Part shown: positions 1 to 64,000 of the stretch, one piece after another | How the letters are laid out: each line of letters starts with the position of its first letter | Numbering within the stretch: position 1 is the stretch's first letter | Source of the DNA: Sphaerisporangium sp. TRM90804 | Lineage (GTDB): Bacteria; Actinomycetota; Actinomycetes; Streptosporangiales; Streptosporangiaceae | Assembly (NCBI RefSeq): GCF_029846175.1 | Contig: NZ_JARWAC010000010.1 | Coordinates: forward strand, 186,001-250,000 | Reading direction: 5' to 3' | Length of the DNA: 64,000 bases | Made by a program: the position numbers and the translations under genes | Notes under the pieces: generated by a model | What the model was told of the DNA's origin: nothing | Databases searched by the model: none | The model's input: the letters and a program-made list of their open reading frames with translations, nothing else

Positions 1-511
1 CGGCCTTGACCGCGTCCACGAACTCCCGCGTCTTGACGAGCAGCGCGTCGGTCTGGCTCTTGACGTAGCGCCCGTAGTCCTCGGCGGCCCGCGCCAGCTT
101 GGCGTCGTCCGACAGCGGCACGGCCGACCCGGTGACCTTCAGGGGGTTGCGGATGCCCTTGCCGATCATGCCGGGCTTACACGCCGTCTCGTACGTTCCC
201 GCCGGGAGCTCGACGATCATGTCGCGGGTCAGGCCGGGGACGATGTTCTCGACCTCGCCCATCACGCGGTCACCCGCGGCGTAGACGTAGAACTCGGTGA
301 CCTTGGCGCCGGTGTTGGTGACGGTGAAGGTGGACGTCCCCGCGGGCAGGGACGCCGTGGCGACCACGCAGTCGGTGTCGGAGGCCGAGACGGCGATCTT
401 CGCGGGCTTGCCCTCGGCCTTCGGCGCATCGCCTCCGCCGTCCGCCGGCGAGCATGCGGCGAGTGCCGCGAGGGTCAGCGCGCCGGCGGCGAGTGTCAGG
501 GCGGTACGCAT
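1..511 (-). CDS. efeO: EfeO-type iron uptake lipoprotein (3' end outside window)
   Basis: The first 170 codons are visible; the C-terminus lies beyond base 1. The protein opens with a lipoprotein signal peptide whose lipobox LAAC puts the lipidated cysteine at residue 20. A cupredoxin-like beta domain follows (about residues 40-130, with the stretch AGTYETACKPGM), then the start of the helical M75-type domain (SDDAKLARAAEDYGRYVKSQ). In Efe systems EfeO is the extracytoplasmic partner that hands iron to the EfeU permease. The gene starts 29 bp after efeU ends, so the two are probably co-transcribed from the iron-box promoter upstream of efeU. efeB would be expected next, outside the window. 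Confidence 0.9.
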   Translation of the reverse strand, partial: MRTALTLAAGALTLAALAACSPADGGGDAPKAEGKPAKIAVSASDTDCVVATASLPAGTSTFTVTNTGAKVTEFYVYAAGDRVMGEVENIVPGLTRDMIVELPAGTYETACKPGMIGKGIRNPLKVTGSAVPLSDDAKLARAAEDYGRYVKSQTDALLVKTREFVDAVKA

Positions 512-540
512 GGTTCTCCAGTTCGAGGTGGATGTGACGC

Positions 541-1392
541 TCATGAGGAGGCGGGCGCCGTCGTCGCGGAGGGGGCGCGGGAGGCGCCGGGGCCGCCGCG
601 GCCGGGCAGCAGGAACAGCAGCAGCACGGGGACGAGGTAGACGCCCCAGGCGATGGTCTCGACGACCGTCGGCTGCGCCGTGATGTTGAAGACGCCGGTG
701 AGCAGCACGGAGTACCAGGCATCGGGCGGCAGGGCGCCCGACAGGTCGAACGCCGGCGTGGTCAGCACGGTGACGAGGCCGGCTTCGACCAGGTCGTGCA
801 CGCCGTACTTGAGGATCCCGCCCGCGACCAGGATCAGCATCAGGCCGGTCCAGGTGAAGAACCTGGTGAGGTTGATGCGCAGCGCGCTGGCGTACAGGGC
901 CCAGCCGAGCACCACCGAGGTGGCGAGGCCGAGCAGGATGCCTAGGAGGGGAGCGGTGCTGGCGGTGGCGCCCTGGGCGGCGGCGAAGAAGAGGAGCGCG
1001 GTCTCCAGCCCTTCGCGGGCGACGGCGAGGAAGGCCATCACGACCACGGCCGGGGCGCCCAGGTTGAGCGCCTCGCCGAGTCTCGCGCGCAGCTCGCCGG
1101 AGAGGCGGCGGGCCGCCCCGCGCATCCAGAAGATCATGTAAGTGACGAACGCCGTGGCCAGAATGGACGCGACCGCCTCGAAGAGCTCCTGCTGCTGGAA
1201 GCCGAGCCGTGCCGCGGTGAACGTCAGCAGCGCGCCGAAGCCGACGGACAGCGCCACGGCCGCGGCGACGCCGCCCCAGACGTACGGCAGCCGGTCGCGA
1301 CGGTCGCTCTTGACGAGGAAGGCCACGAGGATCGACACGACGAGGGTCGCCTCAAGGCCCTCCCGCAGACCGATGAGATAGCTGGCGAACAC
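541..1392 (-). CDS. efeU: EfeU/FTR1-family iron permease
   Basis: This 283-residue polytopic membrane protein belongs to the FTR1 iron permease family. Two REGLE motifs, the iron-ligand signature of the family, are visible: one at residues 10-14 in the first helix (LREGLEATLVV) and one near residue 127 (AREGLETALLF). About seven hydrophobic segments can be counted and length is normal. A Ser/Thr/Ala-rich tail ends the protein. It is first in an efeU-efeO operon and follows a 19-bp IdeR/DmdR-like box at 1428-1446, so iron-dependent repression is likely. It probably imports ferrous iron across the cytoplasmic membrane together with EfeO. Confidence 0.93.
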   Translation of the reverse strand: MFASYLIGLREGLEATLVVSILVAFLVKSDRRDRLPYVWGGVAAAVALSVGFGALLTFTAARLGFQQQELFEAVASILATAFVTYMIFWMRGAARRLSGELRARLGEALNLGAPAVVVMAFLAVAREGLETALLFFAAAQGATASTAPLLGILLGLATSVVLGWALYASALRINLTRFFTWTGLMLILVAGGILKYGVHDLVEAGLVTVLTTPAFDLSGALPPDAWYSVLLTGVFNITAQPTVVETIAWGVYLVPVLLLFLLPGRGGPGASRAPSATTAPASS

Positions 1393-1427
1393 GGGGTCTC
1401 CCTGCGGCGGTGAGTCAGCCCTCTTGG

Positions 1428-1446
1428 TCAGGGCAGGCTTACCTTA
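1428..1446 (-). promoter_or_regulatory. IdeR/DmdR-type iron box upstream of efeUO
   Basis: On the minus strand the site reads TAAGGTAAGCCTGCCCTGA, which matches the actinobacterial iron-box consensus TTAGGTTAGCCTAACCTAA at 14 of 19 positions. It lies 36 bp upstream of the efeU start, where a repressor bound with ferrous iron would block the promoter. The consensus is established knowledge; binding is inferred. Confidence 0.65.
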
Positions 1447-1695
1447 GCCTGGCAAGGTGCCCTGACCTGCGAGGGGGGCACGTCATCGCTCGCCAGGGCC
1501 AGAGGGGACGGGCGGGGACGGGGTCCCCGGGGCCCTCCGCGAAGTGTCACGGAACCGGCTCATACCCACTTTTCGCGCGGTGTCCGCTGCGCTGATCCGC
1601 GCCGAGGTAATACCCTCAGGAAAGGAGTAGCCGGGCATATCCGACGCTGCTCTGGATCTGCCCCAGCCCAGCGAACACCTGGATACGCTGACATC

Positions 1696-3756
1696 ATGAC
1701 CACGCCTGGCCGGTCCGCTACGCGCCGTAAACCCCCCCACGTGCTGGCGAACGCTCCGTTCCGTCGGCTCTGGACCGCCATGGCGATCTGCAGCCTCGGC
1801 GACTGGCTGAACATCATCGCGATCACCGCTTTCGCCGCGTACCTGACGGAAGGCTCCGGGTACAAGGCGCAGAGCCTGGCCATCGGCGGCGTCTTCGTGG
1901 TCAAGATGCTGCCCGCGATCCTGCTCGGGCCGCTCGCCGGCGCCTTCGCCGACCGGTTCGACCGCCGGCTCACCATGTTCCTGTCCGACCTGGCGCGGTT
2001 CGCGCTGGTGCTGTCGATCCCGCTGGTGGGCAGCTACCAGTGGATCATCATCGCGACGTTCCTCGTGGAGTGCGTCAACCTCTTCTGGGTCCCCGCCAAG
2101 GACGCCACCGTGCCCAACCTGGTGCCCAAGGAGCGGCTGGAGGAGGCCAACCAGCTCAACCTGCTGGTGACGTACGGCACGGCGCCGATCGCCGCCGCCC
2201 TCTTCGCGGTGCTCTCGGTGATCATCGAGGTGCTCGGCCAGGCCGTGCCCAGCCTGGCGTGGGAGCCCGCGCGCCCGGCGCTGGTCCTCAACGCCGTCGC
2301 CTACCTCGTCTCCGCATTCCTGATCTTCACGTTGAAGAGCATCCCCAAGGAGCACACCGTGCGGGTCACCACCCCGTCGGTGCTCCGGCAAATCATGGAC
2401 GGCTGGCGGTTCGTCGGCGGCAACCGCATGGTGCGCGGCCTGGTCATCGGCATGCTGGGCGCGTTCGCCGCCGGCGGTGCCGTCATCGGCGTCGCGAAGG
2501 TCTACGTGGCCGCGCTGGGCGGCGGCGACGCCGCGTACGGCACGGTGTTCGCCGCCGTCTTCGTCGGCATGGCCCTCGGCATCTTCTTCGGGCCGCGCCT
2601 GCTGCGCGAGCTGTCGCGGCGGCGGCTGTTCGGGCTGGCGATCATCACGGCCGGCGTCGTGCTGGCCGCGACCGCGGTCATCCACAACCTGGTGATCCTC
2701 GTCCTGCTCGTCGTGGTGCTGGGCGCCTGCGCCGGCATCGCGTGGATCATCGGGTACACGTTGATCGGCCTGGAGGTCGACGACGCCATCCGCGGCCGCA
2801 CCTTCTCCTTCCTGCAGTCGATGGCCCGCGTCACCCTGCTGCTCGTGGTGGCGATCGCCCCCGCCCTGGCCGGCCTCTTCGGCGAGCACTCCTTCTCGCT
2901 CGGCGCCGGCATCGTCTACCGCTTCGACGGCTCGAACCTGGTCATGCTGATCGGCGCGCTGCTCGCGATCGTCGTCGGCGTCCTGGCGCTCCGGCACATG
3001 GACGACCGGCGCGACGTGCCCATCAGGTCCGACCTCATGGCGGCCCTGCGCGGCGAGCGCTACGTGCCCGAGAGCGTCGAGCACTCCCGCGGCATGTTCA
3101 TCGCCTTCGAGGGAGGCGAGGGGTCGGGCAAGACCACCCAGTCGCGGCTGCTGGCGATCTGGCTGCGCGACCAGGGGTTCGACGTCGTCCAGACCCGGGA
3201 ACCGGGGTCCACCAAGATCGGCATGCGGCTGCGGGCCATCCTGCTGGACTCCGCGCACCAGGGCCTGTCCGCCCGCTCCGAGACGCTGCTGTACGCCGCC
3301 GACCGCGCCGAGCACGTCGAGAAGGTCATCCGTCCGGCGCTCGACCAGGGTGCGATGGTGGTCTCCGACCGTTACGTCGACTCCACGCTGGCCTACCAGG
3401 GCGCGGGACGGGAGCTGGAGCCGCAGGACGTCGCCAAGGTCAACCTGTGGGCCACCGGCGGGCTGGTGCCCGATCTCACCGTGCTGATCGACGTGCCGCC
3501 GTCGGTCGGGCTCACCCGCTTCGCCTCCCCGGCCGACCGCATCGAGTCCGAGCCGCTGGAGTTCCACGAGCGGGTCCGCCGCGAGTTCCGCGCCCTGGCG
3601 GCCGCCGACCCCGACCGCTACTTCGTCGTGGACGGCCTGCAGACGCCGGCGGAGATCGCCGTGCTGATCCAGGACCGCGTCCGCGAGGTGCTGCCCGACC
3701 CCGTCCCGCAGGAGACCGAGGCGATCACCGGCACCATGCCGGTCATCCGCGACTGA
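1696..3756 (+). CDS. tmk: MFS transporter - thymidylate kinase fusion
   Basis: A single 686-residue reading frame carries two domains. Residues 15-440 form a 12-helix major-facilitator-type membrane domain (start FRRLWTAMAICSLGDWLNI). From about residue 467 a complete dTMP kinase follows: P-loop EGGEGSGKTTQ, the DRYVDSTLAYQG motif and the LID region with DRIESEPLEFHERV. Thymidylate kinase phosphorylates dTMP to dTDP, an essential step of dTTP supply. Similar fusions occur in other actinomycetes; the substrate of the transporter half is unknown. There is no internal stop or sign of a frameshift joining two genes. holB follows 30 bp downstream, a common tmk-holB arrangement. The start is the ATG directly before the basic N-terminus. 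Confidence 0.92.
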   Translation: MTTPGRSATRRKPPHVLANAPFRRLWTAMAICSLGDWLNIIAITAFAAYLTEGSGYKAQSLAIGGVFVVKMLPAILLGPLAGAFADRFDRRLTMFLSDLARFALVLSIPLVGSYQWIIIATFLVECVNLFWVPAKDATVPNLVPKERLEEANQLNLLVTYGTAPIAAALFAVLSVIIEVLGQAVPSLAWEPARPALVLNAVAYLVSAFLIFTLKSIPKEHTVRVTTPSVLRQIMDGWRFVGGNRMVRGLVIGMLGAFAAGGAVIGVAKVYVAALGGGDAAYGTVFAAVFVGMALGIFFGPRLLRELSRRRLFGLAIITAGVVLAATAVIHNLVILVLLVVVLGACAGIAWIIGYTLIGLEVDDAIRGRTFSFLQSMARVTLLLVVAIAPALAGLFGEHSFSLGAGIVYRFDGSNLVMLIGALLAIVVGVLALRHMDDRRDVPIRSDLMAALRGERYVPESVEHSRGMFIAFEGGEGSGKTTQSRLLAIWLRDQGFDVVQTREPGSTKIGMRLRAILLDSAHQGLSARSETLLYAADRAEHVEKVIRPALDQGAMVVSDRYVDSTLAYQGAGRELEPQDVAKVNLWATGGLVPDLTVLIDVPPSVGLTRFASPADRIESEPLEFHERVRREFRALAAADPDRYFVVDGLQTPAEIAVLIQDRVREVLPDPVPQETEAITGTMPVIRD

Positions 3757-3786
3757 CGGCTCGCCGACGGGGCTAATCTGGCGAGC

Positions 3787-4968
3787 GTGACAGTCTTCGA
3801 CGACCTGGTGGGCCAAGACCGCGCGGTCGCCGTGCTGCGCCAAGCCGCGGCGGCCGGCGCCGAAGCCCTCGCGGGCGGGCCCGGCACGGGCATGACCCAC
3901 GCCTGGCTGTTCACCGGGCCGCCCGGGGCGGGCCGCACCAGCGCCGCGCGGGCCTTCGCCGCGGCCCTGCTCTGCCCCGACCAGGGCTGCGGCCACTGCG
4001 ACCTGTGCCACCAGGTGAGCATCGGCTCCCACCCCGACGTCGAGGTCGTACGCCCCCAGGGGCTGTCGTACAGCGTCAAGGAGACCCGGGAGCTCGTGCT
4101 GCGGGCGTCGGGCGCCTCCACGCTCGGACGCTGGCGCGTGATCCTCTTCGAGAACGCCCACCGGGCCACGGAGGCCGCCGCCAACGCCCTGCTCAAGGCC
4201 ATCGAGGAGCCCCCGCCGCGCACGGTCTGGCTGCTGTGCTCGCCGTCCCCGGACGACATGGTGACCACCATCAGGTCGCGGTGCCGCGTCGTCACCCTGG
4301 GCACGCCCTCCACGGCGGCGGTCGCGCACATGCTCACCACCCGCGACGGCGTGCCCGAGATCATGGCCGGGTTCGCGGCGCGCGCCACCCAGGGCCACAT
4401 CGCCCGGGCGCGGCGGCTGGCCCAGGACGAGGAGACGCGGCGGCGCCGCGACTCCGTCCTGTCGCTGCCGCGGTCGCTGACCACCCTCGGGCACTGCGTG
4501 GAGGCGGCCGAGCGCCTGGTGAAGACCTCCGCCGAGGACGCGCAGGAGGCCACCGGCCACCTGAACGAGTCGGAGACCTCCGAGCTGCGCAAGATCTACG
4601 GCGAGGGCTCCACGGGCAAGGGCCTCAACAAGGGCCTCGTCCGCGGCGGGGCCGGCGCGATCAAGGAGCTGGAGGACCGGCAGAAGTCCCGCGCAACCCG
4701 CATCAAACGCGACTCGCTCGACCAGGCGCTGCTCGACCTGGCCGCCTTCTACCGTGACGTGCTCGCCATCCAGTTCAGGGCCGACGTCGAGCTGTCCGCC
4801 GAGGACCACCGGGCCGACCTCGACGAGATCGCGGTGCTCAGCACGCCGGAGGACACCCTCAGACGCATCGACGCCGTCATGCTCTGCCGCGAGCGGCTGG
4901 CCGCGAACGTCAACCCGCAGATCGCCGTCGAGGCCATGACCGTCTCCCTGTGGCGCCCGCGCTCCTGA
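3787..4968 (+). CDS. holB: DNA polymerase III subunit delta'
   Basis: This 393-residue clamp-loader subunit starts with GTG. Residues 44-52 hold the Walker-A-like GPPGAGRTS, where the usual lysine is Arg50, in line with delta' subunits that do not hydrolyse ATP. A zinc module with Cys63, Cys68, Cys71 and Cys74 (CPDQGCGHCDLC) follows. The AAA+ sensor region NALLKAIEEPPPRTVW is intact. In the clamp loader, delta' works with delta and tau to open and load the beta sliding clamp. It lies 30 bp downstream of tmk and is probably in the same operon. Confidence 0.93.
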   Translation: MTVFDDLVGQDRAVAVLRQAAAAGAEALAGGPGTGMTHAWLFTGPPGAGRTSAARAFAAALLCPDQGCGHCDLCHQVSIGSHPDVEVVRPQGLSYSVKETRELVLRASGASTLGRWRVILFENAHRATEAAANALLKAIEEPPPRTVWLLCSPSPDDMVTTIRSRCRVVTLGTPSTAAVAHMLTTRDGVPEIMAGFAARATQGHIARARRLAQDEETRRRRDSVLSLPRSLTTLGHCVEAAERLVKTSAEDAQEATGHLNESETSELRKIYGEGSTGKGLNKGLVRGGAGAIKELEDRQKSRATRIKRDSLDQALLDLAAFYRDVLAIQFRADVELSAEDHRADLDEIAVLSTPEDTLRRIDAVMLCRERLAANVNPQIAVEAMTVSLWRPRS

Positions 4969-5080
4969 CCCCTATTTGGGGACGGATCCCGCGCGAGGTT
5001 GATATTGCGCCACTCGACCGGCGTGCGCGTAATGTGGCGGGAGCACGCGCACAGGGGCGGGCTAGGAGCGGAGGCGTTCC

Positions 5081-5923
5081 ATGGGCATGGTCATGGCCGT
5101 GAGCTTTGCCCGGTACGGGCGGCTGTACTATCTCGACCCCGGCGGCCACAGCCCGAAGGTCGGCGACAAGGTGCTGGTGCCGACCGACTCCGGGCCCGAG
5201 GTGGCCGAGTGCGTGTGGGCCCCGCAGTGGGTCAGCGACGACATCGACGGCCTCCCGACGTGCGCGGGCATCGCCGACGAGAGCCACCTGGGGCGCGACG
5301 AGGAGAACCGCCGCAGGCGTGCGGAGTCCCGCAGCGTTGCCAAGCGCCTCATCCGGCGGCACGAGCTGCCGATGAAGGTCGTCGGCATCGACTACCTCGA
5401 CGCCGACAACGTGTACACCGTCTACTTCTCGGCCCCGCACCGGGTCGACTTCCGGGCGCTCGTGCGCGACCTCGCGCGCAACCTGCGGGCCCGGGTGGAG
5501 CTGCGGCAGATCGGGCCGCGCGACGAGGCGCGGCTGCAGGGCGGCATCGGCCCCTGCGGGCGCGACCTGTGCTGCGCCACGTTCCTGAAGGACTTCGAGC
5601 CGGTGTCGGTGCGCATGGCCAAGGACCAGGACCTTCCGGTCAACCCGCTGCGCATCGCGGGCGCGTGCGGGAGGCTGATGTGCTGCCTGAAGTACGAGCA
5701 CCCGTTGTACCAGGAGTTCCGGGCGTCGGCGCCCCGCGTCGGGGTGGCCGTGGACACTCCGGAAGGGCCGGGGACGGTCGTCGCGCACAACGTGCCGTCC
5801 GACTCGCTGGTCGTGCGCCTGGAGGACGGCGGCCGCCGCTGCGCGTGCTCGCGCGCGAGCGTGTGCGCGCCGCGCAGGCAGCACGACCAAAGATACGGTG
5901 GCCCGGAGGCCGCCGAGGAGTGA
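5081..5923 (+). CDS. RicT-like PSP1-domain protein
   Basis: The 280-residue protein has the PSP1 C-terminal domain of the Bacillus RicT (YaaT) family. Characteristic cysteine clusters are visible: CGRDLCCATFLKDF and CGRLMCCLKYEH. In Bacillus, RicT is part of a complex carrying iron-sulfur clusters that affects sporulation, competence and RNA processing; the actinobacterial role is not settled. The gene follows holB by 112 bp, a conserved neighbourhood in many Gram-positives. The N-terminus begins at ATG 5081 just before MGMVMAVSFARYGRLYYLDP. The last 25 residues are basic and look unstructured. Confidence 0.85.
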   Translation: MGMVMAVSFARYGRLYYLDPGGHSPKVGDKVLVPTDSGPEVAECVWAPQWVSDDIDGLPTCAGIADESHLGRDEENRRRRAESRSVAKRLIRRHELPMKVVGIDYLDADNVYTVYFSAPHRVDFRALVRDLARNLRARVELRQIGPRDEARLQGGIGPCGRDLCCATFLKDFEPVSVRMAKDQDLPVNPLRIAGACGRLMCCLKYEHPLYQEFRASAPRVGVAVDTPEGPGTVVAHNVPSDSLVVRLEDGGRRCACSRASVCAPRRQHDQRYGGPEAAEE

Positions 5924-6027
5924 AACCCCACGTGGGCGGGGTACAACCAGAGCGCCGCGGGGATGATCGCTCTCTGCGGGCGTTCCATTCGGGGGAGCGT
6001 TCCAACGGGGATAAAGGTGGTCGGCGC

Positions 6028-7605
6028 ATGATGCGCTGTTCAGGCGGCAACCGTACGGGGGCGGCCCTTCTCGCGGCGGCCCTGCTCGCCTCGGCCGGTT
6101 CGGCCTGCTCGGCCAAGGGGGAGGTGCGGCTGCCCGCCGACGGCGCCTCGCCGGTCCCGCCGGCCGCCGACGGGGCGGCCACGCAGGCGCCCTCCGCGGC
6201 GCTGGCCCCGTACTACACGCAGAAGATCGCCTGGACGGCATGCAAGGACGGCTTCGAGTGCGGCAAGGTCAGCGTCCCGCTCGACTACGCGGCCCCGGAG
6301 GGCGAGCGCATCGAGATCAGCCTGGTGCGGCTGCCGGCGACGGGCGAGCGCATCGGGTCCATCGTGCTCAACCCGGGCGGCCCCGGCGGCTCGGGCATCG
6401 AGTACGCGCGGGCCGCCAAGACCGTCCTGAGCCCCGACGTCCTGGCACGGTTCGACACCGTGGGCTTCGACCCGCGCGGCGTCGGCCAGTCGGCGCCCGT
6501 CCGCTGCCTGAGCGGTGCGCAGCTCGACAAGTTCATCGGCCTGGACGGCACCCCCGACTCGCCGGCCGAGGTCGACGCCCTGGCCGCGGGCGCGGAGGAG
6601 TTCGCCCAGGGCTGCGAGGCCAAGTCGGCCAAGCTGCTCCCGCACGTGGGCACGGTGAACGCCGCCCGCGACATGGACGTCATGCGAGCCGCCCTCGGCG
6701 ACCAGGGCCTTACCTACCTCGGCAAGTCCTACGGCACCTACCTCGGCGCCGTCTACGCCGACCTGTTCCCCACCAAGGTCCGCGCCCTGGTGCTCGACGG
6801 CGCGCTGGACCCCGCCCTGGCCCCCGTCCCCGCGATCAACTCGGCCCAGGCACGCGGCTTCGAGGTCGCCCTGCGCTCGTTCATCACCGACTGCTTCAAG
6901 CAGACGTCCTGCCCGTTCCCGGTCAAGACCACCGACGCCGCGCTCGACCGCATATCCGCCCTGCTCAAGACCGCCGACCAGCACCCGCTGCGCAACGGCA
7001 CCGGCGACAGCCGCAAGATCGACGAGTCCTGGACGACGCTCGGCATCGTCACCGCCCTGTACGACCGGCGCTCGTGGCCGGTGCTGCGCATGGCGCTCGA
7101 CCAGGCGTTCCAGGGCGACGGCACCACGCTGCTGAGGCTCGGCGACATCCTGGTCGACCGCAAGAAGGACGGCACGTACTCCAACCAGACCGAGGCCAAC
7201 ATGGCCATCAACTGCGTCGATCACCCGTACCCCACCAGCACGTCGGCCTACGAGGAGGCCGCCGAGACCGCCCAGCGCGAGTCCCCCCGCTTCGGCTCCT
7301 ACGTGATGTGGGGCTCCCTGCCCTGCGAGTACTGGCCCGTCAAGCCCACCACCACCGACCAGGCCCTCAAGGCCCCCGGCGCCCCGCCCATCCTGGTGGT
7401 GGGCACCGAACGCGACCCCGCCACCCCGTACGAGTGGGCCAAGGCCCTGGCCTCCCAGCTCTCCTCCGGCGTCCTGCTCAGCTTCGACGGCGACGGCCAC
7501 ACCGCCTACCGAACCGGCTCCAACTGCATAGACGAGGCCGTAGACCGCTACTTGATCACCCGAACCCCCCCCAAACCCAACACCCTCTGCCCCAAGGTCA
7601 CCTGA
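6028..7605 (+). CDS. Exported alpha/beta hydrolase, tripeptidyl-aminopeptidase (TAP-like) family
   Basis: The chosen ATG at 6028 follows AAAGGTGG and begins a signal peptide (MMRCSGGNRTGAALLAAALL) ending near Cys27; the residues before that Cys (GSAC) are only a weak lipobox. The 525-residue product has the oxyanion motif NPGGPGGSG, the nucleophile elbow GKSYGT with Ser234, and the C-terminal TAP-like segment PILVVGTERDPATPYEWA with a catalytic-His region DGDGHTAY. Family members are secreted serine peptidases that release N-terminal tripeptides from proteins; the exact substrate here cannot be read. The reading frame is open far upstream, but that part has no signal sequence and crosses ricT. 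Confidence 0.86.
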   Translation: MMRCSGGNRTGAALLAAALLASAGSACSAKGEVRLPADGASPVPPAADGAATQAPSAALAPYYTQKIAWTACKDGFECGKVSVPLDYAAPEGERIEISLVRLPATGERIGSIVLNPGGPGGSGIEYARAAKTVLSPDVLARFDTVGFDPRGVGQSAPVRCLSGAQLDKFIGLDGTPDSPAEVDALAAGAEEFAQGCEAKSAKLLPHVGTVNAARDMDVMRAALGDQGLTYLGKSYGTYLGAVYADLFPTKVRALVLDGALDPALAPVPAINSAQARGFEVALRSFITDCFKQTSCPFPVKTTDAALDRISALLKTADQHPLRNGTGDSRKIDESWTTLGIVTALYDRRSWPVLRMALDQAFQGDGTTLLRLGDILVDRKKDGTYSNQTEANMAINCVDHPYPTSTSAYEEAAETAQRESPRFGSYVMWGSLPCEYWPVKPTTTDQALKAPGAPPILVVGTERDPATPYEWAKALASQLSSGVLLSFDGDGHTAYRTGSNCIDEAVDRYLITRTPPKPNTLCPKVT

Positions 7606-7687
7606 CCCCCGCCCCACCCCCCACGAAGACGCAAGAACACCGGGAAACCTGTAGACTTCCACACGCTGCGGCCAACCCGCCCAGCAC

Positions 7688-7764
7688 GCCGCCTTAGCTC
7701 AGTCGGCCAGAGCGACGCACTCGTAATGCGTAGGTCAAGGGTTCGATTCCCTTAGGCGGCTCCA
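7688..7764 (+). tRNA. tRNA-Thr (anticodon CGT)
   Basis: A complete cloverleaf can be drawn. The acceptor stem is GCCGCCT (7688-7694) with AGGCGGC (7754-7760). The anticodon stem ACGCA/TGCGT encloses loop CTCGTAA with anticodon CGT at 7722-7724. The T-arm contains GGTTCGATTCC. The discriminator T7761 is followed by an encoded CCA (7762-7764). From the last anticodon base to just past the acceptor stem the sequence is repeated at 12804-12842, marking the gene as the integration site of a mobile element. Confidence 0.97.
7724..7762 (+). repeat. Attachment site copy 1 (3' half of tRNA-Thr)
   Basis: The 39-bp segment matches 12804-12842 at 38 of 39 positions; the only difference is G7734 against T12814. 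It begins at the last anticodon base and runs just past the acceptor stem, the usual crossover region for tyrosine integrases that use a tRNA gene. This copy is within the functional tRNA. Confidence 0.85.
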
Positions 7765-7773
7765 CCGTAAGAC

Positions 7774-7810
7774 CCCCAGCTCGGTACGTCTGAGCTGGGG
7801 CTTCTTAGTT
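7774..7810 (+). terminator. Intrinsic terminator after tRNA-Thr
   Basis: A 9-bp perfect stem CCCCAGCTC/GAGCTGGGG (7774-7782 with 7792-7800), 9-nt loop, is followed by the T-rich run CTTCTTAGTTT. It lies 10 bp after the CCA end. Confidence 0.8.
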
Positions 7811-7817
7811 TCTCTGA

Positions 7818-8158
7818 CCGATCACGGGCCGTATCGCTCTCGCGAAGCTCCTCCGAGACGTCGAGGCGGAACGCGTGCCCCAAGGGGCCGCGACCCTCGA
7901 CTACGTCCTGACGCGCTACCTCGAAGTGGCCAACCTGGAGATCTCCACCCGCGAGGCCCACGAGGGCTACATCCGCCGCACCATCCGCCCCGTGCTCGGC
8001 GTCGTGAGAATCGGCAAGCTCCGGCCCGACATGCTGGACTCCCTCTACACCCACCTCAGGCGGTGCTCGCGGCTCTGCGACCGCCTGCTGAAGATCGACC
8101 ACCGAACTGAGGACGAACACGTCTGCGACGCGCTGTGCGGCCCGCTGAAGGACCACCG
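7818..8158 (+). pseudogene. Tyrosine-type integrase, N-terminal fragment
   Basis: The reading frame ITGRIALAKLLRDVEAERV (from 7821), continuing with LDYVLTRYLEVANLEIS and TREAHEGYIRRTIRPVLG, has the arm/core N-terminal fold of phage-type integrases. It continues through GKLRPDMLDSLYTHLRRC and stops resembling an integrase near 8158, where transposase sequence begins. No catalytic Arg, His or Tyr boxes remain on this side. It starts about 55 bp from the tRNA attachment copy, the usual place for the integrase of a tRNA-integrated element. Confidence 0.7.
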
Positions 8159-8295
8159 CACGCCCCGTCCCGCAGGCTCGACTGGTCAGGGCGGCCGGAA
8201 TCCGTGGCGCCGCCGTCACCAGACCCGCGCCCAGCGAAGCCACTACCAGCGACAACAACTCCTACATCGGGTAAGTGCGGCTGGAGTATCAGAGG
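8157..8295 (+). pseudogene. IS701-type transposase remnant, internally deleted
   Basis: Reading across frames gives a short piece like ARLVRAAGIR, joined directly to the C-terminal end WRRRHQTRAQRSHYQRQQ. The copy on the other strand (9209-9815) has about 95 codons between these two parts, so this one has lost the middle. A one-base insertion relative to the other copy (GGGTAA against GGTAA) removes the original stop. Confidence 0.7.
8204..8288. repeat. Inverted repeat arm 1 (IS701-type 3' end)
   Basis: The 85 bp are the reverse complement of 9195-9278 apart from a single-base indel. They comprise the last codons of the transposase plus the adjoining IS end. The two arms lie about 0.9 kb apart. 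Confidence 0.85.
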
Positions 8296-8343
8296 CTCCG
8301 GCAAATGAGGGTTACTTACCCGCATGCCTTTTCCGCCAGCGGG

Positions 8344-8772
8344 TCAACCTCGGTGGTCAGCGCCGGGCCAGCGGTGAACTAGCGAGTCGGCAGTCAAACG
8401 CCCAGCAGCCGGGGAAAATGGCGGCTCTCTGTGACAGCGGAAGGTCCCGCCTGCAGTATCAACACTGCTTGCGTCCCGTATGCCGACCTTCATGGTAAAA
8501 ACGGTGTCGGGTCTGCAGCAGCCGCTGATTTGGAACTTGTCATCGGCGTGGTTTCGGGGCGAATCATCAAAGTACCATCGGACAGTATAGGGTGCTGTGC
8601 CCCCGGTGAAGGTGACCGCGCATTCGTACCGACCCGCGCCAGACTCGCAATTGAGCTGCTGGATCTCTATGGCTAGCGCGGTCGAGGCGGCGGAAGCTGA
8701 GCTGACGACCCCGAGTGGTACCGCAAGAGTCGTGGCTACGAGCGCGACGCGCAGGCTGTGCCTTTTTATCAC
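8344..8772 (-). CDS. Small secreted protein of unknown function
   Basis: A GTG start (8772) lies behind a strong ribosome site (AAAGGAGAAAGC). The 142-residue product starts with a clear Sec signal peptide, MIKRHSLRVALVATTLAVPL, ending around SSASA-A at residue 28. The mature part contains Cys pairs (QQLNCESGAGRYECAV and SGCCRPDT) and a beta-rich stretch GTAPYTVRWYFDD that recalls an Ig/PKD-like sandwich, but I recognise no family. The gene is intact though it lies among wrecked mobile elements. Its last 20 or so codons run into sequence shared with the IS area, so the C-terminus may have been changed by a rearrangement. Confidence 0.6.
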   Translation of the reverse strand: MIKRHSLRVALVATTLAVPLGVVSSASAASTALAIEIQQLNCESGAGRYECAVTFTGGTAPYTVRWYFDDSPRNHADDKFQISGCCRPDTVFTMKVGIRDASSVDTAGGTFRCHREPPFSPAAGRLTADSLVHRWPGADHRG

Positions 8773-9194
8773 GATGCTTTCTCCTTTCCAAGGACGACGT
8801 CCGGGAAGGGCCAGCGATCACGCCGGTTTCTCATGAGCCGGGCCGGTCAACGTTCGATATCGGCAGGCACCCGCCATTGCCGTGCGCGTATGCAGTACAT
8901 CCGCACGGGCGGCGGGCCAGGCACACCGCGCAAGCGGGCCCAACTCAGTCGGCTCAGCGGCCAACATGATGGTGACTGGGTCGTGGACGCCCGCTCGGTC
9001 TCCTAGAAGTGCCTCTCCTTCCGTCGAGCACGACTGCGCTAGTAGCGCCTCCGGCATGAAACTCGGAGTCAGTCAGCGAGAAGGTTATATGGAACGGCAA
9101 TGACGATTACGCTGAACATACGTCATGGATGTAGGGCTGGCAATACTCGCGAAATGACGCATGGGAACTGCAAGCGACCTGCCAGGACCACTAG

Positions 9195-9278
9195 TACTCC
9201 AGCCGCACTTACCGATGTAGGAGTTGTTGTCGCTGGTAGTGGCTTCGCTGGGCGCGGGTCTGGTGACGGCGGCGCCAC
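9195..9278. repeat. Inverted repeat arm 2 (IS701-type 3' end)
   Basis: The 84 bp are the reverse complement of 8204-8288 with a one-base gap. They hold the transposase stop codon (TAA at 9209-9211 on the minus strand) and the flanking IS end. Confidence 0.85.
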
Positions 9279-9815
9279 CAAGACCAGTGGAGGACGTGGC
9301 GCTCGTTGATCGGTGGCCGGGTGAGCAGTGCGAACAGGCGGCGGATCTCGTTGGCGGAGATCGCGATGAGTTGATCACTGTGTCGTCGGCGGTGGGCCCC
9401 CTCTCGACCGCGGCCGGCGGGCGCGCGGTCTGATGGGCGCCTGGGGATTCGGTGGGGCGGGCTGGTCGATGAGAGCGGCTCGGGTGACGGCGAGGAAGGC
9501 CAGGTCGAGCATGGCCAGCGTCATGTACCGGTACCACGCCGGATAGAGCCGCACCTGTTAGTGGTCGAAGGCGGCCTCGTCCTTGCCGGCCTGGAAGCAC
9601 TCCTCGATGGTCCAGCGGATTCCGGCCACCCTGACCAGGCGAGCCAGCGGGACGGGGATGGGTGTGTGGCACAGATAGAAAGCCGGCTCAGACGGCTTGC
9701 CGATCGAGCGGCGAATCAGTACGCGGTGAACAGGACTGCTGGTGGCGACCAGCGCCCAGTCATAGCGTCGCTCGCCCTTGGCTCCGTCCCCGCACGACAG
9801 CCGCGGCCCTCAGAG
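9209..9815 (-). pseudogene. IS701-family transposase, C-terminal half with nonsense codon
   Basis: On the minus strand the frame reads DGAKGERRYDWALVATSSPV, then RWTIEECFQAGKDEAAFDH, a TAA stop in place of the next codon, QVRLYPAWYRYMTLAMLDL, NEIRRLFALLTRPPINERH and the terminus RSHYQRQQLLHR. This is the typical C-terminal half of IS701-type DDE transposases; the IEE carries a catalytic-type Glu. The N-terminal half is absent, and the in-frame stop shows that the copy is dead. Confidence 0.8.
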
Positions 9816-9861
9816 GAAACTCGGCTCGACCTGACCGCGGCGTGAGCGGATCTGCGGCGGG

Positions 9862-10100
9862 TCAGCGCCGCAGGGCACGGTCAATCTCGATCTCGCGGTC
9901 GGATGGGACGTTGCGCGCCTGGCCGGAGCCTCTCGTTGCCGAGATACGAGGCGGCGCTGAACCAGCCTCGTCGACCACGATGTCGGTCCCGGTGATGTAG
10001 GACGATTCGTCGCTGGCCAGGAACAGGGCGGTGTAGGCGATCTCGTCGGCCTTGCCGCTGCGCCGCAGCAGGATGGGTGTGCCGCTCGAAAACGCGATCT
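9862..10100 (-). pseudogene. Short-chain dehydrogenase/reductase, C-terminal fragment
   Basis: Only the last part of an SDR can be recognised: ILLRRSGKADEIAYTALFL followed by ASDESSYITGTDIVVDEAG. These match the alpha-F/beta-G end of classical SDR enzymes (bacterial copies often end LASDEASFVTGAELVVDGG). The NAD-binding GxxxGxG and the YxxxK active site are missing, and the upstream sequence is frameshifted. It is probably a remnant of the gene set that once lay next to the tetR gene. Confidence 0.6.
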
Positions 10101-10248
10101 CGCTGCTCCGGACCCGCGTTCGGCGAGGTTCTGCAGCAGCCGTCCGGCAGTCCGCCGCGGGCGGCGTACCACGCCCTTGATTCAAAGGGGCGGGTCGTCG
10201 TGCTCGGCGATGGCGTGTCCCACCGAGTTCCCATGCGACCTACCTCCC

Positions 10249-10842
10249 TCAGGGGGTGGGGACGTGCGCGGGGACGTGCTGGTCGATGAGGATGCGCGCG
10301 GCGGCGACGGATCGGGCGGCGGGACCGGCGGAGCCGAGCGTGGCCGCGTTGGCGTAGAGGCCGGAGATGATCAGCATCAGCATGTCGGCCAGAGCGTTGG
10401 GATCGGTGGCACGTGCTGCGGCGGCGAGGGCGCACAGCCGCTCGCGTAGCCGCCTGAGGTGGTCGACGGCCTCCCGGCGGCCGGGGTGGCCGGGGTCGCG
10501 GAACTCCGCCGAGGTGTTGTAGAAGGTGCAGCCGTGGGCATCGGAGCCCTGGGCGCTCTCCTCGGCGTGCTCCACGATGGCCAGGAGTTGGCGGGCGGGG
10601 TCGCCCTCGTGCCGGGCGATCGCGCTGCCGATCTGCGCCCAGGCCCGGTCGTGCAGCTCACCCACCCAAGCCCTCACAAGCTCGTCCTTGCTGGTGAACT
10701 CGCGGTAGAGCGCGCTCTTGCCGAGCCCCGTCTCCTCGACGACCTGCTGCATGCCTACGGCCCGTGCGCCCTGCGCGTCGAACAGGCGGGCGGCCGTCTG
10801 GAGGATGCGCCGGCGGGTGCCGGGAACCGGTCTGCGCGTCAC
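10249..10842 (-). CDS. TetR/AcrR-family transcriptional regulator
   Basis: The 197-residue protein has an intact N-terminal helix-turn-helix: RRRILQTAARLFDAQGARAV, then MQQVVEETGLGKSALYREF. The C-terminal ligand domain carries the segment DAHGCTFYNTSAEFRDPGHP, typical of a TetR subgroup near oxidoreductase and efflux genes. It is divergent from an MFS efflux remnant at 11115, so it probably once controlled that transporter. The sequence where its promoter and operator should lie is the unreliable homopolymer tract at 10909-11101. Confidence 0.85.
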   Translation of the reverse strand: MTRRPVPGTRRRILQTAARLFDAQGARAVGMQQVVEETGLGKSALYREFTSKDELVRAWVGELHDRAWAQIGSAIARHEGDPARQLLAIVEHAEESAQGSDAHGCTFYNTSAEFRDPGHPGRREAVDHLRRLRERLCALAAAARATDPNALADMLMLIISGLYANAATLGSAGPAARSVAAARILIDQHVPAHVPTP

Positions 10843-10908
10843 CGTCGGGTCCCTTCACGAGGAGTCCAAGAATCGTCGTTGACAGCGTAGCGCCTTACCC
10901 CCAGGATT

Positions 10909-11101
10909 GGACCGGGGGGGGGGGGGGGGGGGGCGGGGGGGGCCCGCGGGGCGGGGGCGGGGGGGGGGGGGGGGGGTGTGTGGGGGGGGGCGCCCCCCCC
11001 CCCCCCCCGGCCCCCCCCCCCCCCGGGCTCCCCCCGGCCCCCCCCCCCCCCCGTGGCGGCCCGGGGGCCCCCCCCCCCCTCCCCCCCCCCCCCCCCGGTC
11101 C
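10909..11101. repeat. G/C homopolymer tract with inverted ends (probable sequence artefact)
   Basis: About 186 bp are almost only runs of G followed by runs of C, with a few T and A. The outer edges form an inverted repeat, GGACC at 10909-10913 and GGTCC at 11097-11101, so the block could fold into one long hairpin. It replaces the expected tetR promoter and the N-terminus of the divergent MFS gene. Nothing in it looks coding. A collapsed or badly called hairpin in the assembly is the likeliest explanation. Confidence 0.8.
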
Positions 11102-11114
11102 GATATGAAATGGG

Positions 11115-11690
11115 GTGAGTTCTTTTATGACCGAGACCGCAGCCGGCACCCGGAGCAGCAATGCCCCTGGGGACCTTCCTGGCCATCTCCTCCTCCGGTT
11201 TCTCGCTGGGCCTGGTGTTCGGCGGGGCGCTGGCGCAACTCCACTGGCGGCCGGCCTTACTGCTGCCGGCGGCGGTCGGCGTGACCCCCTGCTGCTCGCC
11301 CTGCTCCTTGTCGGCCCCTGGCCGGTGCCACCGCCGGGCTGTTCCTGCTCGCCGCCGGCTACTAGGTCTGGGCCGTGCTGATCGGCCAAGCCGAACCGCT
11401 GACGGTCCTGCTCATCCGGCAAGTGCTGGGCGGGGTCCGGGTTCGCCGCCGCCTACTGCGCGCTCAACATCGCCGCCGTAGCGGGCGTGGGACAGGAGGA
11501 GCAGGGCCTGGCGTCGGGCCTGTTCAACGCTAGCGCTCGACTCGGTACCAGCCTGGTCACCGCCGTCACCGCCACCGTGCTCGTCGCCAGCGGCGGCGCG
11601 ATCGTGGGCGGCTACCGGGCGGGCCTGTGAACAGTCGTCGTGTCCGTGGTCATCACACTGCTGTCGGCCCTGGGCGCGAGAACTCCACAA
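11115..11690 (+). pseudogene. MFS (DHA2/EmrB-QacA type) drug efflux transporter remnant
   Basis: Recognisable pieces occur in different frames: GTFLAISSSGFSLGLVFGGA and LAQLHWRPALLLPAAVG, then a frame change, ALNIAAVAGVGQEEQGLASG, LFNASARLGTSLVTAVTATV and a stop at 11628. These are segments of a 14-helix drug:H+ antiporter, but the N-terminal helices are missing behind the homopolymer tract and at least two frameshifts and one internal stop are present. It is divergent from the tetR gene at 10249, a common repressor-efflux arrangement. Confidence 0.65.
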
Positions 11691-11707
11691 CCATGAAGGG
11701 AAATCCC

Positions 11708-12118
11708 ATGCGCATCTACACTGCCAGCGCCATCTCCGAAGGCCGCGACAGCCGGGCGGTCTCCTCGGACGGCCGGCTGGACGTCCGGCTCGCCCTGCAG
11801 AAAGAGCTGGGCGGCGACGGCGCCGGCACCAATCCCGAGCAGCTCTTCGCCGCCGGGTACGCCGCCTGCTTCGCCACGTCCATGAAACTCGTGGCGGGCC
11901 AGCAGGGCCTCGACGTGGCCGACGCCTCGGTCACCGCAGAGGTCGGCCTGTCACCCAACGGCAAGGGCGGCTACGAGCTGGATGCCGTCCTGCGCGTGAA
12001 ACTGCCCGGCACCCTCACCGCGGAGCAGGCACGAACCCTCCTGGACACCACCCACCGGGTGTGCCCCTACTCCAATGCCACCCGCGGCAACATGCCCGTC
12101 GAACTGCTCCTCGACTAA
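11708..12118 (+). CDS. ohr: Organic hydroperoxide resistance protein, Ohr/OsmC family
   Basis: The start is the ATG at 11708, seven bases after GAAGGGA. The 136-residue protein has the Ohr signature: GTNPEQLFAAGYAACFATSM with the peroxidatic Cys, and near the C-terminus VCPYSNATRGN with the second Cys. Ohr enzymes reduce organic hydroperoxides with lipoyl-linked thiols. No ohrR (MarR-type) regulator lies next to it; the nearest regulator is the TetR at 10249. It directly follows the MFS remnant and is one of the few intact genes of the island. Confidence 0.9.
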   Translation: MRIYTASAISEGRDSRAVSSDGRLDVRLALQKELGGDGAGTNPEQLFAAGYAACFATSMKLVAGQQGLDVADASVTAEVGLSPNGKGGYELDAVLRVKLPGTLTAEQARTLLDTTHRVCPYSNATRGNMPVELLLD

Positions 12119-12803
12119 CGAGTATGACGCCCGCCCCAAAGGGCTGATGCCTGACGAAAGTAAGAGTGCAACCCAGCCGATTGTCCGCTGTGTGGTGTCC
12201 CGCCTGGCTCCGTCCGTTTGGTTGGCAACGGACGGAGAGCTGGGAGGAGAAAGGACACCTGTACTGATATCACGCACATGAACGTCAGGCAGCCGAGGCC
12301 GACCAGGCGATTCACGCACCCGGCCGGTGCGCGACTCTGGCACGTCATCCGGTACATCATGGGGGCGGTCCGGTGAGTTCGGCCGCCCGGAAGGGTGCCT
12401 TCACGCCGCCGATCCCTCGCCGCCACTGCGCTGGTGCCCGGATCCCCACGCCGGCTCCGGGCCGACCCGGGGTCGAGGTCAGATGCCGCGCGTTCGGCTG
12501 GCGGTCCCAGGTGGATGCAACCGGAGACCGGCGCTGAGGGGCACTACATCGCGCGCGTGTCATGCCACTGCCCGAGACGATGGGGAGCACCGGTGACCGG
12601 TCCGCCGTCGGGTCTGAGCCGGATCCGTTGGCATGTTACGTCGAAGTCCGGCTGCCGCAGCGGTCGACGTGATCTGAGGTCACGATCTCCGGAATCTCTC
12701 GTGGAATCCACCGCCTGGGCGAACAGGGCATTCGGTGGTTAGCAGGTTCCAGGTGTGTGAGAAGTGCAGGTAGGAGAGGTGGGGCAGTTGCACGCGCCTC
12801 TCC
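12119..12803. other. Gene-free stretch inside the island
   Basis: I see no reading frame with a ribosome site, codon bias or recognisable product in these 685 bases on either strand. They end at the second attachment-site copy. Confidence 0.5.
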
Positions 12804-12842
12804 TAATGCGTAGTTCAAGGGTTCGATTCCCTTAGGCGGCTC
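12804..12842 (+). repeat. Attachment site copy 2
   Basis: A 39-bp copy of the tRNA-Thr 3' half (38 of 39 identical to 7724-7762). The 5' half of a tRNA is absent, so it is not a tRNA gene. It marks the right end of the island, and possibly the left end of a second element whose integrase remnant ends 55 bp to the right. Confidence 0.85.
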
Positions 12843-12897
12843 ATCGTTTGACCAAAGCGTTCCTTGATCATAATGGGCGCCCTTTTGATCTTACGTC

Positions 12898-13074
12898 TCA
12901 GATCCCCCAAAGAGCCCTTCCCATCTTCTGTAGGGCGTCCTGGGCCGGCGGCGACGCTACGTGACTGTAACCGCGGGTGACTCGGATGTCGGAGTGCCCG
13001 AGCATCTCCTGGACCACCGCCAAGGCGATCCCGGCCTCCAGCGCCAAGGTGGCCGCCGTTTGCCGTTTGGGCGT
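12898..13074 (-). pseudogene. Tyrosine recombinase/integrase, C-terminal fragment
   Basis: On the minus strand the last 58 codons of an integrase can be read: QTAATLALEAGIALAVVQEM, then LGHSDIRVTRGYSHVASPPA, ending MGRALWGI and TGA. The catalytic His of LGHS and the nucleophile Tyr of RGYSH are present. The upstream HxLRH box is frameshifted and the rest of the gene is missing. It ends 55 bp from attachment copy 2, a normal distance for an integrase gene beside its own att site. Confidence 0.75.
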
Positions 13075-13154
13075 GGAGCTTGTGATGGGGGAGCCCGGCT
13101 GCTCTCACGATGCCGGCCACTCCTCCCGGTTCACCCGCGGATCGCCACACCGGG

Positions 13155-13279
13155 ATGGTCGAACCGTCGTACATCCTGTCGCACGAACTGCCGCTGCGGG
13201 AGGCGCCGGACGCCTACGCGCACCTCGGCAAGCGTGAGCCCAGATGGAAAAGGTCACGCTCAAGCCCGGCCTCGACTGA
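13155..13279 (+). pseudogene. Zinc-type alcohol dehydrogenase, C-terminal fragment
   Basis: The frame reads MVEPSYILSHELPLREAPDA, YAHLGKREPR and, after a one-base shift, MEKVTLKPGLD followed by TGA. This matches the extreme C-terminus of glutathione-independent formaldehyde dehydrogenase-like zinc enzymes (typical pattern: SHELPLxEAPxAYxxFDxR...KVVLKP). No catalytic or cofactor part is present. Confidence 0.6.
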
Positions 13280-13335
13280 ACGTCTCCATCGCCACCGCCG
13301 CTTGACGATCCGGAGGAGACCGGAGGGCGGGACCT

Positions 13336-14493
13336 TCAGGCGGGCCCGTCCAGCGGCGGTCGCGGGGGGAGCGGAAAGCGGAGCGAGGCGGCCACGACGT
13401 TGTCCTTGAGCTGGGTGTCGGCGAGCACGTGCTCGACCGACCCGCTCTCGTTGATCACGACCTGGGCCAGTTCGTCGATGACGTCCGGCGTTCTCCGGGT
13501 GGCGCGGCCGCACAGCGGGCAGGTCTCGCCCGCGGTCGCCAGCCAGCTCGACTCGTCGCACACCACTCCCGGGGCCGTCGCGCCCTCCTGGACCAGAAGC
13601 ATCCCCACCGCGCCGACCGACCCGGCCCACAGGCAGTCGTCCAGGCCGAGCGCGGCCGGCTTACGCGTCGCCGCCCGCTCCATGACCTCGGCGACCCACC
13701 GGCGCTCCTCGTCGCGCTCGTACCGTTCGGCGATGCGCCCGGCGTTGTGCCGGATGTCGGCCGGCGTAGCCGTCCGGGGATCGATCGTGAAGGTCCCGGC
13801 GACCTTGGGCCGCAGATCGTGGGGGAGGAACTCCAGGAAGTTCGGCACCTCCTCGGGGTGACCGCCGACGATCAGCAGCTCGTAGTGACCGGTGCGGAAC
13901 AGCTCGTCGAGCACCCGGACGACGTTGCGGTAGTGACGTTTGGCTAGATCTTCGGCGCGGTTGCGCACCTGGGGCTCTTCCAGCCCGTACCAGCCGGCAT
14001 AGTTCGGCTTGCGCAGGGCGGAATCCTGCACCTCGCCGATCTCCCGCATCTCGTCCTGGTAGAGCTCGAAGGCCTGCGCCGACCGCCGGTCGACCACCAG
14101 GACGCAGCAGCGGTGGAACTCGTCCAGCACCGCCAGCATCGGGCGGACCCACGGCGTCGTGCCGACCATGATCCGGTCTCTCACGGTGCGCGGCAGGATG
14201 ACCTGCTCGAAGAAGTCGTCCTCGCTGCAGGAGATGACGGCCACCGCGCCGGTCTCCACCCGTTCGAGACCCTCCAGATTCTCGATGCGCTCGATGTCGC
14301 CGCGTATCGACAGGCGCGCCCGGCGTCCGAGCGAGTCGTCCTCCTCGAGCGGGCGGATCTCGTGGAGCAGGCTGTTGACCTGGGTGCGCAGGGCGGTGGG
14401 GCCGTCCTGTCCCACACCGGCGTACAAGGAGACCACGGGCAGATCGCCCCCGTTGTACCGGATGATCCGGCCGATCGTCTCTGTAGTGATCAT
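13336..14493 (-). CDS. Bacterial eRF1-like (baeRF) family protein
   Basis: The ATG at 14493 is preferred because GGGGGCG lies eight bases upstream. The 385-residue protein shows the pattern of bacterial eRF1/Vms1-like proteins: an N-terminal domain (VVSLYAGVGQDGPTALRTQV), a middle domain with VGTTPWVRPMLAVLDEFHRC and LVVDRRSAQAFELYQDEMRE, the segment RNRAEDLAKRHYRNVVRVLD where release-factor relatives carry their functional loop, and a C-terminal L7Ae-like part with CPLC. The family is predicted to act on stalled or specialised ribosomes, with little direct evidence. The gene stands alone. Confidence 0.7.
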   Translation of the reverse strand: MITTETIGRIIRYNGGDLPVVSLYAGVGQDGPTALRTQVNSLLHEIRPLEEDDSLGRRARLSIRGDIERIENLEGLERVETGAVAVISCSEDDFFEQVILPRTVRDRIMVGTTPWVRPMLAVLDEFHRCCVLVVDRRSAQAFELYQDEMREIGEVQDSALRKPNYAGWYGLEEPQVRNRAEDLAKRHYRNVVRVLDELFRTGHYELLIVGGHPEEVPNFLEFLPHDLRPKVAGTFTIDPRTATPADIRHNAGRIAERYERDEERRWVAEVMERAATRKPAALGLDDCLWAGSVGAVGMLLVQEGATAPGVVCDESSWLATAGETCPLCGRATRRTPDVIDELAQVVINESGSVEHVLADTQLKDNVVAASLRFPLPPRPPLDGPA

Positions 14494-15073
14494 GCGTCGC
14501 CCCCGTCGCTGGTCCCTCCGACCAGTATTCGCCACCTACTGAGCGAAGGTGGCGGACGCCCCCCCGGACGCGGAGCGGCGCGCGCGCTCTTCGAGCTGGA
14601 CAACACGCTCGTGAGCTTGGATGAGGCTTTCCCAGGTGTGGGTCGTGGAATTCGCCGACGAGCATGCTCTTGGGCGCGAGGCGGTTGATTGGTCGGCGTA
14701 GTCTGATCTTGCCAACGCGGACGCTAACAGCATGACCAGACAACCGTGGACATCCGCAGAAGTCGATCACAGAGATATGCCGTCCCACCAGGGGCGAAGA
14801 GGCCCCGAGAGATGCCGGTAGACGACCACGTTTTGACTCGTTGGCCGCCCGGCTTGAGGAGCTTCCCTGCACGGACGAGTGCGCGGGCCGGCGCGGCGCC
14901 GGGTGCTTCATCGACTGACACCGCGCCAGGGCGCCTCGCCGGACGGGGCGTCCTGGCCGTCGTCGTCGGCGGGCCGCCGGCCTCCCGCTTCGCACGCCGG
15001 CAGTCCGGCGTCGACACCCAACCTGACGCGCACACGGCTCTGGTCTCCCGAGCGGCCGCCGCGGACGCATGCG
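14494..15073. other. Gene-free stretch
   Basis: No supported gene. Overlapping frames are open on both strands, as expected at this GC content, but none has a ribosome site with a recognisable product. A segment near 14940-14990 resembles one near 18710-18770 (both give GVLAVVVGGPPA-like translations), perhaps an old repeat. Confidence 0.45.
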
Positions 15074-15100
15074 GCCGGCCCCTCACGTAGAGGGGCCGGC
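15074..15100 (-). terminator. Terminator after the lysozyme-like VCBS gene
   Basis: A perfect 10-bp stem GCCGGCCCCT/AGGGGCCGGC with a 7-nt loop lies 15 bp beyond the stop codon of the minus-strand gene ending at 15115. There is no U-run, as is common in actinomycetes. Confidence 0.75.
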
Positions 15101-15114
15101 GTCGAGGTGCGAGA

Positions 15115-16096
15115 TCAGTTGATGACGGCGAGGCGGGTGATGGCGCTCCACCCGGTGCCGATGAGGATCTTGGTGTTGATGTTGGGCGCGCCTGTGGTGC
15201 CCTTGTTGAGGTAGGCGTACAGGTCGCCGTCGGTCATCCGGCCGACCACGTCCTTCTTGCCGTCGTGGTCGATGTCGGCGATCGTGAGTCGGTTGATCCC
15301 GTTCCAGCTTGAGCCGATCAGCACCTTGGTCGAGATGTTGGGTGCGCCTGTGGTGCCCTTGTTGAGGTAGGCGTACAGGTTGCCGTCGCCGCCACGCGCG
15401 GTCACGTCGGTTTTGCCGTCGTTGTCGATGTCCACCACGCTGATCAGGCTCACCCCGTTCCAGCTGCTGCCGATCGTCTTGCGATTGGAGATGTTCGGCG
15501 TACCGGGTGTGCCGCTGTTCAGGTAGGCGTAGAAGGTGCCGTCAGTGCTGCGGCCGATCACGTCGACCTTGCCGTCGTTGTCCAGGTCGGCGGTGACGAC
15601 ATCGGTGACGGAGTTCCAGCCGGTGCCGATCGTGACGCGGGTGGAGATGTTCGGCGCGCCGGGGGTTCCGGAGTTCAGGTAGGCGTACAGGGTGCCGTCG
15701 CTGCTGCGGCCGATCACGTCGGTCTTGCCGTCGTTGTCGATGTCGGCCACGTTCACCCGTGTGATCGCGTTCCACCCGGTCCCGATCGTCTTACGGTTGG
15801 CGATGTTCGGCACACCCGGGGTTCCGGAGTTCAGGAACGCGTACAACGTGCCGTCGGTGTGCCGGCCGAGCACATCGCTCTTGCCGTCGTTGTCCACGTC
15901 GGCCACCGAGATCCGGGTGATCCCCGTCCACCCGGTGCCGAACTCCACCGGCCGCCCCGTCACACCTGGTGCGCCCGGCGTACCGGTCCCCAGATACGCT
16001 CGCAGCGTCCCGTCGGCCAGCGTGCCCACCAGGTCGACCCGGCCGTCCGCGTCGAAGTCCGCCGCCTCACCCGTCGCGTCCTCAGGCTCGGCAGGG
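15115..16096 (-). repeat. 982-bp direct repeat, copy 1 (VCBS propeller)
   Basis: It matches 16851-17832 base for base as far as I compared, at a constant offset of 1736. The copy starts exactly at the stop codon and ends inside the codons for PAEPED at the edge of the propeller. The flanks on both sides differ. Confidence 0.9.
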
Positions 16097-16722
16097 TTGC
16101 CCCTGACGTAGGGCAGGATGGTGTTGACGATGATCTGGGCGTCGGCGGCCTGCGGCTGGTAGCGCTCGGGGAACGCCGACACCTGCACCGTCTGGCACAC
16201 CTCGCCCACAGGCGCCGTCTTCCAGGCGTTGTTCGGATACTTGCTGATCATCTTGTCGAGGAACGCGTTGGTCGCCCAGACGGGGTTGAGCCGCTGGGCG
16301 GCGCTGCCCCACGAGGCCCGTTGCTGGAACAGGCCCAGGCTGTCGTGGTCGACCTCCTCGCTGATGTTCTGGATGCTGGTCTCCACGATCGTGGTCGTGA
16401 TCGCGATGACGGCCGCACGCGGGTCCAGCCCGCGGTCGTGCACCGCCTTGATCACCATTCGGGCGCACGACACCCGGTAAGCCGACATGTAGCCCCGCAT
16501 CTTGGCCTGCAGGGAGCTGTTGAGCTGGTTCGCCAGCTCGGTGTCGGTCGACGTCGTGCCCTGCGAGTCACAGGCCGCGAGCTGGTAGGCGGCTCGCACG
16601 TCCGACGCGGTCGTGGGACCCGGGTCCGGATCGGCCGTAGCAGGGGTGGCCGTGGCGGTCAGCGCGAGGGCGGTGACGGCGGTGGTGGCGAAGGCGAGGC
16701 GGAAGGCGATGTTCTTGGGCAT
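15115..16722 (-). CDS. Secreted lysozyme-like domain protein with six VCBS/FG-GAP repeats
   Basis: The ATG at 16722 follows AAAGGA and starts a signal peptide (MPKNIAFRLAFATTAVTALA, cleavage near ATPATA-D). Residues 40-200 resemble actinobacterial lysozyme-like domains: ITTTIVETSIQN with the candidate catalytic Glu, then DHDSLGLFQQRASWGSA. The C-terminal 325 residues are six repeats of about 52 residues, each with a DxDxDGxxD calcium-loop pattern (for example VADIDNDGKTDVIGRSSDGT) that builds a beta-propeller. The 535-residue protein is probably a secreted cell-wall hydrolase carrying a binding propeller. The propeller DNA recurs, apparently unchanged, in the next gene at 16851-17832. Confidence 0.82.
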   Translation of the reverse strand: MPKNIAFRLAFATTAVTALALTATATPATADPDPGPTTASDVRAAYQLAACDSQGTTSTDTELANQLNSSLQAKMRGYMSAYRVSCARMVIKAVHDRGLDPRAAVIAITTTIVETSIQNISEEVDHDSLGLFQQRASWGSAAQRLNPVWATNAFLDKMISKYPNNAWKTAPVGEVCQTVQVSAFPERYQPQAADAQIIVNTILPYVRGNPAEPEDATGEAADFDADGRVDLVGTLADGTLRAYLGTGTPGAPGVTGRPVEFGTGWTGITRISVADVDNDGKSDVLGRHTDGTLYAFLNSGTPGVPNIANRKTIGTGWNAITRVNVADIDNDGKTDVIGRSSDGTLYAYLNSGTPGAPNISTRVTIGTGWNSVTDVVTADLDNDGKVDVIGRSTDGTFYAYLNSGTPGTPNISNRKTIGSSWNGVSLISVVDIDNDGKTDVTARGGDGNLYAYLNKGTTGAPNISTKVLIGSSWNGINRLTIADIDHDGKKDVVGRMTDGDLYAYLNKGTTGAPNINTKILIGTGWSAITRLAVIN

Positions 16723-16850
16723 GATCGTTCCTTTGCGGGGGTGATGAAGTGGACGCCCGTCACCGGGCATGAAGGGGAGGACCCTTGGCGTGGGTCGCCA
16801 GGTGGGGATTCCTGGCCGCCGTGCCGGCACGGCGTTGATGAGCGGACGGG

Positions 16851-17832
16851 TCAGTTGATGACGGCGAGGCGGGTGATGGCGCTCCACCCGGTGCCGATGA
16901 GGATCTTGGTGTTGATGTTGGGCGCGCCTGTGGTGCCCTTGTTGAGGTAGGCGTACAGGTCGCCGTCGGTCATCCGGCCGACCACGTCCTTCTTGCCGTC
17001 GTGGTCGATGTCGGCGATCGTGAGTCGGTTGATCCCGTTCCAGCTTGAGCCGATCAGCACCTTGGTCGAGATGTTGGGTGCGCCTGTGGTGCCCTTGTTG
17101 AGGTAGGCGTACAGGTTGCCGTCGCCGCCACGCGCGGTCACGTCGGTTTTGCCGTCGTTGTCGATGTCCACCACGCTGATCAGGCTCACCCCGTTCCAGC
17201 TGCTGCCGATCGTCTTGCGATTGGAGATGTTCGGCGTACCGGGTGTGCCGCTGTTCAGGTAGGCGTAGAAGGTGCCGTCAGTGCTGCGGCCGATCACGTC
17301 GACCTTGCCGTCGTTGTCCAGGTCGGCGGTGACGACATCGGTGACGGAGTTCCAGCCGGTGCCGATCGTGACGCGGGTGGAGATGTTCGGCGCGCCGGGG
17401 GTTCCGGAGTTCAGGTAGGCGTACAGGGTGCCGTCGCTGCTGCGGCCGATCACGTCGGTCTTGCCGTCGTTGTCGATGTCGGCCACGTTCACCCGTGTGA
17501 TCGCGTTCCACCCGGTCCCGATCGTCTTACGGTTGGCGATGTTCGGCACACCCGGGGTTCCGGAGTTCAGGAACGCGTACAACGTGCCGTCGGTGTGCCG
17601 GCCGAGCACATCGCTCTTGCCGTCGTTGTCCACGTCGGCCACCGAGATCCGGGTGATCCCCGTCCACCCGGTGCCGAACTCCACCGGCCGCCCCGTCACA
17701 CCTGGTGCGCCCGGCGTACCGGTCCCCAGATACGCTCGCAGCGTCCCGTCGGCCAGCGTGCCCACCAGGTCGACCCGGCCGTCCGCGTCGAAGTCCGCCG
17801 CCTCACCCGTCGCGTCCTCAGGCTCGGCAGGG
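16851..17832 (-). repeat. 982-bp direct repeat, copy 2 (VCBS propeller)
   Basis: Second copy of 15115-16096. Even third codon positions agree in every stretch compared, which implies a recent duplication or ongoing gene conversion. Confidence 0.9.
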
Positions 17833-18458
17833 AGGTCAGGGGTGATCCCGACGGGGGCGGTGTAGCCCACGATGTCGACGTTCCCGCGGGAGTAGCTGTT
17901 CGCCTGGACCCGGTCGCCGCTGTTGCCCTCGATCGTGGTGACGGTGCTCGCGTTGGCCGACGTGACGATGCCGACATGGTCGATGTCGCCGCTCTGGTCC
18001 CAGTCGAAGACGACGGCGTCGCCGGGCAACGGGGTGTAGCCGCTGCTCCTGGTGTGCCAGGTGCCGTACTTCGTGCCGTAGTCCTTGAAGGACGCGGCCC
18101 ACCCCGTCAGCACGCCACCGCTCGTTTCGGCGATGTCCGCGTGAGTGACGCCCGCCGCCCTCCAGACGAACTTGGAGAAGTCGGCGCACCATTCGCTCTC
18201 CCGGAACTGGACACCGTCCCCGGTTCCACATCCGCTCGACGACTTCCACGTACGGAAGACGCCCGTGTAGTAGTTGCAGTTGCTCCCGGCGGGCCGCTCG
18301 ACGTTGCGCTGGCCGTCCGCCAGCTCCCGCTCCGCGACGGCGACGATGCTGGACCGCGTCGCCGCGGCGGCGGGCGTGCTCGTCATCGCCACCACCGCCG
18401 CGGCCGGCACCATCAGGGCGACGGAACTCGCGACCAGGCGGCCGAAGGACATTTTCAC
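16851..18458 (-). CDS. Secreted CHAP-domain amidase/endopeptidase with six VCBS/FG-GAP repeats
   Basis: The GTG at 18458 is chosen because GAGAGGAAG lies just upstream; ATG 18452 is two codons later. A signal peptide (SFGRLVASSVALMVPAAAVV) is followed by a CHAP domain with candidate catalytic Cys91 (ESEWCADFSKFVWRAAGV), the His of DIDHVGIV and the polar residue in EGNSGD. Six propeller repeats follow, identical to those of the neighbour at 15115. CHAP enzymes cut peptidoglycan peptides or amide bonds. The mature protein is probably exported to remodel the wall. Both genes encode 535 residues, and they are separated by 128 bp in the same direction. Confidence 0.87.
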   Translation of the reverse strand: MKMSFGRLVASSVALMVPAAAVVAMTSTPAAAATRSSIVAVAERELADGQRNVERPAGSNCNYYTGVFRTWKSSSGCGTGDGVQFRESEWCADFSKFVWRAAGVTHADIAETSGGVLTGWAASFKDYGTKYGTWHTRSSGYTPLPGDAVVFDWDQSGDIDHVGIVTSANASTVTTIEGNSGDRVQANSYSRGNVDIVGYTAPVGITPDLPAEPEDATGEAADFDADGRVDLVGTLADGTLRAYLGTGTPGAPGVTGRPVEFGTGWTGITRISVADVDNDGKSDVLGRHTDGTLYAFLNSGTPGVPNIANRKTIGTGWNAITRVNVADIDNDGKTDVIGRSSDGTLYAYLNSGTPGAPNISTRVTIGTGWNSVTDVVTADLDNDGKVDVIGRSTDGTFYAYLNSGTPGTPNISNRKTIGSSWNGVSLISVVDIDNDGKTDVTARGGDGNLYAYLNKGTTGAPNISTKVLIGSSWNGINRLTIADIDHDGKKDVVGRMTDGDLYAYLNKGTTGAPNINTKILIGTGWSAITRLAVIN

Positions 18459-18889
18459 GGCGCTTCCTCTCTCCAAGTGCTTACGGAGCGGAAGCCTGGT
18501 CGCGAGCTCTCCAAAAAGCCTCTAATGAAGTTAAAACCGCGGCGTACCGCGGCCGCCGGGCCGGGACGTCAGCCCGTGGCGGCCGCGGGGTGCGCGCCGC
18601 GTCCGGTGCCACGGTCACCGTCATCATGGGCGAGCTGGAGTCCTGTTCGGGCCGTACGGTGCTGGAGGTCCGCGCCGCCCGAGCCCAGGAACAGCAGAGG
18701 GCCGCCGGCCGCCGTGGTGGTCGAGGTGCGCGTGGTCCTGGCCGTCGTCCTCGGCGGGCCGCCGGCCGCCGTGGTACCGGTGACCCAATGTGATCAAGCT
18801 CCGCTTTGAGCCAGGGGGTCGCCGTATCCCAAGGTGGGGGACTCGCGGGCTTCCGGGGCATGATCGCCGTGGCCACACCTGTCCGGGCA
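18459..18889. other. Gene-free stretch
   Basis: The upstream region of the CHAP gene. No gene, repeat or terminator that I can support. Confidence 0.45.
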
Positions 18890-19157
18890 ACCCGTGCCCG
18901 ACGCGGCGCCGGCGCAGAGCTGGGCGGTCAAAGTGGCGCGGGCCCATTCTTCCCACCTTTCCGGCGACCAGCCGCGGTCCTGGACGAAGAGCAGGTACAG
19001 CTGCGGGCTGAGCAGCCATGGAGCAGTCGAACACTGCTCAGCGGACGGACGCCGACCGGGTCGGTACCGAACGCGACCAGGAGGAGGCCTCGATGATCTT
19101 CTCGCGGGTGCGGCGTGACCGCTCGGCCCGTTTGTCCGGCCGCTTGACGATGTTCAT
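18890..19157 (-). pseudogene. TetR-family regulator with internal deletion
   Basis: The minus strand starts MNIVKRPDKRAERSRRTREK and IIEA, the normal N-terminus of a TetR regulator before the DNA-binding helices. Shortly after that it meets a stop. A C-terminal TetR end, YLLFVQDRGWSPERWEEWAR then ATLTAQLC, appears soon afterwards in another frame. The helix-turn-helix recognition part and most of the ligand domain are gone. A palindrome typical of a TetR operator survives upstream at 19214-19231. Confidence 0.6.
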
Positions 19158-19213
19158 GGAGTTCCGCAGGTCAACCTATGCGGGGCCGCCGATGCGGCGG
19201 CAAAATATCAGAC

Positions 19214-19243
19214 TTGACTTATATAAGTTCAGGCCGGTACGGT
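19214..19243 (+). promoter_or_regulatory. Promoter with overlapping TetR-type operator
   Basis: A -35 TTGACT (19214-19219) and a -10 TACGGT (19238-19243), spaced 18 bp, point towards the SRPBCC gene at 19362. The perfect 12-bp palindrome ACTTATATAAGT (19217-19228) overlaps the -35 box, with partial extension to 19214-19231. It lies between this gene and the broken divergent tetR, and its AT-richness is striking here. Confidence 0.55.
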
Positions 19244-19361
19244 CTCCGTCGAGCCGCCCGGGGCAGGCGTGCACGCTTTCCCGGGTCAGTGGGAAGCCGC
19301 CCGGCAGGCCGGGTCCGGCACCGATACGGGCACCATGATCCACCACCGACAGAGGCCTGAG

Positions 19362-20006
19362 ATGAAAGACATACTGGACGAGCTGGCCGCCGTGCACCGG
19401 GCGATGGGCAACGGCAGAGTGCCCGCCGGCGAGGCGTACACCGTGGAGCTGCGGCGTCGATACGACGCGGAGATCGACGACGTCTGGGACGCCATCACCA
19501 AGCCCGAGCGGCTGCGCCGCTGGTTGAAGCCGGTCACCGGGGACCTTCGGCTTGGTGGAGAGTTCGAGTTGGCCGGTGGCGAGCACGGCGACATCCTCCG
19601 GTGCGAGCCGCCGCGTCTGCTCAAGGTGTCCTGGCTCTACGGACCGGACGCCGACGCCTGGCCCGGCACGAGCGAGGTGGAAGTGCGCCTGGCCCCGGGC
19701 CCGGCCGGCGACACGGAGCTCGAGCTGATCCACGCGGCGTTCGTCGGAGAGCCCTCCTTCCCCACCTACGGCCCAGGCGCCGGGGGCGTCGGGTGGGACC
19801 TGGCTCTGCTCGTCCTGGCCCGGCTCCTGGCCGATGGTGAGATCGCCGACCACGAGGAGTTCGAGAAGTCGCCCGAGGGACGCGAGTTCAGCCGGCGCAG
19901 CGCCGCAGCCTGGGGCCAGGCTCATCTGGCCGCCGGTGGCGAACCGGAGCACGTCGCGGCCGCGGTCGATGCCACCACCAAGTTCTACGCACCCGACCCG
20001 GCCTGA
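19362..20006 (+). CDS. SRPBCC (AHSA1-like) family protein
   Basis: The ATG at 19362 is preferred over the upstream in-frame ATG because AGAGG lies at the right distance. The 214-residue protein has the Bet v1-like helix-grip fold of the SRPBCC superfamily: VELRRRYDAEIDDVWDAITK, PERLRRWLKPVTGDLRLGGE and the C-terminal ELELIHAAFVGEP. Such proteins bind hydrophobic ligands; no catalytic residue can be assigned. The C-terminal 60 residues are helical and go beyond the usual domain. It was probably repressed by the neighbouring TetR, now inactivated. Confidence 0.8.
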   Translation: MKDILDELAAVHRAMGNGRVPAGEAYTVELRRRYDAEIDDVWDAITKPERLRRWLKPVTGDLRLGGEFELAGGEHGDILRCEPPRLLKVSWLYGPDADAWPGTSEVEVRLAPGPAGDTELELIHAAFVGEPSFPTYGPGAGGVGWDLALLVLARLLADGEIADHEEFEKSPEGREFSRRSAAAWGQAHLAAGGEPEHVAAAVDATTKFYAPDPA

Positions 20007-20131
20007 CATTCCTACCGCCGTGGCCTGCCCGGCGCCCTCGGCGCTCGCACCCACGATGGGATGACGAATCGCCAGGTGGAGGGCCGACCTCCACACTGCG
20101 TCCCACATAGAAGGAAAACGATGATGCGCCC

Positions 20132-20623
20132 ATGAGATACACCGTCTCCATCGAGATCGCCCTGCCGCGGGAGAAGACGGTCCAGCTGCTCGCCGACCCG
20201 GCACACCTGCCGAAATGGCTGCGGGGCCTGGTGCTGCACGAGCCGCTGAGTGGGGAGCACGGGCAGTTCGGCACCAAGTCACGGGTCGTGATGCAGGCGG
20301 GCCGGCGGAAGATCGAGTACAGCGAGACCATCACACGCCGGGAACCGGCGGACCTGCGCGAGATCCCGAAAACGAGCGTCGTCCACTTCGACCGCGAGAT
20401 CGTCGGCGAGGGCATATGGAGCGCCGCGCGCGACCGGCTGACCGAAGCCGGCCCGGAAACCACGCTCTGGGAGAGCGAGAACGAGTACCGGTTCAGTGGT
20501 TTTCTGCTGAAGCTGGTGGGACTTCTGATGCCCGGTGCCTTCCGCAAGCAGTCGCGACAGCACATGCAGGACTTCAAGGCGTTCGCCGAGCAGGGAAAGG
20601 ACGTCCGCGAAGCGACGGACTGA
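20132..20623 (+). CDS. SRPBCC family protein
   Basis: A 163-residue protein with the polyketide-cyclase/SRPBCC pattern: MRYTVSIEIALPREKTVQLL, ADPAHLPKWLRGL, and a C-terminal helix PGAFRKQSRQHMQDFKAFAE. Ligand and role are unknown. It lies 125 bp after the previous SRPBCC gene, facing the same way, and may be co-transcribed. The start is the ATG preceding RYTVSIE; an earlier ATG at 20121 runs straight into a stop. Confidence 0.75.
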   Translation: MRYTVSIEIALPREKTVQLLADPAHLPKWLRGLVLHEPLSGEHGQFGTKSRVVMQAGRRKIEYSETITRREPADLREIPKTSVVHFDREIVGEGIWSAARDRLTEAGPETTLWESENEYRFSGFLLKLVGLLMPGAFRKQSRQHMQDFKAFAEQGKDVREATD

Positions 20624-20687
20624 TCTGCCGTAACCGGTCAGCAGCGTTTCGGCTCCCGGCACATGGGGCGGTCCGGCCTGTCCAGGC

Positions 20688-20950
20688 TCACCGCAAATGT
20701 CCGGCGAGCCCGGCGTCCGCGAGCCTGGCCCGGGCCTGCTTGATCGTCTGCGGTGCCAGGTCCACACCGGTCACCCGATGCCCGGCCGCGGCCGGCAACG
20801 CAGACAGTGAGCCGGTGCCGCAACCGACGTCCAGGATGTCGGCCGGATCCGCGGGCGCCCACGCTCGCAGCAGGCGATTCCAGGCGACACGGTCGTGACC
20901 GCGAGGGAGGCGCTGGTGCCCAGCCGCTCGTGGAAGCTCTGGACCAAGCC
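20688..20950 (-). pseudogene. SAM-dependent methyltransferase, N-terminal fragment
   Basis: The minus strand reads RGHDRVAWNRLLRAWAPA, then ILDVGCGTGSLSALPAAAGH, VTGVDLAPQTIKQARARLAD and AGLAGHLR with a stop. This is motif I and the adenosine-binding acidic loop of a class I methyltransferase. The protein stops after motif II, so the substrate-binding part is missing, and the first codons (SFHERLGTS) are in another frame. Confidence 0.6.
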
Positions 20951-20978
20951 GGTGTGGTCCTTCTCGCCGTGGAGAAGG

Positions 20979-21021
20979 GCACGCGCCCCCGGCTCGGTCT
21001 ATCGGAGCCGGGGGCGCGTGC
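20979..21021 (-). terminator. Strong hairpin terminator
   Basis: A 17-bp perfect stem GCACGCGCCCCCGGCTC/GAGCCGGGGGCGCGTGC with a 9-nt loop lies 12 bp beyond the stop codon of the minus-strand gene at 21033. Confidence 0.8.
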
Positions 21022-21032
21022 GTTTCACGTGG

Positions 21033-21251
21033 TCACGCGTACAGGAAGTAATAGCGGTACCGGCTCTCCCACTGGCATGAATAGTCGTCCCACCAGCCCT
21101 GGGCGGTGCCGTGGGTTCCGATGCGCTCGCACTCCGATCGGTCCTTGAAGACACCGGCCAGCCTGTCGGCGTGCGCCGGGGCGGCGCCGATCGTCAGCGA
21201 CACTCCCAGGATCATGACGGCCGAGACGAGAACAGCGCGTGCCTTTCGCAT
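21033..21251 (-). CDS. Small secreted Cys-containing protein
   Basis: ATG 21251 follows a consensus GGAGG. The 72-residue product has a Sec signal peptide (MRKARAVLVSAVMILGVSLT, cleavage near PAHA-D). The mature part of about 44 residues, RLAGVFKDRSECERIGTHGT then AQGWWDDYSCQWESRYRYYF, has two Cys that could form one disulfide and is rich in aromatic residues. Similar short exported proteins are widespread in actinomycetes; no function is known to me. Confidence 0.65.
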   Translation of the reverse strand: MRKARAVLVSAVMILGVSLTIGAAPAHADRLAGVFKDRSECERIGTHGTAQGWWDDYSCQWESRYRYYFLYA

Positions 21252-21795
21252 TCGTCCTCCTGTGACTGGGGAGATCATGAAGGTGGACATTATCACTCAC
21301 CGCGAGCCAGGAGGATTGTCATGTCCGAATCGGGCTCGGGGGAGATGAAACTTTCATCGACGTCGCCGTGAGTGGTACGTGTTTCGCGGGGTATTCACCG
21401 TCGGCGAAGACGGTGTCGCTTCCCGGGCGCCTTTCCCCTCGGGTTCCGGATGCTGCCTATTCCAGGCGCCGACGGCCGTGAAAGGCCTCGCAGGTGCGTA
21501 TCCCGCCGCCTGTGCATGCCATGGATGATCTGTGCCTTCTTCGCGCTATATGTTCTCTAACGTACTGTTTATGCCGCTCTTTCTGGTGGTCGAAACGAGA
21601 TGAAGAAACCTTTGACCATAGCCACTTATGTGTCATATCGTCTCCCCGCCCATATCGATGTAAGTCGCGACACTCGAACAGGACGTTGTTCTCGCAGGCG
21701 CTACGGTCGGCGTGCCGATCAGGGTTGCCCGGCAGGGGAGAAGACACGGACGGTCACCGGGGAAGCGGCGATCATCCGAAGACCGGAGTCGCCCC
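21252..21795. other. Gene-free stretch between divergent secreted-protein genes
   Basis: AT-richer than average. TTGACC near 21611 could be a -35 element, but no good -10 follows at proper spacing. I see no supported gene. Confidence 0.4.
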
Positions 21796-23112
21796 ATGCA
21801 AGTTCGAATCCGTATGGCCATGATCGTCGGCATGGCGGTGACCATGCTGGCCGCCGTCGGCATGTCGGCCGCCGCGCCGCCGGCCCATGCCGCGGTGATC
21901 ACCGACATCGCCTACGCCCCCGCGCAACCGGCCGGCAGCAGGGGACATCTGCTGGACCTCTACCTGCCGTCCACCGGAATCACGCCCCGGCCGCTGATCA
22001 TCTGGCACACCGGCTCGGCGTGGACGAGCGACGACGGCAAGGCCGGCGCGGACGCGGTCGCGGCCGTCTTCAACCCCCTGGGGTTCGCCGTGGCCGGCGT
22101 CAGCGTCCGGTCCAGCGCCCAGGGGATCTTCCCGGCCCAGGTGCACGACATCAAGGCGGCCATCCGCTGGCTGCGTGCCAACGCCGCCACGTACCAGCTC
22201 GACCCCGCCCGCTTCGCGATCATGGGCGACTCCTCGGGCGGCTGGCTGACGGAGATGGCCACCCTGTCCGGCGGGGTGGCGGCGCTGGAGGGCACCGTCG
22301 GCACGACCGGCGTCTCCAGCGCCGTGCAGGTGGGGATCGCCTTCTTCAGCCCGACCGACTTCCTGCAGATGAACGCGCAGAACCTGCCGAGCGGCGGGCT
22401 CGACCACAACTCTCCCGCCTCGCCCGAGTCCCTCCTGGTCGGCTGCCCGATCCAGACCTGCCCCGCCACGGTGGCCCAGGCCAACCCGATGACCTACGTG
22501 GACGCCAACGACCCGCCGCTGATGTTCCTGCACGGCCAGGCCGACTTCCTGGTGCCGCACGGGCAGAGTGTGCTGCTCTACAACAGGATCAAGGCTCAGT
22601 GCGGCGACGCCACCTTCGTCTCGGTGCCCGGCGCGGATCACATGATGCCCCAGATCATGGACCCCGCCCAGTACGGTGCGCAGACCGTCCGCACCACCAC
22701 CGACTGCGGCGAGACCGTCGGCACCGGCACGTTGAACCCGACCTGGGCCAACTTCACGACCTTCCTGCGCGCCGGGCTCAAGATGGGCAACTCCTGCGAG
22801 GTCACCTACGCCACCGGCGCCTGGAACGGCGCTTTTAACGGCAGCGCGACCATCAGGAACACGGGCACGACCCCCGTCGACGACTGGACGCTGACGTGGA
22901 CCTGGCCGGGCAACCAGCAGGTCACGAGCGCCTGGAACGCCACGGTGACCCAGGCCGGCACCCAGGTGACCGCCCGTGACGCCGGCCACAACTCCTATAT
23001 CGGCCCCGGCTCCAGCCAGAGCTTCGGCTTCTCGGCGACCGCCACGGGGACGAACGGTATTCCGGCCCAGTTCAAACTCAACAACATCGTCTGCACGAGA
23101 GTGCCCGCCTGA
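21796..23112 (+). CDS. Secreted alpha/beta-hydrolase (esterase-like) with C-terminal CBM2
   Basis: ATG 21796 begins a signal peptide (MQVRIRMAMIVGMAVTMLAA, cleavage near PPAHA-A). Residues 33-330 are an alpha/beta-hydrolase of the BD-FAE/carboxylesterase type with nucleophile elbow GDSSGG (Ser146), an Asp region LMFLHGQADFLVPHGQ and the catalytic-His candidate PGADHMMP. Residues 335-438 form a family 2 cellulose/chitin-binding module bounded by two Cys (NSCEVTY and NNIVC), with aligned Trp residues (GAWNG, TWTWPGNQ, SAWNATV). It is probably a polysaccharide-associated esterase acting outside the cell. The upstream in-frame codons lack a signal sequence. Confidence 0.85.
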   Translation: MQVRIRMAMIVGMAVTMLAAVGMSAAAPPAHAAVITDIAYAPAQPAGSRGHLLDLYLPSTGITPRPLIIWHTGSAWTSDDGKAGADAVAAVFNPLGFAVAGVSVRSSAQGIFPAQVHDIKAAIRWLRANAATYQLDPARFAIMGDSSGGWLTEMATLSGGVAALEGTVGTTGVSSAVQVGIAFFSPTDFLQMNAQNLPSGGLDHNSPASPESLLVGCPIQTCPATVAQANPMTYVDANDPPLMFLHGQADFLVPHGQSVLLYNRIKAQCGDATFVSVPGADHMMPQIMDPAQYGAQTVRTTTDCGETVGTGTLNPTWANFTTFLRAGLKMGNSCEVTYATGAWNGAFNGSATIRNTGTTPVDDWTLTWTWPGNQQVTSAWNATVTQAGTQVTARDAGHNSYIGPGSSQSFGFSATATGTNGIPAQFKLNNIVCTRVPA

Positions 23113-23468
23113 GACGCGACGCGCCGGGCCTGAGCGGAATGGCGACGGCCCGGCGCCGTTCTCACGTCTCCTGACGCCGAATCATCACCTCGGAGAAACC
23201 GTGACGTGAACTGAAAGCGCACGCGCGGAGCGTGTTCGTTCTGTCTGAATGCGATCACGGAAGGTCACCGACCGGATCGCTCGCGTTTATATTGCTTTCT
23301 CCGATGGGCCGCCCCTATTGTTGCCCCTGGCGGCTCGCCGGCCCATTTCCGTTGCTTTCATCGCCCGGCCGGGGGTCGCCTGATGTCCCGGCGCCCGAAT
23401 GAATCGGATGAGGCGCCTTCCGCTGCCCGAAGGCCGTTGTCCGGGATCGTCGATTAGTAAGGGGACGT
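23113..23468. other. Gene-free region upstream of the PKS operon
   Basis: 356 bp that must carry the promoter of the polyketide operon. I see no convincing -35/-10 pair or palindrome; the ribosome site AAGGGGA precedes the GTG at 23469. Confidence 0.4.
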
Positions 23469-24521
23469 GTGCGTACATCCAACATGTTCGTCAGGAGTCT
23501 CGGCGTTTATGTGCCCGACAGTGTGAGCGTCGAGCAGGCGGTCCGTGAGGGCTGGTACCCGGCCGAGGAGGCCGAGAGGTTCCAGCAGATCGGCGCGGCG
23601 GTGGCCGGCGACATGCCCGCCCCCGAGATGGCGCGGCTCGCGCTCCTGGACGCGTACGACCGCTGGGGTGAGTCCTCCCCGCGGGACCTCGACCTTCTGC
23701 TCTACCCGTCGGTCTGGCACCAGGGCCCGAACGGCTGGCAGCCCCAGCACTACCTGCAGATGCACCTGCTCGGCGGAGACGTGCCGGCGTTCGAGATCCG
23801 GAGCGGCTGCGTAGGGATGATCAGCTCGCTCGAACTGGCGGCGAGCTACCTGCAGGCCGACGCGGAGCGGGAGACGGCCGTGGTCGTCTCCTCGGACAAC
23901 CACGGCACCCCGCTGGTGGACCGCTGGCGGATGACCCCCGGGGCGTTGATCGGCGACGCCGCGGCCGCGCTCGTGCTCGGCAAGGGGTACGGCATGGCCG
24001 AGCTCCTGTCGGTGAACGTGACGGTGATCCCGGAGGCCGACGCGGTCAACGACGGCGCCTACCCCCTGTTCCCGCCGGACGCCACCGTCGGCAGAGGGCT
24101 GAGCTTCGCGGACCGGCACGAGGAGTTCCGCCGGAAGCTGCTCAAGGCGCAGGGGACCGGGATCCACCTGACGATCCAGAAGACGATGATGCAGCAGGTC
24201 GAACGGACCCTGGACGAGGCCGGGATCGGACTCGACGACATCACGCGGGTGGCGTTGCCGCACGGCCGCCGCGAGGACCTGGACGGGCAGATGTCCTGGC
24301 TGGGCATCGAGGAGGATCAGACGACCTGGGACTACGGCAGGCGTGTGGGCCACTGCGGCGCGGTGGACCAGTTCATCGCCTTCGAGCATCTCATCGCGAC
24401 CGGCGGGCTCGTGGCCGGCGATCACCTGCTGATGGTCGGATTCGGCTCCGGCACGTCCGTCGCCGCGGCGGCGTTCAGGGTGCTGTCCACCTCTCCCGTC
24501 ACCAGAGGGGCACGCGCATGA
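23469..24521 (+). CDS. KAS III-like acyltransferase (CerJ/ChlB3-type)
   Basis: The GTG at 23469 follows AAGGGGA. The 350-residue thiolase-fold protein resembles ketoacyl-ACP synthase III. Cys114 sits in the active-site loop (RSGCVGMISSLELAA). A His is kept in RVALPHGRRED, and GHCGAVD replaces the usual GNTSAAS, giving a His-x4-Asp arrangement like that of KAS III-type acyltransferases which transfer aromatic or malonyl groups instead of condensing. In chlorothricin-type pathways such a protein moves the finished aromatic acid from the PKS to a free ACP. It overlaps the ACP gene by 4 bp (ATGA), is paralogous to the protein at 24789, and shares the motif GWYPAEEAE with it. Confidence 0.82.
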   Translation: MRTSNMFVRSLGVYVPDSVSVEQAVREGWYPAEEAERFQQIGAAVAGDMPAPEMARLALLDAYDRWGESSPRDLDLLLYPSVWHQGPNGWQPQHYLQMHLLGGDVPAFEIRSGCVGMISSLELAASYLQADAERETAVVVSSDNHGTPLVDRWRMTPGALIGDAAAALVLGKGYGMAELLSVNVTVIPEADAVNDGAYPLFPPDATVGRGLSFADRHEEFRRKLLKAQGTGIHLTIQKTMMQQVERTLDEAGIGLDDITRVALPHGRREDLDGQMSWLGIEEDQTTWDYGRRVGHCGAVDQFIAFEHLIATGGLVAGDHLLMVGFGSGTSVAAAAFRVLSTSPVTRGARA

Positions 24522-24769
24522 CCGAGCTCGCGCAGAGGCTGGTCGACTTCATCCAGGAGAACCTCGTCGAGGACGGCGACGACGTCAAGGTCGACGAGAC
24601 GACCCCGCTCCTGGTGTCGGGCCTCCTTGACTCCCTGCGGACGGCGCGGCTGCTGAACTTCCTCCGGAAGGACGTCGGCGTCAAGATCCCCGCCGCGAAG
24701 CTCGACCCCGGGAACTTCCGCGACGTCCTGACCATCGTGGCGATGGTCAGAGAACTCGAATCCGTCTAG
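24518..24769 (+). CDS. Discrete acyl carrier protein
   Basis: An 83-residue acidic helical protein with the phosphopantetheine site GLLDSLRTARLL; Ser39 is the attachment residue (L-D-S-L instead of the common D-S-L with Gly before it). It lies between two KAS III-like genes in a tightly packed operon (ATGA overlap upstream, 19 bp to the next start). In the ChlB1/B2/B3/B6-type system the free ACP carries the aromatic acyl group between the iterative PKS and the final acyltransferase, which is the most probable role here. Confidence 0.88.
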   Translation: MTELAQRLVDFIQENLVEDGDDVKVDETTPLLVSGLLDSLRTARLLNFLRKDVGVKIPAAKLDPGNFRDVLTIVAMVRELESV

Positions 24770-24788
24770 CCGGGGCGAGGGCAGAGTC

Positions 24789-25832
24789 ATGCGGTACGCG
24801 GACACGTACATCAGCGGAGTGGGAGCCTTCCTCCCCAGGAACGTCGTCAGCGTCGAGAAGGCCGTCGCCAAGGGCTGGTATCCGGCCGAAGAGGCGGAGC
24901 TGCACAACCTGGCCGGGGCGGCGGTGGCCGGTGACGTACCGGCTCCGGAGATGGCCCTGCACGCGGCGCGGAGCGCGCTCAAGCGCAGCGGACGGGCGCC
25001 GGGCGAGCTGAATCTGCTCCTGTACGCCTCGACGTGGCACCAGGGACCGGACGGCTGGCCGCCGCACGCCTACCTGCAGCGGCATCTCGCCGGCGGGGAC
25101 GTCCTGGCCACCGAGATCCGGCAGGGCTGCAACGGGATGTTCATCGCCCTGGAACTCGCGGCCGGTCACCTGGGCGCCGATCCCGGACGGCGGGCCGCCC
25201 TGCTGGTCGCCGCCGACAACTACGGCACCCCGCTGATGGACCGGTGGCGGATGGGCCCCGGCTACATCGGCGGGGACGCCGCCAGCGCGCTCGTGCTCAC
25301 CAGGGAGACGGGGTTCGCGCGCCTGATGTCGGTCTGCACGACGACGGTGGTCGAGGCCGAGGAACTGCACCGGGGCAGCGAGCCCCTGTTCCCCCCGGGC
25401 GTCACGGTCGGGCGCCGGATGAGCTTCGCGGCCAGGAACGAGCAGTTCCGGCAGCAGGTCATGCCCAGGGGCGAGGCCACGGCGGCGCTGTTCACCATCC
25501 AGCGGGCGCTGATGGAGGTCGTCGAGCGCGCGCTGAGCGAGAGCGGGATCGAGGCCCGCGCCCTCGCCCGGGTGGCGTTCATGAACTACTCCGAAGAGAT
25601 CGTCGAACAGCGGTGCATGGCCATGCTCGACCTGCCCATGTCCCGCTCGACCTGGGCCTACGGCCGCACCATCGGCCACTGCGGGGCCAGCGACCAGGTC
25701 CTTTCCCTCGACCACCTGCTCATGACCGGGCAACTGGGTCCCGGCGACCACATGCTGATGCTCGGCACCGGGCCGGGAGTGACCGTCTCCAGCGCCGTGA
25801 TCAAGATCATCGACAATCCTCAGTGGGCCTGA
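24789..25832 (+). CDS. KAS III-like acyltransferase, second copy (ChlB6-type)
   Basis: The 347-residue paralogue of the gene at 23469 has Cys114 (RQGCNGMFIALELAA) and GHCGASD at the C-terminal active-site loop. Where the first protein has His in LPHGR, this one has Asn (AFMNYSEE), so the two should differ in mechanism or acceptor. Such a second KAS III-like enzyme typically moves the aryl group from the carrier protein onto the final alcohol or sugar acceptor, but no acceptor biosynthesis gene is present in this window. The ATG lies behind GGGGCGAGGG, 19 bp after the ACP gene, and the PKS gene follows by 21 bp. Confidence 0.82.
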   Translation: MRYADTYISGVGAFLPRNVVSVEKAVAKGWYPAEEAELHNLAGAAVAGDVPAPEMALHAARSALKRSGRAPGELNLLLYASTWHQGPDGWPPHAYLQRHLAGGDVLATEIRQGCNGMFIALELAAGHLGADPGRRAALLVAADNYGTPLMDRWRMGPGYIGGDAASALVLTRETGFARLMSVCTTTVVEAEELHRGSEPLFPPGVTVGRRMSFAARNEQFRQQVMPRGEATAALFTIQRALMEVVERALSESGIEARALARVAFMNYSEEIVEQRCMAMLDLPMSRSTWAYGRTIGHCGASDQVLSLDHLLMTGQLGPGDHMLMLGTGPGVTVSSAVIKIIDNPQWA

Positions 25833-25853
25833 ACCGAAGGGAAACGAACGCAG

Positions 25854-28800
25854 ATGGTCGACAGTCCGCGCGGAGTCCGGGTGGAACCAGTGGCGGTGAT
25901 CGGGGTCGGATGCCGCCTTCCCGGTGACGTCCGCTCACCGGACGAGTTCTGGGACCTGCTGCGCGCCGGCCGGAACACGACCCGGCCGCTGCCCGCCGAA
26001 CGCTGGCGCCAGTACGAGAACCGGAGCCCGGAACACGCCGCCGCGCTGCGCGACGCCGTGCGTCACGGCAGCTTCCTGAGCGACATCGAGGGCTTCGACG
26101 CGGAGTTCTTCGGCCTGTCGCCCCGCGAGGCCGAGCTGATGGACCCGCAGCAGCGGATCCTGATGGAGACCACGTGGGAGGCCCTGGAGAACGCCGGCCT
26201 GCCGCCGCACGAGCTGGCCGGCACCGACGCCGGGGTGTTCATGGGGGTCTGCACCGCCGACTACGGAGGCAGCCTCCTGGAGGACCTGCCCCAGATCGAG
26301 GCGTGGACCGGGATCGGGGCGGCGACCTGCGCCGTCGCCAACCGCATCTCCTACTCCCTGGACCTGCGCGGCCCCAGCATGGCGATCGACACGGCCTGCT
26401 CGGCGTCGCTGGTCGCGCTGCACCTGGCCGCGCAGAGCCTGCGGCTCGGCGAGAGCGACGTCGCCCTCGCCGGCGGCGTCAACCTGCTGGTCACCCCGGG
26501 CCAGACCCTCACGCTCGGCACGGCCGGAGCCCTGGCCCCCGACGGCCGGTCCAAGTCGTTCGACGCGTCGGCCGACGGCTACGGACGCGGCGAGGGCTGC
26601 GGCGTGGTCGTGCTCAAGCGGCTGTCCGACGCGCGGCGTGACGGCGACCGGATCCTCGCGCTCGTCATCGGCAGCGCCGTGAACCAGGACGGGCACACCA
26701 ACGGCATCATGGCCCCGTGCGGCGAGGCCCAGGCACACGTGATGGCACGGGCCTGCCGGCAGGCGGGCGTCGCGCCGTCCACCGTCGACTACATCGAGGC
26801 GCACGGCACCGGCACCCGGCTCGGCGACCCGCTTGAGGCGGGGGCACTCTCCTCCGTGTACGGCGCGCGGCGACCCGCCGGCGACCCGTGCCTCATCGGC
26901 TCGGTCAAGTCCAACATCGGTCACCTCGAAGGCGCCGCCGGCATCGCCGGCGTCATCAAGGCGGTGCTCGCCCTCGACCGCGGTGAGATCCCTCCGACCG
27001 TGCTGACCACCCTCAACCCGGCCGTCCCGTGGGAGACCTCGGGCCTGCGCGTGGTGACCGGCCGATCGGCCTGGCCGGAGCGCGACCACCCCCGCAGGGC
27101 GGGCGTCTCCAGCTTCGGGTACGGCGGCACGGTCGCGCACATCGTGCTCGAGCAGGCTCCCGCGGCCCCGGAGACGCCCCGGGGCCGGGGGACGGGGGAG
27201 CGGCTGTTCCCGCTGTCGGCCGCGTCGGAGCGGGCTCTGCGGCAGTACGCGGGCACGCTCGCCGATCACCTCGGCGACGGGCTGGACCTGGCGTCGGCGG
27301 GGCACACGCTGGCGCTCCGGCGCACCCATCTGGCCCGTCGCGCCGTCGTGGTCGCGGCGGACGAGGCCGAGCTGGCGGCCGGCCTGCGCAGGCTCGCGCA
27401 GGACGTGCCGGCCGAGGCCGTCCTCACCGGTGACGTGCTGCCCGAGCCCGGCCCCGGACCGGTCTGGGTCTTCTCCGGGCAGGGCTGCCAGTGGCGCGGG
27501 ATGGGGCGGGAGCTGCTCGCCGTGCCGGAGTTCGCGTCCCTGGTCGACGAGGTGGAGCCGATCTTCGTGGAGGAGATCGGCTTCAGCCCCCGGCAGGTCC
27601 TGGCCGACGGCGATCTCGACACCATCGACCGCGTGCAGACCATGATCTTCGTGATGCAGCTGGGCCTCGCCCGGCTCTGGAACGCCTACGGGGTCGCTCC
27701 GAAGGCCGTCATCGGCCACTCCGTCGGCGAGATCGCGGCGGCGGTGACGGCCGGCGCGATGACCGTCGCCGACGGCGCCCGCCTGATCTGCCGCCGCTCC
27801 CGGCTGCTGCGCCAGGCCGAGGGCAAGGGAGCCATGGTGATGGTCGACATGTCCTTCGAGGAGGCGGCGCAGAGGCTGGCCGGCCGTACCGACCTCGTGG
27901 CGGCGATCTCGTCGGCACCCGGCTCGACCGTGCTGTCCGGCGACGTCGCCGCGGTCGAGGAGGTGGTGAACGAGTGGCCGGTCGAGGGCATCGTGGTGCG
28001 GCGGGTGGCGTCGGACGTCGCCTTCCACAGCCCCCACATGGACCCCCTGGCCGTCGAACTGGCCGCCGCCACCGCCGATCTCTCGTTCGGGGCGCCTCGC
28101 ATCCCCATGTACACGACCGCGCTGGCGGACCCCCGGTCGACGCCCGTCCTGGACGGCGCCTACTGGGCGGCGAACCTCCGGGCCCCCGTACGGCTGGTCG
28201 CGGCGACGACGGCCGCGGCGCAGGACGGCCACCGCGTGTTCCTGGAGATCTCCCCGCACCCCGTGGTAGCGCACTCGGTGACCGAGACGCTCTCGGAGAA
28301 CGGGTTCGAGGACGTGTTCGTCGGCACGTCGCTGCGCCGGAACCAGCCGGAGCCGCGGACCTTCCTCGTCGCGCTGGGCACGGCGCACTGTCACGGCGTC
28401 GACGTGGACTGGAGCCGGCTGCAGCCGTCCGGCGGCCTGGCCGATCTGCCGCCGTACGCCTGGCAGCACCGCCGCCACTGGCGCGAGGTGTACACCGAGG
28501 ACGGCAACCGAGGACACGACGTGGGCTCCCACACCCTGCTCGGAGCCGGGACCGGCCTGGCGGGCAGCCGGACCCGGGTGTGGCGGACCAGCCTGGAGGA
28601 CGCCAACCGGCCCTACCCGGGCAGCCACACCCTCAACGGGGTCGAGATCGTGCCCGCCGCCGTGCTGGTCAACACGTTCCTGCGGGCGGCCGAGGAGGAG
28701 GACGTCACGCTCACCGACGTGGAGATGTCGCATCCGCTGATGACCGCGCAACGCAGGCAGATCCAGGTCGTGCACGAACCTCCGGCGGTACGGCTCGCGG

Positions 28801-29657
28801 CCCGTACACCGGCGGGGCCCGGCGAGCCGGAACCCGCCTGGCTGGTGCACGTCACCGCGGACGTGGCCGCTCCGGGCCAGGTCAAGCCCGACGTGCTGCC
28901 GGACGCCGGCGCTCTGGCCCCGATCGATCCCGGGTTCGTGCACAAGCGGCTGGCCGCCGTCGGCGTGCCCTCGACGGGCTTCGACTGGACGATCGAGACG
29001 CTGCTGGGCGCGGACGGCGAGCTGCGGGCCACGGTCCGCACCGCGGACCCGGAGAGCTGGGCGCCGGCGCTGGACGCGGTGATGTCCATAGCCCCCTGCG
29101 TGTTCCCCGGCGATCCGGTGCTGCGCATGGTCGTGCACATCGACGAGGTGGTGCTGACCGGCTCCCCGCCCTCGACGGTGATCATCGACGCGGCCGTGGA
29201 CCCGGCCGTCGACGACACCGTCCAGGCTCTCCTGGCCGACGTGGACGGCAGGGTGGTGGGACACCTCACCGGACTCCGCTACCCGGTGATCGACGCGCCG
29301 GCCCCGGCCGAGGAGGATCTGCGGGGGCCCGCGGAGTCGTTCGCCGGCGTGGCGCCCGAGGAGCTGCGCGAGCGCGTCCTGCCCGAGATCCGCGCGGAGA
29401 TCGCGGCCGTGATGAGGCTGGCCCCCGAGGACCTGGCGATCCGGCGTCCCCTCGTCGAGCAAGGGCTGGACTCGGTGATGACCGTGATGGTCCGGCGGCG
29501 CCTGGAGAAGCGCTTCGGCCGCCGTCTCCCCGCGACCCTGCTGTGGCAGCAGCCCACCATCTCCGCCATCGCGGACCACCTGGCGGGGCTTCTCGCGACT
29601 CCGAGGCCGGACGCGGCGGTGACCGCTCCCGAGAGCATGCCCGCGATCGGGGGCTGA
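25854..29657 (+). CDS. Iterative type I polyketide synthase, KS-AT-DH-ACP (orsellinic-acid-synthase-like)
   Basis: A single-module protein of 1267 residues. KS (about 8-430): active-site Cys182 in DTACSASL, with EAHGTGTRLGDP and KSNIGHLEGA. AT (about 535-840): start VWVFSGQGCQW, Ser623 in GHSVGE, and VAFHSPHMD, whose AFH fits malonyl-CoA. DH/thioester-hydrolase-type hot-dog (about 880-1165): HTLNGVEIVP with His925, and an Asp in PALDAVMSIAP. ACP (about 1180-1255): GLDSVMT with Ser1207. No ketoreductase, enoylreductase or thioesterase is present. This layout is that of AviM/CalO5-type orsellinic acid synthases, so a tetraketide cyclised to an aromatic acid is expected. The absent thioesterase agrees with off-loading by the KAS III-like partners. 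Confidence 0.9.
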   Translation: MVDSPRGVRVEPVAVIGVGCRLPGDVRSPDEFWDLLRAGRNTTRPLPAERWRQYENRSPEHAAALRDAVRHGSFLSDIEGFDAEFFGLSPREAELMDPQQRILMETTWEALENAGLPPHELAGTDAGVFMGVCTADYGGSLLEDLPQIEAWTGIGAATCAVANRISYSLDLRGPSMAIDTACSASLVALHLAAQSLRLGESDVALAGGVNLLVTPGQTLTLGTAGALAPDGRSKSFDASADGYGRGEGCGVVVLKRLSDARRDGDRILALVIGSAVNQDGHTNGIMAPCGEAQAHVMARACRQAGVAPSTVDYIEAHGTGTRLGDPLEAGALSSVYGARRPAGDPCLIGSVKSNIGHLEGAAGIAGVIKAVLALDRGEIPPTVLTTLNPAVPWETSGLRVVTGRSAWPERDHPRRAGVSSFGYGGTVAHIVLEQAPAAPETPRGRGTGERLFPLSAASERALRQYAGTLADHLGDGLDLASAGHTLALRRTHLARRAVVVAADEAELAAGLRRLAQDVPAEAVLTGDVLPEPGPGPVWVFSGQGCQWRGMGRELLAVPEFASLVDEVEPIFVEEIGFSPRQVLADGDLDTIDRVQTMIFVMQLGLARLWNAYGVAPKAVIGHSVGEIAAAVTAGAMTVADGARLICRRSRLLRQAEGKGAMVMVDMSFEEAAQRLAGRTDLVAAISSAPGSTVLSGDVAAVEEVVNEWPVEGIVVRRVASDVAFHSPHMDPLAVELAAATADLSFGAPRIPMYTTALADPRSTPVLDGAYWAANLRAPVRLVAATTAAAQDGHRVFLEISPHPVVAHSVTETLSENGFEDVFVGTSLRRNQPEPRTFLVALGTAHCHGVDVDWSRLQPSGGLADLPPYAWQHRRHWREVYTEDGNRGHDVGSHTLLGAGTGLAGSRTRVWRTSLEDANRPYPGSHTLNGVEIVPAAVLVNTFLRAAEEEDVTLTDVEMSHPLMTAQRRQIQVVHEPPAVRLAARTPAGPGEPEPAWLVHVTADVAAPGQVKPDVLPDAGALAPIDPGFVHKRLAAVGVPSTGFDWTIETLLGADGELRATVRTADPESWAPALDAVMSIAPCVFPGDPVLRMVVHIDEVVLTGSPPSTVIIDAAVDPAVDDTVQALLADVDGRVVGHLTGLRYPVIDAPAPAEEDLRGPAESFAGVAPEELRERVLPEIRAEIAAVMRLAPEDLAIRRPLVEQGLDSVMTVMVRRRLEKRFGRRLPATLLWQQPTISAIADHLAGLLATPRPDAAVTAPESMPAIGG

Positions 29658-29665
29658 GGCCGCCG

Positions 29666-29703
29666 CCCGGGCGGCCCGGGGGTGATCCCCCGGGCCGCCC
29701 GGG
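29666..29703 (+). terminator. Very strong terminator of the PKS operon
   Basis: A perfect 17-bp stem CCCGGGCGGCCCGGGGG with its complement, around the loop TGAT, begins 8 bp after the PKS stop codon. Confidence 0.85.
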
Positions 29704-29839
29704 TCGCGTCCGGCCGGAGCCGGCCGCACCGCCCGCCGCGTGCCGGACGAACGGCTGTCCGAGTCGCTCGCCGAGATGCGGACGTTCATCGGGACCGCGA
29801 TCCAGCTGCGCCGGAGATGCGGAAAGCGTCCAGCTACGA

Positions 29840-29874
29840 CGGTTTTGTGCCTCGTTTACCTGCGATTTTGTACC
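29840..29874 (+). promoter_or_regulatory. Direct repeat upstream of XRE regulator (candidate operator)
   Basis: CGGTTTTGTGCC (29840-29851) and CGATTTTGTACC (29863-29874) agree at 10 of 12 positions and lie 9-44 bp upstream of the regulator's ATG. Their T-rich runs are unusual at this GC content. They may be the regulator's own binding sites; this is inference. Confidence 0.4.
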
Positions 29875-29883
29875 CTGCTTCGC

Positions 29884-30735
29884 ATGAAGAGCCCACTTGG
29901 TGAGTTCCTTCGCGCTCGGCGTCAGGTCACGACCATCGAGCAGGTGGGGCTCGTGGGATCCCGCGACCGGCGGACGCCGGGACTTCGCCGGGAGGAGGTG
30001 GCCGTGCTGGCGGGGGTCAGCGTCGACTACTACACCCGGTTGGAGCAGGGCAGGGATCATCACCCCTCTGGGCAGGTGCTCGACGCGCTGGCGCGGGTCT
30101 TCCAGCTCGGCCCCGAGGCCACCGAGCACCTTCACGAACTCGCCCACCCCCGGTCGTCCAGGCGCGGGCGGTTCGGGGACGGCTACCAGGTCTGCCCGAG
30201 CGTGCTGCGACTGGTGGAGGGCTGCGACCACGTGGTGGCCTTCCTGATCAACCACCGGATGGACGTGCTGGTCAGGAACCCGCTGGCGCTGGCTCACTTC
30301 GACGGGCTGGACCACAACGACAACGTGCTGCGGATGGTCTTCCTCGATCCGGCGGCACGCGAGTTCTACGTGGACTGGGAGCGAGAGGCCAGGGCCTTCG
30401 TCGCCCACCTGCGCGCCGTGGTGGAGGGAAGCGGCAGGGACCCGTTCGCCTGCGAACTCGTCAAGGACCTCTCGCGCGAGAGTGATGACTTCCGCCGGTT
30501 CTGGGCGATGCACGAAGTGCAGCTCCGCGCTCACATGACCATTCGCTACCGCAACCCCGACGTCGGCGAGCTCACACTGCACTATGAGACGCTCCCCGTC
30601 AGCAGTTCCCCGGGCCGGTACATCGTCATAGGGCAGGCCGAGCCCGGCAGCGCCTCCGAACAGGCTCTGACCCGGCTCGCGGGCACCCGCCACCAGACCA
30701 GCGGCGTCGGGACGTGCTCACCGGGCCGGGGGTGA
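29884..30735 (+). CDS. XRE-family (MmyB-like) transcriptional regulator
   Basis: The 283-residue protein has an N-terminal helix-turn-helix (LRREEVAVLAGVSVDYYTRL, then EQGRDHHPSGQVLDALARVF) and a C-terminal MmyB-like ligand-binding domain (YQVCPSVLRLVEGCDHVVAF, and NPDVGELTLHYETLPV). Members often bind fatty-acyl-like ligands and act as local regulators. It lies 226 bp after the PKS, beyond a strong terminator, so it has its own promoter; it may or may not regulate the PKS operon. ATG 29884 is chosen because the HTH begins there; upstream codons have no family match. Confidence 0.85.
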   Translation: MKSPLGEFLRARRQVTTIEQVGLVGSRDRRTPGLRREEVAVLAGVSVDYYTRLEQGRDHHPSGQVLDALARVFQLGPEATEHLHELAHPRSSRRGRFGDGYQVCPSVLRLVEGCDHVVAFLINHRMDVLVRNPLALAHFDGLDHNDNVLRMVFLDPAAREFYVDWEREARAFVAHLRAVVEGSGRDPFACELVKDLSRESDDFRRFWAMHEVQLRAHMTIRYRNPDVGELTLHYETLPVSSSPGRYIVIGQAEPGSASEQALTRLAGTRHQTSGVGTCSPGRG

Positions 30736-30869
30736 GGAGCCGGGGCGGAGGATCCCGCCCGTGTCGAGCATGATCACGATGGAGCCCACCGGTCGCAGCC
30801 CGGCCCGGCGGCCAGGTCACCTCGTTCGCGAGCCGGTGGTGTACCGAGTCAACCGCCGGTGGAAAGGGA

Positions 30870-31508
30870 CTAGGGCTTTCCCAGCAGCCACTGGCCGAGC
30901 GTCCGGCGCGGGGGGCGCACCACCACGCGGCCGTGTGCCTTCTGGCCGACCAGTTCCACTCGCAGGGTGACCGGGGCGCCGGGGTCCGCCGGAGTGTGAC
31001 GGTGCTTGACCCTGCTGTGCACCAACTGGAGGCCGTCGGTGTCGATCACGATGCCCGGCCTCGTGACCAGCGTCAGGGTCTTTCCCGCCATGGCCACGTC
31101 GATCCGCAGGGTGTCGTGCGTGATCACCGCGTCGGTGAAGTCGAGCGTCACGTCGCAGTACGTCACCGCGAGCTCCAGCCTCCGCGGTACCACCCAGCGC
31201 CCCACACGCTCGACCGCGCCGCTGAAGACCCGTTCGATGCGGACCGTGTCCTTGACCTCCGCTCCGATGGCGCCGGCCGTGGCCGAGACGGGGGGAAGGT
31301 CGGCGGTGAGCGCGGTCAGGTCGCTGAGGGTCCGCGCCGACAGGGCGGCCTCCACGCGTTCGTCCAGCTCCTCCGCGGTCAGCAGGCCGTCACCCGCCGC
31401 GACGCGCAGTATGTCCACCACCCGGTCGCGGTTCGCGTGAGAGGCTCGCAGCTCGGGTGACGAGCCGGGGCCGGAGCTCTTTTCGGTGGGCGAGATCTCT
31501 CCCGACAT
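30870..31508 (-). CDS. DUF1707 domain protein
   Basis: The 212-residue protein contains a DUF1707 domain (ELRASHANRDRVVDILRVAA, then LLTAEELDERVEAALSARTL and LTALTADLP at about residues 20-75), followed by a beta-rich region (residues 95-200) with DTLRIDVAMAGKTLTLVTRP, similar to LiaF-like C-terminal domains. The function of these cytosolic or membrane-proximal actinobacterial proteins is unknown. There is no membrane segment. The N-terminal region is low complexity (Ser/Pro/Gly). Confidence 0.8.
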   Translation of the reverse strand: MSGEISPTEKSSGPGSSPELRASHANRDRVVDILRVAAGDGLLTAEELDERVEAALSARTLSDLTALTADLPPVSATAGAIGAEVKDTVRIERVFSGAVERVGRWVVPRRLELAVTYCDVTLDFTDAVITHDTLRIDVAMAGKTLTLVTRPGIVIDTDGLQLVHSRVKHRHTPADPGAPVTLRVELVGQKAHGRVVVRPPRRTLGQWLLGKP

Positions 31509-31606
31509 GCTTCCGTCCTGGTGCCGTCGAACCTCTCCGCGCGACGCGGGCGGCGTCGCGAGGAGAAGCCTAATCAACGAACGGAACAGGTACGCGTCGT
31601 CGCAGA

Positions 31607-32611
31607 TCAGGCGGGTTCAGTGCGGCGGCGGTCGACGCGGGTGACGGCGCGGTGAGCGTGGATCAGGGTGACGACCGCGGAGGCGGTCAGCAGGACGCCG
31701 GGGGGCAGGTAGGCCAGGGTCGAGACACCGAGGTCGGCGGGCGGGAGGCCGGACGCGGTGCGGGCCACCACGATCGCCGACAGGGCGGCGTAGCCGGCGA
31801 TGGCCGACACGACCAGCCGGAGCTGGGTGCGCCGGGTCAGGGTGGTCGCCGCCAGCAGTCCGGCCTGGATGACGAACACCTGGATCGCGTGCATGGGGAC
31901 GGAGTGGGCGAACTTCATGGCGCCCTCGGCGCCGTACGTGCTCAGCGACCGGGTGAGCGGGGTGGCGCCGGCCTCCGTCAGCGCCAGGCCGTGCGTGATC
32001 ATCCACGCGCCCACGGCCTGCGCCGCCAGCAGCGCCACCAGTCCGGCGCGGATCGCCCAGGCCATCGGCGCCGGTGCCGTGCAGCGGGCGAACGCGGCGA
32101 ACGTCATGACCGTGCTGACGAGGATGGTGAAGCCGATGGACGCCCCTCCCAGCGTGAACAGGTCGTCGTCCAGCCGCGTGGTGTCGTTGAAGTGGGAGGC
32201 GACCCCGCGCGCGTGCTGCACCGTGACCCACGCCACCTCCGCGGTGGTCGAGGCGGACAGGAGGACGGACGCGCCCCAGCCGACCCACCGCCGCACCGGC
32301 AGGTAGGTGGCGACCCAGGCCAGGGTCACGGTGGTCATGCCGAACGAGAGCCCGAAGGTCGTCGGCTTGCGCCACGACAGCGGCCCCGCCGCCGATCCGC
32401 CGACCACCGCCCAGATCGCGGCGTGCGCCAGGCCGACGACGATCAGTGCCGCGCCGGCGAGATACGCCAGGCGCTGGTATCCCGGCGCCCGGTCCCAGTG
32501 ACGTTTCAGCGCGCCTCGTCCGCCGCCGGGCGCCGGCCTCGCCGGGCCGGAGGCGGGAGCGGATCGCGGCGCGTGTCGCGGACGCGCCGGTACTGCGGTC
32601 GTGCCGGACAT
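31607..32611 (-). CDS. Integral membrane protein of unknown function
   Basis: The 334-residue protein starts with a Pro/Arg-rich cytosolic tail (about 45 residues) and then has about eight hydrophobic helices, among them YLAGAALIVVGLAHAAIWAV, LLAAQAVGAWMITHGLALTE and PPGVLLTASAVVTLIHAHRA. The motif PLSWRKPTTFGLSFGMTT and a conserved-looking MKFAHSVPMHAIQ are visible. I do not recognise the family with certainty. It is divergent from the histidine kinase at 32841 across 229 bp containing a long palindrome. Confidence 0.7.
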   Translation of the reverse strand: MSGTTAVPARPRHAPRSAPASGPARPAPGGGRGALKRHWDRAPGYQRLAYLAGAALIVVGLAHAAIWAVVGGSAAGPLSWRKPTTFGLSFGMTTVTLAWVATYLPVRRWVGWGASVLLSASTTAEVAWVTVQHARGVASHFNDTTRLDDDLFTLGGASIGFTILVSTVMTFAAFARCTAPAPMAWAIRAGLVALLAAQAVGAWMITHGLALTEAGATPLTRSLSTYGAEGAMKFAHSVPMHAIQVFVIQAGLLAATTLTRRTQLRLVVSAIAGYAALSAIVVARTASGLPPADLGVSTLAYLPPGVLLTASAVVTLIHAHRAVTRVDRRRTEPA

Positions 32612-32735
32612 CGGTGCCTCCGAAGGAGAGGTGCGGTCGGTCGTTCCAGTGCCATGAACGTAAGCCGCGGCCCGTCACGGACGGATCCCCCGCGCTTCCC
32701 GAAGTCCGGCTCACCCGCGGTGGGGAGCCGGCGAG

Positions 32736-32761
32736 CGGCGTCCCTCTAGGGAGGGACGCCG
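32736..32761. promoter_or_regulatory. Palindrome between divergent genes
   Basis: Perfect 11-bp arms CGGCGTCCCTC/GAGGGACGCCG around TAGG. As the genes on both sides (31607 minus, 32841 plus) diverge, it is not placed for termination and is better explained as a regulator-binding site or a 5' leader hairpin. The response regulator at 34100 is a candidate binder. Confidence 0.45.
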
Positions 32762-32840
32762 CACGTGCCGGGGAGAGAGGCGGCGGTGATCCCTCCGGCG
32801 GGGGAGGTCTCGCGGAGGCGGCGGCCGGATACTGGGGGCC

Positions 32841-34103
32841 ATGGGAACGGGGCGGTCGTCGGGGCCGGTGACGTGGGTGAGAGATCGCCCGATGGCCGTC
32901 GACGGGGTGCTCGCCGGAGTGCTGGCCCTGGTGTCGTCGCTCGCGCTCGTCATCCAGGCGCGCAATGAGCACATGCCGCCGCCGGGCCTCCCGGCGGTGG
33001 CGCTCGTGCTGGCGGTCAGCCTGCCGCTCGCCTGGCGGCGGCGCCACCCGTTCTGGATCAACCTCGGGGTCGGCGCGGCGTCCGCCGTCTACGGGGCGAC
33101 GTCCTTTCCCGACCTGGTGACCCCCGTGCCCCTCGGCGGCGTGGCCGCCATGTACGGCCTCGTCGCGTGGTCCGGCCGCCGCCGGGCGGTGGTCGTCGGC
33201 GTCGTCACGGGGGTCGCGCTGGTGGTCCTGGCCTCGCTGCCCGCGACCAGGACGGACGTGCTCGACTTCACCTTCACCGCGCTGCTGCTGGGCGGCGCCT
33301 GGGTGCTCGGCGACAGCGCCCGGATTCGTCGCGCGTACACCGCCGAGCTGGAGAGACGGGCGTCGTGGCTGGCGCGCGAGCGGGAGCTGGAGGCACAGCG
33401 GGCCGTGACCGCCGAGCGGGCACGCATCGCGCGCGAGCTGCACGACGTGGTCGCCCACCACGTCAGCATGATGGTGGTGCAGGCGGAGGCGGGTTCGGCG
33501 GTGGCGGAGCGCGACGGGGCCGGGGTGGTGCGGACGTTCGACACGATCTCCGGCATCGGACGGCAGGCTCTCGTCGAGATGCGCCGCCTGCTGGGGGTGC
33601 TGCGCGAGGAGGCCGGCCGTACGGAGGCGAGCCTCGCGCCGCAACCCGGCGTGGCGCAGTTGCCCGCGCTGGTCGAACAGGTCCGCGAGGCCGGGCTGCG
33701 GGCGAGCCTGGAGGTCGAGGGCGAGCCCGTCCCGCTGCCGCCCGGCGTCGACCTGTCGGTGTACCGCATCGTCCAGGAGGCGCTGACCAACGTGCTCAAG
33801 CACGCGGGCCAAGTGGCGGTGCGGGTGCGGGTCCGGTACGGGGACCGGGACGTGCGCGTCGAGGTGTGCGACCATGGCGCGGCGCGAACGGGTCGTCCCG
33901 GGTCCCCGGCTCCGGCCGGGAACGCGGGCGCGTCCGGGAACGCGGATACGGCCGTGGACGCCGCCGCGGGCGGGCGGCCGGGGCACGGGCTCATCGGCAT
34001 GCGGGAGAGGGTGCAGTTGTTCGGCGGAGAGCTGACCGCGGGGCCGGGGCCGGACGGGGGCTTCACCGTGGCGGTGCGGCTGCCGGTGGGAGGCCTGCGA
34101 TGA
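32841..34103 (+). CDS. NarL-type sensor histidine kinase
   Basis: The 420-residue protein has four or five N-terminal membrane helices, then a HisKA_3 dimerisation domain with phospho-acceptor His201 ([16 protein letters not shown]), and a HATPase domain (YRIVQEALTNVLKHAGQVAV, and GHGLIGMRERVQLFGGELTA). A Gly/Ala/Asn-rich insertion interrupts the HATPase region near residues 350-375. No extracytoplasmic sensor domain is apparent, so it may sense a membrane signal. The stop codon overlaps the start of the cognate response regulator (ATGA). Confidence 0.9.
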   Translation: MGTGRSSGPVTWVRDRPMAVDGVLAGVLALVSSLALVIQARNEHMPPPGLPAVALVLAVSLPLAWRRRHPFWINLGVGAASAVYGATSFPDLVTPVPLGGVAAMYGLVAWSGRRRAVVVGVVTGVALVVLASLPATRTDVLDFTFTALLLGGAWVLGDSARIRRAYTAELERRASWLARERELEAQRAVTAERARIARELHDVVAHHVSMMVVQAEAGSAVAERDGAGVVRTFDTISGIGRQALVEMRRLLGVLREEAGRTEASLAPQPGVAQLPALVEQVREAGLRASLEVEGEPVPLPPGVDLSVYRIVQEALTNVLKHAGQVAVRVRVRYGDRDVRVEVCDHGAARTGRPGSPAPAGNAGASGNADTAVDAAAGGRPGHGLIGMRERVQLFGGELTAGPGPDGGFTVAVRLPVGGLR

Positions 34104-34768
34104 GCATCAGGGTCATGGTCGCCGACGACCAGGAGCTGCTGCGGGCGGGCTTCCACATGATCCTGGACGCGCAGCCGGACATGGAGGTGATCGCCGAGGC
34201 GGCCGACGGCGCCGAGGCGGTGTCCCTCGCCCGCGAGCTGCGGCCGGACGTCGTGCTCATGGACATCCGCATGCCGCGTGTGGACGGCTTGCAGGCCACC
34301 CGGCGGCTGGCCGGCCCTGATGTGGCCGACCCGGTGAAGGTGCTGGTCCTGACCACGTTCGACCTCGACGACTACGTGTACGAGGCGCTGCGCGCCGGCG
34401 CCAGCGGCTTCCTGCTCAAGGACCTGCGCCGCGAGGAGCTGGTCAACGCCGTGCGCGTGGTGGCCGCCGGCGAGGCGCTGCTCGCCCCCTCGATCACCAA
34501 GCGGCTCATCGGCGAGTTCGCCCGCCGCCCGCGCCCGCCGCGGAGTGCGCCGCCGTCCCTCGGCTCGCTCACCGCGCGGGAACGCGAGGTGCTGTCCCTC
34601 ATCGCCAGGGGTCAGTCGAACGCCGAGATCGCGGCCACCCTGGTGATCGGCGAGCAGACGGTGAAGACGCACGTGAGCAACGTCCTGTCGAAGCTGTACC
34701 TGCGCGACCGCGTGCACGCCGTGATCATGGCCTACGAGGTCGGGCTGGTCCGCCCGGAAACGCCGTGA
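34100..34768 (+). CDS. NarL/FixJ-family response regulator
   Basis: The 222-residue regulator has a receiver domain (VMVADDQELLRAGFHMILDA, phospho-acceptor Asp55 in VVLMDIRMP, and LKDLRREELVNAV) and a LuxR-type helix-turn-helix (LTAREREVLSLIARGQSNAE, then TVKTHVSNVLSKLYLRDRVH). It overlaps the kinase gene upstream by 4 bp and is its partner. The target genes are not evident; the divergent membrane protein is one candidate. Confidence 0.93.
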   Translation: MSIRVMVADDQELLRAGFHMILDAQPDMEVIAEAADGAEAVSLARELRPDVVLMDIRMPRVDGLQATRRLAGPDVADPVKVLVLTTFDLDDYVYEALRAGASGFLLKDLRREELVNAVRVVAAGEALLAPSITKRLIGEFARRPRPPRSAPPSLGSLTAREREVLSLIARGQSNAEIAATLVIGEQTVKTHVSNVLSKLYLRDRVHAVIMAYEVGLVRPETP

Positions 34769-35107
34769 CCCCGCGGCACGGGACGGCCCTCCGCGCGGCC
34801 GAGATCGAGCCGGGCTCGGGCCGGACGGCGAGACCGTCGCGCCGCGGCGGCCGTCGACGGGCCTGACGGAGCACGGCCAGGCGCCCACGGCGTGTTTCGC
34901 GCCTGTTGCGTCCGTGCGCGGCTCTCCCGCTGGTGACGGTCCGTCGCCGAGCCGTGGACGCACCCGCTGACCTGCCTTGATGCGATCATCCGGGGCCGGC
35001 CGGGTGTCCGGTGGCAACTTTTGGCAAGCGCTTTCCGCCGCAACACCGCCGTAATAAAGTCCGAACTCCACCCCCCGTTTCCGATGCTCAATCGCCCAGG
35101 AGGCGTC
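34769..35107. other. Intergenic region carrying a LacI operator
   Basis: No gene in 339 bp. The notable content is the palindrome at 35023-35036, about 72 bp before the DUF1996 start, and the ribosome site AGGAGG directly before it. Confidence 0.5.
35023..35036. promoter_or_regulatory. LacI-family operator upstream of the DUF1996 gene
   Basis: GGCAAGCGCTTTCC is a palindrome with the central CG (core AAGCGCTT) characteristic of LacI/GalR-family operators. A related site, GGCAACCGTTTGCC, lies upstream of the lacI-family gene at 38251, which supports one regulator acting at both. Confidence 0.65.
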
Positions 35108-35962
35108 ATGAGTATTCGCACCCTCGTGGCCATGACGGCCGCGCTCGTCCTCGCCGCCACAGGCACCGCGCAGGCGGCCGGCGGCGTACGAGTGGCCGAC
35201 GATCCGCCGTTCGCGCAGTACCAGGAGATGCACGCGAACTGCACCGTCACCCATCGGCTCAGCGACGACCCGATCATCTTCCCGGGGCTGCCGGGCGCGT
35301 CGCACAACCACACCTTCGTCGGCAACCCCGCCACCAACGCGAGCTCGACCCCGCAGGCGCTGGTCGGTGGGGCGACGTCCTGCGAGGACCAGCTCGACGC
35401 GTCGGGATACTGGTTCCCGACGTTGCTGCAGAACGGCACCGTACGGCTGCCGGACAAGCCGACGATCTACTACAAGGCCGGCGTCAAGGACTACCGCACC
35501 GTCCGGCCGTTCCCGCCCGGGTTCCGGCTCGTCGTCGGCGACGCCCGCACGCCGGACGCCGCCGCCTACCAGGGCACCTGGAAGTGCCCCGGTTACACGG
35601 GCACCGTCTTCCCTGGCTCGTGCCCGAGCGGCAGCTCCCTGGTCGCCCGGCTGAAGGCGCCGAGCTGCTGGGACAGCGTGCACCTGGACAGCGCCGACCA
35701 CAAGTCGCACATGGCGTGGCCGGACCGCGGCGTCTGCCCGGCGAGCCACCCGGTGCCTCTGCCCATGCTCGAGATCAAGGTGCCGTATCCGCTGCCCGGC
35801 GGGAACACCAGCGGCCTGTCCCTGTCCTCGGGCGCCGCGTACACCTTCCACTACGACTTCATGAACGGGTGGAACGCGCCGCGCCAGGCGTATCTCGTGA
35901 GCTACTGCATCAACGGCGGACGCCAGTGCAACGGCTACGGGCAGGACCCGCACAAGCCGTAA
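35108..35962 (+). CDS. Secreted DUF1996-domain protein
   Basis: ATG 35108 follows AGGAGG at ideal spacing and opens a signal peptide (MSIRTLVAMTAALVLAATGT, cleavage near AQA-A). The 284-residue protein shows the DUF1996 pattern: FAQYQEMHANCTVTHRLSDD, PGASHNHTFVG, CWDSVHLDSADHKSHMAWP and the Cys-rich end LVSYCINGG. The domain occurs in secreted fungal and actinobacterial proteins, often beside polysaccharide-active enzymes; its activity is not known to me. A LacI-type operator precedes the gene, and a secreted beta-helix protein follows 117 bp downstream. Confidence 0.85.
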   Translation: MSIRTLVAMTAALVLAATGTAQAAGGVRVADDPPFAQYQEMHANCTVTHRLSDDPIIFPGLPGASHNHTFVGNPATNASSTPQALVGGATSCEDQLDASGYWFPTLLQNGTVRLPDKPTIYYKAGVKDYRTVRPFPPGFRLVVGDARTPDAAAYQGTWKCPGYTGTVFPGSCPSGSSLVARLKAPSCWDSVHLDSADHKSHMAWPDRGVCPASHPVPLPMLEIKVPYPLPGGNTSGLSLSSGAAYTFHYDFMNGWNAPRQAYLVSYCINGGRQCNGYGQDPHKP

Positions 35963-36079
35963 CACCCGGCCACACCCCCGGTCCTCACCTCGCATGTGGT
36001 TCGTCGGCGGCGCCCGTCCCGGGCGCCGCCCGTACAAGCATGCCGCCGCTCCCCGCGGCGGCCCCCGCCAGGAGAAACC

Positions 36080-38254
36080 ATGCGTGCCTCACCCCTACGC
36101 CGCTTGCCGGCCGGCATCGCCGCCATGGCGCTGGCCGTCACCGGCATGGCCGTCACGCCGAGCGCCGCCCCCGCGAGCGCGGCCGCGTGCGACACCGCCA
36201 CGAACCTCGCTCTCGACAAGCCCGCGACCGCCTCCTCCGTGCAGGGCAACGGCTACCTGCCCGCCAGGGCCGTCGACGGCGACGCCGCCACCCGATGGTC
36301 GAGCCAGTTCAGCGATCCGCAGTGGATCCAGGTCGACCTCGGGGCGGGTACCACGGTCTGCCAGGTGGTCGTCGACTGGCAGACGTCGTACGCCAGGGCC
36401 TTCCGCCTGGAGCTGTCCGGCGACGGCGTGAACTGGACGACGATCTACTCCACCACCACCGGCGCCGGCGGCACGCAGACCATCGACGCCGCCGGCACCG
36501 GCCGCTACCTGCGCGTGTACGGCACGCAGCGTGCCACCGGATACGGGTACTCCGTCAAGGAGCTGACCGTCCACGGCGCCGGCTCGGGTGGCGGCGAGTG
36601 TCAGACGCCGCCGCCGGTGTCCCAGGACCTCGGGCCCAACGTGGTCGTCTTCGATCCGTCGATGTCCGGTTCGAGCATCCAGAGCAGGCTGAACGCCATC
36701 TTCGCCCAGAGCGAGAGCGCCCAGTTCGGCAGCCAGCGCTACGCGGTGATGTTCAAGCCGGGCACCTACAGCGGCATCAACGCCAACACCGGCTTCTACA
36801 CCTCCGTGCTGGGCCTGGGCCGCAACCCCGACGACGTCACGATCAACGGCGACGTGACGGTGGACGCCGGCTGGTTCGGCGGCAACGCCACCCAGAACTT
36901 CTGGCGCTCGGTCGAGAACCTGGCGATCGTGCCCAGCAACGGCACCAACCGGTGGGCGGTGTCGCAGGCCGCGCCGATGCGCCGGGTGCACATCCGCGGC
37001 GACCTCAACCTGGCCCCCAACGGGTACGGCTGGGCCAGCGGCGGTTACATCGCCGACAGCAGGATCGACGGGAGGGTCGGCCCCTACTCCCAGCAGCAGT
37101 GGTACACCCGCGACAGCCAGATCGGCGGCTGGGTCAACGGCGTGTGGAACATGGTGTTCTCCGGGGTGAAGGGCGCCCCGGCCAACAGCTTCCCCAGCCC
37201 GCCGTACACGACCCTGGCGACCACCCCGGTCGTGCGGGACAAGCCCTACCTGTACCTCGACGGCGGCGCCTACCACGTGTTCGTGCCCAGCCTGCGGACC
37301 AACGCCTCCGGCACGAGCTGGTCGGGCGGGTCGACGCCGGGCACCCCCGTGCCGCTCACCCGGTTCTACGTGGCACGGCCGGCCGACTCGGCGGCCACCC
37401 TCAACAACGCCCTGGCCTGCGGCATGAACCTGCTGTTCACCCCGGGTGTCTACCATCTGAGCCAGACGCTGAAGGTGACCCGGCCGGACACCGTCGTGCT
37501 GGGCGTCGGCTACCCGACGCTGATCCCGGACAACGGCGTCACCGCGATGACCGTCGCCGACGTCGACGGCGTCAAGCTCGCCGGGCTGCTGTTCGACGCG
37601 GGCACGGTGAACTCGCCGTCCCTGTTGCAGGTCGGGCCGAGCGGCGCGACCACCAGTCACGCCGCGAACCCGACCACGCTGCAGGACGTGTTCTTCCGCG
37701 TCGGCGGGGCCGGGCCGGGGAAGGTGACCACGGCGCTGATCGTGAACAGCGCCGACACGATCATCGACCACATCTGGGCGTGGCGCGCCGACCACGGCAG
37801 CGGCGTCGGGTGGACGGTCAATCCGGCCGACACGGGCCTGATCGTCAACGGCGCCCGCGTCTCCGCGTACGGGCTGTTCGTGGAGCACTTCAACAAGTAC
37901 GAGGTGATCTGGAACGGCCAGGGCGGGCGCACGATCTTCTTCCAGAACGAGATGCCCTACGACCCGCCGAGCCAGGCGGCGTGGCGCAGTGACGGGCGCG
38001 GGTACGCCGCGTACAAGGTGGCCGACTCGGTGACGTCGCACGAGGCGTGGGGCATGGGCAGCTACTGCGTGTTCACCGCCGATCCGAGCATCGTGGCGGA
38101 ACGCGCCTTCGAGGCCCCCGTCAGGGCGAACGTCAAGTTCCACAACATCCTGACCATCTCGCTGGGCAAGGGCTCGATCGAGCACGTCATCAACGACACC
38201 GGCGCGTCGACCGGTACCACCGTCAAGCCGGTGAACATCGTCAGCTACCCCTAG
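36080..38254 (+). CDS. Secreted discoidin (F5/8 type C) plus right-handed beta-helix protein
   Basis: ATG 36080 follows AGGAGA. The 724-residue protein has a signal peptide (MRASPLRRLPAGIAAMALAV), a discoidin/CBM32 domain at about residues 38-170 (LALDKPATASSVQGNGYLPA, and GDAATRWSSQFSDPQWIQVD), then a long beta-helix (residues 185-720: ALACGMNLLFTPGVYHLSQT, DHIWAWRADHG, EHFNKYEVIWNGQGGRTIFF). The fold and secretion fit a polysaccharide lyase or glycoside hydrolase; I cannot assign a family or catalytic residues. The stop codon overlaps, tail to tail, that of the lacI gene. It is probably co-regulated with DUF1996 by that LacI protein. Confidence 0.8.
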   Translation: MRASPLRRLPAGIAAMALAVTGMAVTPSAAPASAAACDTATNLALDKPATASSVQGNGYLPARAVDGDAATRWSSQFSDPQWIQVDLGAGTTVCQVVVDWQTSYARAFRLELSGDGVNWTTIYSTTTGAGGTQTIDAAGTGRYLRVYGTQRATGYGYSVKELTVHGAGSGGGECQTPPPVSQDLGPNVVVFDPSMSGSSIQSRLNAIFAQSESAQFGSQRYAVMFKPGTYSGINANTGFYTSVLGLGRNPDDVTINGDVTVDAGWFGGNATQNFWRSVENLAIVPSNGTNRWAVSQAAPMRRVHIRGDLNLAPNGYGWASGGYIADSRIDGRVGPYSQQQWYTRDSQIGGWVNGVWNMVFSGVKGAPANSFPSPPYTTLATTPVVRDKPYLYLDGGAYHVFVPSLRTNASGTSWSGGSTPGTPVPLTRFYVARPADSAATLNNALACGMNLLFTPGVYHLSQTLKVTRPDTVVLGVGYPTLIPDNGVTAMTVADVDGVKLAGLLFDAGTVNSPSLLQVGPSGATTSHAANPTTLQDVFFRVGGAGPGKVTTALIVNSADTIIDHIWAWRADHGSGVGWTVNPADTGLIVNGARVSAYGLFVEHFNKYEVIWNGQGGRTIFFQNEMPYDPPSQAAWRSDGRGYAAYKVADSVTSHEAWGMGSYCVFTADPSIVAERAFEAPVRANVKFHNILTISLGKGSIEHVINDTGASTGTTVKPVNIVSYP

Positions 38255-39264
38255 CGCGGGGCGGGACCCGTCGACTCGCGCACGATCAGGTGCGTCGGCA
38301 GCACGGCCGACTGCCGTGCCGCCGGCGCACCGTCGTTGAGGCGGGCCAGCAGCATCGACACCGCCACCCGCCCGGCCTGCTCGATCGGGGCGGCGAGTGT
38401 GGTGAGGGTGGGGTGGCAGAAGTCCGCTCCGAACATGTCGTCACAGCCGACGACGCTGATCTCCTCCGGCACGCCGATGCCGCGCTCACGCAGGCGGGTG
38501 AGCATCCCGATGGCGAGCAGGTCGTTGAAGGCGATGCACGCCGTGGCGCGGGTGTTGATCAGCGCGTCGGCGGCGGCCGATCCGGACATCCGGCCGGCCG
38601 GGAACGGGCCGAGACGGTGTACCGGCAGCCCGTGCCGGGCCGCCGTCGTGACCAGCGAACGCCATCGGGCCTCGTTGGCCCAGGAGTTCTGCGGGCCGGA
38701 CAGGTAGACGATCTCCCTGTGCCCCAGTGAGATCAGGTGCTCGGCCGCCTGCGCCACACCGGACGGGGAGTCGAGCACCACGCTCTCGACACCGCGCACC
38801 ATGCGGTTGACGGCCACCAGCGGCAGCTCGGCGGCCAGCTCCGCGAGCAGACGGCGGGACAGCCGCGAGGTGGCCATGATCGCCCCGTCGATCGACTGCC
38901 GCATCTTGGACAGCGTGTGCGACTCCAGTTCGCCGGAGTTCTCGGTGTCGATGAGCAGGTGGGTGTAGCCCGCGGCTCTGAGCTGGTGCTGTGTGCCCCG
39001 GATCAGCCCGAAGTAGAACGGGTTGGTCACGTCGGACACCAGCACCGCGACGGTCTCGGTGCGTCCCGAGGTCAGCGCGCGGGCGTGGGTGTTGGGCACG
39101 TAGGACAGCTCGCGGGCCATCGCGACGATGCGCTCGCGGGTGGCCGCGTTCACCCGCTCGGGCCGCGACAGCGCGCGGGACACGGTGGACGCGGCGAAGC
39201 CCGTCGCCTCCGCGATGTCGTTGATCGTGACACGTGATCGCTGCACGTTGTCGCGACTGTCCAT
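38251..39264 (-). CDS. LacI-family transcriptional regulator
   Basis: ATG 39264 is chosen because the HTH starts 12 residues later: VTINDIAEATGFAASTVSRA then LSRPERVNAATRERI, the typical LacI hinge-linked DNA-binding domain. The rest of the 337-residue protein is a periplasmic-binding-protein-like ligand domain (VLVSDVTNPFYFGLIRG, AFNDLLAIGMLTRLRERGIG, EISVVGCDDM). It faces the DUF1996/beta-helix genes tail to tail. Palindromes for a LacI-type protein lie at 35023-35036 and at 39295-39308 in front of its own gene, so negative autoregulation and sugar-induced release are likely. Confidence 0.92.
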   Translation of the reverse strand: MDSRDNVQRSRVTINDIAEATGFAASTVSRALSRPERVNAATRERIVAMARELSYVPNTHARALTSGRTETVAVLVSDVTNPFYFGLIRGTQHQLRAAGYTHLLIDTENSGELESHTLSKMRQSIDGAIMATSRLSRRLLAELAAELPLVAVNRMVRGVESVVLDSPSGVAQAAEHLISLGHREIVYLSGPQNSWANEARWRSLVTTAARHGLPVHRLGPFPAGRMSGSAAADALINTRATACIAFNDLLAIGMLTRLRERGIGVPEEISVVGCDDMFGADFCHPTLTTLAAPIEQAGRVAVSMLLARLNDGAPAARQSAVLPTHLIVRESTGPAPR

Positions 39265-39294
39265 ACACGGACGAAAACACGGCATGACAGGAAT

Positions 39295-39308
39295 GGCAAC
39301 CGTTTGCC
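39295..39308. promoter_or_regulatory. LacI-family operator in front of lacI
   Basis: GGCAACCGTTTGCC, a 14-bp palindrome with central CG and only one mismatched pair, lies 31 bp upstream of the lacI ATG. It resembles the site at 35023-35036. Confidence 0.7.
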
Positions 39309-39338
39309 GCCCTCGACTGTCAGGCGCTCGCGAGGGCG

Positions 39339-39377
39339 GCGATGAGCGGCGTCCCACGGCGGGGACGCGCTCATCGC
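39339..39377 (-). terminator. Hairpin terminator after the DHFR-like gene
   Basis: GCGATGAGC(G)GCGTCCC pairs with GGGACGCGCTCATCGC, with a single bulged G and a six-base loop. It lies about 33 bp beyond the stop codon of the minus-strand gene at 39410. Confidence 0.65.
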
Positions 39378-39409
39378 GGCCTGTGCGTGCCGTCGTGCGA
39401 GGGCGGTGG

Positions 39410-40054
39410 TCAGCGTCTCCAGAACAGCAGGTGGGTGACCCCGCTGGGGCTGGGGACGGTTTCGAGGTGGAAGCGGTCGAGCAGGTCGGTGTGGCTGTTC
39501 CACAGGCGTTCGCCTCGGCCGAGGTCGACGGGGGCGACGGCGATGTGCATCGTGTCGACCAGGTCGGCCTCCAGGAACTCGCGGACGGTGGCGACTCCGC
39601 CGCCGAGGCGCACGTCCCGGCCGTCGGCGGCCCGCTTCGCGCGTGCGAGGGCCTCGGCCGGTGTCGCGTCGAGGAAGTGGAAGGTGGTGTCGGCCAGGGT
39701 GAACGACGGGCGTTCGTGGTGGGTGAGCACGAAGACCGGCGTGCGGAACGGCGGGGTGTCCCCCCACCATCCCCGCCACTCGTGGTTCTCCCAGGGGCCG
39801 CGCTGCGGGCCGAACTTGTTGCGCCCCATGATCTCCGCGCCCATGTTGTTGCGGAAGTCGCGGGTCAGGTAGTCGTCCAGGCCGCGGGTGCCGCCGGGGT
39901 CGGTGCGGTTCACCCAGCCGGCGGTGGCGCCCGCCCAGGACGCGAAGGCGGCTGGGTCCGCGTGGCCGAAGGGCCGCTCCAGGCTCTGCCCCTCACCGGC
40001 GCCGAACCCGTCACGCGACACGGTGAAGCACTGCACCCTCAACAACTGCGACAT
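39410..40054 (-). CDS. Dihydrofolate reductase/RibD C-terminal-like family protein
   Basis: The 214-residue protein belongs to the DHFR-like family annotated as dihydrofolate reductase or deaminase-reductase: QCFTVSRDGFGAGEGQSLER, AEIMGRNKFGPQRGPW, PVFVLTHHERPSF, and VRLGGGVATVREFLEADLVD, the NADPH-binding Gly-Gly motif. It is not the essential DHFR. These reductases use NAD(P)H; the substrate is unknown. The start ATG lies behind a perfect AAGGAGG. It is a single-gene unit with its own terminator. Confidence 0.85.
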   Translation of the reverse strand: MSQLLRVQCFTVSRDGFGAGEGQSLERPFGHADPAAFASWAGATAGWVNRTDPGGTRGLDDYLTRDFRNNMGAEIMGRNKFGPQRGPWENHEWRGWWGDTPPFRTPVFVLTHHERPSFTLADTTFHFLDATPAEALARAKRAADGRDVRLGGGVATVREFLEADLVDTMHIAVAPVDLGRGERLWNSHTDLLDRFHLETVPSPSGVTHLLFWRR

Positions 40055-40178
40055 GCGTCCTCCTTGGGAGCTGACCGGCGACTTCCAGCGGGACGCCCAG
40101 GCGGGCGCCCCTTCGGGAGGTGGTCGGAACAGGAAGGCGATTCTTGCCGCGGGCGCACGGTCGGCTTTTCAGGCCGCT

Positions 40179-41087
40179 TCACCGATCGCTTTCGAGCTCG
40201 CCGGCGATCTCTTGGGCCAGCCGTGCGGCGCGGGCGGCGAGGGGCGAGGGGGTGCGGTGGGCGCGGCGCACCAGGTAGATCTCCCGGGGGGCGATCGGCG
40301 GTCGCAACGCGTGGACGCTCAGCGCCTCGTCGGCCATGGCGCCGGCGGTGTGAAGGACGAGCCGGGGGAGGATCGCCGAGCCGAGACCGGCGCGGACCAT
40401 CGAGAGCACGACCTCGTTGCCGGCGGCGCGGAAGACGATCTCGGGATGGACGCCGTCGGCGGCGAGGGCCTCCTCCAGCGCCGGCTGTGCGCAGTCGGGT
40501 GGCCAGGCGACCATCGGGGCCCCGTCGAGCCGTGCCAGGTCGACGGGCCCGTCGGGAAAGCGCCCGCGGGGTGCCACCAGGTGGTACGGGTCGTCGAGCA
40601 GTTTGAGGTACTCGACGTCGTCGCCGGGGACCCGGTGGTCGTAGAAGAGCAGGTCGACCGCTGACGGGTCCGCAAACCCCACCTCGTCCTCGGAGAGCCG
40701 GATGTCGCAGCCGGGGAACTCGTCGCGGAGCCGGCGGATGAGAACCGGGAGGAGCGTGGTGGACACGCTCTGGAAGGTGCCGATCGTGATGCGGCCCTCG
40801 CCGGCTTTGAACCTCTCGATGGCGGTGTGCATGGCGTCGGCCTTGGCGAGCAGCTCCGCGGCGTGGGCCAGCGTCACCTCGCCCAGCGGCGTGAGCCGCA
40901 CCCGGCGCGGGCCGCCCGGACGGTCGAAGAGGCGGCCGCCGACCGCGCGCTCAAGGGCGGCGACGTGCTGGCTGACGGTGGACTGGGTGTACCCGAGCCG
41001 CGAGGCCGCCCGGCCGAACGAACCCTCAACGACGACGGCGGTGAGGGTGGCCAGATGCCGGAGCTCCGCGTGTGCCACGCCGACCAC
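40179..41087 (-). CDS. LysR-family transcriptional regulator
   Basis: The 302-residue protein has an N-terminal winged HTH (LATLTAVVVEGSFGRAASRL, then GYTQSTVSQHVAALERAVGG) and a LysR substrate-binding domain (GEGRITIGTFQSVSTTLLPV, VRAGLGSAILPRLVL). It is divergent from an LLM-class oxidoreductase gene 78 bp away, the classic arrangement of a LysR regulator with its target, and a matching palindrome lies between them. Either of the nearby GTG codons could be the start; the first gives MVGVAHAELRHL. Confidence 0.9.
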   Translation of the reverse strand: MVGVAHAELRHLATLTAVVVEGSFGRAASRLGYTQSTVSQHVAALERAVGGRLFDRPGGPRRVRLTPLGEVTLAHAAELLAKADAMHTAIERFKAGEGRITIGTFQSVSTTLLPVLIRRLRDEFPGCDIRLSEDEVGFADPSAVDLLFYDHRVPGDDVEYLKLLDDPYHLVAPRGRFPDGPVDLARLDGAPMVAWPPDCAQPALEEALAADGVHPEIVFRAAGNEVVLSMVRAGLGSAILPRLVLHTAGAMADEALSVHALRPPIAPREIYLVRRAHRTPSPLAARAARLAQEIAGELESDR

Positions 41088-41122
41088 GGTACATCGTCAG
41101 GCCCGATCGTCACCATCGTAGA

Positions 41123-41141
41123 TCATCGCTTTTCACGATGA
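41123..41141. promoter_or_regulatory. LysR-type operator (TCATCG-N7-CGATGA)
   Basis: Perfect 6-bp arms TCATCG and CGATGA with a 7-bp spacer, fitting the T-N11-A rule. It lies between the divergent lysR and the LLM oxidoreductase gene, 24 bp before the ATG of the latter. Confidence 0.65.
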
Positions 41142-41165
41142 GTCAGGAAACCTAGGGTCGGAGAC

Positions 41166-42005
41166 ATGGCTGAGAATCCCCGATCCGCGTTGTGGTTCCC
41201 GCTCTTCGACGAGCTGGCCGATCCTCTTGCGGTGGCACGGCTCGCGGCCGAGGCCGAGGAGGCGGGCTGGGACGGGTTCTTCGTGTGGGACAGGCTCACC
41301 TGGCCCGCGCCGGTCGAGCGCATCGCCGACCCGTGGATCTCGCTGGCGGCGGCGGCGACGGCGACCGAGTCACTGCGGCTGGGCCCGATGGTCACGCCGG
41401 TCGCGCGCCGCCGGCCCGCCAAGCTGGCCCGGGAGACCGCCTCACTGGACCGGCTCAGCGGCGGCCGGCTGACGCTGGGCGTGGGGCTGGGCGGCGACCT
41501 CTACGGCGCGGAGCTCGCGCGCACCGGAGAGCAGGTCGACGACCGCGTCAGGGCGGAGATGCTGGACGAGGCGCTGGGCGTCCTCACGTCCGCCTGGTCG
41601 GGCCGGCCCGTGCGCCACCGCGGACCGCACTACGTGATCGACGATCTCACGTTCCTGCCCACGCCCGTCCAGCCGCGCGTGCCGATCTGGGCCGCGGGCT
41701 ACGCGGGCCGCCGCGGACCGCTGCGCCGGGCGGCGACCCTCGACGGGTTCTTCCCGGTCGAGCTACGGCACCCCGACCAGCTCGCGGAGATCGGCGAGAC
41801 GATCCACGCCCTCCGCCCCGACCCCACGGCCCCCTACGACCTCGCCGTGCCCCTACCCCCCGGCACCGACCCCACCGCGTACGCCGCCGCCGGCGCCACC
41901 TGGTGCCTGACGGAGTTCGACCCGGACGCGATGACGCTCGACCACATACGCGGAGTACTCCAGGACGGCCCCGCCCTCCCGGCCGCGCAGGAGGTCACCT
42001 CGTGA
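41166..42005 (+). CDS. LLM-class flavin-dependent oxidoreductase
   Basis: The 279-residue TIM-barrel protein has luciferase-like monooxygenase features: ALWFPLFDELADPLAVARLA, EEAGWDGFFVWDRLTWPAPV, RPAKLARETASLDRLSGGRL and LGVGLGGD. It is shorter than typical luciferases (about 330) and closer to F420-dependent actinobacterial relatives, so it may use FMN or F420. The substrate is unknown. It is divergent from a LysR regulator with an operator between, so it is probably induced by a small molecule. Its end lies 6 bp from the stop of the convergent response regulator gene. Confidence 0.88.
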   Translation: MAENPRSALWFPLFDELADPLAVARLAAEAEEAGWDGFFVWDRLTWPAPVERIADPWISLAAAATATESLRLGPMVTPVARRRPAKLARETASLDRLSGGRLTLGVGLGGDLYGAELARTGEQVDDRVRAEMLDEALGVLTSAWSGRPVRHRGPHYVIDDLTFLPTPVQPRVPIWAAGYAGRRGPLRRAATLDGFFPVELRHPDQLAEIGETIHALRPDPTAPYDLAVPLPPGTDPTAYAAAGATWCLTEFDPDAMTLDHIRGVLQDGPALPAAQEVTS

Positions 42006-42011
42006 ACCGGG

Positions 42012-42827
42012 TCACCCGTCGGGGCCCGGCCTGTGGCTGCCGGCGTCCGGAGGGGTGAAGGGGGCGCCGGCGTACGCGGCGATCACCAGTTGGGCTCGGT
42101 CGCGGGCTTGGAGTTTGGACAGGAGGCGGCTGATGTGGGTTTTGACGGTGCCTACGGTGAGGTGGAGGTGGGCGGCGATCTCGGTGTTGGACATTCCCCT
42201 GGCGATGAGGGTGAGGACTTCCTGTTCGCGGGGGGTGATGTTGTCGAGGGGGCGCTGGGCCGGGGCGGGGTGGGGGCGTTGGAGGAAGTGGGTGATCAGG
42301 CGGCGGGTGACGGTGGGGGCCAGCAGGGCTTCGCCGGAGGCGACCACTCGGATGGCGGCCAGGAGTTCGGTGGCCGTCGCGGACTTGATGAGGAAGCCGC
42401 TGGCGCCCGCCTTGAGGGACGCGTAGACGTACTCGTCCTGGTCGAAGGTGGTGAGGATCAGGATGCGGGTGCCGGTGGTGGCGGGGTCGGCGCAGATGCG
42501 TCTTGTCGCCTCGATGCCGTCCATGTCGGGCATGCGGACGTCCATGAGGACGACGTCGGGGCGTTGCCTGCGGGCCAGGAGCACGGCTTCGGCGCCGGTG
42601 CCCGCCTCGCCGACGGTGGTCAGGCCCGGGGTGGCGTCGATGAGGACTTTGAGGCTGTCGCGCAGCAGGACCTCGTCCTCGGCGAGCAGGACCCGGATGG
42701 GCGGGGGCGGGTCCTGCGAGGTGACGTCGTTGTTCAGGGTGGCGTCGGTCTCCACGCCGGCGTCGGTGTTCGCAGTGGGGTCGTTGTTCGGGGCGGCGTC
42801 GGTGTTCGGTGGGGGGGCGGGGTTCAT
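42012..42827 (-). CDS. NarL/FixJ-family response regulator with Asn/Asp/Thr-rich N-terminal extension
   Basis: The ATG at 42827 overlaps the kinase stop codon (ATGA). The 271-residue product begins with about 40 residues of low complexity ([20 protein letters not shown]), not seen in normal NarL regulators. The receiver follows ([20 protein letters not shown], phospho-Asp in [27 protein letters not shown]) and then a LuxR HTH ([20 protein letters not shown], and [16 protein letters not shown]). If translation starts further down, the extension would be absent, but I see no better ribosome site. Target genes are unknown. Confidence 0.88.
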
Positions 42828-44023
42828 GGGGTGCGGCCGTTCGGGTGGTAGGGCAGGCGGGCCGACACGCGGAAGCCGCCCTCGGGCCGGGGGCCCGCGC
42901 TGAACGTGCCCGCGTACATCTTCGCCCGTTCGCGCATGCCGACGAGGCCGTGACCTCCGGGGCCCGGGCGCGGCGGACGGCCGTGGCGGGGGCCGTCGTC
43001 GACGACCTCGATCACGGCTTGCCGGGCGTCGGTGTCCACGGTGACCGCGCAGCGGGTGGGGCCGGCGTGGGTGACGACGTTGGTCAGGGCCTGTTGCACG
43101 ATCCGGTACACCGAGAGCGCTACCGCGGGAGGCGGCGCGGCCTCCTCGCGGACGGTCAGGTCGACCTCGACCCCGGCCGAGCGGGCGTGGGCAGCAAGTT
43201 CGGGCAGGTCGGCCATGCCGGGAACGGGCCGGTGGGCCTGCTGGGGATCCTCGTCCGAGCGCAGGAGGCCGAGCACCCGGTGGATCTCGGTGAGCGTGCT
43301 GCGGCTGGTCTGCTCGATGACGGCCAGCGCGGCGCGCACCTCCTGCGGGCGGGCGTCGGCGACATGGTTGGCGACGGTGGCCTTGACGGCGATCAGGCTC
43401 ATGCTGTGGCCGATGACGTCGTGCAGCTCCCGGGCGATGCGCCTGCGTTCGTCGGCCACCGCGGCCTCGGAGAGGTGGTGGACGAGGCGGGCGGTCGTGT
43501 CCCGCTTCCAGCGCACGGCCGTCCCGACGGCCCATCCGGTGGTCAGCAGCACGGTGATGACGCCGATCTCGATCGGCCAGGCCGGTGGCAGCTCGCTGGG
43601 CGTGGCCGCGGGGGTGAGGCCGGGGAACACCTGGGCGTAGAAGATCAGGATCGCGGTGGTCGCGGCCGACAGGCAGGCCGCCAGGCTCGCCGCCGACCAC
43701 CTGATCGAGGTGGTGGTGGCCACCAGGTACAGCACGAGCACGGTCGGCACGAACGTCAGCCAGATCGCGCCCGCCGCGACGGCGCCGGCCACGGTGACCA
43801 GCACGCCCACGGCGCACGCCAGGGCGAGCATGGCCCGCGGCCGGTGCCGCCTGACGGCGACCGGGAAGCTCACGACCGCCGCCACCGGCCACGCCGACCA
43901 CGCGGGCCACCACGACGACCGCCCCGGTGGGTCGACGATGGCGTACCCGACGATCAGCGCCACCACGACCGCCACCGCCGCGTCGGCGACGCCTCCCCTA
44001 CTGAGTCGCCGAGCCCACTTCAT
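42824..44023 (-). CDS. NarL-type sensor histidine kinase
   Basis: The 399-residue kinase has about five N-terminal membrane helices, then HisKA_3 with His201 ([20 protein letters not shown]) and an HATPase domain ([20 protein letters not shown], and [20 protein letters not shown]). It has no large sensor domain. It overlaps its response regulator gene by 4 bp. It is divergent from a chloramphenicol-phosphotransferase-like gene across 192 bp. Confidence 0.92.
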
Positions 44024-44215
44024 GCCCAGAAGTTACCGCTCCGCCGGATCGTCCGGCATCTGCCCACGGTCAGACATCCGCGTCCGCCCGGGGTCGTACC
44101 ACCCGCGTGGTGCATGCCCTTGGCCGACGGGCAGACGCCATGCTCGGCGCGCGGGCGGGGAGGGGCGGCCGGAAATGCGTTGGGGGCGGGCGGGGGGCGT
44201 CTCTACTGTGGTGCG

Positions 44216-44752
44216 GTGACGACTCAGGTGATCGTGCTGAACGGCGGGTCCAGCTCGGGCAAGTCCGGGATCGCCCGGTGTCTGCAGGCGGTCCTGCCGG
44301 ACGCCTGGCTCGCCCTCGGGGTCGACACGCTGATCGAGGCGATGCCCGCGTCCCTGCGGGCGTCGGACGCGGGGGTCGAGTTCGCCGCGGACGGCGGGGT
44401 GAGCGTCGGGCCGCAGTTCCAGGCGCTCGACGCGGCGTGGACGGCGGGGGTCGCGGCGATGGCCCACGCGGGCGCTCGGGTGATCATCGACGACGTGTTC
44501 CTCGGCGGAGCGGCATCCCAGCGACGGTGGCAGAAGGCCCTCACCGGGCTGGGCGTGCTGTGGGTCGGCGTCAGGTGCGAGAGCGCGGTCGCCGTGGGCC
44601 GTGAGCTCGCCCGGGGAGACCGGGTCCCGGGGATGGCCGCGCTGCAGGCGGAGGTGGTCCACCAGGGCGTGGTCTACGACCTGGTGGTGGACACCACGCA
44701 CACCGAGTCCCTGGTGTGCGCGCGGGCCATCGCCGCCCACGTCCTGCGATAG
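44216..44752 (+). CDS. Chloramphenicol phosphotransferase-like (CPT) kinase
   Basis: The 178-residue protein starts with GTG. A P-loop GGSSSGKS is near the N-terminus, then the segment [10 protein letters not shown] with the Asp that in chloramphenicol 3-O-phosphotransferase acts as catalytic base, and [10 protein letters not shown]. The size matches the CPT family. In producers, CPT inactivates chloramphenicol by phosphorylation; most homologues have unknown small-molecule substrates. It stands alone between a divergent kinase gene and a convergent oxidoreductase gene. Confidence 0.85.
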
Positions 44753-44903
44753 CCGCCGGCCGCCTCGCGCTAGGCCTGTCGCGCGTGGTTCCGTGACGCC
44801 TGCGGCCGATGCCGCGGCGAGCAGCAGCTCGCGCTCGGCCTGTCGCGCGGTGGTTCCGCCGGCCGGGTGGTGACGCACTCGCGGGATGTGACGAAGGGGC
44901 GCG

Positions 44904-45872
44904 TCACATCGTGACGACCAGCTTGCCGGTGGTGTGGAGGCGGGCGAAGTCGACGCAGGCCCGGGGGCCCTCGTCGAGGGTGTAGCGGCGGCCGATGGTG
45001 GCCGGCAGTCCGCCGGTCGCCGCCAGCTCGGCCACCTCGCGCATGCCGCCGAGGGCGCCGTCCATGTCCAGGACGAAGTGGAGGGCGACGTCGTCGCGGC
45101 CGATCCACTCCTGCCGGGGGACGGGGTAGGTGATCGTGAGCAGGCGCCCGCCGGGGCGGACGGCGGTCGCGACGCCGGTCAGGTGGTCGCTGGGCAGGGT
45201 GAGGTTGAGGGCGACGTCGACGCCGGAGGGGTACTCCGCCTCCGGGTAGCCGATGGTCTCGTGGGCGCCGAGGCGGCGCAGGACGCCGGCGTCGGCTTCG
45301 GTCGCGGTGGCGATGATGCGGGCCTTCGCGGCGGCGAGCAGCGGGATCACCGCGGTGCCGACGCCGCCGGTGGCGCCGATGACCAGGACGGTCTCGCCGG
45401 GCCGCACCCTGGCGGTGGTCATCAGGGCCCGGGCGGTCAGGCCCGTGGTGGGCAGGGCCGCCGCGTGCTCCAGGGCGAGGCGGGGCGGGCGGTGCGCCAG
45501 GAAGGGCGTGTCGGCCTCGAAGACCGCGTACTCGGCCAGCGAGCCGGTGCTCAGGGACGGGCGGGTGGCGCCCGCCATCGCGCGCAGCGCACGGGGGACG
45601 GCCTGGCCGAAGATCTCGTCGCCCACCCGGTACGCCGTCACGCCGGGGCCGGCCTCGCTGACGGTTCCGGCGAAGTCGTTGCCGGGCACGTGCGGGAACT
45701 CCAGCGGCACGACGTCGCGGAAGTCGCCGCTGGGCAGCCGGACGTCCGCCGGGTTGATCGAGGCGGCGGCGACGCGGACCTGGATCTGCCCCGGACCGGG
45801 CCGGGGCGCCGGCACGTCGGCCACCGTGTACTGCTCGGGGGGCCCGTAGCCGGTCGCGACGACTGCCTTCAT
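44904..45872 (-). CDS. NADPH:quinone-oxidoreductase-like MDR enzyme
   Basis: ATG 45872 follows GGAGGACACC. The 322-residue medium-chain reductase has a GroES-like N-terminal domain (PGPGQIQVRVAAASINPADV, FPHVPGNDFAGTVSEAGPGV) and a Rossmann domain (LVIGATGGVGTAVIPLLAAA). The catalytic zinc ligands of alcohol dehydrogenases are absent, as in quinone or enone reductases. It is divergent from a TetR regulator, and two TetR-type sites occupy the intergenic region, one close to its ribosome site, so it is probably derepressed by an electrophile or quinone. Confidence 0.9.
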   Translation of the reverse strand: MKAVVATGYGPPEQYTVADVPAPRPGPGQIQVRVAAASINPADVRLPSGDFRDVVPLEFPHVPGNDFAGTVSEAGPGVTAYRVGDEIFGQAVPRALRAMAGATRPSLSTGSLAEYAVFEADTPFLAHRPPRLALEHAAALPTTGLTARALMTTARVRPGETVLVIGATGGVGTAVIPLLAAAKARIIATATEADAGVLRRLGAHETIGYPEAEYPSGVDVALNLTLPSDHLTGVATAVRPGGRLLTITYPVPRQEWIGRDDVALHFVLDMDGALGGMREVAELAATGGLPATIGRRYTLDEGPRACVDFARLHTTGKLVVTM

Positions 45873-45883
45873 GGTGTCCTCCA

Positions 45884-45944
45884 AAACGGACCGCGTGGTC
45901 AGGTTCTGGGCCGTCAAGCTAGCAATAAACGGACCGGGCGGTCA
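45884..45944. promoter_or_regulatory. Pair of TetR operators between tetR and the quinone reductase gene
   Basis: AAACGGACCGCGTGGTCA (45884-45901) and AAACGGACCGGGCGGTCA (45927-45944) match at 16 of 18 positions, and each contains an inverted ACCG...GGT core. Around the second site, CTAGCAA (45919-45925) and TTGCTAG (45947-45953) form a wider inverted repeat. The two copies are suitably placed to repress both divergent promoters. Confidence 0.75.
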
Positions 45945-45962
45945 ACTTGCTAGGGTGACGAC

Positions 45963-46562
45963 GTGACCCCGACCCGGCCCCTGCGCGCCGACGCCGCCCG
46001 CAACCGCGAACTGCTGCTGGCGGCGGCGGCGGACGAGTTCGCCGAGCGCGGTCTGGACGCCTCGGTCGCCGACATCGCCCGCCGGGCGGGTGTCGGCAAG
46101 GGCACCGTCTTCCGCCACTTCGCCACCAAGGACGACCTGCTCGCCGCGATCGTGCTCGACCGCGTCGAGGCACTCAACGCGGTCGGCGAGAGACTGCTCG
46201 ACGCGGCCGATCCGGGCGCGGCGCTGCTGGAGTTCCTCACCGCCGCCGCGCATCAGCGGCAGCAGCGCGACCTGTCGTTCCTGCAGGAGGCCGGCGAGCT
46301 GAGCCCGGAGGTCACCAGGGTCCGCTCGCGCATGTTCCACATCGTGCGCACGCTGGTCGACCGGGCCCGCGAGCACGGCGCCGTGCGGGCCGACGTCACC
46401 GGCGCGGACGTCATCCTGCTGATGTGCGCGCCCAACTACGTCGCCGGCTACGTGCCGGACGCCCCGCCCGACCTGTGGCGGCGCTACCTCGCCATCATCT
46501 TCGACGGCCTGCGCCCGGAGGGCGCACACGCGCTGCCCCACCCGCCGCCGCCGGCTCCCTGA
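45963..46562 (+). CDS. TetR-family transcriptional regulator
   Basis: A GTG start. The 199-residue protein has an N-terminal HTH (LLLAAAADEFAERGLDASVA, then DIARRAGVGKGTVFRHFATK) and a TetR C-terminal domain (FLQEAGELSPEVTRVRSRMF). The C-terminus is Pro-rich. It is divergent from the quinone-reductase-like gene, and a duplicated 18-bp operator lies between them, so local autoregulation is likely. It converges with the M1 peptidase gene, with 37 bp between their ends. Confidence 0.9.
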   Translation: MTPTRPLRADAARNRELLLAAAADEFAERGLDASVADIARRAGVGKGTVFRHFATKDDLLAAIVLDRVEALNAVGERLLDAADPGAALLEFLTAAAHQRQQRDLSFLQEAGELSPEVTRVRSRMFHIVRTLVDRAREHGAVRADVTGADVILLMCAPNYVAGYVPDAPPDLWRRYLAIIFDGLRPEGAHALPHPPPPAP

Positions 46563-46599
46563 CGCCGCGCGACCGTTCCGCGTGCGGGCCGGGTGCGGT

Positions 46600-47970
46600 T
46601 CAGGGCCGGGTGCGGCGGGCTCCGCCGCCGGCTCGCCGGGCGGGGAGGGGCGGCAGGCGGTCGGCGTGCAGCCAGGCGGTGAAGAGGGGGGTCAGCGGCG
46701 TGGCGGCGTGGCGGGCGGCCAGGCGGGTGAACTGGGCGGTGCTGACGGTGCCGTGCTGGTAGGTGGTGGTCCACTCGCGCAGGAGGGCGAAGAACGCGTC
46801 GTCGCCGAGGGTGCGCCGGAGGGCGTGCAGGGTCAGGGCGCCGCGCTTGTACACGCGGTCGTCGAAGAGGCGGCGGGGGCCGGGGTCGGCCAGCGGGAAG
46901 TCCTGGGGGAGCTCGGCCAGCCTGCGGTGCCAGCGGCCGGCGAGCGTGTCGGCCGTCTCGCCGCCCGAGGCCTCCGACCACAGCCACTCCGCATACGCGG
47001 CGAACCCCTCGTGCAGCCAGATCTCGCTCCAGCTCCCCAGCGTCAGGCTGTTGCCGAACCACTGGTGTGCCAGCTCGTGCGCGACCAGGCGCTCCTCGCC
47101 GCGGCGGCCGTCCACGTGGTTGCGGCCGAAGATCGACATGCCCTGCGCCTCGACCGGGATCTCCAGGTCGTCGTCGGCCACCACCGCGGTGTACGACGCG
47201 AACGGGTAGGGGCCGAAGAGCTCGGTGAACAGGGCGATCATCTGGCCTTGGCGGGCGAAGTCGGCCCGGACACGCGACGCGAGCCGGGCGGGGTGGAGCA
47301 GCCGCTGCGGCACCGGGCCGGCGACCTCCGTCACCTGGTAGCGGCCGATCTGCACACTCGCCAGGTACGTCGCCATCGGCTCGGCCTGCTCGTACACCCA
47401 GGTGGTCGTGGACGCGCCGCGGCGGCGGGCGGCCAGGCGGCCGTTGGCCGCGACCGCGTACGCCGACCCGGTGGTGACCGTCACGCGGTAGGTCGACTTG
47501 TCGCCCGGATGGTCGTTGCACGGGAACCACGACGGCGCCCCGGTCGGCTGGCTCGCGACGATCACGCCGTCGGTGAGCTGCTCCCAGCCCAGCCCGCCCC
47601 AGCGGCTCGGCACCGGGCTCGGGTTGCCGCCGTACCTGACCTCCACGACGAACAGCGTGCCCTCGTGCAGACCCCGCGCCGGGACGACGCGCAGCTTGTC
47701 ACGGCCGTGCGTGAACCGCGCGGGCACGCCGTCGACCGTCACCGCGGTGACGCGCAGGGCGTCGGCCAGGTCGAGCGTGAACGCCTCCAGGCGCGCGGTG
47801 GCGAACGCCGAGACGACGGCCGACGCGCGCAGCCGGTTGGCGCCCACCCGGTAGTCGAGCGTCAGCTCGTAGTGCTCGGCCCAGTAGCCCTCGTTGCCCC
47901 GTTCCGGAAAGTAGGGGTGGCGGGAGGTGCCGGGTGCCACGCTCACGTGCGGTCTAGCCTTCCAGATCAT
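46600..47970 (-). CDS. M1-family zinc aminopeptidase next to a Pls-like synthetase
   Basis: The 456-residue protein has the M1 zinc site HELAHQWFGNSLTLGSWSEI with HExxH near residue 297 and the third ligand Glu about 19 residues later (WLHEGFAAYAEWLW). In place of the GAMEN exopeptidase motif it has EAQGMSIFG. No signal peptide is seen. The ATG at 47970 overlaps the stop codon of the synthetase (ATGA), so translation is coupled; an earlier in-frame start at 47991 would overlap by 25 bp. Known epsilon-poly-lysine-degrading enzymes are M1-type zinc aminopeptidases, so a role in trimming or detoxifying the product of the upstream synthetase is a reasonable inference. Confidence 0.88.
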   Translation of the reverse strand: MIWKARPHVSVAPGTSRHPYFPERGNEGYWAEHYELTLDYRVGANRLRASAVVSAFATARLEAFTLDLADALRVTAVTVDGVPARFTHGRDKLRVVPARGLHEGTLFVVEVRYGGNPSPVPSRWGGLGWEQLTDGVIVASQPTGAPSWFPCNDHPGDKSTYRVTVTTGSAYAVAANGRLAARRRGASTTTWVYEQAEPMATYLASVQIGRYQVTEVAGPVPQRLLHPARLASRVRADFARQGQMIALFTELFGPYPFASYTAVVADDDLEIPVEAQGMSIFGRNHVDGRRGEERLVAHELAHQWFGNSLTLGSWSEIWLHEGFAAYAEWLWSEASGGETADTLAGRWHRRLAELPQDFPLADPGPRRLFDDRVYKRGALTLHALRRTLGDDAFFALLREWTTTYQHGTVSTAQFTRLAARHAATPLTPLFTAWLHADRLPPLPARRAGGGARRTRP

Positions 47971-50900
47971 TTCGACGAGGGCGGGGCCCACGGCCTGATC
48001 GGGTTGCCGAACCAGCGGGTGCGCTCGGGCACCGTCTCGCCGCGCATCACCAGGGACGCCGGTCCGATCGTGGTGTCCCGCCCGATCGTCGCCGCGGGAA
48101 GGACGACTCCGTGCGGCCCGAGCGTCGCCCCGTTCCGCAGGACGACCTTATCGATGCTCATCACCCGATCGTGGAACAGGTGGGTCTGCAACACGCACCC
48201 GCGGTTGACGCTGGCGCCGTCGCCCACCTCGACGAGGTCGGCCTCGGGCAGCCAGTAGGTGTCGCACCAGACCCCGCGGCCGATGCGCGCGCCCAGCGAC
48301 CGCAGCCACAGGTTGAGCGGGGCGGTGCCGAGCCATCCCTCGGCGAACCACGGCGCGGCGAGCACCTCGACGAAGTTGTCGGCCAGCTCGTTGCGCCACA
48401 CGAACGAGCTCCACAGGGGACGACTGCCCGCGGTGATCCTGCCGACGAGCGCCCACTTGGCCGCGGTGGCGACCGCGGCGGCCACCGCCCCGGCGCCCGC
48501 GAGCACGAACCCCACCAGCAGCGCGGCGACGGCGAAGCCGTAGGAGCCCGCGAGGAACTCCAGCGTCGCGGCGACCAGCACGGCGAGCGCCACCGTGGAC
48601 ATCGCCGGGATGACGCGGCAGATCTCCACGACGGCCCGCGCCGCCTTGAGCCGGCGCGGCGGGTCGTAGGTGCGGCTCCGGTCGCCGGCCTCGGCCGTCC
48701 TGCGCAGCTCGACGGGGGGCATGCCGAGGTAGGAAGACCCCGCCTTGGCCTTCTTCGGCGCGGCCGACAGCACGCCGACCAGGCCGTCCTTGGGCACCTT
48801 GCGGCCGGGCGCCGTCATCCCGGAGTTACCGAGGAAGGCGCGCTTGCCGATGCGCACCTGGTCGACCCGCAGGCTGCCGTTGACCAGCTCGTACGGGGCG
48901 ACCATCGTGTCGTCGGCCAGGAAGGCCCCGTCGCCCACGGTGGTCATCGTGGGCAGGGCCAGCACCGTGGACAGCTCGACGTCGCGGCCGACCTTCATGC
49001 CGAGGGCGCGCAGCCACGCGGGGGTGAGGATGCTGGCGTACAGGGGGAACAGCCAGACGCGGGCCGCCGCCATCAGGCGGCCGGTGGCCCAGGCCTGCCA
49101 CGCCTGGCGGCTGTGCACCGGGTGGCGTCCCGGGCGCAGGCCCAGGCCGAGCAGCCGCACGCACACCACGACGATCAGCGCGAAGGCGGCCAGCGAGGTC
49201 ACCGTGGCGGGCGCGACGCCGTAGAGCGCGGCGGGCAGCGCCTCCGCGAGGGTGGCCGCGCCGCGCAGGAAGGTGCTGAGCACGACGAGGCCGCACAGCG
49301 CGGCCACGATCGGCACCAGGCTGAAGAACATCGCCGACAGCCCGTACATCGCCTCCCAGCGGCGCGACCGCGGCGGCCGTTCGGACGGCGGGAACCGCCG
49401 CGCCTTGCCCTGCCGGGTCGCGGGCGCGCCCGCCCAGCGCTCGCCCGAGGGGACGGAGCCCTCGACCACGGTGCCCGGGGCCACCTGGGCGTTCTTGCCG
49501 ATGCGCGTGCCGGGGAGCAGGGTGGCGCGGGCGCCGACCGTGGCGGCGGCGCCGACGCGGATCTCGCCGACGCGCAGCAGGTCGCCGTCGAGCCAGTACC
49601 CGTGCAGGTCGACCTCGGGCTCGATCGCGGCGTTCTTCCCCAGCCTGAGCATGCCGGTGACCGGGGGCAGCGTGTGCAGGTCGGTGTCCTCGCCGACCTG
49701 CGCCCCGAGCAACCGGGCGTAGCGGGTGATCCACGGGGCGCCCGACAGCTGCCCCACCCCGATCTGGAGGGCGAACTGCTCGGCGAACCACAGCCGCAGG
49801 TGCGTGCCGCCGCCGCGAGGGTAGACGCCGGGCCGCAGCCCGCGCAGCAGCAGCCGGGCGACCGCGGCGGCGGCGCCGATGCGGCTCCAGGGCGCGATGA
49901 ACAGCAGCCAGCCGGCCAGCACCCACCACCACGAGACGGCCGGAGCCCAGGGAAGCGACACGACGTTGTTCAGCGTGGCCAGGCCGACGATCCACCGCAT
50001 GCCGCCGACGGTGAGCAGCGGCACCATCAGCGCCGCCTGCGTCAGCGCGGCACGGCGCGGCACCGGCGTCACGGCGCGCTCGGCGGCCGTCACCTCGGGG
50101 ACGGCCAGCGCGGTCAGGCGTGCCGCCAGGCCGCCCAGCGTCGGATACTCGTAGACGTCGCCCACCGCGACCGCCGGGTAGCGCGTGCGCAGCGCCGACA
50201 CCAGCAGGGCGGCGCCCAGGCTCGTGCCGCCCAGGGCGAAGAAGTCGGCGTCGGGGTCGGCGGTGTCCACGCCGAGGATTTCGGCCCATCGCTCCGCCAC
50301 CCACCGCTCGGCGTCCGACAGCCCGGCGGACGCGCCGGGCGCGCCCGAGGACGCGCCGCCGGGCAGGGGCCACGGCAGGGCGTTGCGGTCGATCTTGCCG
50401 GACGTGCGTGTCGGCAGGTGCTCGACGAGCGCGATGCGCGGCACCAGCGCGGCCGGCAGCGCCTCGGCGAGGCGTTCGCGCGCGGCCTCGGGGTCGAAGC
50501 CCTCGCCGGGGACGACGTAGCCGACCAGCAGCTGGTGCCCGGAGGCGGTCGCGCGGACCGCGGCCGCCGCGCCGAGCACGCCGTCGAGGGCCTGCATCGC
50601 GGCGTCGACCTCTCCCAGCTCGATGCGGCGACCACCCAGCTTGACCTGCTCGTCCGCCCGCCCGACGAAGACCAGGCCCTGCCGCTCGGCCTTGACCAGG
50701 TCGCCGCTGCGGTAGGCGCGCTCCCAGCCGAGGGAGGGCAGCGGGGCGTACTTCTCGGCGTCCTTGGCCGCGTCGAGGTAGCGCGCCAGGCCGGCGCCGC
50801 CGATGACGAGCTGGCCGGTCTCGCCCATGGCGACCGGCTCGCCCGCGTCGTCCACCACCGCGAGGTCCCAGCCGGCGAGCGGCAGGCCGATGCGCACCCG

Positions 50901-51992
50901 CCCCTGGCCGGTCAGCGGGGCGGCGCAGGCGACGACGGTGGCCTCGGTCGGGCCGTAGGTGTTCCACACCTCACGCCCGGGCACGGCCAGCCGTTCGGCC
51001 AGCTCGGGCGGGCACGCCTCGCCGCCGAAGATCAGCAGGCGGACGTCGTCCAGGGTCTCGACCGGCCACAGCGACGCCAGGGTGGGCACCGTCGACACGA
51101 TCGTGATGGCCTTGTCGGCCAGCCAGGGGCCGAGGTCCATGCCGGTGCGCACGAGCGCGCGCGGAGCCGGGACCAGGCACGCGCCGTGCCGCCACGCCAG
51201 CCACATCTCCTCGCACGAGGCGTCGAACGCCACCGACAGGCCGGCCAGGACGCGGTCGCCGGGGCCGATCGGCTCGTCGGCGAGGAAGAGCCGGGCCTCG
51301 GCGTCGACGAACGCGGCGGCGGCGCGATGCGTCACCGCCACGCCCTTGGGCTTGCCCGTGGACCCCGACGTGAAGATGATCCAGGCGTCGTCCCCCACCC
51401 CGGGCCGCCCGTCCCGTTCCGCGTCGCCCTCCTGCCCGGCGCCGGCGCCGCGCGGGGTGATCGTGCGGCCCTCGCCGACGACCGCGCGGACGGCGGCCTC
51501 GGCGAAGACCAGCTCGGCCCGTTCGTCGGGATCGTCGGCGTCGACCGGGACGTACGCCGCGCCGGCCGTCAGAACGGCCAGGATCGCGACGTAGAGGTCG
51601 GCGGTGCCGGACGGAACGCGGACGCCCACGCGGGCGCCGGCGCGCACGCCCGCCGCCCGCAGCTCCCGGGCCAGGCTCTCCACCTCTTCGCCCAAGCCCT
51701 GGTAGTCCAGGCGGGTCACCCCGTCGTCGAGCGCGAGGTCGTGGGGGTGGCGGCGGGTGGTCTCGGCGAGGATGTCGACCAGCGTGCGGGCCGGCGCGGC
51801 GGCCGGCCCGGCCAGGAAGACGGCCGGCTCCGTCGCGGAGGCGTCGGAGCCGGTGGCGCGGCGGGGGTCGGCCGGGCGGGGGCCGGAGGCGCCCGGGTGA
51901 CGGTGGTCGCCGGCGGGTTCGGGTCGCGCGCCGGTGAGCGCGCCGTTCGGCGAAGGGTGGCTCTGCTCGGTCTCCACCGGTGATGGGCGCAA
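47967..51992 (-). CDS. Pls/PosA-type membrane NRPS (homopolymeric amino acid synthetase candidate)
   Basis: The 1341-residue protein starts with TTG behind AGGAG. The adenylation domain (about 70-550) has FTSGSTGKPKGVAVTH, AFDASCEEMWLAW, NTYGPTEATV, YRSGDLVK and PTRTSGKIDRNALP. The carrier domain (about 555-630) has FFALGGTSLG. The C-terminal 700 residues alternate six hydrophobic helices with three left-handed-helix-like tandem segments (ATVGARATLLPGTRIGKNAQ, and WAGAPA). There is no thioesterase or second module. This is the architecture of epsilon-poly-lysine synthetase and its Pls/PosA relatives, in which the tandem C-terminal domains link one amino acid into chains at the membrane. A manual alignment gives a specificity code of about D-A-E-S-L-F-T-V-V-K; Glu at position 239 suits a basic residue. 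It is translationally coupled to an M1 peptidase. Confidence 0.9.
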   Translation of the reverse strand: MRPSPVETEQSHPSPNGALTGARPEPAGDHRHPGASGPRPADPRRATGSDASATEPAVFLAGPAAAPARTLVDILAETTRRHPHDLALDDGVTRLDYQGLGEEVESLARELRAAGVRAGARVGVRVPSGTADLYVAILAVLTAGAAYVPVDADDPDERAELVFAEAAVRAVVGEGRTITPRGAGAGQEGDAERDGRPGVGDDAWIIFTSGSTGKPKGVAVTHRAAAAFVDAEARLFLADEPIGPGDRVLAGLSVAFDASCEEMWLAWRHGACLVPAPRALVRTGMDLGPWLADKAITIVSTVPTLASLWPVETLDDVRLLIFGGEACPPELAERLAVPGREVWNTYGPTEATVVACAAPLTGQGRVRIGLPLAGWDLAVVDDAGEPVAMGETGQLVIGGAGLARYLDAAKDAEKYAPLPSLGWERAYRSGDLVKAERQGLVFVGRADEQVKLGGRRIELGEVDAAMQALDGVLGAAAAVRATASGHQLLVGYVVPGEGFDPEAARERLAEALPAALVPRIALVEHLPTRTSGKIDRNALPWPLPGGASSGAPGASAGLSDAERWVAERWAEILGVDTADPDADFFALGGTSLGAALLVSALRTRYPAVAVGDVYEYPTLGGLAARLTALAVPEVTAAERAVTPVPRRAALTQAALMVPLLTVGGMRWIVGLATLNNVVSLPWAPAVSWWWVLAGWLLFIAPWSRIGAAAAVARLLLRGLRPGVYPRGGGTHLRLWFAEQFALQIGVGQLSGAPWITRYARLLGAQVGEDTDLHTLPPVTGMLRLGKNAAIEPEVDLHGYWLDGDLLRVGEIRVGAAATVGARATLLPGTRIGKNAQVAPGTVVEGSVPSGERWAGAPATRQGKARRFPPSERPPRSRRWEAMYGLSAMFFSLVPIVAALCGLVVLSTFLRGAATLAEALPAALYGVAPATVTSLAAFALIVVVCVRLLGLGLRPGRHPVHSRQAWQAWATGRLMAAARVWLFPLYASILTPAWLRALGMKVGRDVELSTVLALPTMTTVGDGAFLADDTMVAPYELVNGSLRVDQVRIGKRAFLGNSGMTAPGRKVPKDGLVGVLSAAPKKAKAGSSYLGMPPVELRRTAEAGDRSRTYDPPRRLKAARAVVEICRVIPAMSTVALAVLVAATLEFLAGSYGFAVAALLVGFVLAGAGAVAAAVATAAKWALVGRITAGSRPLWSSFVWRNELADNFVEVLAAPWFAEGWLGTAPLNLWLRSLGARIGRGVWCDTYWLPEADLVEVGDGASVNRGCVLQTHLFHDRVMSIDKVVLRNGATLGPHGVVLPAATIGRDTTIGPASLVMRGETVPERTRWFGNPIRPWAPPSSK

Positions 51993-52189
51993 GAAGGCTC
52001 CTGGTGCGTGCCCGGACGGTCGCCTGGGTCTTCGTCAGGGGCATCGGGTGACCCGCCGTGCGGGGGTCACCCTTGTGCGGCTCTACTGCCCCGAATCAGC
52101 CCGACTGACGCCTTGGACATCGACCGATCATAACTCCGGTCACCCGGCCGCCTATTCCCCTTCCCGCGACGGTGAAGGCGGGGTCGCGC

Positions 52190-52675
52190 TCAGTTGAACG
52201 GGTTGTCGTAGGTCCCGGTCCTGGTGCGCTCGCGGTAGACGTTGTTGTTGAAGTCGGAGCCCACCAGGGTGAGCGTCACGTTGGCGACCGTGCCGCCGTT
52301 CTCCACCTCGGCGCTCAGCGCGGTGGCGGTGTAGAAGCTCGGGCACAGGGCCGTCGAGGAGCCGCCGTTCCAGTACAGCGAGTCCTTGTACACGCCGTTG
52401 ACGAGGACCTTGACGTGCGGCGAGACGAAGCTGGACACGCGGCACAGCGACAGGCTGTAGGTGTACCTGGTGTTCGCGTCGTCGAACGCCAGCGTCCCGT
52501 CCACCCTGGCCAGCAGCTGGGTGCCCCCGGCGCCGCCGTACACGGCCATGGACACCGGGATGGGGGCGCCGTAGGCGGCGTTCGCCGGCGTGAGCGGCAG
52601 GAGGGCCGCGACCGCCATCAGAAGAGCGATGGCCAGAGATCTCGCCGCCCGAAGCCATCGACTGTCTTTCAGCAA
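52190..52675 (-). CDS. Small secreted protein of unknown function
   Basis: A TTG start behind AAGGAGATGG. The 161-residue product has a Sec signal peptide (WLRAARSLAIALLMAVAALL, cleavage near PANA-A). The mature domain is beta-rich with an Asn/Thr/Tyr content unlike cytosolic proteins and with two Cys (LCRVSSF and ALCPSFY) that could pair. I know no family. It is about 200 bp from the synthetase gene, in the same direction but without evidence of co-transcription. Confidence 0.6.
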   Translation of the reverse strand: MLKDSRWLRAARSLAIALLMAVAALLPLTPANAAYGAPIPVSMAVYGGAGGTQLLARVDGTLAFDDANTRYTYSLSLCRVSSFVSPHVKVLVNGVYKDSLYWNGGSSTALCPSFYTATALSAEVENGGTVANVTLTLVGSDFNNNVYRERTRTGTYDNPFN

Positions 52676-53215
52676 CTCGCCATCTCCTTCGACTCGACGG
52701 CGCGAAATGCGCGCGCCGGGTATTCGCCCGCCGCGGAACCCGGAGCGGCCCGCACCGGGAGATTATTGTCGGCCGTCGAAGGCTGTCGAGTGTGATCTCC
52801 CGTCGCGGGGGATTTCAGGCGCCGCGCATCCCACGAGGTAAGACGATGCCTTTTCTAATTGCCTCTGACCAGGGACGATGCTGCATACTCGACTCTCGGG
52901 CACACGCTGGGGACCCGTGGAAATTTCATTCGCCATACCGGTGGAGGCAGCGGACCGGCCGCGACGGGTATCCGGCGTCGTTTCCGAGAAGAAGGATGCT
53001 TCCCCGCGCATTGCGACAGCTACATATCAGGCATTTTGTATCGCGCTCGTGATGAAATTTTCATCGCGCCGCGGGGGGCGGCGCTCTCGCCGTGCCCTGC
53101 CACCTGGTCAGCCCGGCCGGCTCCGCCCGCCGGGCGCGCCCTTCCGTTGACCGGGCGCCGGGCCGCTTCCATGCTCGTGCTCGGAGTGCATCGAGGCGTG
53201 TTGAAGGGCGGGGCC
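52676..53215. other. Gene-free stretch
   Basis: 540 bp between divergent genes for secreted proteins, with locally lower GC. I see no supported gene, operator or terminator. Confidence 0.4.
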
Positions 53216-54070
53216 ATGAAGGGACGATGGGCTGTGTCGTGGGCCGTCGCGGCGCTGGCCGGCGCGGTCTTCCTGGTACCGGCGGTCGGAAGCGCCTCCG
53301 GCGAGGTCACGAGCGGCGTGGCCGGTATGGACACGTTGCCGCCGCGCACGCCGGGGCCGACGCCCTCGTTGCTGTGGCCGTGTCACGACCCCCGGACCCC
53401 GCCGCCCAGCCGGCCTCCGCTGACGCCGCCGACCGCACCCGGGACGCCGCAGGCGGGGACGGTCGCCAACAACATGGTGCACCTGCGGTGGGGCGCCTCC
53501 ACCGACGCGGACGGGCTCGCCTGCTACCAGGTGTACGAGGAGCGCAACGGGGTCAGGATCAAGGTCGCCACGTTCGGGCCCGGCGTCACGGAGGGCTACC
53601 TCTACGTGGACTACCCGCCGTACGGGACGGCGACGCGCGTCGCACGCCTGTACGTCGTGGCCGTCGACCGCTGGGGCGCGGACAGCCCGCCCTCGGAGAC
53701 GGTCGAGGTCACGGTCTACAACGACGTCGTGACGCCGTCGCCCACGCCGACGCGGGGCGCCTGCCAGGTGACGTACGACTCCCACTGGTGGCCCGGCGGC
53801 ATGACGGCGTCGGTGTCGATCAAGAACACCGGCGCGACCGCGATCGCCGGGTGGCGGCTCACCTTCACCTATCCCGACCCGGGGCAGCGGCTGACCTCCG
53901 GGTGGTCGGCGAACTGGACGCAGACCGGTTCAGTGGTGACGGCCACGCCACTGTCGTGGAACCAGAACATCGCCCCCGGCGCGACCGTCGCCATCGGGTT
54001 CAGGGGCACGCACGAGGGCGCCAACCCCACCCCGTCGGTCTTCCAGCTGAACGGCGCCACCTGCGGCTGA
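53216..54070 (+). CDS. Secreted Fn3-like plus CBM2 binding protein without enzyme domain
   Basis: ATG 53216 begins a signal peptide (MKGRWAVSWAVAALAGAVFL). A Pro-rich linker (TPPPSRPPLTPPTAP) leads to a fibronectin-III-like domain at about residues 80-175 (VHLRWGASTDADGLACYQVY) and a C-terminal CBM2 (residues 183-284, with Cys pair GACQVTY and NGATCG; aromatic positions HWWPGG, AGWRLTF, SGWSANW). No catalytic domain is present in these 284 residues, so it is probably a polysaccharide-adhering surface or helper protein. Confidence 0.82.
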   Translation: MKGRWAVSWAVAALAGAVFLVPAVGSASGEVTSGVAGMDTLPPRTPGPTPSLLWPCHDPRTPPPSRPPLTPPTAPGTPQAGTVANNMVHLRWGASTDADGLACYQVYEERNGVRIKVATFGPGVTEGYLYVDYPPYGTATRVARLYVVAVDRWGADSPPSETVEVTVYNDVVTPSPTPTRGACQVTYDSHWWPGGMTASVSIKNTGATAIAGWRLTFTYPDPGQRLTSGWSANWTQTGSVVTATPLSWNQNIAPGATVAIGFRGTHEGANPTPSVFQLNGATCG

Positions 54071-54084
54071 CCCCCGCGCGGGCC

Positions 54085-54300
54085 CCGGGTCTCACCGGCA
54101 TGCCCGCGACCGCACCGGTCGCCCGTCACCGGTGACCTCCTGAGCCGGGCCGCACCCGCATGCCTCTCGACACCGCCGGTCGCCCGTCGCCGGTGACCTC
54201 CTGAGCCGGGCCGTACCGGCGTGCCTCGGTGCCGCCGGTCGCCCCTCGCCGGTGACCTCGGCCGGGTCTCACCGGCATGCCCGTCACCGGTGACCTTCTT
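54085..54300 (+). repeat. Imperfect tandem repeats of about 60 bp
   Basis: Around three and a half units share the sequence CGGTCGCCCGTCACCGGTGA followed by cctcctgagccgggccg and an accgcatgcc-like end; they start near 54117, 54178 and 54237, with a partial unit before. GTCACCGGTGAC is a perfect palindrome within the first full unit and recurs at 54282-54293. It is not coding on either strand as far as I can tell. The position, after the CBM2 gene and 500 bp before the hydrazine cluster, leaves its role open. Confidence 0.6.
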
Positions 54301-54724
54301 CCGTTTCAGGGGTCGACGCCCCGCTCCTGCCGGGCGCGGCGCACCCCCGTCGGGGTCGTGCGACCCCGGATCTATCGGCCGGAAATCGTCCGGCAGCCCC
54401 TGGTGAGAGGCCGCGCGGACAGTCGGCGCGCCTGCTCCCCGCCGTCTCGGGTGACCCCTGTGAATAGGCGGGTGAAAGGGCTTCGATAGCGCCTGCGGGC
54501 AGCCTGCGAAGTGGCCGGGACCGGATGGCTCGCCTCCCGGCCACCCAGCCGAAGCGAGAACCCCCTAGGTCCGGCCCCGCGGATCCGGACCGCGAACGTC
54601 GTCTGCTCGCAGGTCCCTCGGCGGGCGCGGTGGCCCGGGGACGGCGCCACCGGTCGTCGCCCCAAGCCTTCGACCCCCCGACCACGTGGCCGAACGCCAA
54701 CAAGCCGCAGGCCCTACGCGACGC
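54301..54724. other. Gene-free region before the hydrazine cluster
   Basis: About 420 bp with overlapping open frames but no supported gene. Confidence 0.4.
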
Positions 54725-54748
54725 CGTGTCACGCGACCACGTGACACG
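54725..54748. promoter_or_regulatory. Inverted repeat upstream of the N-hydroxylase gene
   Basis: CGTGTCACG - 6 bp - CGTGACACG, perfect 9-bp arms, ending 50 bp before ATG 54799. The position fits a regulator site at the promoter of the hydrazine operon. No regulator gene is visible in this part of the cluster, so the binder is unknown. Confidence 0.6.
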
Positions 54749-54798
54749 CGGTCGCCCCACCGTGCCACGGACAAGCCGACAGAAACCCGAGGAATCCG

Positions 54799-56151
54799 AT
54801 GAAACACAGGGATGTGGAACTGCTCGCGATCGGTGCCGGGCCTGCGAACCTGGCGCTGGCCGTGGCCCTCGAAGAGCTGGCGCCCGCGGGCCTGGCGGCC
54901 GGATCGCTGGTGATCGAACAGGCCGACACCGTGGCCTGGCAGCCGGGGATGCTGCTGCCGGAGGCACAGAGCCAGGTCTCCTTCCTCAAGGACCTCGTCA
55001 CCCTGCGCAACCCACGCAGCCGGTTCTCCTTCGTGAACTACCTGCACTCGGTCGGCCGGCTCAGCGAGTTCATCAACATGGGCAGCCTCTGGCCGTACCG
55101 CATCGAGATCTCCGACTACTTCAAGTGGGTCGCGGACTCCCTGACCAGGGTGCGCCTGGAGTACGCCCGCCGCTGCACGGCGATCGAGCCGCTGCGGGAC
55201 GCCGACGGAACGCTCACCGGCTGGCTCACCCGCCTGGCGGACGGCTCGACGATCGGCAGCCGCCACCTCGTCATGGGCATCGGCAGGGATGCCTACGTCC
55301 CCGAGGAGTTCGCGAACCTGCCGGCACGGCGGGTCATCCACAGCACGAAGTACATCCAGCGCATCGCCGAGCTGCCCAAGGCGGTGCCCTACCGGGTGGT
55401 GGTGGTCGGCGGCGCGCAGAGCGCGGCCGAGATGTTCGACGCCGTCCAGAGCGACCTGCCGGGCTGCCAGCCGACCATGGTGATGCGGTCGATCGGCCTG
55501 AAGACGTACGAGAACAGCAAGTTCACCAACGAGCTGTACTTCCCGAAGGCGGTGGACGGCTTCTTCGACGCACGGCCCGAGGCGCGCGAGCAGATCCTCA
55601 AGGAGATGCACATCACCAACTACTCCGGCCTCAACCCGGCGACGCTGGAGAAGCTGTACAACTCGCTGTACCTCGACCGGCTGACCGGCAAGGGACGGCT
55701 GCGCGTGGTCACGATGCACGACGTGACCTCGGCGCGCGAGGACAGCGACGAGGTCGTCCTGGAGCTGACCGACCGCAGGACGGGCGAGGTCGAGGAGCTG
55801 CGCTGTGACCTGGTGCTGCTCGGCACGGGCTTCGTGCGCGCCATGCCGGCCCTGGTGCGCGGCATGGCCGACGCGCTCGGCCTGGAGCGCGTCACGGTGA
55901 ACCGCACCTACAAGCTCGACATCCCCGGCCCCGCCACCGCGGGCTGCTACCTGCAGGGCCTGAACGAGGCGACGCACGGCATCGCCGACTCGCTGCTGAG
56001 CATGCAGGCCGTGCGCGCCTGGGAGATCACCAACGACGTCCTGGCCGCCCGCGCGGCCGGCAGGCCCGAGGCGTCCGGCGAGGGCGTGCCGGTCGAGCCG
56101 GCCGACGACGCGCCGGTGCCGGCCGTCCCCGTCCCCGTCTCCGCCAACTGA
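54799..56151 (+). CDS. Amino-acid N-hydroxylase (L-lysine/L-ornithine N-monooxygenase family)
   Basis: The 450-residue flavoprotein has the FAD loop GAGPANLALAV (residues 12-22), SFLKDLVTLRNPRSRFSFVN, the NADPH loop VVVGGAQSAAEM and the C-terminal THGIADSLLS motif of the IucD/SidA/PvdA family. These enzymes hydroxylate the side-chain amine of lysine or ornithine with NADPH and O2. Next to a cupin and a MetRS-like gene, it corresponds to the Spb38-type lysine 6-monooxygenase of hydrazine pathways; lysine against ornithine cannot be decided by eye. The last 22 residues are a Pro/Val/Ala tail. It is first in a four-gene operon; the cupin follows by 18 bp. Confidence 0.9.
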   Translation: MKHRDVELLAIGAGPANLALAVALEELAPAGLAAGSLVIEQADTVAWQPGMLLPEAQSQVSFLKDLVTLRNPRSRFSFVNYLHSVGRLSEFINMGSLWPYRIEISDYFKWVADSLTRVRLEYARRCTAIEPLRDADGTLTGWLTRLADGSTIGSRHLVMGIGRDAYVPEEFANLPARRVIHSTKYIQRIAELPKAVPYRVVVVGGAQSAAEMFDAVQSDLPGCQPTMVMRSIGLKTYENSKFTNELYFPKAVDGFFDARPEAREQILKEMHITNYSGLNPATLEKLYNSLYLDRLTGKGRLRVVTMHDVTSAREDSDEVVLELTDRRTGEVEELRCDLVLLGTGFVRAMPALVRGMADALGLERVTVNRTYKLDIPGPATAGCYLQGLNEATHGIADSLLSMQAVRAWEITNDVLAARAAGRPEASGEGVPVEPADDAPVPAVPVPVSAN

Positions 56152-56169
56152 GAGCGCGAAGGAGCCATC

Positions 56170-56553
56170 GTGGAAGTTCGCCGACTGGACCGGGACCTGC
56201 TGGGTCCCGCCAACAACCACTCCCAGCGGCTCGTGCCGTGGGCCGCGCTCAACGCCCCCTTCGAGGGCGCCTGGTGCGTCGTCAAGGCGGGCACGGCGAC
56301 CACCGCGCACGCCCACCACGAGTACGAGATCTTCATCGCGGTCTCCGGCGAGGCCGTCCTGTCGTCCAAGGGCGAGCGCACCCCGTTCAGGCCCGGCGAC
56401 ATCGTCCACTTCCCGCCGCACGTCGACCACCAGGTCGTCAACGACGGTGACGAGGACTTCCAGATGTACGCCGTGTGGTGGGACGTCCCCATGAGCGAGA
56501 ACTTCGTCGCCCGCGACCGCGACCCGAGCCTCGACCCGCGGAACGGAGGCTGA
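56170..56553 (+). CDS. Small metal-binding cupin, separate from its usual MetRS-like partner
   Basis: A GTG start behind GAAGGAG. The 127-residue single cupin shows the metal motif H47-x-H49...E53 (TAHAHHEYEIF), GDIVHFPPHVDH with H87 (and H84) as the fourth ligand. In Spb40-type enzymes a cupin and a MetRS-like domain lie in one polypeptide; the MetRS-like part makes an aminoacyl ester of the N-hydroxy-amino acid and the cupin rearranges it to form the N-N bond. Here the cupin is a free protein, encoded 4 bp before the MetRS-like gene, so the two products probably form a complex. Confidence 0.87.
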   Translation: MEVRRLDRDLLGPANNHSQRLVPWAALNAPFEGAWCVVKAGTATTAHAHHEYEIFIAVSGEAVLSSKGERTPFRPGDIVHFPPHVDHQVVNDGDEDFQMYAVWWDVPMSENFVARDRDPSLDPRNGG

Positions 56554-56557
56554 CCCC

Positions 56558-58183
56558 GTGAACGAGCGCGACGCCGCCCGCCGGGCCATCATCATCGACA
56601 CCCCGCCGACCTCCAACGGCGACCTGCACGTGGGGCACCTGGCGGGCCCGTTCATGGCCGCCGACGTGTACGCACGCTACCTGCGCTCGAACGGGCGCCC
56701 CGTGGTGTTCTCCAGCGGCACCGACGACAGCCAGACGTACGTGCTGGCCAGCGCCCGGCGCAAGGGGCTCACGCCGGAGGAGCTGAGCGGCCGGTCCTGG
56801 CACGAGATCCGGAGCACGCTCGCCGGCATGGGCGTCTCGCTCGACGGGTTCGCGCCGTACGACGACCGCTACCGGGCGTCGGTGCTGAAGTTCTGGACCA
56901 GGCTGCACCTCGCCGGCAGGTTCCGGGAGAAGACGGTCAGGCTGCCGTACTCCGAGCGCACGGGCGAGTACCTCGTCGAGGGCCTGGTCTGCGGCTACTG
57001 CCCGATCTGCATGGTGGAGAGCCGGGGCGGGCTGTGCGAGACCTGCGGCCACCAGAACAACTTCGACGAGCTGGTCGACCCGCGCTCCACCGTCGACCCC
57101 GATGACGTGGTGACGCACCGCGAGGCCCGCATCCTGGTGCTGCCGATGGAGGAGTACCGCGAGCGGCTCACCGCCTACTACCGCGAGCGCGAGCCGCGGC
57201 TGCGGCCGCACACCATGCAGCTCGTGCGCGAGGTGCTGGCCCGGCCGCTGCCCGACTTCCCGATCACCTACCCCATCGGCTGGGGCATCCCCGCGCCGTT
57301 CCCCGAGACCCCGGGCCAGCGGATCAACGCCTGGGCCGAGGGCATGCCCGCCGTCATGTACACCACCGCGTACGCCGCCGAGCGCCTCGGCGAGCGGCAC
57401 GCGGACGACGACGAGCTGTGGCGCGCCGAGCACGACCCGGAGATCGTCTACTTCATCGGCTTCGACAACGTCTACTTCTGGGGATTCACCCACATCGCGG
57501 CGCTGATGGCGCACGAGGGCAGGTACGCGCTGCCGGAGACCTTCATCTCCAACGAGTTCTACGAGCTGGAGAACGCCAAGTTCTCCACCAGCCTCGGCCA
57601 CGTGCTCTACACCAAGGACCTGCTGCGGGAGGTGCCGAGGGACCTGGTGCGGTTCTACCTCGCGATCAGCTGCCCCGAGCACCAGCAGACCAACTTCAGC
57701 CGCGACGCGCTGAACAAGGTGGCCGGCGACCGCCTGGTGCGGCCGTGGAACCGGCTGGCCGGGCTGCTGGGCAAGGCCGTCGCCGACGCGGGCGCCGAGG
57801 ACACGTCGCTGCCGGTGTCCGACGAGGGACGCCGGCGCGCCGAGGCCGTGCTGGCCCGGTTCCGCGCCTGCTACGAGCTGTCCGGCTACAGCCTCACCCG
57901 CGCCGCCAACCTGATCGTCGGCCAGCTCGACCGCATGGTCCGCGAGGCGCGGCTCGTCCACGAGGGCGCGGGCGGCGACCGTGCCAGGCTCGGCGACCTC
58001 TTCCTCGACGTGCGCGTCCTGATGGCCTGCGCGTCGCCGATCCTCATCGACCTGGCGCGGGCCGCGGGCGAGGCGGGCGGGTTCGCGAGCCGCCTGGACG
58101 CCGGCGAGTTCCGTCCCGCGCGGATCGCACCCTTCGCCCTGCCACTGCTGGACACCCCCGGCGACGCGGCGGACGCGCGCTGA
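56558..58183 (+). CDS. Methionyl-tRNA-synthetase-like amino acid-activating enzyme of a hydrazine cluster
   Basis: A GTG start four bases after the cupin. The 541-residue class I synthetase relative has a HIGH-like motif HVGH (24-27), a zinc knuckle with Cys145, Cys148, Cys160 and Cys163 (CGYCPICMVES), and KFSTS (341-345) in place of KMSKS. The C-terminal alpha-helix bundle is kept but no C-terminal EMAP/tRNA-binding domain follows. A second tRNA synthetase inside a biosynthetic operon is not for translation. In Spb40/Tri28-type systems such a domain adenylates an amino acid and esterifies the N-hydroxyl group of the partner substrate; glycine is used in the s56-p1 pathway. The amino acid used here is unknown. 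Confidence 0.88.
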   Translation: MNERDAARRAIIIDTPPTSNGDLHVGHLAGPFMAADVYARYLRSNGRPVVFSSGTDDSQTYVLASARRKGLTPEELSGRSWHEIRSTLAGMGVSLDGFAPYDDRYRASVLKFWTRLHLAGRFREKTVRLPYSERTGEYLVEGLVCGYCPICMVESRGGLCETCGHQNNFDELVDPRSTVDPDDVVTHREARILVLPMEEYRERLTAYYREREPRLRPHTMQLVREVLARPLPDFPITYPIGWGIPAPFPETPGQRINAWAEGMPAVMYTTAYAAERLGERHADDDELWRAEHDPEIVYFIGFDNVYFWGFTHIAALMAHEGRYALPETFISNEFYELENAKFSTSLGHVLYTKDLLREVPRDLVRFYLAISCPEHQQTNFSRDALNKVAGDRLVRPWNRLAGLLGKAVADAGAEDTSLPVSDEGRRRAEAVLARFRACYELSGYSLTRAANLIVGQLDRMVREARLVHEGAGGDRARLGDLFLDVRVLMACASPILIDLARAAGEAGGFASRLDAGEFRPARIAPFALPLLDTPGDAADAR

Positions 58184-58207
58184 AACCCGCCCGATCTCGA
58201 GTGAACG

Positions 58208-59200
58208 GTGAAGACATTGCTATCGATGATCACGCAGACGCCCGCGTCCCACATCGCGATGGACGCGGCGGACACCGCCGCGGTCCGCAGGGCGGTGCTC
58301 GCGGTGCGCACGTCCGGCGACCAGATCGTCAACGACCCCGCGACGGTGGCCGCGGCCCGGAACGCCTCTGACACGCTGCCCCTCGCGCTGCGCCGGGCGC
58401 TGCGCGAGTTCCGCAGGCACTCGGGCCCCACGGGCTCGCTGCTGCTGCGCGGCATGCCCGTCGAGGAGGACCTGCTGCCCGCGACCCCCTCCGTGGACGG
58501 CTCCGTTCAGCACTCGCTGACCGGCCCCGCCGCGGTGCTCATGCTCGTCGCGAGCGCGTTGGGCGACCCGATCGCGTTCCGCGCCGAGAAGTCGGGCGCG
58601 CTGGTGCAGGACGTCGTCCCCGTGCCCGGCAAGGAGGAGTTCCAGGGCAACGCCGGGTCGGTCATGCTGTCGTTCCACAACGAGAACGCCTTCCACGAGC
58701 ACCGGCCCGACTACGTCATGCTGCTGTGCCTGCGGCCCGACCACGAGCGGGTCGCGGGACTGCGCACGGCGTGCTCGCGCGAGGTGCTCCCCCTGCTGAC
58801 GGTCGAGACGCGGCGGACGCTGTTCCTGCCCGAGTTCGTCACCGAGGCCCCTCCCTCGTTCGGCGCGAACGGCGACGCCACCACCCCGCACGGCGTGCTG
58901 TCCGGCGCCCCCGAGGACCCCGACATGCGGGTCGACCTCGCCGCCACGACGCCGCTGACGCAGCGGGCCAAGCTGGCGCTGGCCGAGCTGGGCGAGGTGT
59001 TCGACCGGACCGCGCGCAGCGCGCGGCTGGTCACCGGGGACCTCGCCATCGTGGACAACCGTGTCACCGTGCACGGGCGCACCGCCTTCCGGCCGCGCTA
59101 CGACGGCCAGGACCGCTGGCTCCAGCGCACCTTCGTCGCCGTCAACCTGCGCCGGTCGCGCGACCACCGTCCCGCCGACGGTCACGTCCTGTCGCGCTAG
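58208..59200 (+). CDS. Clavaminate-synthase-like Fe(II)/2-oxoglutarate dioxygenase
   Basis: The 330-residue protein has iron ligands H157-x-E159 (LSFHNENAFHEHRPDY) and H289 (VTVHGRTAF), plus Arg307 for 2-oxoglutarate (RWLQRTFVAV). HxE instead of HxD is typical of the clavaminate synthase/VioC/AsnO group, which hydroxylate or desaturate basic or amide amino acids, mostly at C3. It is the fourth gene of the operon, 24 bp after the MetRS-like gene, and probably acts on the amino acid precursor or on the hydrazine product. The GTG at 58208 is taken as start; ATG 58226 is a possible alternative. Confidence 0.88.
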   Translation: MKTLLSMITQTPASHIAMDAADTAAVRRAVLAVRTSGDQIVNDPATVAAARNASDTLPLALRRALREFRRHSGPTGSLLLRGMPVEEDLLPATPSVDGSVQHSLTGPAAVLMLVASALGDPIAFRAEKSGALVQDVVPVPGKEEFQGNAGSVMLSFHNENAFHEHRPDYVMLLCLRPDHERVAGLRTACSREVLPLLTVETRRTLFLPEFVTEAPPSFGANGDATTPHGVLSGAPEDPDMRVDLAATTPLTQRAKLALAELGEVFDRTARSARLVTGDLAIVDNRVTVHGRTAFRPRYDGQDRWLQRTFVAVNLRRSRDHRPADGHVLSR

Positions 59201-59207
59201 CCGCCGC

Positions 59208-59264
59208 CGTCCCGGGCGCCGCCCGGGACGGTCCGGCAGGGCCGGTCTCCCGAGGAGACCGGCC
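59208..59264. terminator. Two adjacent hairpins between convergent genes
   Basis: CGTCCCGGGC-GCC-GCCCGGGACG (59208-59230) and GGCCGGTCTCC-CGA-GGAGACCGGCC (59240-59264) both have perfect stems of 10 and 11 bp. They sit exactly between the plus-strand dioxygenase and the minus-strand FAD protein and can terminate either direction. Confidence 0.8.
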
Positions 59265-61228
59265 TACGCCGCGCGTTCACCGGCCGCGTACTCGCGTTCA
59301 CCGGCCGCGTACCCGCGTGCGGGGGCGCGTTCGTAGTCGGGCACCAGGCGCGGCACGCTTCGCTGCGCGTCGAGCAGGCTGAGCACGTCCCTGGCCAGCC
59401 GGTCGTTCTGCCGGAACGACACCGCGTTGCTGCGGGGCCGGGCGAACGTCGCGAACTGCCGGACGTTGGTGAAGGGGCCGAGCGCGAAACGGCGAGGATG
59501 CGGGGTCCCGTTCCGGGACACGACGCGGAAGTCCTCGGGGGAGACGTTCAGCAGCCCGGTGCGGTGCACGAACCCGTCCTCGTCGACCAGGACGTGCTCG
59601 GACGCGTCACCGCGGCGGTACAACGACCGCAGCAGGGGCTCGGTGCAGGTGTGCAGGTTGGCGTCGGGCAGCCGTGCCTCGATCATGGCGGTCGCCTCGA
59701 CGACGTGCGGCGTGCTCGTGCCGCCCGCTCGGTACACCCCCTTCTCCTCGTCGATGCCGACCCACATGTCGGCGCCGACGAACCGGATGACGCCGGCCTC
59801 CGCGAGCGCGAGGAGCTGCCGGGTGCGCTCGCCGGGCGAGCCGCTGCCGTAGTACTCGAAGAAGCCCTGCCACCAGCCGTTGAGGTCCGCGACACGGGAT
59901 CGGGCGGGCAGTTTCGCGACGGACCTCAGCAGCGGCATCTGCCCGTACACCGAGAGCAGGGCGAGGAACGCCCCGAGGTCGGCGCTGTACCGGCTGTCCG
60001 AGCGCCGGTCGATGTCCGCCCTGACGTGGTCGCGCACCTTCTCCTGCAGCTGTTCGGGGTCGTCGAAGTCGAGCCCGCGCAGCGGTTTGTCGAGCGCGGC
60101 GAGGTCCAGGCGGTCCTCCTCGGCCGGGACGGACGCCTCGATCAGCTCGCGCATCGGCTCACCGCCCCAGTCGAGCCCGGCGTAGGCGGCGTCGAACCGT
60201 TCCCAGGGGATCGCGACACGGTCCGGATGGGCCGTGAAGAGCTCGTGGTAGTAGCCGTAGGCGATCTCCTTGGCCATCAGCGGCCACAGGTCGGGCCAGA
60301 ACTCGATGCGTTCACGGTCGGCGAACCGTTCGTCCACGTCGGACGCCGTGAAGAAGCGCGGCAGCGGCGTGGGATCGCCCGCGAGCCGGTAGGAGATCTT
60401 CGAGCGGTACGGCACCCCGCGTCGCGAGCCGACGTGCAGCCGGGGTTCCTGGCCCGAGGGGACGTAACGCAGGCGGCCGTCGTCGCGTTCGAGGTAGCGG
60501 CCGCCGCGACCCTCGGTCAGCAGCACCATCAGGTCGATGAACGCGGCGCCCATGCCGCGCATGATCACGTCCTCGCCGGGTCTGAACCTCGACAGGTCGG
60601 TGTCGGCGGAGTACTCGCACGGCAGGTAACGCAGGTCGTGACGGTCGGCGAAGTCGGCGAGCAGCCGGTGGTCCTTGCCGGGGACGGCGTCCAGGTGGCC
60701 CATGGCGAGGATCACCGCGTCCGCCCGCAGCGGCTCGTCGCGCCCCTCCAGCCACACCCGCTGGCGGGTGCGGGTGCCCCCTTCGATCTGGGTGGCACGG
60801 GTGGTGTGCACGCGCACGGAGACGTTCGGCGGGCGCTCGGCGACGATCTTGTCGAAGACCCAGCGCAGATAGCGGCTCTGCACCTGGCGGGTGGCGAACG
60901 TCGTGCACCCGACATCGGCGCACGCGCCGTCGGCGGCGGCCCACTCGCTCAGGGACGGCCCCGGCCGGATCGGCCCCTCGAAGGTGACCGTCTCGTCGGG
61001 GAACATGGTGACGTTCTCGGCGGTGGCGTTCATCCACATCAACGGCGACTGCCGCTCGCGCCACACCCGCCCGGCGCCCGGTGGGTGGGGGTCGACGAGC
61101 TCGATGGACAGCGGCCGGGACGGCGGCGTCTCGGCGGCGTTGGCCAGCAGGCGCTCCAGCACCCCCGTCCCCCGGGGGCCCGCACCCACGATGACGACGA
61201 CAAGCGGATCGTTCTGCGTGTCTCTCAT
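59264..61228 (-). CDS. Large FAD/NAD(P)-binding protein
   Basis: The 654-residue protein begins with a dinucleotide fold VVVIVGAGPRGTGVLERLLA and continues with PSRPLSIELVDPHPPGAGRV and SPLMWMNATAENVTMFPDET, the pattern of the FAD-NAD(P)-binding family (NAD_binding_9) common in actinobacterial clusters. A central segment IMRGMGAAFIDLMVLLTEGR is a second motif of the family. It could oxidise the hydrazine or carry out oxidative release. The C-terminus holds a near-duplicate RGYAAGEREYAAGERAA from a 21-bp DNA repeat. ATG 61228 lies behind AAAGGGATG. It has its own promoter, divergent from the next region. Confidence 0.82.
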   Translation of the reverse strand: MRDTQNDPLVVVIVGAGPRGTGVLERLLANAAETPPSRPLSIELVDPHPPGAGRVWRERQSPLMWMNATAENVTMFPDETVTFEGPIRPGPSLSEWAAADGACADVGCTTFATRQVQSRYLRWVFDKIVAERPPNVSVRVHTTRATQIEGGTRTRQRVWLEGRDEPLRADAVILAMGHLDAVPGKDHRLLADFADRHDLRYLPCEYSADTDLSRFRPGEDVIMRGMGAAFIDLMVLLTEGRGGRYLERDDGRLRYVPSGQEPRLHVGSRRGVPYRSKISYRLAGDPTPLPRFFTASDVDERFADRERIEFWPDLWPLMAKEIAYGYYHELFTAHPDRVAIPWERFDAAYAGLDWGGEPMRELIEASVPAEEDRLDLAALDKPLRGLDFDDPEQLQEKVRDHVRADIDRRSDSRYSADLGAFLALLSVYGQMPLLRSVAKLPARSRVADLNGWWQGFFEYYGSGSPGERTRQLLALAEAGVIRFVGADMWVGIDEEKGVYRAGGTSTPHVVEATAMIEARLPDANLHTCTEPLLRSLYRRGDASEHVLVDEDGFVHRTGLLNVSPEDFRVVSRNGTPHPRRFALGPFTNVRQFATFARPRSNAVSFRQNDRLARDVLSLLDAQRSVPRLVPDYERAPARGYAAGEREYAAGERAA

Positions 61229-61428
61229 TTATGCATCCCTTTTCCGACAGGCAATGGGTAATGGCGGCGCACGGCCCCGGGAAACCGGGACGTGAATTCG
61301 TTCCGCTCACAACATTGCTCGCCGCGGGGTCCGCGGGCCAGGGATGTGAAAGTCATCAAGTTGCCCCGCGCCGACAGCTTCCTGCCACGGCGCGCGGAAA
61401 GGGGGAAAGGGAGCCCAGAACGAGGAAA
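61229..61428. other. Upstream region of the FAD protein gene
   Basis: 200 bp without a gene; must hold the promoter for the minus-strand FAD gene. No clear operator. Confidence 0.4.
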
Positions 61429-61465
61429 GCCCCCGCCGGCACCTTTGCGGAGGCCCGGCGGGGGC
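61429..61465 (-). terminator. Terminator after the questin-oxidase-like gene
   Basis: GCCCCCGCCGG and CCGGCGGGGGC form an 11-bp stem with a 15-nt loop, about 90 bp beyond the stop of the minus-strand gene at 61556. Confidence 0.65.
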
Positions 61466-61555
61466 GTAATGACGTGGGGCGGGAAAGGCCCGCCCAATTG
61501 CGCGTCCCTCCGGCGTCGCCAGGAAGCGGGGCGCGCCGGCGGAGGGCGCGGACGG

Positions 61556-62608
61556 TCAGCCGGTGAGCAACAGCCGGACGCGGACCGCCGCGGCGAGCGC
61601 GTCGGGGTGGCCGGTGCGGGTGAAGACCTCGGCCGCGGTGTCGGTGAACTTGATGACGTGCTCGTCGCCGTGGGCGATCGCCGCCTCCATCACGTCGTTC
61701 AGGGCGTCGGGCCCGGCCGGAGCGACCGGCAGGGCCTCGCGCGGCGCGCCCAGCACCGGTTCGAACGCGGCCTGGACCCCGGCGCAGGCGGCCCAGATGG
61801 CCGACAGGCTGGGCACCCACAGCTCGCGGGGCAGGGCGGGCAGCGTGTGCAGCACGGCGTTCGGCGCGGTCGCGGTGTGCACGAGGATCACCGGGCTCGC
61901 GTGCCCGTGGGTGAGATACCGCAGCGTGGCGGCGTCCACCAGGGCTTCCAGCCGCGCCGGGACGTCGTCGGCGGTGAGCGCGGGCCGCAGCGCGGCGACC
62001 GACCCCGTCCAGCCGGGCAGGCCGGGAAGCTGGCCGAGGCGCACCCTGACCGGCCCGTCCTGGGAGGGGACCCGCGGGACGCGCTCCATGGCCTCGCCGG
62101 GGTCGAGGTCGCCCCCCGGCTCGGCGGTCACCGGCATGCCGAGCGAGCGCGCCCCCCAGAAGGCCAGGCCCTGCGCCAGCTCGGCCGCGGCGGTCGCGTT
62201 GTGCTCGTCGGCCAGCAGGGTGCGGACGGCGTGGCTGACCCTGATGACGGCGTGGGTGACGCCCGCCAGGATGCCGGGGAGCAGCCGGGGCCACCAGACC
62301 GCCAGCACCTCGCGCCACGGCCGCTCGGCGACCTGGCGGGTGAAGTACTCGGCCCAGTCGCCCACGCGGTCGCCGTCGCCGAGCGCCTCGCGCCAGTTGG
62401 TCTCGTCGATCGGCCGACGGGCGGACGGCAGGTCGTCCAGGCGGCGGGCGTAGGCGTCGACCCAGCGGTGCACGTCGTCCTCGTGGCCGCGCCTGACCAG
62501 CACCTCGACGGCCATCGGCCCGTGGTTGGTGAGCTTGCTCTCCCCCCATTCAGGGCCGGTGCCCTGGAAGCGCTCGTAGGCCTCGTTCAGGATTCCGCTG
62601 CTCATCAT
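61556..62608 (-). CDS. Questin-oxidase-like (DUF4243) protein
   Basis: The ATG at 62608 follows GGGGAGACG; the next codon is a second ATG. The 350-residue helical protein matches the questin-oxidase-like family: NEAYERFQGTGPEWGESKLT, NHGPMAVEVLVRRGHEDDVH, WVDAYARRLDD, and a late THGHASPVILVHTATAPNAV with conserved His. The fungal questin oxidase performs a Baeyer-Villiger-type ring opening without a recognised flavin; bacterial relatives are mostly uncharacterised but sit in biosynthetic clusters. In this hydrazine cluster it could oxidise an intermediate. Confidence 0.8.
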   Translation of the reverse strand: MMSSGILNEAYERFQGTGPEWGESKLTNHGPMAVEVLVRRGHEDDVHRWVDAYARRLDDLPSARRPIDETNWREALGDGDRVGDWAEYFTRQVAERPWREVLAVWWPRLLPGILAGVTHAVIRVSHAVRTLLADEHNATAAAELAQGLAFWGARSLGMPVTAEPGGDLDPGEAMERVPRVPSQDGPVRVRLGQLPGLPGWTGSVAALRPALTADDVPARLEALVDAATLRYLTHGHASPVILVHTATAPNAVLHTLPALPRELWVPSLSAIWAACAGVQAAFEPVLGAPREALPVAPAGPDALNDVMEAAIAHGDEHVIKFTDTAAEVFTRTGHPDALAAAVRVRLLLTG

Positions 62609-62811
62609 CGTCTCCCCAGGGATGGTGCGGGGCCGCCACCGGGAGTGCGCCGCTCGGCCCCGGTTCGCTGGAAAGCCTAACCCCGGCCGCATTGGCGCGG
62701 CCCCACTCACACGCATGTTCCCGAGGCCCGCCGCGGCCACCACCGCACAATCGAAGAAGACACCCGCGACCGGAGCGTATTGACTGGGCGTAGGGCAGAG
62801 GAGATGGTTTG
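62609..62811. other. Divergent promoter region
   Basis: About 200 bp between the divergent questin-oxidase-like gene and the candidate short gene/ATP-grasp transcript. TTGACT at 62780-62785 could be a -35 box for the rightward transcript; no strong -10 is seen. Confidence 0.35.
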
Positions 62812-63147
62812 ATGCTCGACAGCGTGACCGATGGCATCGAATTTCGCGAGGCCCGTTCGGTGGCGCCATTCGTCGAGGCCGGCCACGCCATTGGCGCGTT
62901 CATTTCCGTGTGGCGGGGGCCCGCGAACCACGGACCTCGTATCGCGGCGTGCGCGCCCGCCTTTCCGTTTCCGGTTCTGGTCCCGGTCGCGTCCGGGGAA
63001 TTCTCCTGCCGGAGCACCGGTGCGTTACGCCGGCCGTCGCACACGACCGGCGGGATCGGCGTGGGACGATCACCGGCACATTCCCTCTCCCTGAGCACCA
63101 TCCACCACCGGCTGACACCTGTTCAGGGAATCGGACATCATGACTGA
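62812..63147 (+). CDS. Candidate short gene before the ATP-grasp gene
   Basis: ATG 62812 follows AGGAG at 8-bp spacing. The 111-residue frame (MLDSVTDGIEFREARSVAPF, then VEAGHAIGAFISVWRG) ends at 63147, overlapping the ATP-grasp start by 8 bp. Third-position GC is lower than in neighbouring genes and there is no match to a known family; the second half looks like random GC-rich sequence. It may be a real small gene, a leader peptide or chance. Translational coupling to the ATP-grasp gene is conceivable. Confidence 0.3.
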   Translation: MLDSVTDGIEFREARSVAPFVEAGHAIGAFISVWRGPANHGPRIAACAPAFPFPVLVPVASGEFSCRSTGALRRPSHTTGGIGVGRSPAHSLSLSTIHHRLTPVQGIGHHD

Positions 63148-64000
63148 TACGAATTCGTCCCGCCCGCGCGCCATCCTGTTCATGGGCGACATGGTGATCG
63201 TCGCGAGGCAGCTCCGGCTGATCACCGAGGCGCACCGCCGGGGGTACGCCCCGCTGCTGGTCGTCACGCCCGACACCGACCCCGGCGAGCTCGCGGCCTG
63301 CCGCGCCGACGCCGCGCACCCCCTGTCGCTGCTGGCGGACGTCGTCAACGTCGCCGAGCCCAAGGTCGACCTGGTGGTGCCCGCCATCCAGCCGCTCCTG
63401 CGGCGCTACGACGTGCGCGGCGTGCTGTGCATCGGCGACTTCTTCGTGGAGCCCGTGGGCATGGTCGCCGCCTGCCTCAACCTGCCGGGCGCGGGGGCGG
63501 GCGCCAGCCGCACCAGCCGCAACAAGCTGCTGCAGCGCACGACCGTGCCGCACCTGTCGCCGGACTTCCGCGTGGTCACCCCCGAGGAGCGCCCGGGCTT
63601 CTCCACCGACGGCATCTCGTTCCCCGTCGTCGTCAAGCCGGTCGGGCGCTTCTCCAGCCTCGGCGTGCGCCAGGTGAAGACCCCCGAGGAGCTTCCCGCG
63701 ATCCTCGCGACCTACCCCGAGGACGAGACCGTCCTCGTCGAGAGCCGGGTGGTCGGGCCGGAGTTCTCCGTCGAGGCCCTCACCCAGAACGGCGAGGTCA
63801 TCTGGGCGGGCGTCACCGGCAAGGCGACCAACGAGTCCACCGGCATCTTCTTCACCGAGATGGGCCACTCCTCGCCCGCGCTGCTGCCGGAGGAGAGCGT
63901 CAAGGCCCTGCTCGACGCCAACGCCGAGGTGCTGCGCCGCATCGGCTTCGGCGACGGCATCACCCACGCGGAGTTCCGGCTCTCGGAGGGCCGCGCGGTG
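63140..64000 (+). CDS. ATP-grasp ligase (3' end outside window)
   Basis: The first 287 codons are visible. The N-terminus (RAILFMGDMVIVARQLRLIT) is a pre-ATP-grasp alpha/beta fold. The ATP-grasp domain follows: AGASRTSRNKLLQRTTVPHL, FPVVVKPVGRFSSLGVRQVK and TVLVESRVVGPEFSVEALTQ, as in carboxylate-amine ligases of the carbamoyl-phosphate/D-Ala-D-Ala superfamily. Such enzymes activate a carboxylate as acyl phosphate and join it to an amine, so this one might couple the hydrazino amino acid to another group. The ribosome site is weak (CAGGGA). The cluster clearly continues past the window end. Confidence 0.85.
   Translation, partial: MTDTNSSRPRAILFMGDMVIVARQLRLITEAHRRGYAPLLVVTPDTDPGELAACRADAAHPLSLLADVVNVAEPKVDLVVPAIQPLLRRYDVRGVLCIGDFFVEPVGMVAACLNLPGAGAGASRTSRNKLLQRTTVPHLSPDFRVVTPEERPGFSTDGISFPVVVKPVGRFSSLGVRQVKTPEELPAILATYPEDETVLVESRVVGPEFSVEALTQNGEVIWAGVTGKATNESTGIFFTEMGHSSPALLPEESVKALLDANAEVLRRIGFGDGITHAEFRLSEGRAV

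Follow-up and report, generated by a model that had tools for sequence, protein, structure and literature searches.

A recurrent six-gene unit of Streptosporangiaceae joins a predicted orsellinate-type aryl-acylation cassette to a secreted CBM2 esterase

We found that a four-gene aryl-acylation cassette of Sphaerisporangium sp. TRM90804, which lies in the window (the whole stretch of 64,000 nucleotides that was analysed), belongs to a recurrent six-gene unit with the two genes directly upstream of it, encoding a secreted esterase and a small secreted miniprotein (Table 1). On the basis of sequence comparisons we propose, with a probability of about one in two, that this unit is a self-contained orsellinate-ester locus, the product of which, a small ester, would leave the cell before the secreted esterase acts on it. 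As delineated by ORF analysis, the cassette comprises a KAS III-like acyltransferase (KASa), a free ACP, a second KAS III-like acyltransferase (KASb) and a KR-less iterative PKS, all on one strand, and the GC3 values of the four ORFs (0.93-0.95) are of the coding type.

Table 1. Positions in the window of the six genes and of their domains and promoter.
Feature	Position	Strand	Remarks
Small secreted miniprotein gene	21033..21251	-	72 aa from the MRK start; signal peptide (by eye)
Sigma70-like promoter TTGACC-18-TATCGT, upstream of the esterase	21612..21641	+	conserved block
Secreted BD-FAE-family alpha/beta-hydrolase (esterase) with C-terminal CBM2	21796..23112	+	438 aa; Pfam
CBM2 module of the esterase	22795..23094	+	best PDB match 1exg
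KASa, KAS III-like acyltransferase, diverged pocket	23469..24521	+	350 aa; triad C114-H295-D300
Free acyl carrier protein	24518..24769	+	83 aa; PP-binding; LxDS serine motif
KASb, KAS III-like acyltransferase, ChlB3-like pocket	24789..25832	+	347 aa; triad C114-H297-D302
Iterative type I PKS, KS-AT-PT-ACP without KR, orsellinate synthase type	25854..29657	+	1267 aa
AviM-type product-template (PT) domain of the PKS	28527..29285	+	PDB 7vwk, 272 bits

The grouping of the four cassette genes is not a chance event, because orthologous sets were found at 24 other Streptosporangiaceae loci. At all 25 loci (the window and these 24), which span five genera and have different flanks, the six genes occur together; the esterase and the miniprotein adjoin the cassette at every locus, and the immediate neighbours beyond the six genes are not conserved across the loci. 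A previous sequence-only reading of this DNA had missed the link of the two upstream genes to the cassette and had called the latter stand-alone, a description that these invariant neighbours contradict. The co-occurrence analysis which that reading had suggested confirmed that the cassette recurs in related genomes, always with these same two genes: the esterase orthologue (at least 703 bits), the cassette (KASb at no less than 86%) and the cassette-adjacent miniprotein occur, always adjacent, in the same 23 of 250 Streptosporangiaceae genomes, and no full esterase orthologue was found among the other family genomes. The median dN/dS values of the six genes (homologues versus the window) are 0.18-0.57. 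The complete genome of Nonomuraea gerenzanensis also carries the unit; it is the one close record retrieved from a plasmid collection, being plasmid-labelled yet chromosome-sized (11.85 Mb).

The distribution of the unit is patchy (only 2 of 11 congeneric genomes have the cassette), as would be the case if the esterase and the miniprotein were hitchhikers, left near the cassette by chance after interspecies transfer. We regard this explanation as quite unlikely, since the other immediate neighbours are not kept while these two genes are present at every locus, with intact frames and esterase motifs and a retained promoter. When congeneric genomes were compared in search of an empty site, the downstream neighbours were matched in three of them (G001, G002 and G010) and the upstream ones only as fragments, with no clean empty site. 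Two candidates were set aside: the MmyB-type regulator gene (29740-30735), unmatched in all 24 orthologous loci, as a member of the unit; and the SRPBCC/AHSA1 genes (19269-20623), which are not conserved, as pathway cyclases. An Rfam search of positions 20800-30000 gave no match.

Both KASa and KASb contain Pfam ACP_syn_III domains and have ChlB3 (7EQI) as their top PDB match (472 bits for KASb). The Cys-His-Asp triad of ChlB3 (C113, H296 and D301, according to excerpts of PMC9573744) is kept in both proteins of the window and in 24 of 24 orthologues of each. By this triad, KASa and KASb belong with the ChlB3/CerJ-type acyltransferases, acyl transfer itself being a predicted activity. The free ACP scores slightly below the Pfam cutoff for PP-binding (20.4 versus 20.8 bits), and its LxDS serine motif occurs at 25 of 25 loci. 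With its four ORFs present, the cassette thus resembles the ChlB1/ChlB2/ChlB3/ChlB6 set of chlorothricin biosynthesis (iterative aryl PKS, free ACP and two KAS III-like acyltransferases), as previously proposed. The roles of KASa and KASb may be swapped, because KASb is also close (64% identity) to the KAS adjoining the AviM-like PKS of another locus, L036.

Pfam delineates KS-AT-DH_N-PP-binding domains in the PKS, and the profile search matched neither a KR nor a TE. In the sequence-only reading the PKS was given as KS-AT-DH-ACP without KR; the absence of KR was borne out, and the 'DH', the start of which Pfam labels PKS_DH_N, turned out to be a PT domain of the AviM type, from the following lines of evidence. 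First, its best PDB match is 7VWK. Second, it is 57% identical to the AviM PT over 252 columns, and keeps H949 and D1104 of AviM. Third, this His-Asp dyad was found in 23 of 23 cassette PKS (the window and the 22 others with an ORF of at least 1200 aa), knowing that the dyad also occurs in 28 of 28 KR-bearing relatives and alone cannot separate KR-less from KR-bearing enzymes. The latter are longer (about 1640-1820 aa), their KR being deduced from the extra length ahead of the ACP. In the PKS tree, the supports of which are quick SH-aLRT values, the cassette PKS falls inside a KR-less clade, which also takes in one long-branched KR-bearing row, together with the L036 PKS, a near-identical AviM orthologue (PT 97% identical to that of AviM). 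Because the PT is of the AviM type and the PKS groups with this orthologue, orsellinic acid is the likely product, in agreement with the AviM/CalO5-like enzyme anticipated earlier; the PKS thus lies inside the orsellinate group, and not outside the orsellinate/6-MSA group.

The unit differs from the known systems that it resembles. The PKS shares with the orsellinic acid synthases AviM (avilamycin) and CalO5 the KS-AT-PT-ACP organisation devoid of KR, whereas ChlB1 makes 6-methylsalicylate (excerpts of PMC9573744). AviM serves avilamycin (excerpts of PMC9135731), whereas the six-gene unit has a relay of two KAS and an ACP, and extracellular partners. The ChlB genes lie in a spirotetronate cluster; the six-gene unit has no scaffold genes, and possesses the esterase and the miniprotein instead. 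Unlike the scaffold-decorating clusters of chlorothricin, avilamycin and calicheamicin, it has no sugar genes either. The sequence-only reading had noted no glycosyltransferase, sugar, macrolide or peptide genes within 6 kb on either side of the cassette, and a scan of ORFs between 15115 and 38254 likewise gave no glycosyltransferase, sugar, macrolide or NRPS gene. Within about 10 kb at the 25 loci (some truncated at the end of a contig), no scaffold or sugar biosynthesis gene is common, and no acceptor cluster emerged upstream in the homologous loci. Sister KASa'-KASb'-PKS cassettes of Streptosporangiaceae (L031 and L158-L165), which in the KAS tree are sisters of the cassette groups (KAS pair and PKS about 54-67% identical), carry a P450, an FAD monooxygenase and a PhyH dioxygenase (families judged from sequence); free ACP, esterase and miniprotein were unmatched in their vicinity.

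To our knowledge, every characterised two-KAS system of the ChlB type that can be named decorates a larger scaffold, which favours the idea that the cassette decorates a sugar, macrolide or peptide made by another cluster of the genome, the esterase being a linked general plant-polymer esterase. The source genome is indeed rich in PKS loci, the cassette PKS having 66 matches in it, and the chlorothricin system acts on such a scaffold (excerpts of PMC9573744). In our view, a scaffold cluster at another genome site is nevertheless less likely: five genera share this small unit, its flanks differ and no scaffold gene is common to the loci, and the esterase tracks the cassette exactly through the genomes.

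The esterase matches Pfam BD-FAE (3.6e-53) and CBM_2 (1.3e-25). Its Ser, Asp and His catalytic motifs are intact at 25 of 25 loci and its N-terminus, judged by eye, is a Sec-type signal peptide, so that all features of the secreted BD-FAE/CBM2 class are present (catalytic triad, CBM2 and signal peptide). Acetyl xylan esterases figure among its top PDB matches. It thus resembles, in Pfam domains and catalytic motifs, the BD-FAE + CBM2 esterases (bifunctional feruloyl/acetyl xylan esterases), from which it differs in forming a distinct orthologue group tied to an orsellinate-acylation cassette. Two of three presumably functional aromatic positions of the CBM2 are kept, the third being His, and the esterase is possibly cellulose-binding. 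Its substrate need not be the cassette product, because members of this family also break down plant cell wall, and these Streptosporangiaceae genomes contain many CBM2 proteins. The esterase relatives without cassette (G154, 57-61%; G025, 52%) give no clue to the acceptor, because KAS, PKS and ACP were unmatched in their vicinity. A structure prediction of the esterase was discarded (mean pLDDT 51). Upstream of the gene, the promoter block TTTGACC..CATATCGTC is kept at 25 of 25 loci and in N. gerenzanensis; TTGACC-18-TATCGT is the sole promoter-like match within 20900-30000 (mean of 0.2 in shuffled sequences), and a regulon search of the source genome with the conserved promoter retrieved only the site itself.

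Alternatively, the KAS pair might release either orsellinic acid as such or a simple depside, with no acceptor besides, the esterase only turning over the depside. In line with this idea, the unit has no further small-molecule gene, ChlB3 hydrolyses 6MSA-SNAC without acceptor (excerpts of PMC9573744) and the esterase is weakly similar to tannases (an NCBIfam match at E about 7e-6, which falls far short of the cutoff). We find it unlikely, as free-acid release needs less than two acyltransferases and a free ACP, and AviM alone already makes orsellinic acid (excerpts of PMC9135731). It is a special case of our proposal, in which the acceptor is orsellinate. The earlier choice between an acceptor made elsewhere and a minimal aryl product is incomplete, because the invariantly adjoining esterase and miniprotein form a conserved extracellular component that it omits.

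The divergent miniprotein (87 aa from an alternative upstream GTG at 21296) starts with a Sec-type signal peptide (by eye), followed by a mature part of about 44 residues with two invariant Cys and conserved Tyr residues. It matches no Pfam family. Its mature part is predicted to fold as beta-alpha-beta-beta (pLDDT mostly >90); Foldseek returned nothing significant (best E 0.25), and the model resembles designed miniproteins, an SPOR domain and CutA only weakly (Z about 5). Cassette-free paralogues exist at other sites in unrelated contexts, which have only the peptide in common, except among three closely similar loci. The conserved Tyr residues and the invariant position could suggest that the miniprotein is itself the acceptor, yielding an aryl-acylated secreted peptide, which is very improbable in view of its signal peptide, its cassette-free paralogues and a unit devoid of peptide-modifying enzyme.

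From the enzyme classes, the catalytic residues, the six-gene unit and the orsellinate-type PKS, which the sequences support, we infer the product, the division of labour between the KAS, the acceptor, the export and the esterase substrate as follows. The cytosolic PKS would convert acetyl-CoA and malonyl-CoA into a tetraketide, which the PT domain would close C2-C7, leaving the orsellinyl group on the PKS ACP (no TE). KASb, being ChlB3-like, would probably load the free ACP with the aryl group through a Cys-His-Asp ping-pong mechanism, and KASa, with its changed pocket, would probably pass it to an oxygen acceptor. Since five genera contain the unit and no scaffold genes are common to its loci, the likeliest acceptors are a ubiquitous metabolite and orsellinate itself (to form a depside). 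The product would be exported, and the extracellular CBM2-bearing esterase would act on the aryl ester, thereby releasing orsellinate or activating the compound, with the miniprotein as an extracellular accessory. Further observations count against this proposal: the unit lacks a conserved exporter gene, a 356-bp gap separates the esterase stop from the KASa start, and the ACP falls just under its Pfam cutoff.

In mycolate transfer, Pks13 acts first and the secreted antigen 85 follows. A similar layout is conceivable, though improbable, here: after the PKS and the KAS relay have loaded orsellinate onto a small carrier in the cytosol, the secreted CBM2 hydrolase would serve as a transacylase moving the aryl group to an extracellular polysaccharide (bacterial or plant), with the miniprotein as cofactor. 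If true, bacteria would thereby have a route to arylated glycans that operates outside the cell.

Two PKS already in the literature are probably cassette PKS: Herbidospora pks-3, a single-module KS/AT?/DH/ACP enzyme of 1258-1259 aa with the product given as '?' (excerpts of PMC4599437), and the iterative PKS of N. gerenzanensis cluster 17, predicted for 6-MSA/3,6-DMSA/orsellinate (excerpts of PMC5431353). The six-gene unit and the esterase link are both absent from these excerpts, and we found neither the unit nor an orsellinate-esterase link described in the open-access literature. Aryl-acylation of the ChlB/AviM kind is already known, and the six-gene unit is a variation on it; its fixed pairing with a secreted esterase appears to be undescribed so far.

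With these data, an aryl-acylation cassette that looked like an orphan becomes part of a defined unit of six genes, which recurs, has an extracellular arm and is small enough to be cloned in one piece. The unit offers a testable case of a carbohydrate-binding secreted esterase as part of a polyketide pathway, and indicates where the acceptor may be sought, namely among ubiquitous metabolites, orsellinate itself and extracellular glycans.

The cassette predicted by the sequence-only reading to stand alone turned out to belong to a larger unit of six genes. In a search of genome contigs, its second KAS III-like gene, KASb, matched 78 loci, 24 of them (L007-L029 and L052) at 86-94% identity and the rest at 64% or less. 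These 24 orthologous loci, from Streptosporangium, Nonomuraea, Acrocarpospora, Herbidospora, Microbispora and one organism named [Actinomadura] parvosata, all possess the four genes of the cassette together with the CBM2 esterase upstream, and none has a counterpart of the window's regulator directly downstream of the cassette or of its SRPBCC genes upstream. The sixth gene, which lies on the opposite strand and codes for a small secreted protein, surfaced when the ORFs of all 25 loci (the window and its orthologues) were clustered independently of the window's gene list; it was found in 22/25 loci by ORF picking and in 25/25 by tblastn. Beyond these six genes, the clustering gave families common to more than three loci in Herbidospora only. 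Full-length matches occur in 25/25 loci for every gene but the PKS (22/25), which runs into the contig end at L009, is 79% aligned at L027 and lies in two frames at L029. The split PKS of L029 (and of the equally long contig C27 of genome G240), where the other five genes are intact, is either a pseudogene or an assembly error. The median dN/dS of the unit genes against the window ranges from 0.18 to 0.57; the highest single-pair value is 1.36, for the short ACP. A sigma70-like promoter upstream of the esterase is kept in 25/25 loci and is unique within the window's genome. The six genes and the promoter are also present in N. gerenzanensis, whose 11.85-Mb record NZ_LT559118.1 is labelled plasmid and is evidently the chromosome.

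The unit genes also co-occur across genomes. Orthologues of the esterase (703 bits or more) and of KASb (86% or more), as well as miniproteins adjoining the cassette, each occur in 23 of the same 250 family genomes; the three sets are identical, with the genes adjacent in each genome. These 23 genomes overlap the 24 named loci, so that the counts are not additive, and related genomes are non-independent trials. The next-best esterases (444 bits in G154, 302 bits in G025) have no cassette beside them. When 296 genomes were drawn from the whole class, the esterase reached 1e-80 in no more than three, G000, G042 and G025. The unit is carried by only 2 of 11 congeneric genomes.

Features of the window and of contigs (C) of its genome
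Feature	Position	Strand	Remarks
FG-GAP-repeat proteins, tandem pair	15115-18476	-	CHAP domain in one; similar-sequence fragments elsewhere in genus
Secreted miniprotein	21033-21251	-	
Conserved block before esterase	21634-21657		CATATCG twice, 17 bases apart; possible operator
Secreted BD-FAE/CBM2 esterase	21796-23112	+	
Cassette (KASa, ACP, KASb, PKS)	23469-29657	+	
A-PCP protein, 1341 aa	47967-51992	-	Hexapeptide repeats at C-terminus; resembles epsilon-poly-L-lysine synthase type
Further KS-AT type PKS stretch	C3:254665-257271		About 4.7 kb past window's right end; 45% to cassette PKS
Second adjacent KAS III-like pair (L087)	C9:296284-298538		Only about 30% identical to KASb

The four cassette ORFs were confirmed in position and strand, and their composition is of coding type. 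Pfam recognized the expected KAS III domains in KASa (P0001) and KASb (P0003), which are 49% identical, and a carrier-protein match in P0002 (20.4 bits versus a cutoff of 20.8). The KS, AT and ACP domains of the PKS (P0004) and its lack of KR were likewise found by Pfam; the presumed DH is a DH_N match, and this region has one strong PDB match, the product-template (PT) domain of AviM (7VWK, 272 bits). The top PDB match of both members of the KAS pair (ACYLTRANSFERASES) is ChlB3 (7EQI; 343 and 472 bits), the catalytic triad of which, as described in PMC9573744, is kept in KASa, KASb and 24/24 orthologues of each. As KASb retains most of the pocket residues named for ChlB3, whereas several are substituted in KASa (N194, H217, H233, G266, D270, S327), we tentatively propose that KASb loads the free ACP and KASa serves the acceptor. 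This assignment is only tentative because KASb is also close (64% identity) to the KAS adjoining the AviM-like PKS of L036.

Orsellinic acid, the product of AviM according to PMC9135731, is also the likely product of the cassette PKS, as the sequence-only reading proposed. The same paper reports that H949 of the AviM PT is essential and D1104 is not; both positions are retained in 23/23 cassette PKS examined. With the AviM PT, the PT of the window's PKS shares 57% identity, those of the cassette group 51-57%, those of 28 KR-bearing relatives 37-51% and that of L036 of Streptomyces curacoi 97%. The dyad also occurs in KR-bearing rows, so that the case for an orsellinate type rests on the following two lines of evidence. 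First, the KR is absent, and the PKS fall into two size classes (about 1250-1390 versus 1640-1820 residues). Second, a quick tree of 64 rows unites the KR-less PKS in one group of 36 (SH-aLRT 97; 35 KR-less and one long-branched KR-bearing row), with the AviM-like L036 inside and the sister cassettes nearest to the cassette PKS.

These sister cassettes (L031, L158-L165) are nine loci in which the KAS pair and PKS have relatives about 54-67% identical to them, next to genes judged from sequence to be of P450, FAD monooxygenase and PhyH-like families, and none of the nine matches the ACP, esterase or miniprotein. In a KAS tree including six of them, both sister KAS groups are sister to the cassette groups (SH-aLRT 99 and 94). 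Hence, on these sequence comparisons, the pairing of PKS and two KAS is an old one; what marks the window's lineage is the free ACP, the esterase and the miniprotein. Both cassette types co-reside in three genomes (G201, G250, G240; L159-L161).

Parts of the unit have been seen before: the product of Herbidospora pks-3 is given as '?' (PMC4599437), and N. gerenzanensis cluster 17 is predicted to make 6-MSA, 3,6-DMSA or orsellinate (PMC5431353). Both are probably the PKS genes of these cassettes; the open-access literature searched yielded no description of the six-gene unit.

The esterase comprises BD-FAE and CBM2 domains behind a signal peptide judged by eye; its best PDB relatives include acetyl xylan esterases, and its Ser, Asp and His motifs are kept in 25/25 loci. 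An alignment to 1exg places a His at the third of the three aromatic positions in the window's CBM2, which may change how it binds cellulose. For the mature miniprotein, a compact beta-alpha-beta-beta fold is predicted, with no significant match in a fold search with the model; its weaker paralogues in other places have neighbourhoods unrelated to this one.

Together, these sequence data support an orsellinate synthase, a KAS relay in two steps and, as a constant companion, a secreted esterase. That the six genes recur with changing flanks speaks against a need for a private scaffold, and the acceptor is therefore probably a ubiquitous compound or one that the unit makes; the aryl ester would probably be the substrate of the esterase outside the cell.

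What the first reader, a model, noticed from the sequence alone, without database searches (positions are those of the whole stretch)
54799..58183. Hydrazine (N-N bond) forming cassette with cupin and MetRS-like enzyme as separate genes
The order N-hydroxylase / cupin / MetRS-like, with gaps of 18 and 4 bp, reproduces the functional set known from s56-p1 (Spb38 and the fused Spb40), where an N-hydroxy-amino acid is aminoacylated by the MetRS-like part and rearranged by the cupin to a hydrazine. All key motifs are visible: FAD and NADPH loops of the hydroxylase, cupin ligands H47/H49/E53/H87, and HVGH, Cys4 zinc and KFSTS in the MetRS-like protein. The family and reaction are established knowledge; that this cluster does it is inference. 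The split of the two catalytic domains is the unusual part: it would allow complex formation and mixing of partners, and shows which residues belong to which half.
Basis: partly seen in the sequence, partly recalled or inferred. Interest (0 to 1): 0.85.

Follow-up and report, generated by a model that had tools for sequence, protein, structure and literature searches.

The report
Split hydrazine-forming enzyme gene cassette
Three neighbouring genes in a soil actinobacterium almost certainly encode the known three-protein machine that joins two nitrogen atoms of amino acids into a hydrazine; having its two catalytic halves on separate genes is already described, but the surrounding gene cluster, shared by eight genomes, matches no characterised one that I found and may make an unknown nitrogen-rich compound.

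Summary
An N-hydroxylase (54799-56151), a cupin (56170-56553) and a MetRS-like protein (56558-58183) form a tight operon with all the named motifs. [quoted passage not shown] the cupin has PyrN's four metal residues at the same spacing; the protein groups with other cupin-linked MetRS-like proteins, not with housekeeping MetRS; the siderophore hydroxylase lies on another contig.

The claimed novelty fails. Stand-alone cupin and MetRS-like pairs were reported and assayed in 2021 (PMC8664883), and albofungin carries one. In my survey 8 loci are split and 7 fused, and this genome holds a second split cassette.

The less expected part is the cluster. Eight genomes share trio + AsnO-like oxygenase + an L-aspartate-N-hydroxylase-like flavoenzyme + ATP-grasp. 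A DAO-type oxidase, which releases the hydrazino acid in known pathways, is near the trio in the 23 other loci examined but in none of these eight; the flavoenzyme shows the opposite pattern, and its aspartate-binding residues are not conserved. Product and second substrate are unknown.

The parts
54799..56151 (+). Flavin-dependent Lys/Orn-type side-chain amine N-hydroxylase
   Evidence: PF13434 289 bits; closest solved structures PvdA, MbtG, KtzI
56170..56553 (+). Stand-alone metal-binding cupin (N-N-forming half), ligands H47/H49/E53/H87
   Evidence: PF07883; invariant ligands; closest solved cupins 4RD7, 4MV2, then RHS1 5UQP
56558..58183 (+). Stand-alone MetRS-like ester-forming half (HVGH, Cys4, KFSTS)
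   Evidence: PF09334; best solved match PyrN C-terminal domain 9L8V; tree
58208..59200 (+). AsnO-like Fe(II)/2-oxoglutarate oxygenase, predicted L-asparagine 3-hydroxylase
   Evidence: 59% identity to AsnO 2OG5, iron and asparagine contacts kept
59264..61228 (-). FAD/NADPH enzyme of the L-aspartate N-hydroxylase fold, substrate probably not aspartate
   Evidence: 40% identity to 8CP2; cofactor residues kept, aspartate-binding cluster not
61556..62869 (-). Questin-oxidase-like protein, in 6 of 8 window-type loci
   Evidence: PF14027
63140..64000 (+). ATP-grasp ligase, runs past the window end (L009:140-1498); FemAB-like, MFS and DsbA-like genes follow at L009:1495-5271
   Evidence: PF13535, closest solved L-amino acid ligase BL00235

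Best explanation
A two-protein (split) hydrazine synthetase with its dedicated N-hydroxylase, heading a conserved, uncharacterised biosynthetic gene cluster. (1) The flavin hydroxylase N-hydroxylates the side-chain amine of a diamino acid, probably L-lysine, possibly ornithine. (2) The MetRS-like protein adenylates a second amino acid with ATP, without tRNA, and passes it to the hydroxylamine oxygen, giving an unstable O-aminoacyl hydroxylamine. (3) The metal-bound cupin rearranges this ester, with E53 as the key residue, to the N-N-linked hydrazine. (4) The AsnO-like oxygenase, the flavoenzyme, the ATP-grasp ligase and others elaborate it into an unknown product. Steps 1-3 are inferred from family, motifs and tree position and are shown experimentally only for relatives; step 4 is inference. 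The second amino acid is unknown: the pocket position that is Arg in PyrN (a glutamate enzyme) is Trp308 here, which argues against glutamate.
For: Operon and domains. Best solved match of the MetRS-like protein is the PyrN C-terminal domain with a glutamyl-adenylate analogue, by sequence and by fold, Z 35.7 against 30.4 for the next entry. Cupin H47/H49/E53/H87 match PyrN H50/H52/E56/H90 in kind and spacing, and PyrN E56A is inactive (PMC8664883). Tree: 100/100 clade of cupin-linked MetRS-like proteins, apart from the housekeeping MetRS of contig C13. Methionine pocket remodelled: Y15 to T18, Y260 to V266, H301 to W308. Trio order conserved. Siderophore-type hydroxylase is elsewhere.
Against: No biochemical test of this set. 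Neither substrate is fixed by sequence. No DAO-type releasing oxidase in this cluster, so the downstream route must differ from s56-p1 or triacsin. Identity to the characterised PyrN domain is only 25% over the structural alignment.
Confidence: 0.9

Rival explanations
1. The N-hydroxylase serves a hydroxamate siderophore, and the cupin and MetRS-like genes beside it do something unrelated.
For: The hydroxylase family includes PvdA and MbtG, its closest solved relatives.
Against: The trio order is conserved in all relatives examined. The genome's siderophore-type hydroxylase lies on C9 with formyltransferase-like and Fe-type ABC transporter genes. No siderophore synthesis genes were seen among the cluster genes identified.
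Confidence: 0.03
2. The MetRS-like protein and cupin stop at the ester or amide stage and make an N-acyl or O-acyl hydroxylamine (hydroxamate-like dipeptide), not a hydrazine.
For: In PyrN the MetRS-like part alone gives the ester, which falls to the N-acyl amide (PMC8664883).
Against: The cupin's catalytic Glu and metal residues are intact and invariant; dN/dS shows constraint on the cupin.
Confidence: 0.05
3. A resistance or second housekeeping MetRS next to unrelated genes.
For: PF09334 match and MetRS family models hit far below their cut-offs.
Against: NCBIfam MetRS cut-offs are missed by a wide margin; Met pocket changed; tree and fold place it with PyrN-type proteins.
Confidence: 0.02

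Closest known systems
PyrN (pyrazomycin hydrazine synthetase; MetRS-like part 9L8V)
   Same: Cupin metal residues at the same spacing; MetRS-like part is the closest solved structure; same proposed chemistry (PMC8664883)
   Different: PyrN is one fused protein and uses Glu; here two proteins, and W308 stands where PyrN has Arg
RHS1 and its stand-alone MetRS-like partner, Rhodococcus jostii RHA1 (5UQP)
   Same: Naturally separate cupin and MetRS-like proteins, N-N formation assayed (PMC8664883)
   Different: RHS1 has Asp63 where the window cupin has His47; the partner uses Glu; only 46 bits to the window cupin
Spb38/Spb40/Spb39 (s56-p1) and Tri26/Tri28/Tri27 (triacsin)
   Same: N-hydroxylase plus cupin/MetRS-like chemistry (PMC11705231, PMC10445470)
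   Different: Fused synthetases; a DAO-type oxidase (Spb39) releases hydrazinoacetic acid, and no DAO is in the window cluster
Albofungin Afn8/Afn9/Afn18
   Same: Separate MetRS-like, cupin and Lys N6-hydroxylase genes (PMC11705231)
   Different: Role proposed in the review, not reconstituted there; aromatic polyketide context
Solved cupins 4RD7 and plu4264 (4MV2/4Q29)
   Same: Closest solved cupins by sequence, 141 and 103 bits
   Different: No function in the molecule names returned here
Streptomyces sp. V2 L-aspartate N-hydroxylase (8CP2; PMC10404684), for the neighbour 59264-61228
   Same: 40% identity, cofactor residues kept
   Different: Aspartate-binding Arg/Asn cluster not kept
AsnO (2OG5), for the neighbour 58208-59200
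   Same: 59% identity, iron and asparagine contacts kept
   Different: Sits here with a hydrazine cassette rather than in the AsnO context

Membership tests
Cupin/MetRS-like hydrazine synthetase | Cupin with HxHxxxE...H metal set and the invariant catalytic Glu | tested here: met
   H47/H49/E53/H87 invariant in 16 sequences; mutants of PyrN and RHS1 in PMC8664883
Cupin/MetRS-like hydrazine synthetase | MetRS-like part with HIGH/KMSKS motifs, closer to hydrazine synthetases than to housekeeping MetRS | tested here: met
   9L8V (PyrN) is the top match by sequence and fold
Cupin/MetRS-like hydrazine synthetase | Co-located side-chain amine N-hydroxylase | tested here: met
   54799-56151, PF13434; kept in relatives
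Cupin/MetRS-like hydrazine synthetase | Forms an N-N bond between an N-hydroxy amino acid and an amino acid | not testable with these tools
   Needs an in vitro assay
Hydrazinoacetate-releasing pathways (s56-p1/triacsin type) | In-cluster DAO-type oxidase | tested here: not met
   No hit of a DAO profile at E <= 1e-4 in the window, L009 or L010, nor in L013-L019
Hydroxamate siderophore system | N-hydroxylase together with siderophore synthesis genes | tested here: not met
   Such genes are on C9; none among the cluster genes identified
L-aspartate N-hydroxylase, for 59264-61228 | Fold and FAD/NADPH-site residues | tested here: met
   40% identity; R13, W51, N62 and R593 equivalents kept in all eight
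L-aspartate N-hydroxylase, for 59264-61228 | Aspartate-binding cluster (R276, N413, R416 and neighbours) | tested here: not met
   R266 is Lys in all eight, R276 is Ala/Thr/Pro, N413 is Gly in seven, R416 varies; the alignment of this helical part is less certain
AsnO-type asparagine hydroxylase, for 58208-59200 | Iron ligands H155/E157/H287 and contacts E125/N146/D241 | tested here: met
   All kept; residue roles are from my own knowledge of AsnO, not from a paper read here

The most novel reading that the evidence does not exclude
The window-type cluster is a new branch of hydrazine biosynthesis. The split synthetase uses a different amino acid (for example asparagine or the 3-hydroxyasparagine made by the AsnO-like enzyme), and the hydrazine is processed not by the usual DAO-type C-N cleavage but by an aspartate-N-hydroxylase-like flavoenzyme redirected to the hydrazine (N-oxygenation to an azo, hydrazone or azoxy product), giving an unknown class of natural product.
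Probability: 0.3. Interest if true: 0.7.

Novelty: new member of a known kind. Interest (0 to 1): 0.42.

Why it matters
The cassette adds a well-conserved split hydrazine synthetase whose halves can be made and mixed separately. Its cluster, found in genomes of three actinobacterial families, pairs N-N formation with an asparagine-hydroxylase-like enzyme and with a flavoenzyme that appears to stand in for the usual releasing oxidase. If confirmed, it would open an unexplored route to N-N-containing natural products and supply tractable enzymes for N-N biocatalysis.

Tried and rejected
Split as novelty: rejected on literature (PMC8664883, PMC11705231) and on counts; of 16 cupin hits in a 395-genome class survey, 8 are split, 7 fused and 1 undetermined. 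Housekeeping or resistance MetRS: rejected. Siderophore role: rejected. Negamycin-type cluster: negamycin uses a KinJ-type heme enzyme, NegJ (PMC12154649). Nitrite release by an adjacent nitrosuccinate-type lyase: the genome's PF00206 matches are all on other contigs. Single-sequence AlphaFold of 59264-61228 failed (pLDDT 34) and was not used. A paper search for hydroxyasparagine with hydrazine found nothing relevant. The Fisher test used a rough count of related loci and is not relied on. The Matsuda pocket-residue study is known to me only through the review PMC11705231; plu4264's paper is not in the library.

Full report
What is there. The window is contig C3:186001-250000 of an 8.3-Mb genome. 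A genome of the same genus, G456, matches on a contig of the same length (121,964 bases) as the Sphaerisporangium melleum contig behind L014, so the genus is inferred to be Sphaerisporangium. They are followed by an oxygenase (58208-59200), a flavoenzyme on the other strand (59264-61228), a questin-oxidase-like gene, an ATP-grasp ligase crossing the window end, a FemAB-like protein and an MFS transporter.

Family and mechanism. The cupin carries H47/H49/E53/H87, invariant in the 16 sequences aligned. PyrN has H50/H52/E56/H90 at the same spacing, and PyrN E56A and RHS1 E69A are inactive (PMC8664883). The MetRS-like protein keeps HIGH- and KMSKS-type motifs and four cysteines. Its best sequence match among solved structures is 9L8V. 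A 14-sequence AlphaFold model (mean pLDDT 82) also matches 9L8V best, Z 35.7 over 512 residues, against 30.4 for the best true MetRS; the entry title names it as the PyrN C-terminal domain with a glutamyl-adenylate analogue. In a maximum-likelihood tree the protein sits in a 100/100 clade of cupin-linked MetRS-like proteins apart from the housekeeping MetRS; the deep placement of long branches is unsure. The chemistry (tRNA-free adenylation, unstable O-ester, cupin rearrangement) is established for relatives (PMC8664883, PMC11705231) and inferred here.

Substrates. Position 308, His in E. coli MetRS and Arg in PyrN, is Trp here, and Tyr15 of MetRS is Thr18 (the E. coli pocket numbering is from my own knowledge). 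This argues against methionine and, by comparison with PyrN, against glutamate; the true amino acid is open. Zhao et al. reported Gly, Ser, Ala, Tyr and Glu among family members. Lysine as the N-hydroxylated partner is likely by precedent only.

Is the split unusual? No. PMC8664883 states that the three genes are widespread and that cupin and MetRS-like proteins sometimes stand alone; it assayed stand-alone RHS1 and tested stand-alone pairs. Afn8 and Afn9 are separate as well. My survey of 395 class-level genomes gave 16 cupin hits: 8 split, 7 fused, 1 undetermined. The same genome has a second, divergent split cassette on C45 with its own N-hydroxylase, DAO and ATP-grasp genes. Split trios also sit on plasmids of Pantoea ananatis and Deinococcus ficus.

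What is less expected. Eight loci (the window and L013-L019: Planobispora, two further Sphaerisporangium, Microbispora, Amycolatopsis, Actinokineospora, Dactylosporangium) share a six-gene core of N-hydroxylase, cupin, MetRS-like, AsnO-like, flavoenzyme and ATP-grasp genes. The AsnO-like protein is 59% identical to AsnO and keeps its iron and asparagine contacts. It also occurs near the trio in Streptomyces sp. BHT-5-2 (L029) and G163 (L076), so in all ten loci whose MetRS-like pocket reads T15/V266, and in none of 15 other loci of the wider clade; these ten form one clade (99/99), so this is not independent repetition. The flavoenzyme is 40% identical to a structurally characterised L-aspartate N-hydroxylase. 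It keeps the cofactor residues but not the arginine/asparagine cluster that binds aspartate, so its substrate is probably not aspartate. A profile of DAO-family oxidases finds one near the trio in 23 of 23 other loci (21 at 80 bits or more, two weaker at 54 and 43 bits) and in none of the eight; the flavoenzyme shows the reverse. Again the eight are one clade. For relatives only about 10 kb of flank was seen; for the window itself the absence covers the whole window and 37 kb downstream. That the flavoenzyme takes over hydrazine processing is a hypothesis.

Verdict. Observation confirmed. The hydrazine-synthetase reading is strongly supported (0.9). The novelty claimed, separate catalytic domains, is already known. 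The remaining interest is the uncharacterised cluster type. I found no characterised cluster with this gene set in the papers searched, which is not proof that none exists.

Noticed in passing
L012 (G000:C45:54000-73000), 8731-13003 minus strand: A second, divergent split cassette in the same genome: N-hydroxylase, cupin, DAO oxidase, MetRS-like, with ATP-grasp and a 43%-identical AsnO-like gene nearby.
   Followed up: partly
L011 (G000:C16:120000-139000), 8854-10404 minus strand: A lone MetRS-like protein with HVGH and KFSTS; no hit of the cupin profile on that contig. Function unknown.
   Followed up: no
L073 (G401:C103), 1907-3226 and 4752-6095: Two N-hydroxylase genes upstream of one cupin/MetRS-like pair in a relative of the same family.
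   Followed up: no
L094 (G000:C8:68000-86000), 8034-9257 minus strand: A shortened paralogue of the 59264-61228 flavoenzyme that matches only its central part.
   Followed up: no
L030 (Pantoea ananatis plasmid pOC5aB), 8356-15033: A complete split trio with DAO, MFS and ATP-grasp genes on a plasmid typed as conjugative, from onion.
   Followed up: partly
window 47967-51992 minus strand: Adenylation-carrier-hexapeptide NRPS-like protein; a 72% homologue lies near the trio in Streptosporangium subroseum (L025:1431-5369).
   Followed up: no
L009 4582-5271 minus strand: Rv2466c-like (mycothiol-dependent nitroreductase family) protein kept beside the cluster in 7 of 8 window-type loci.
   Followed up: no
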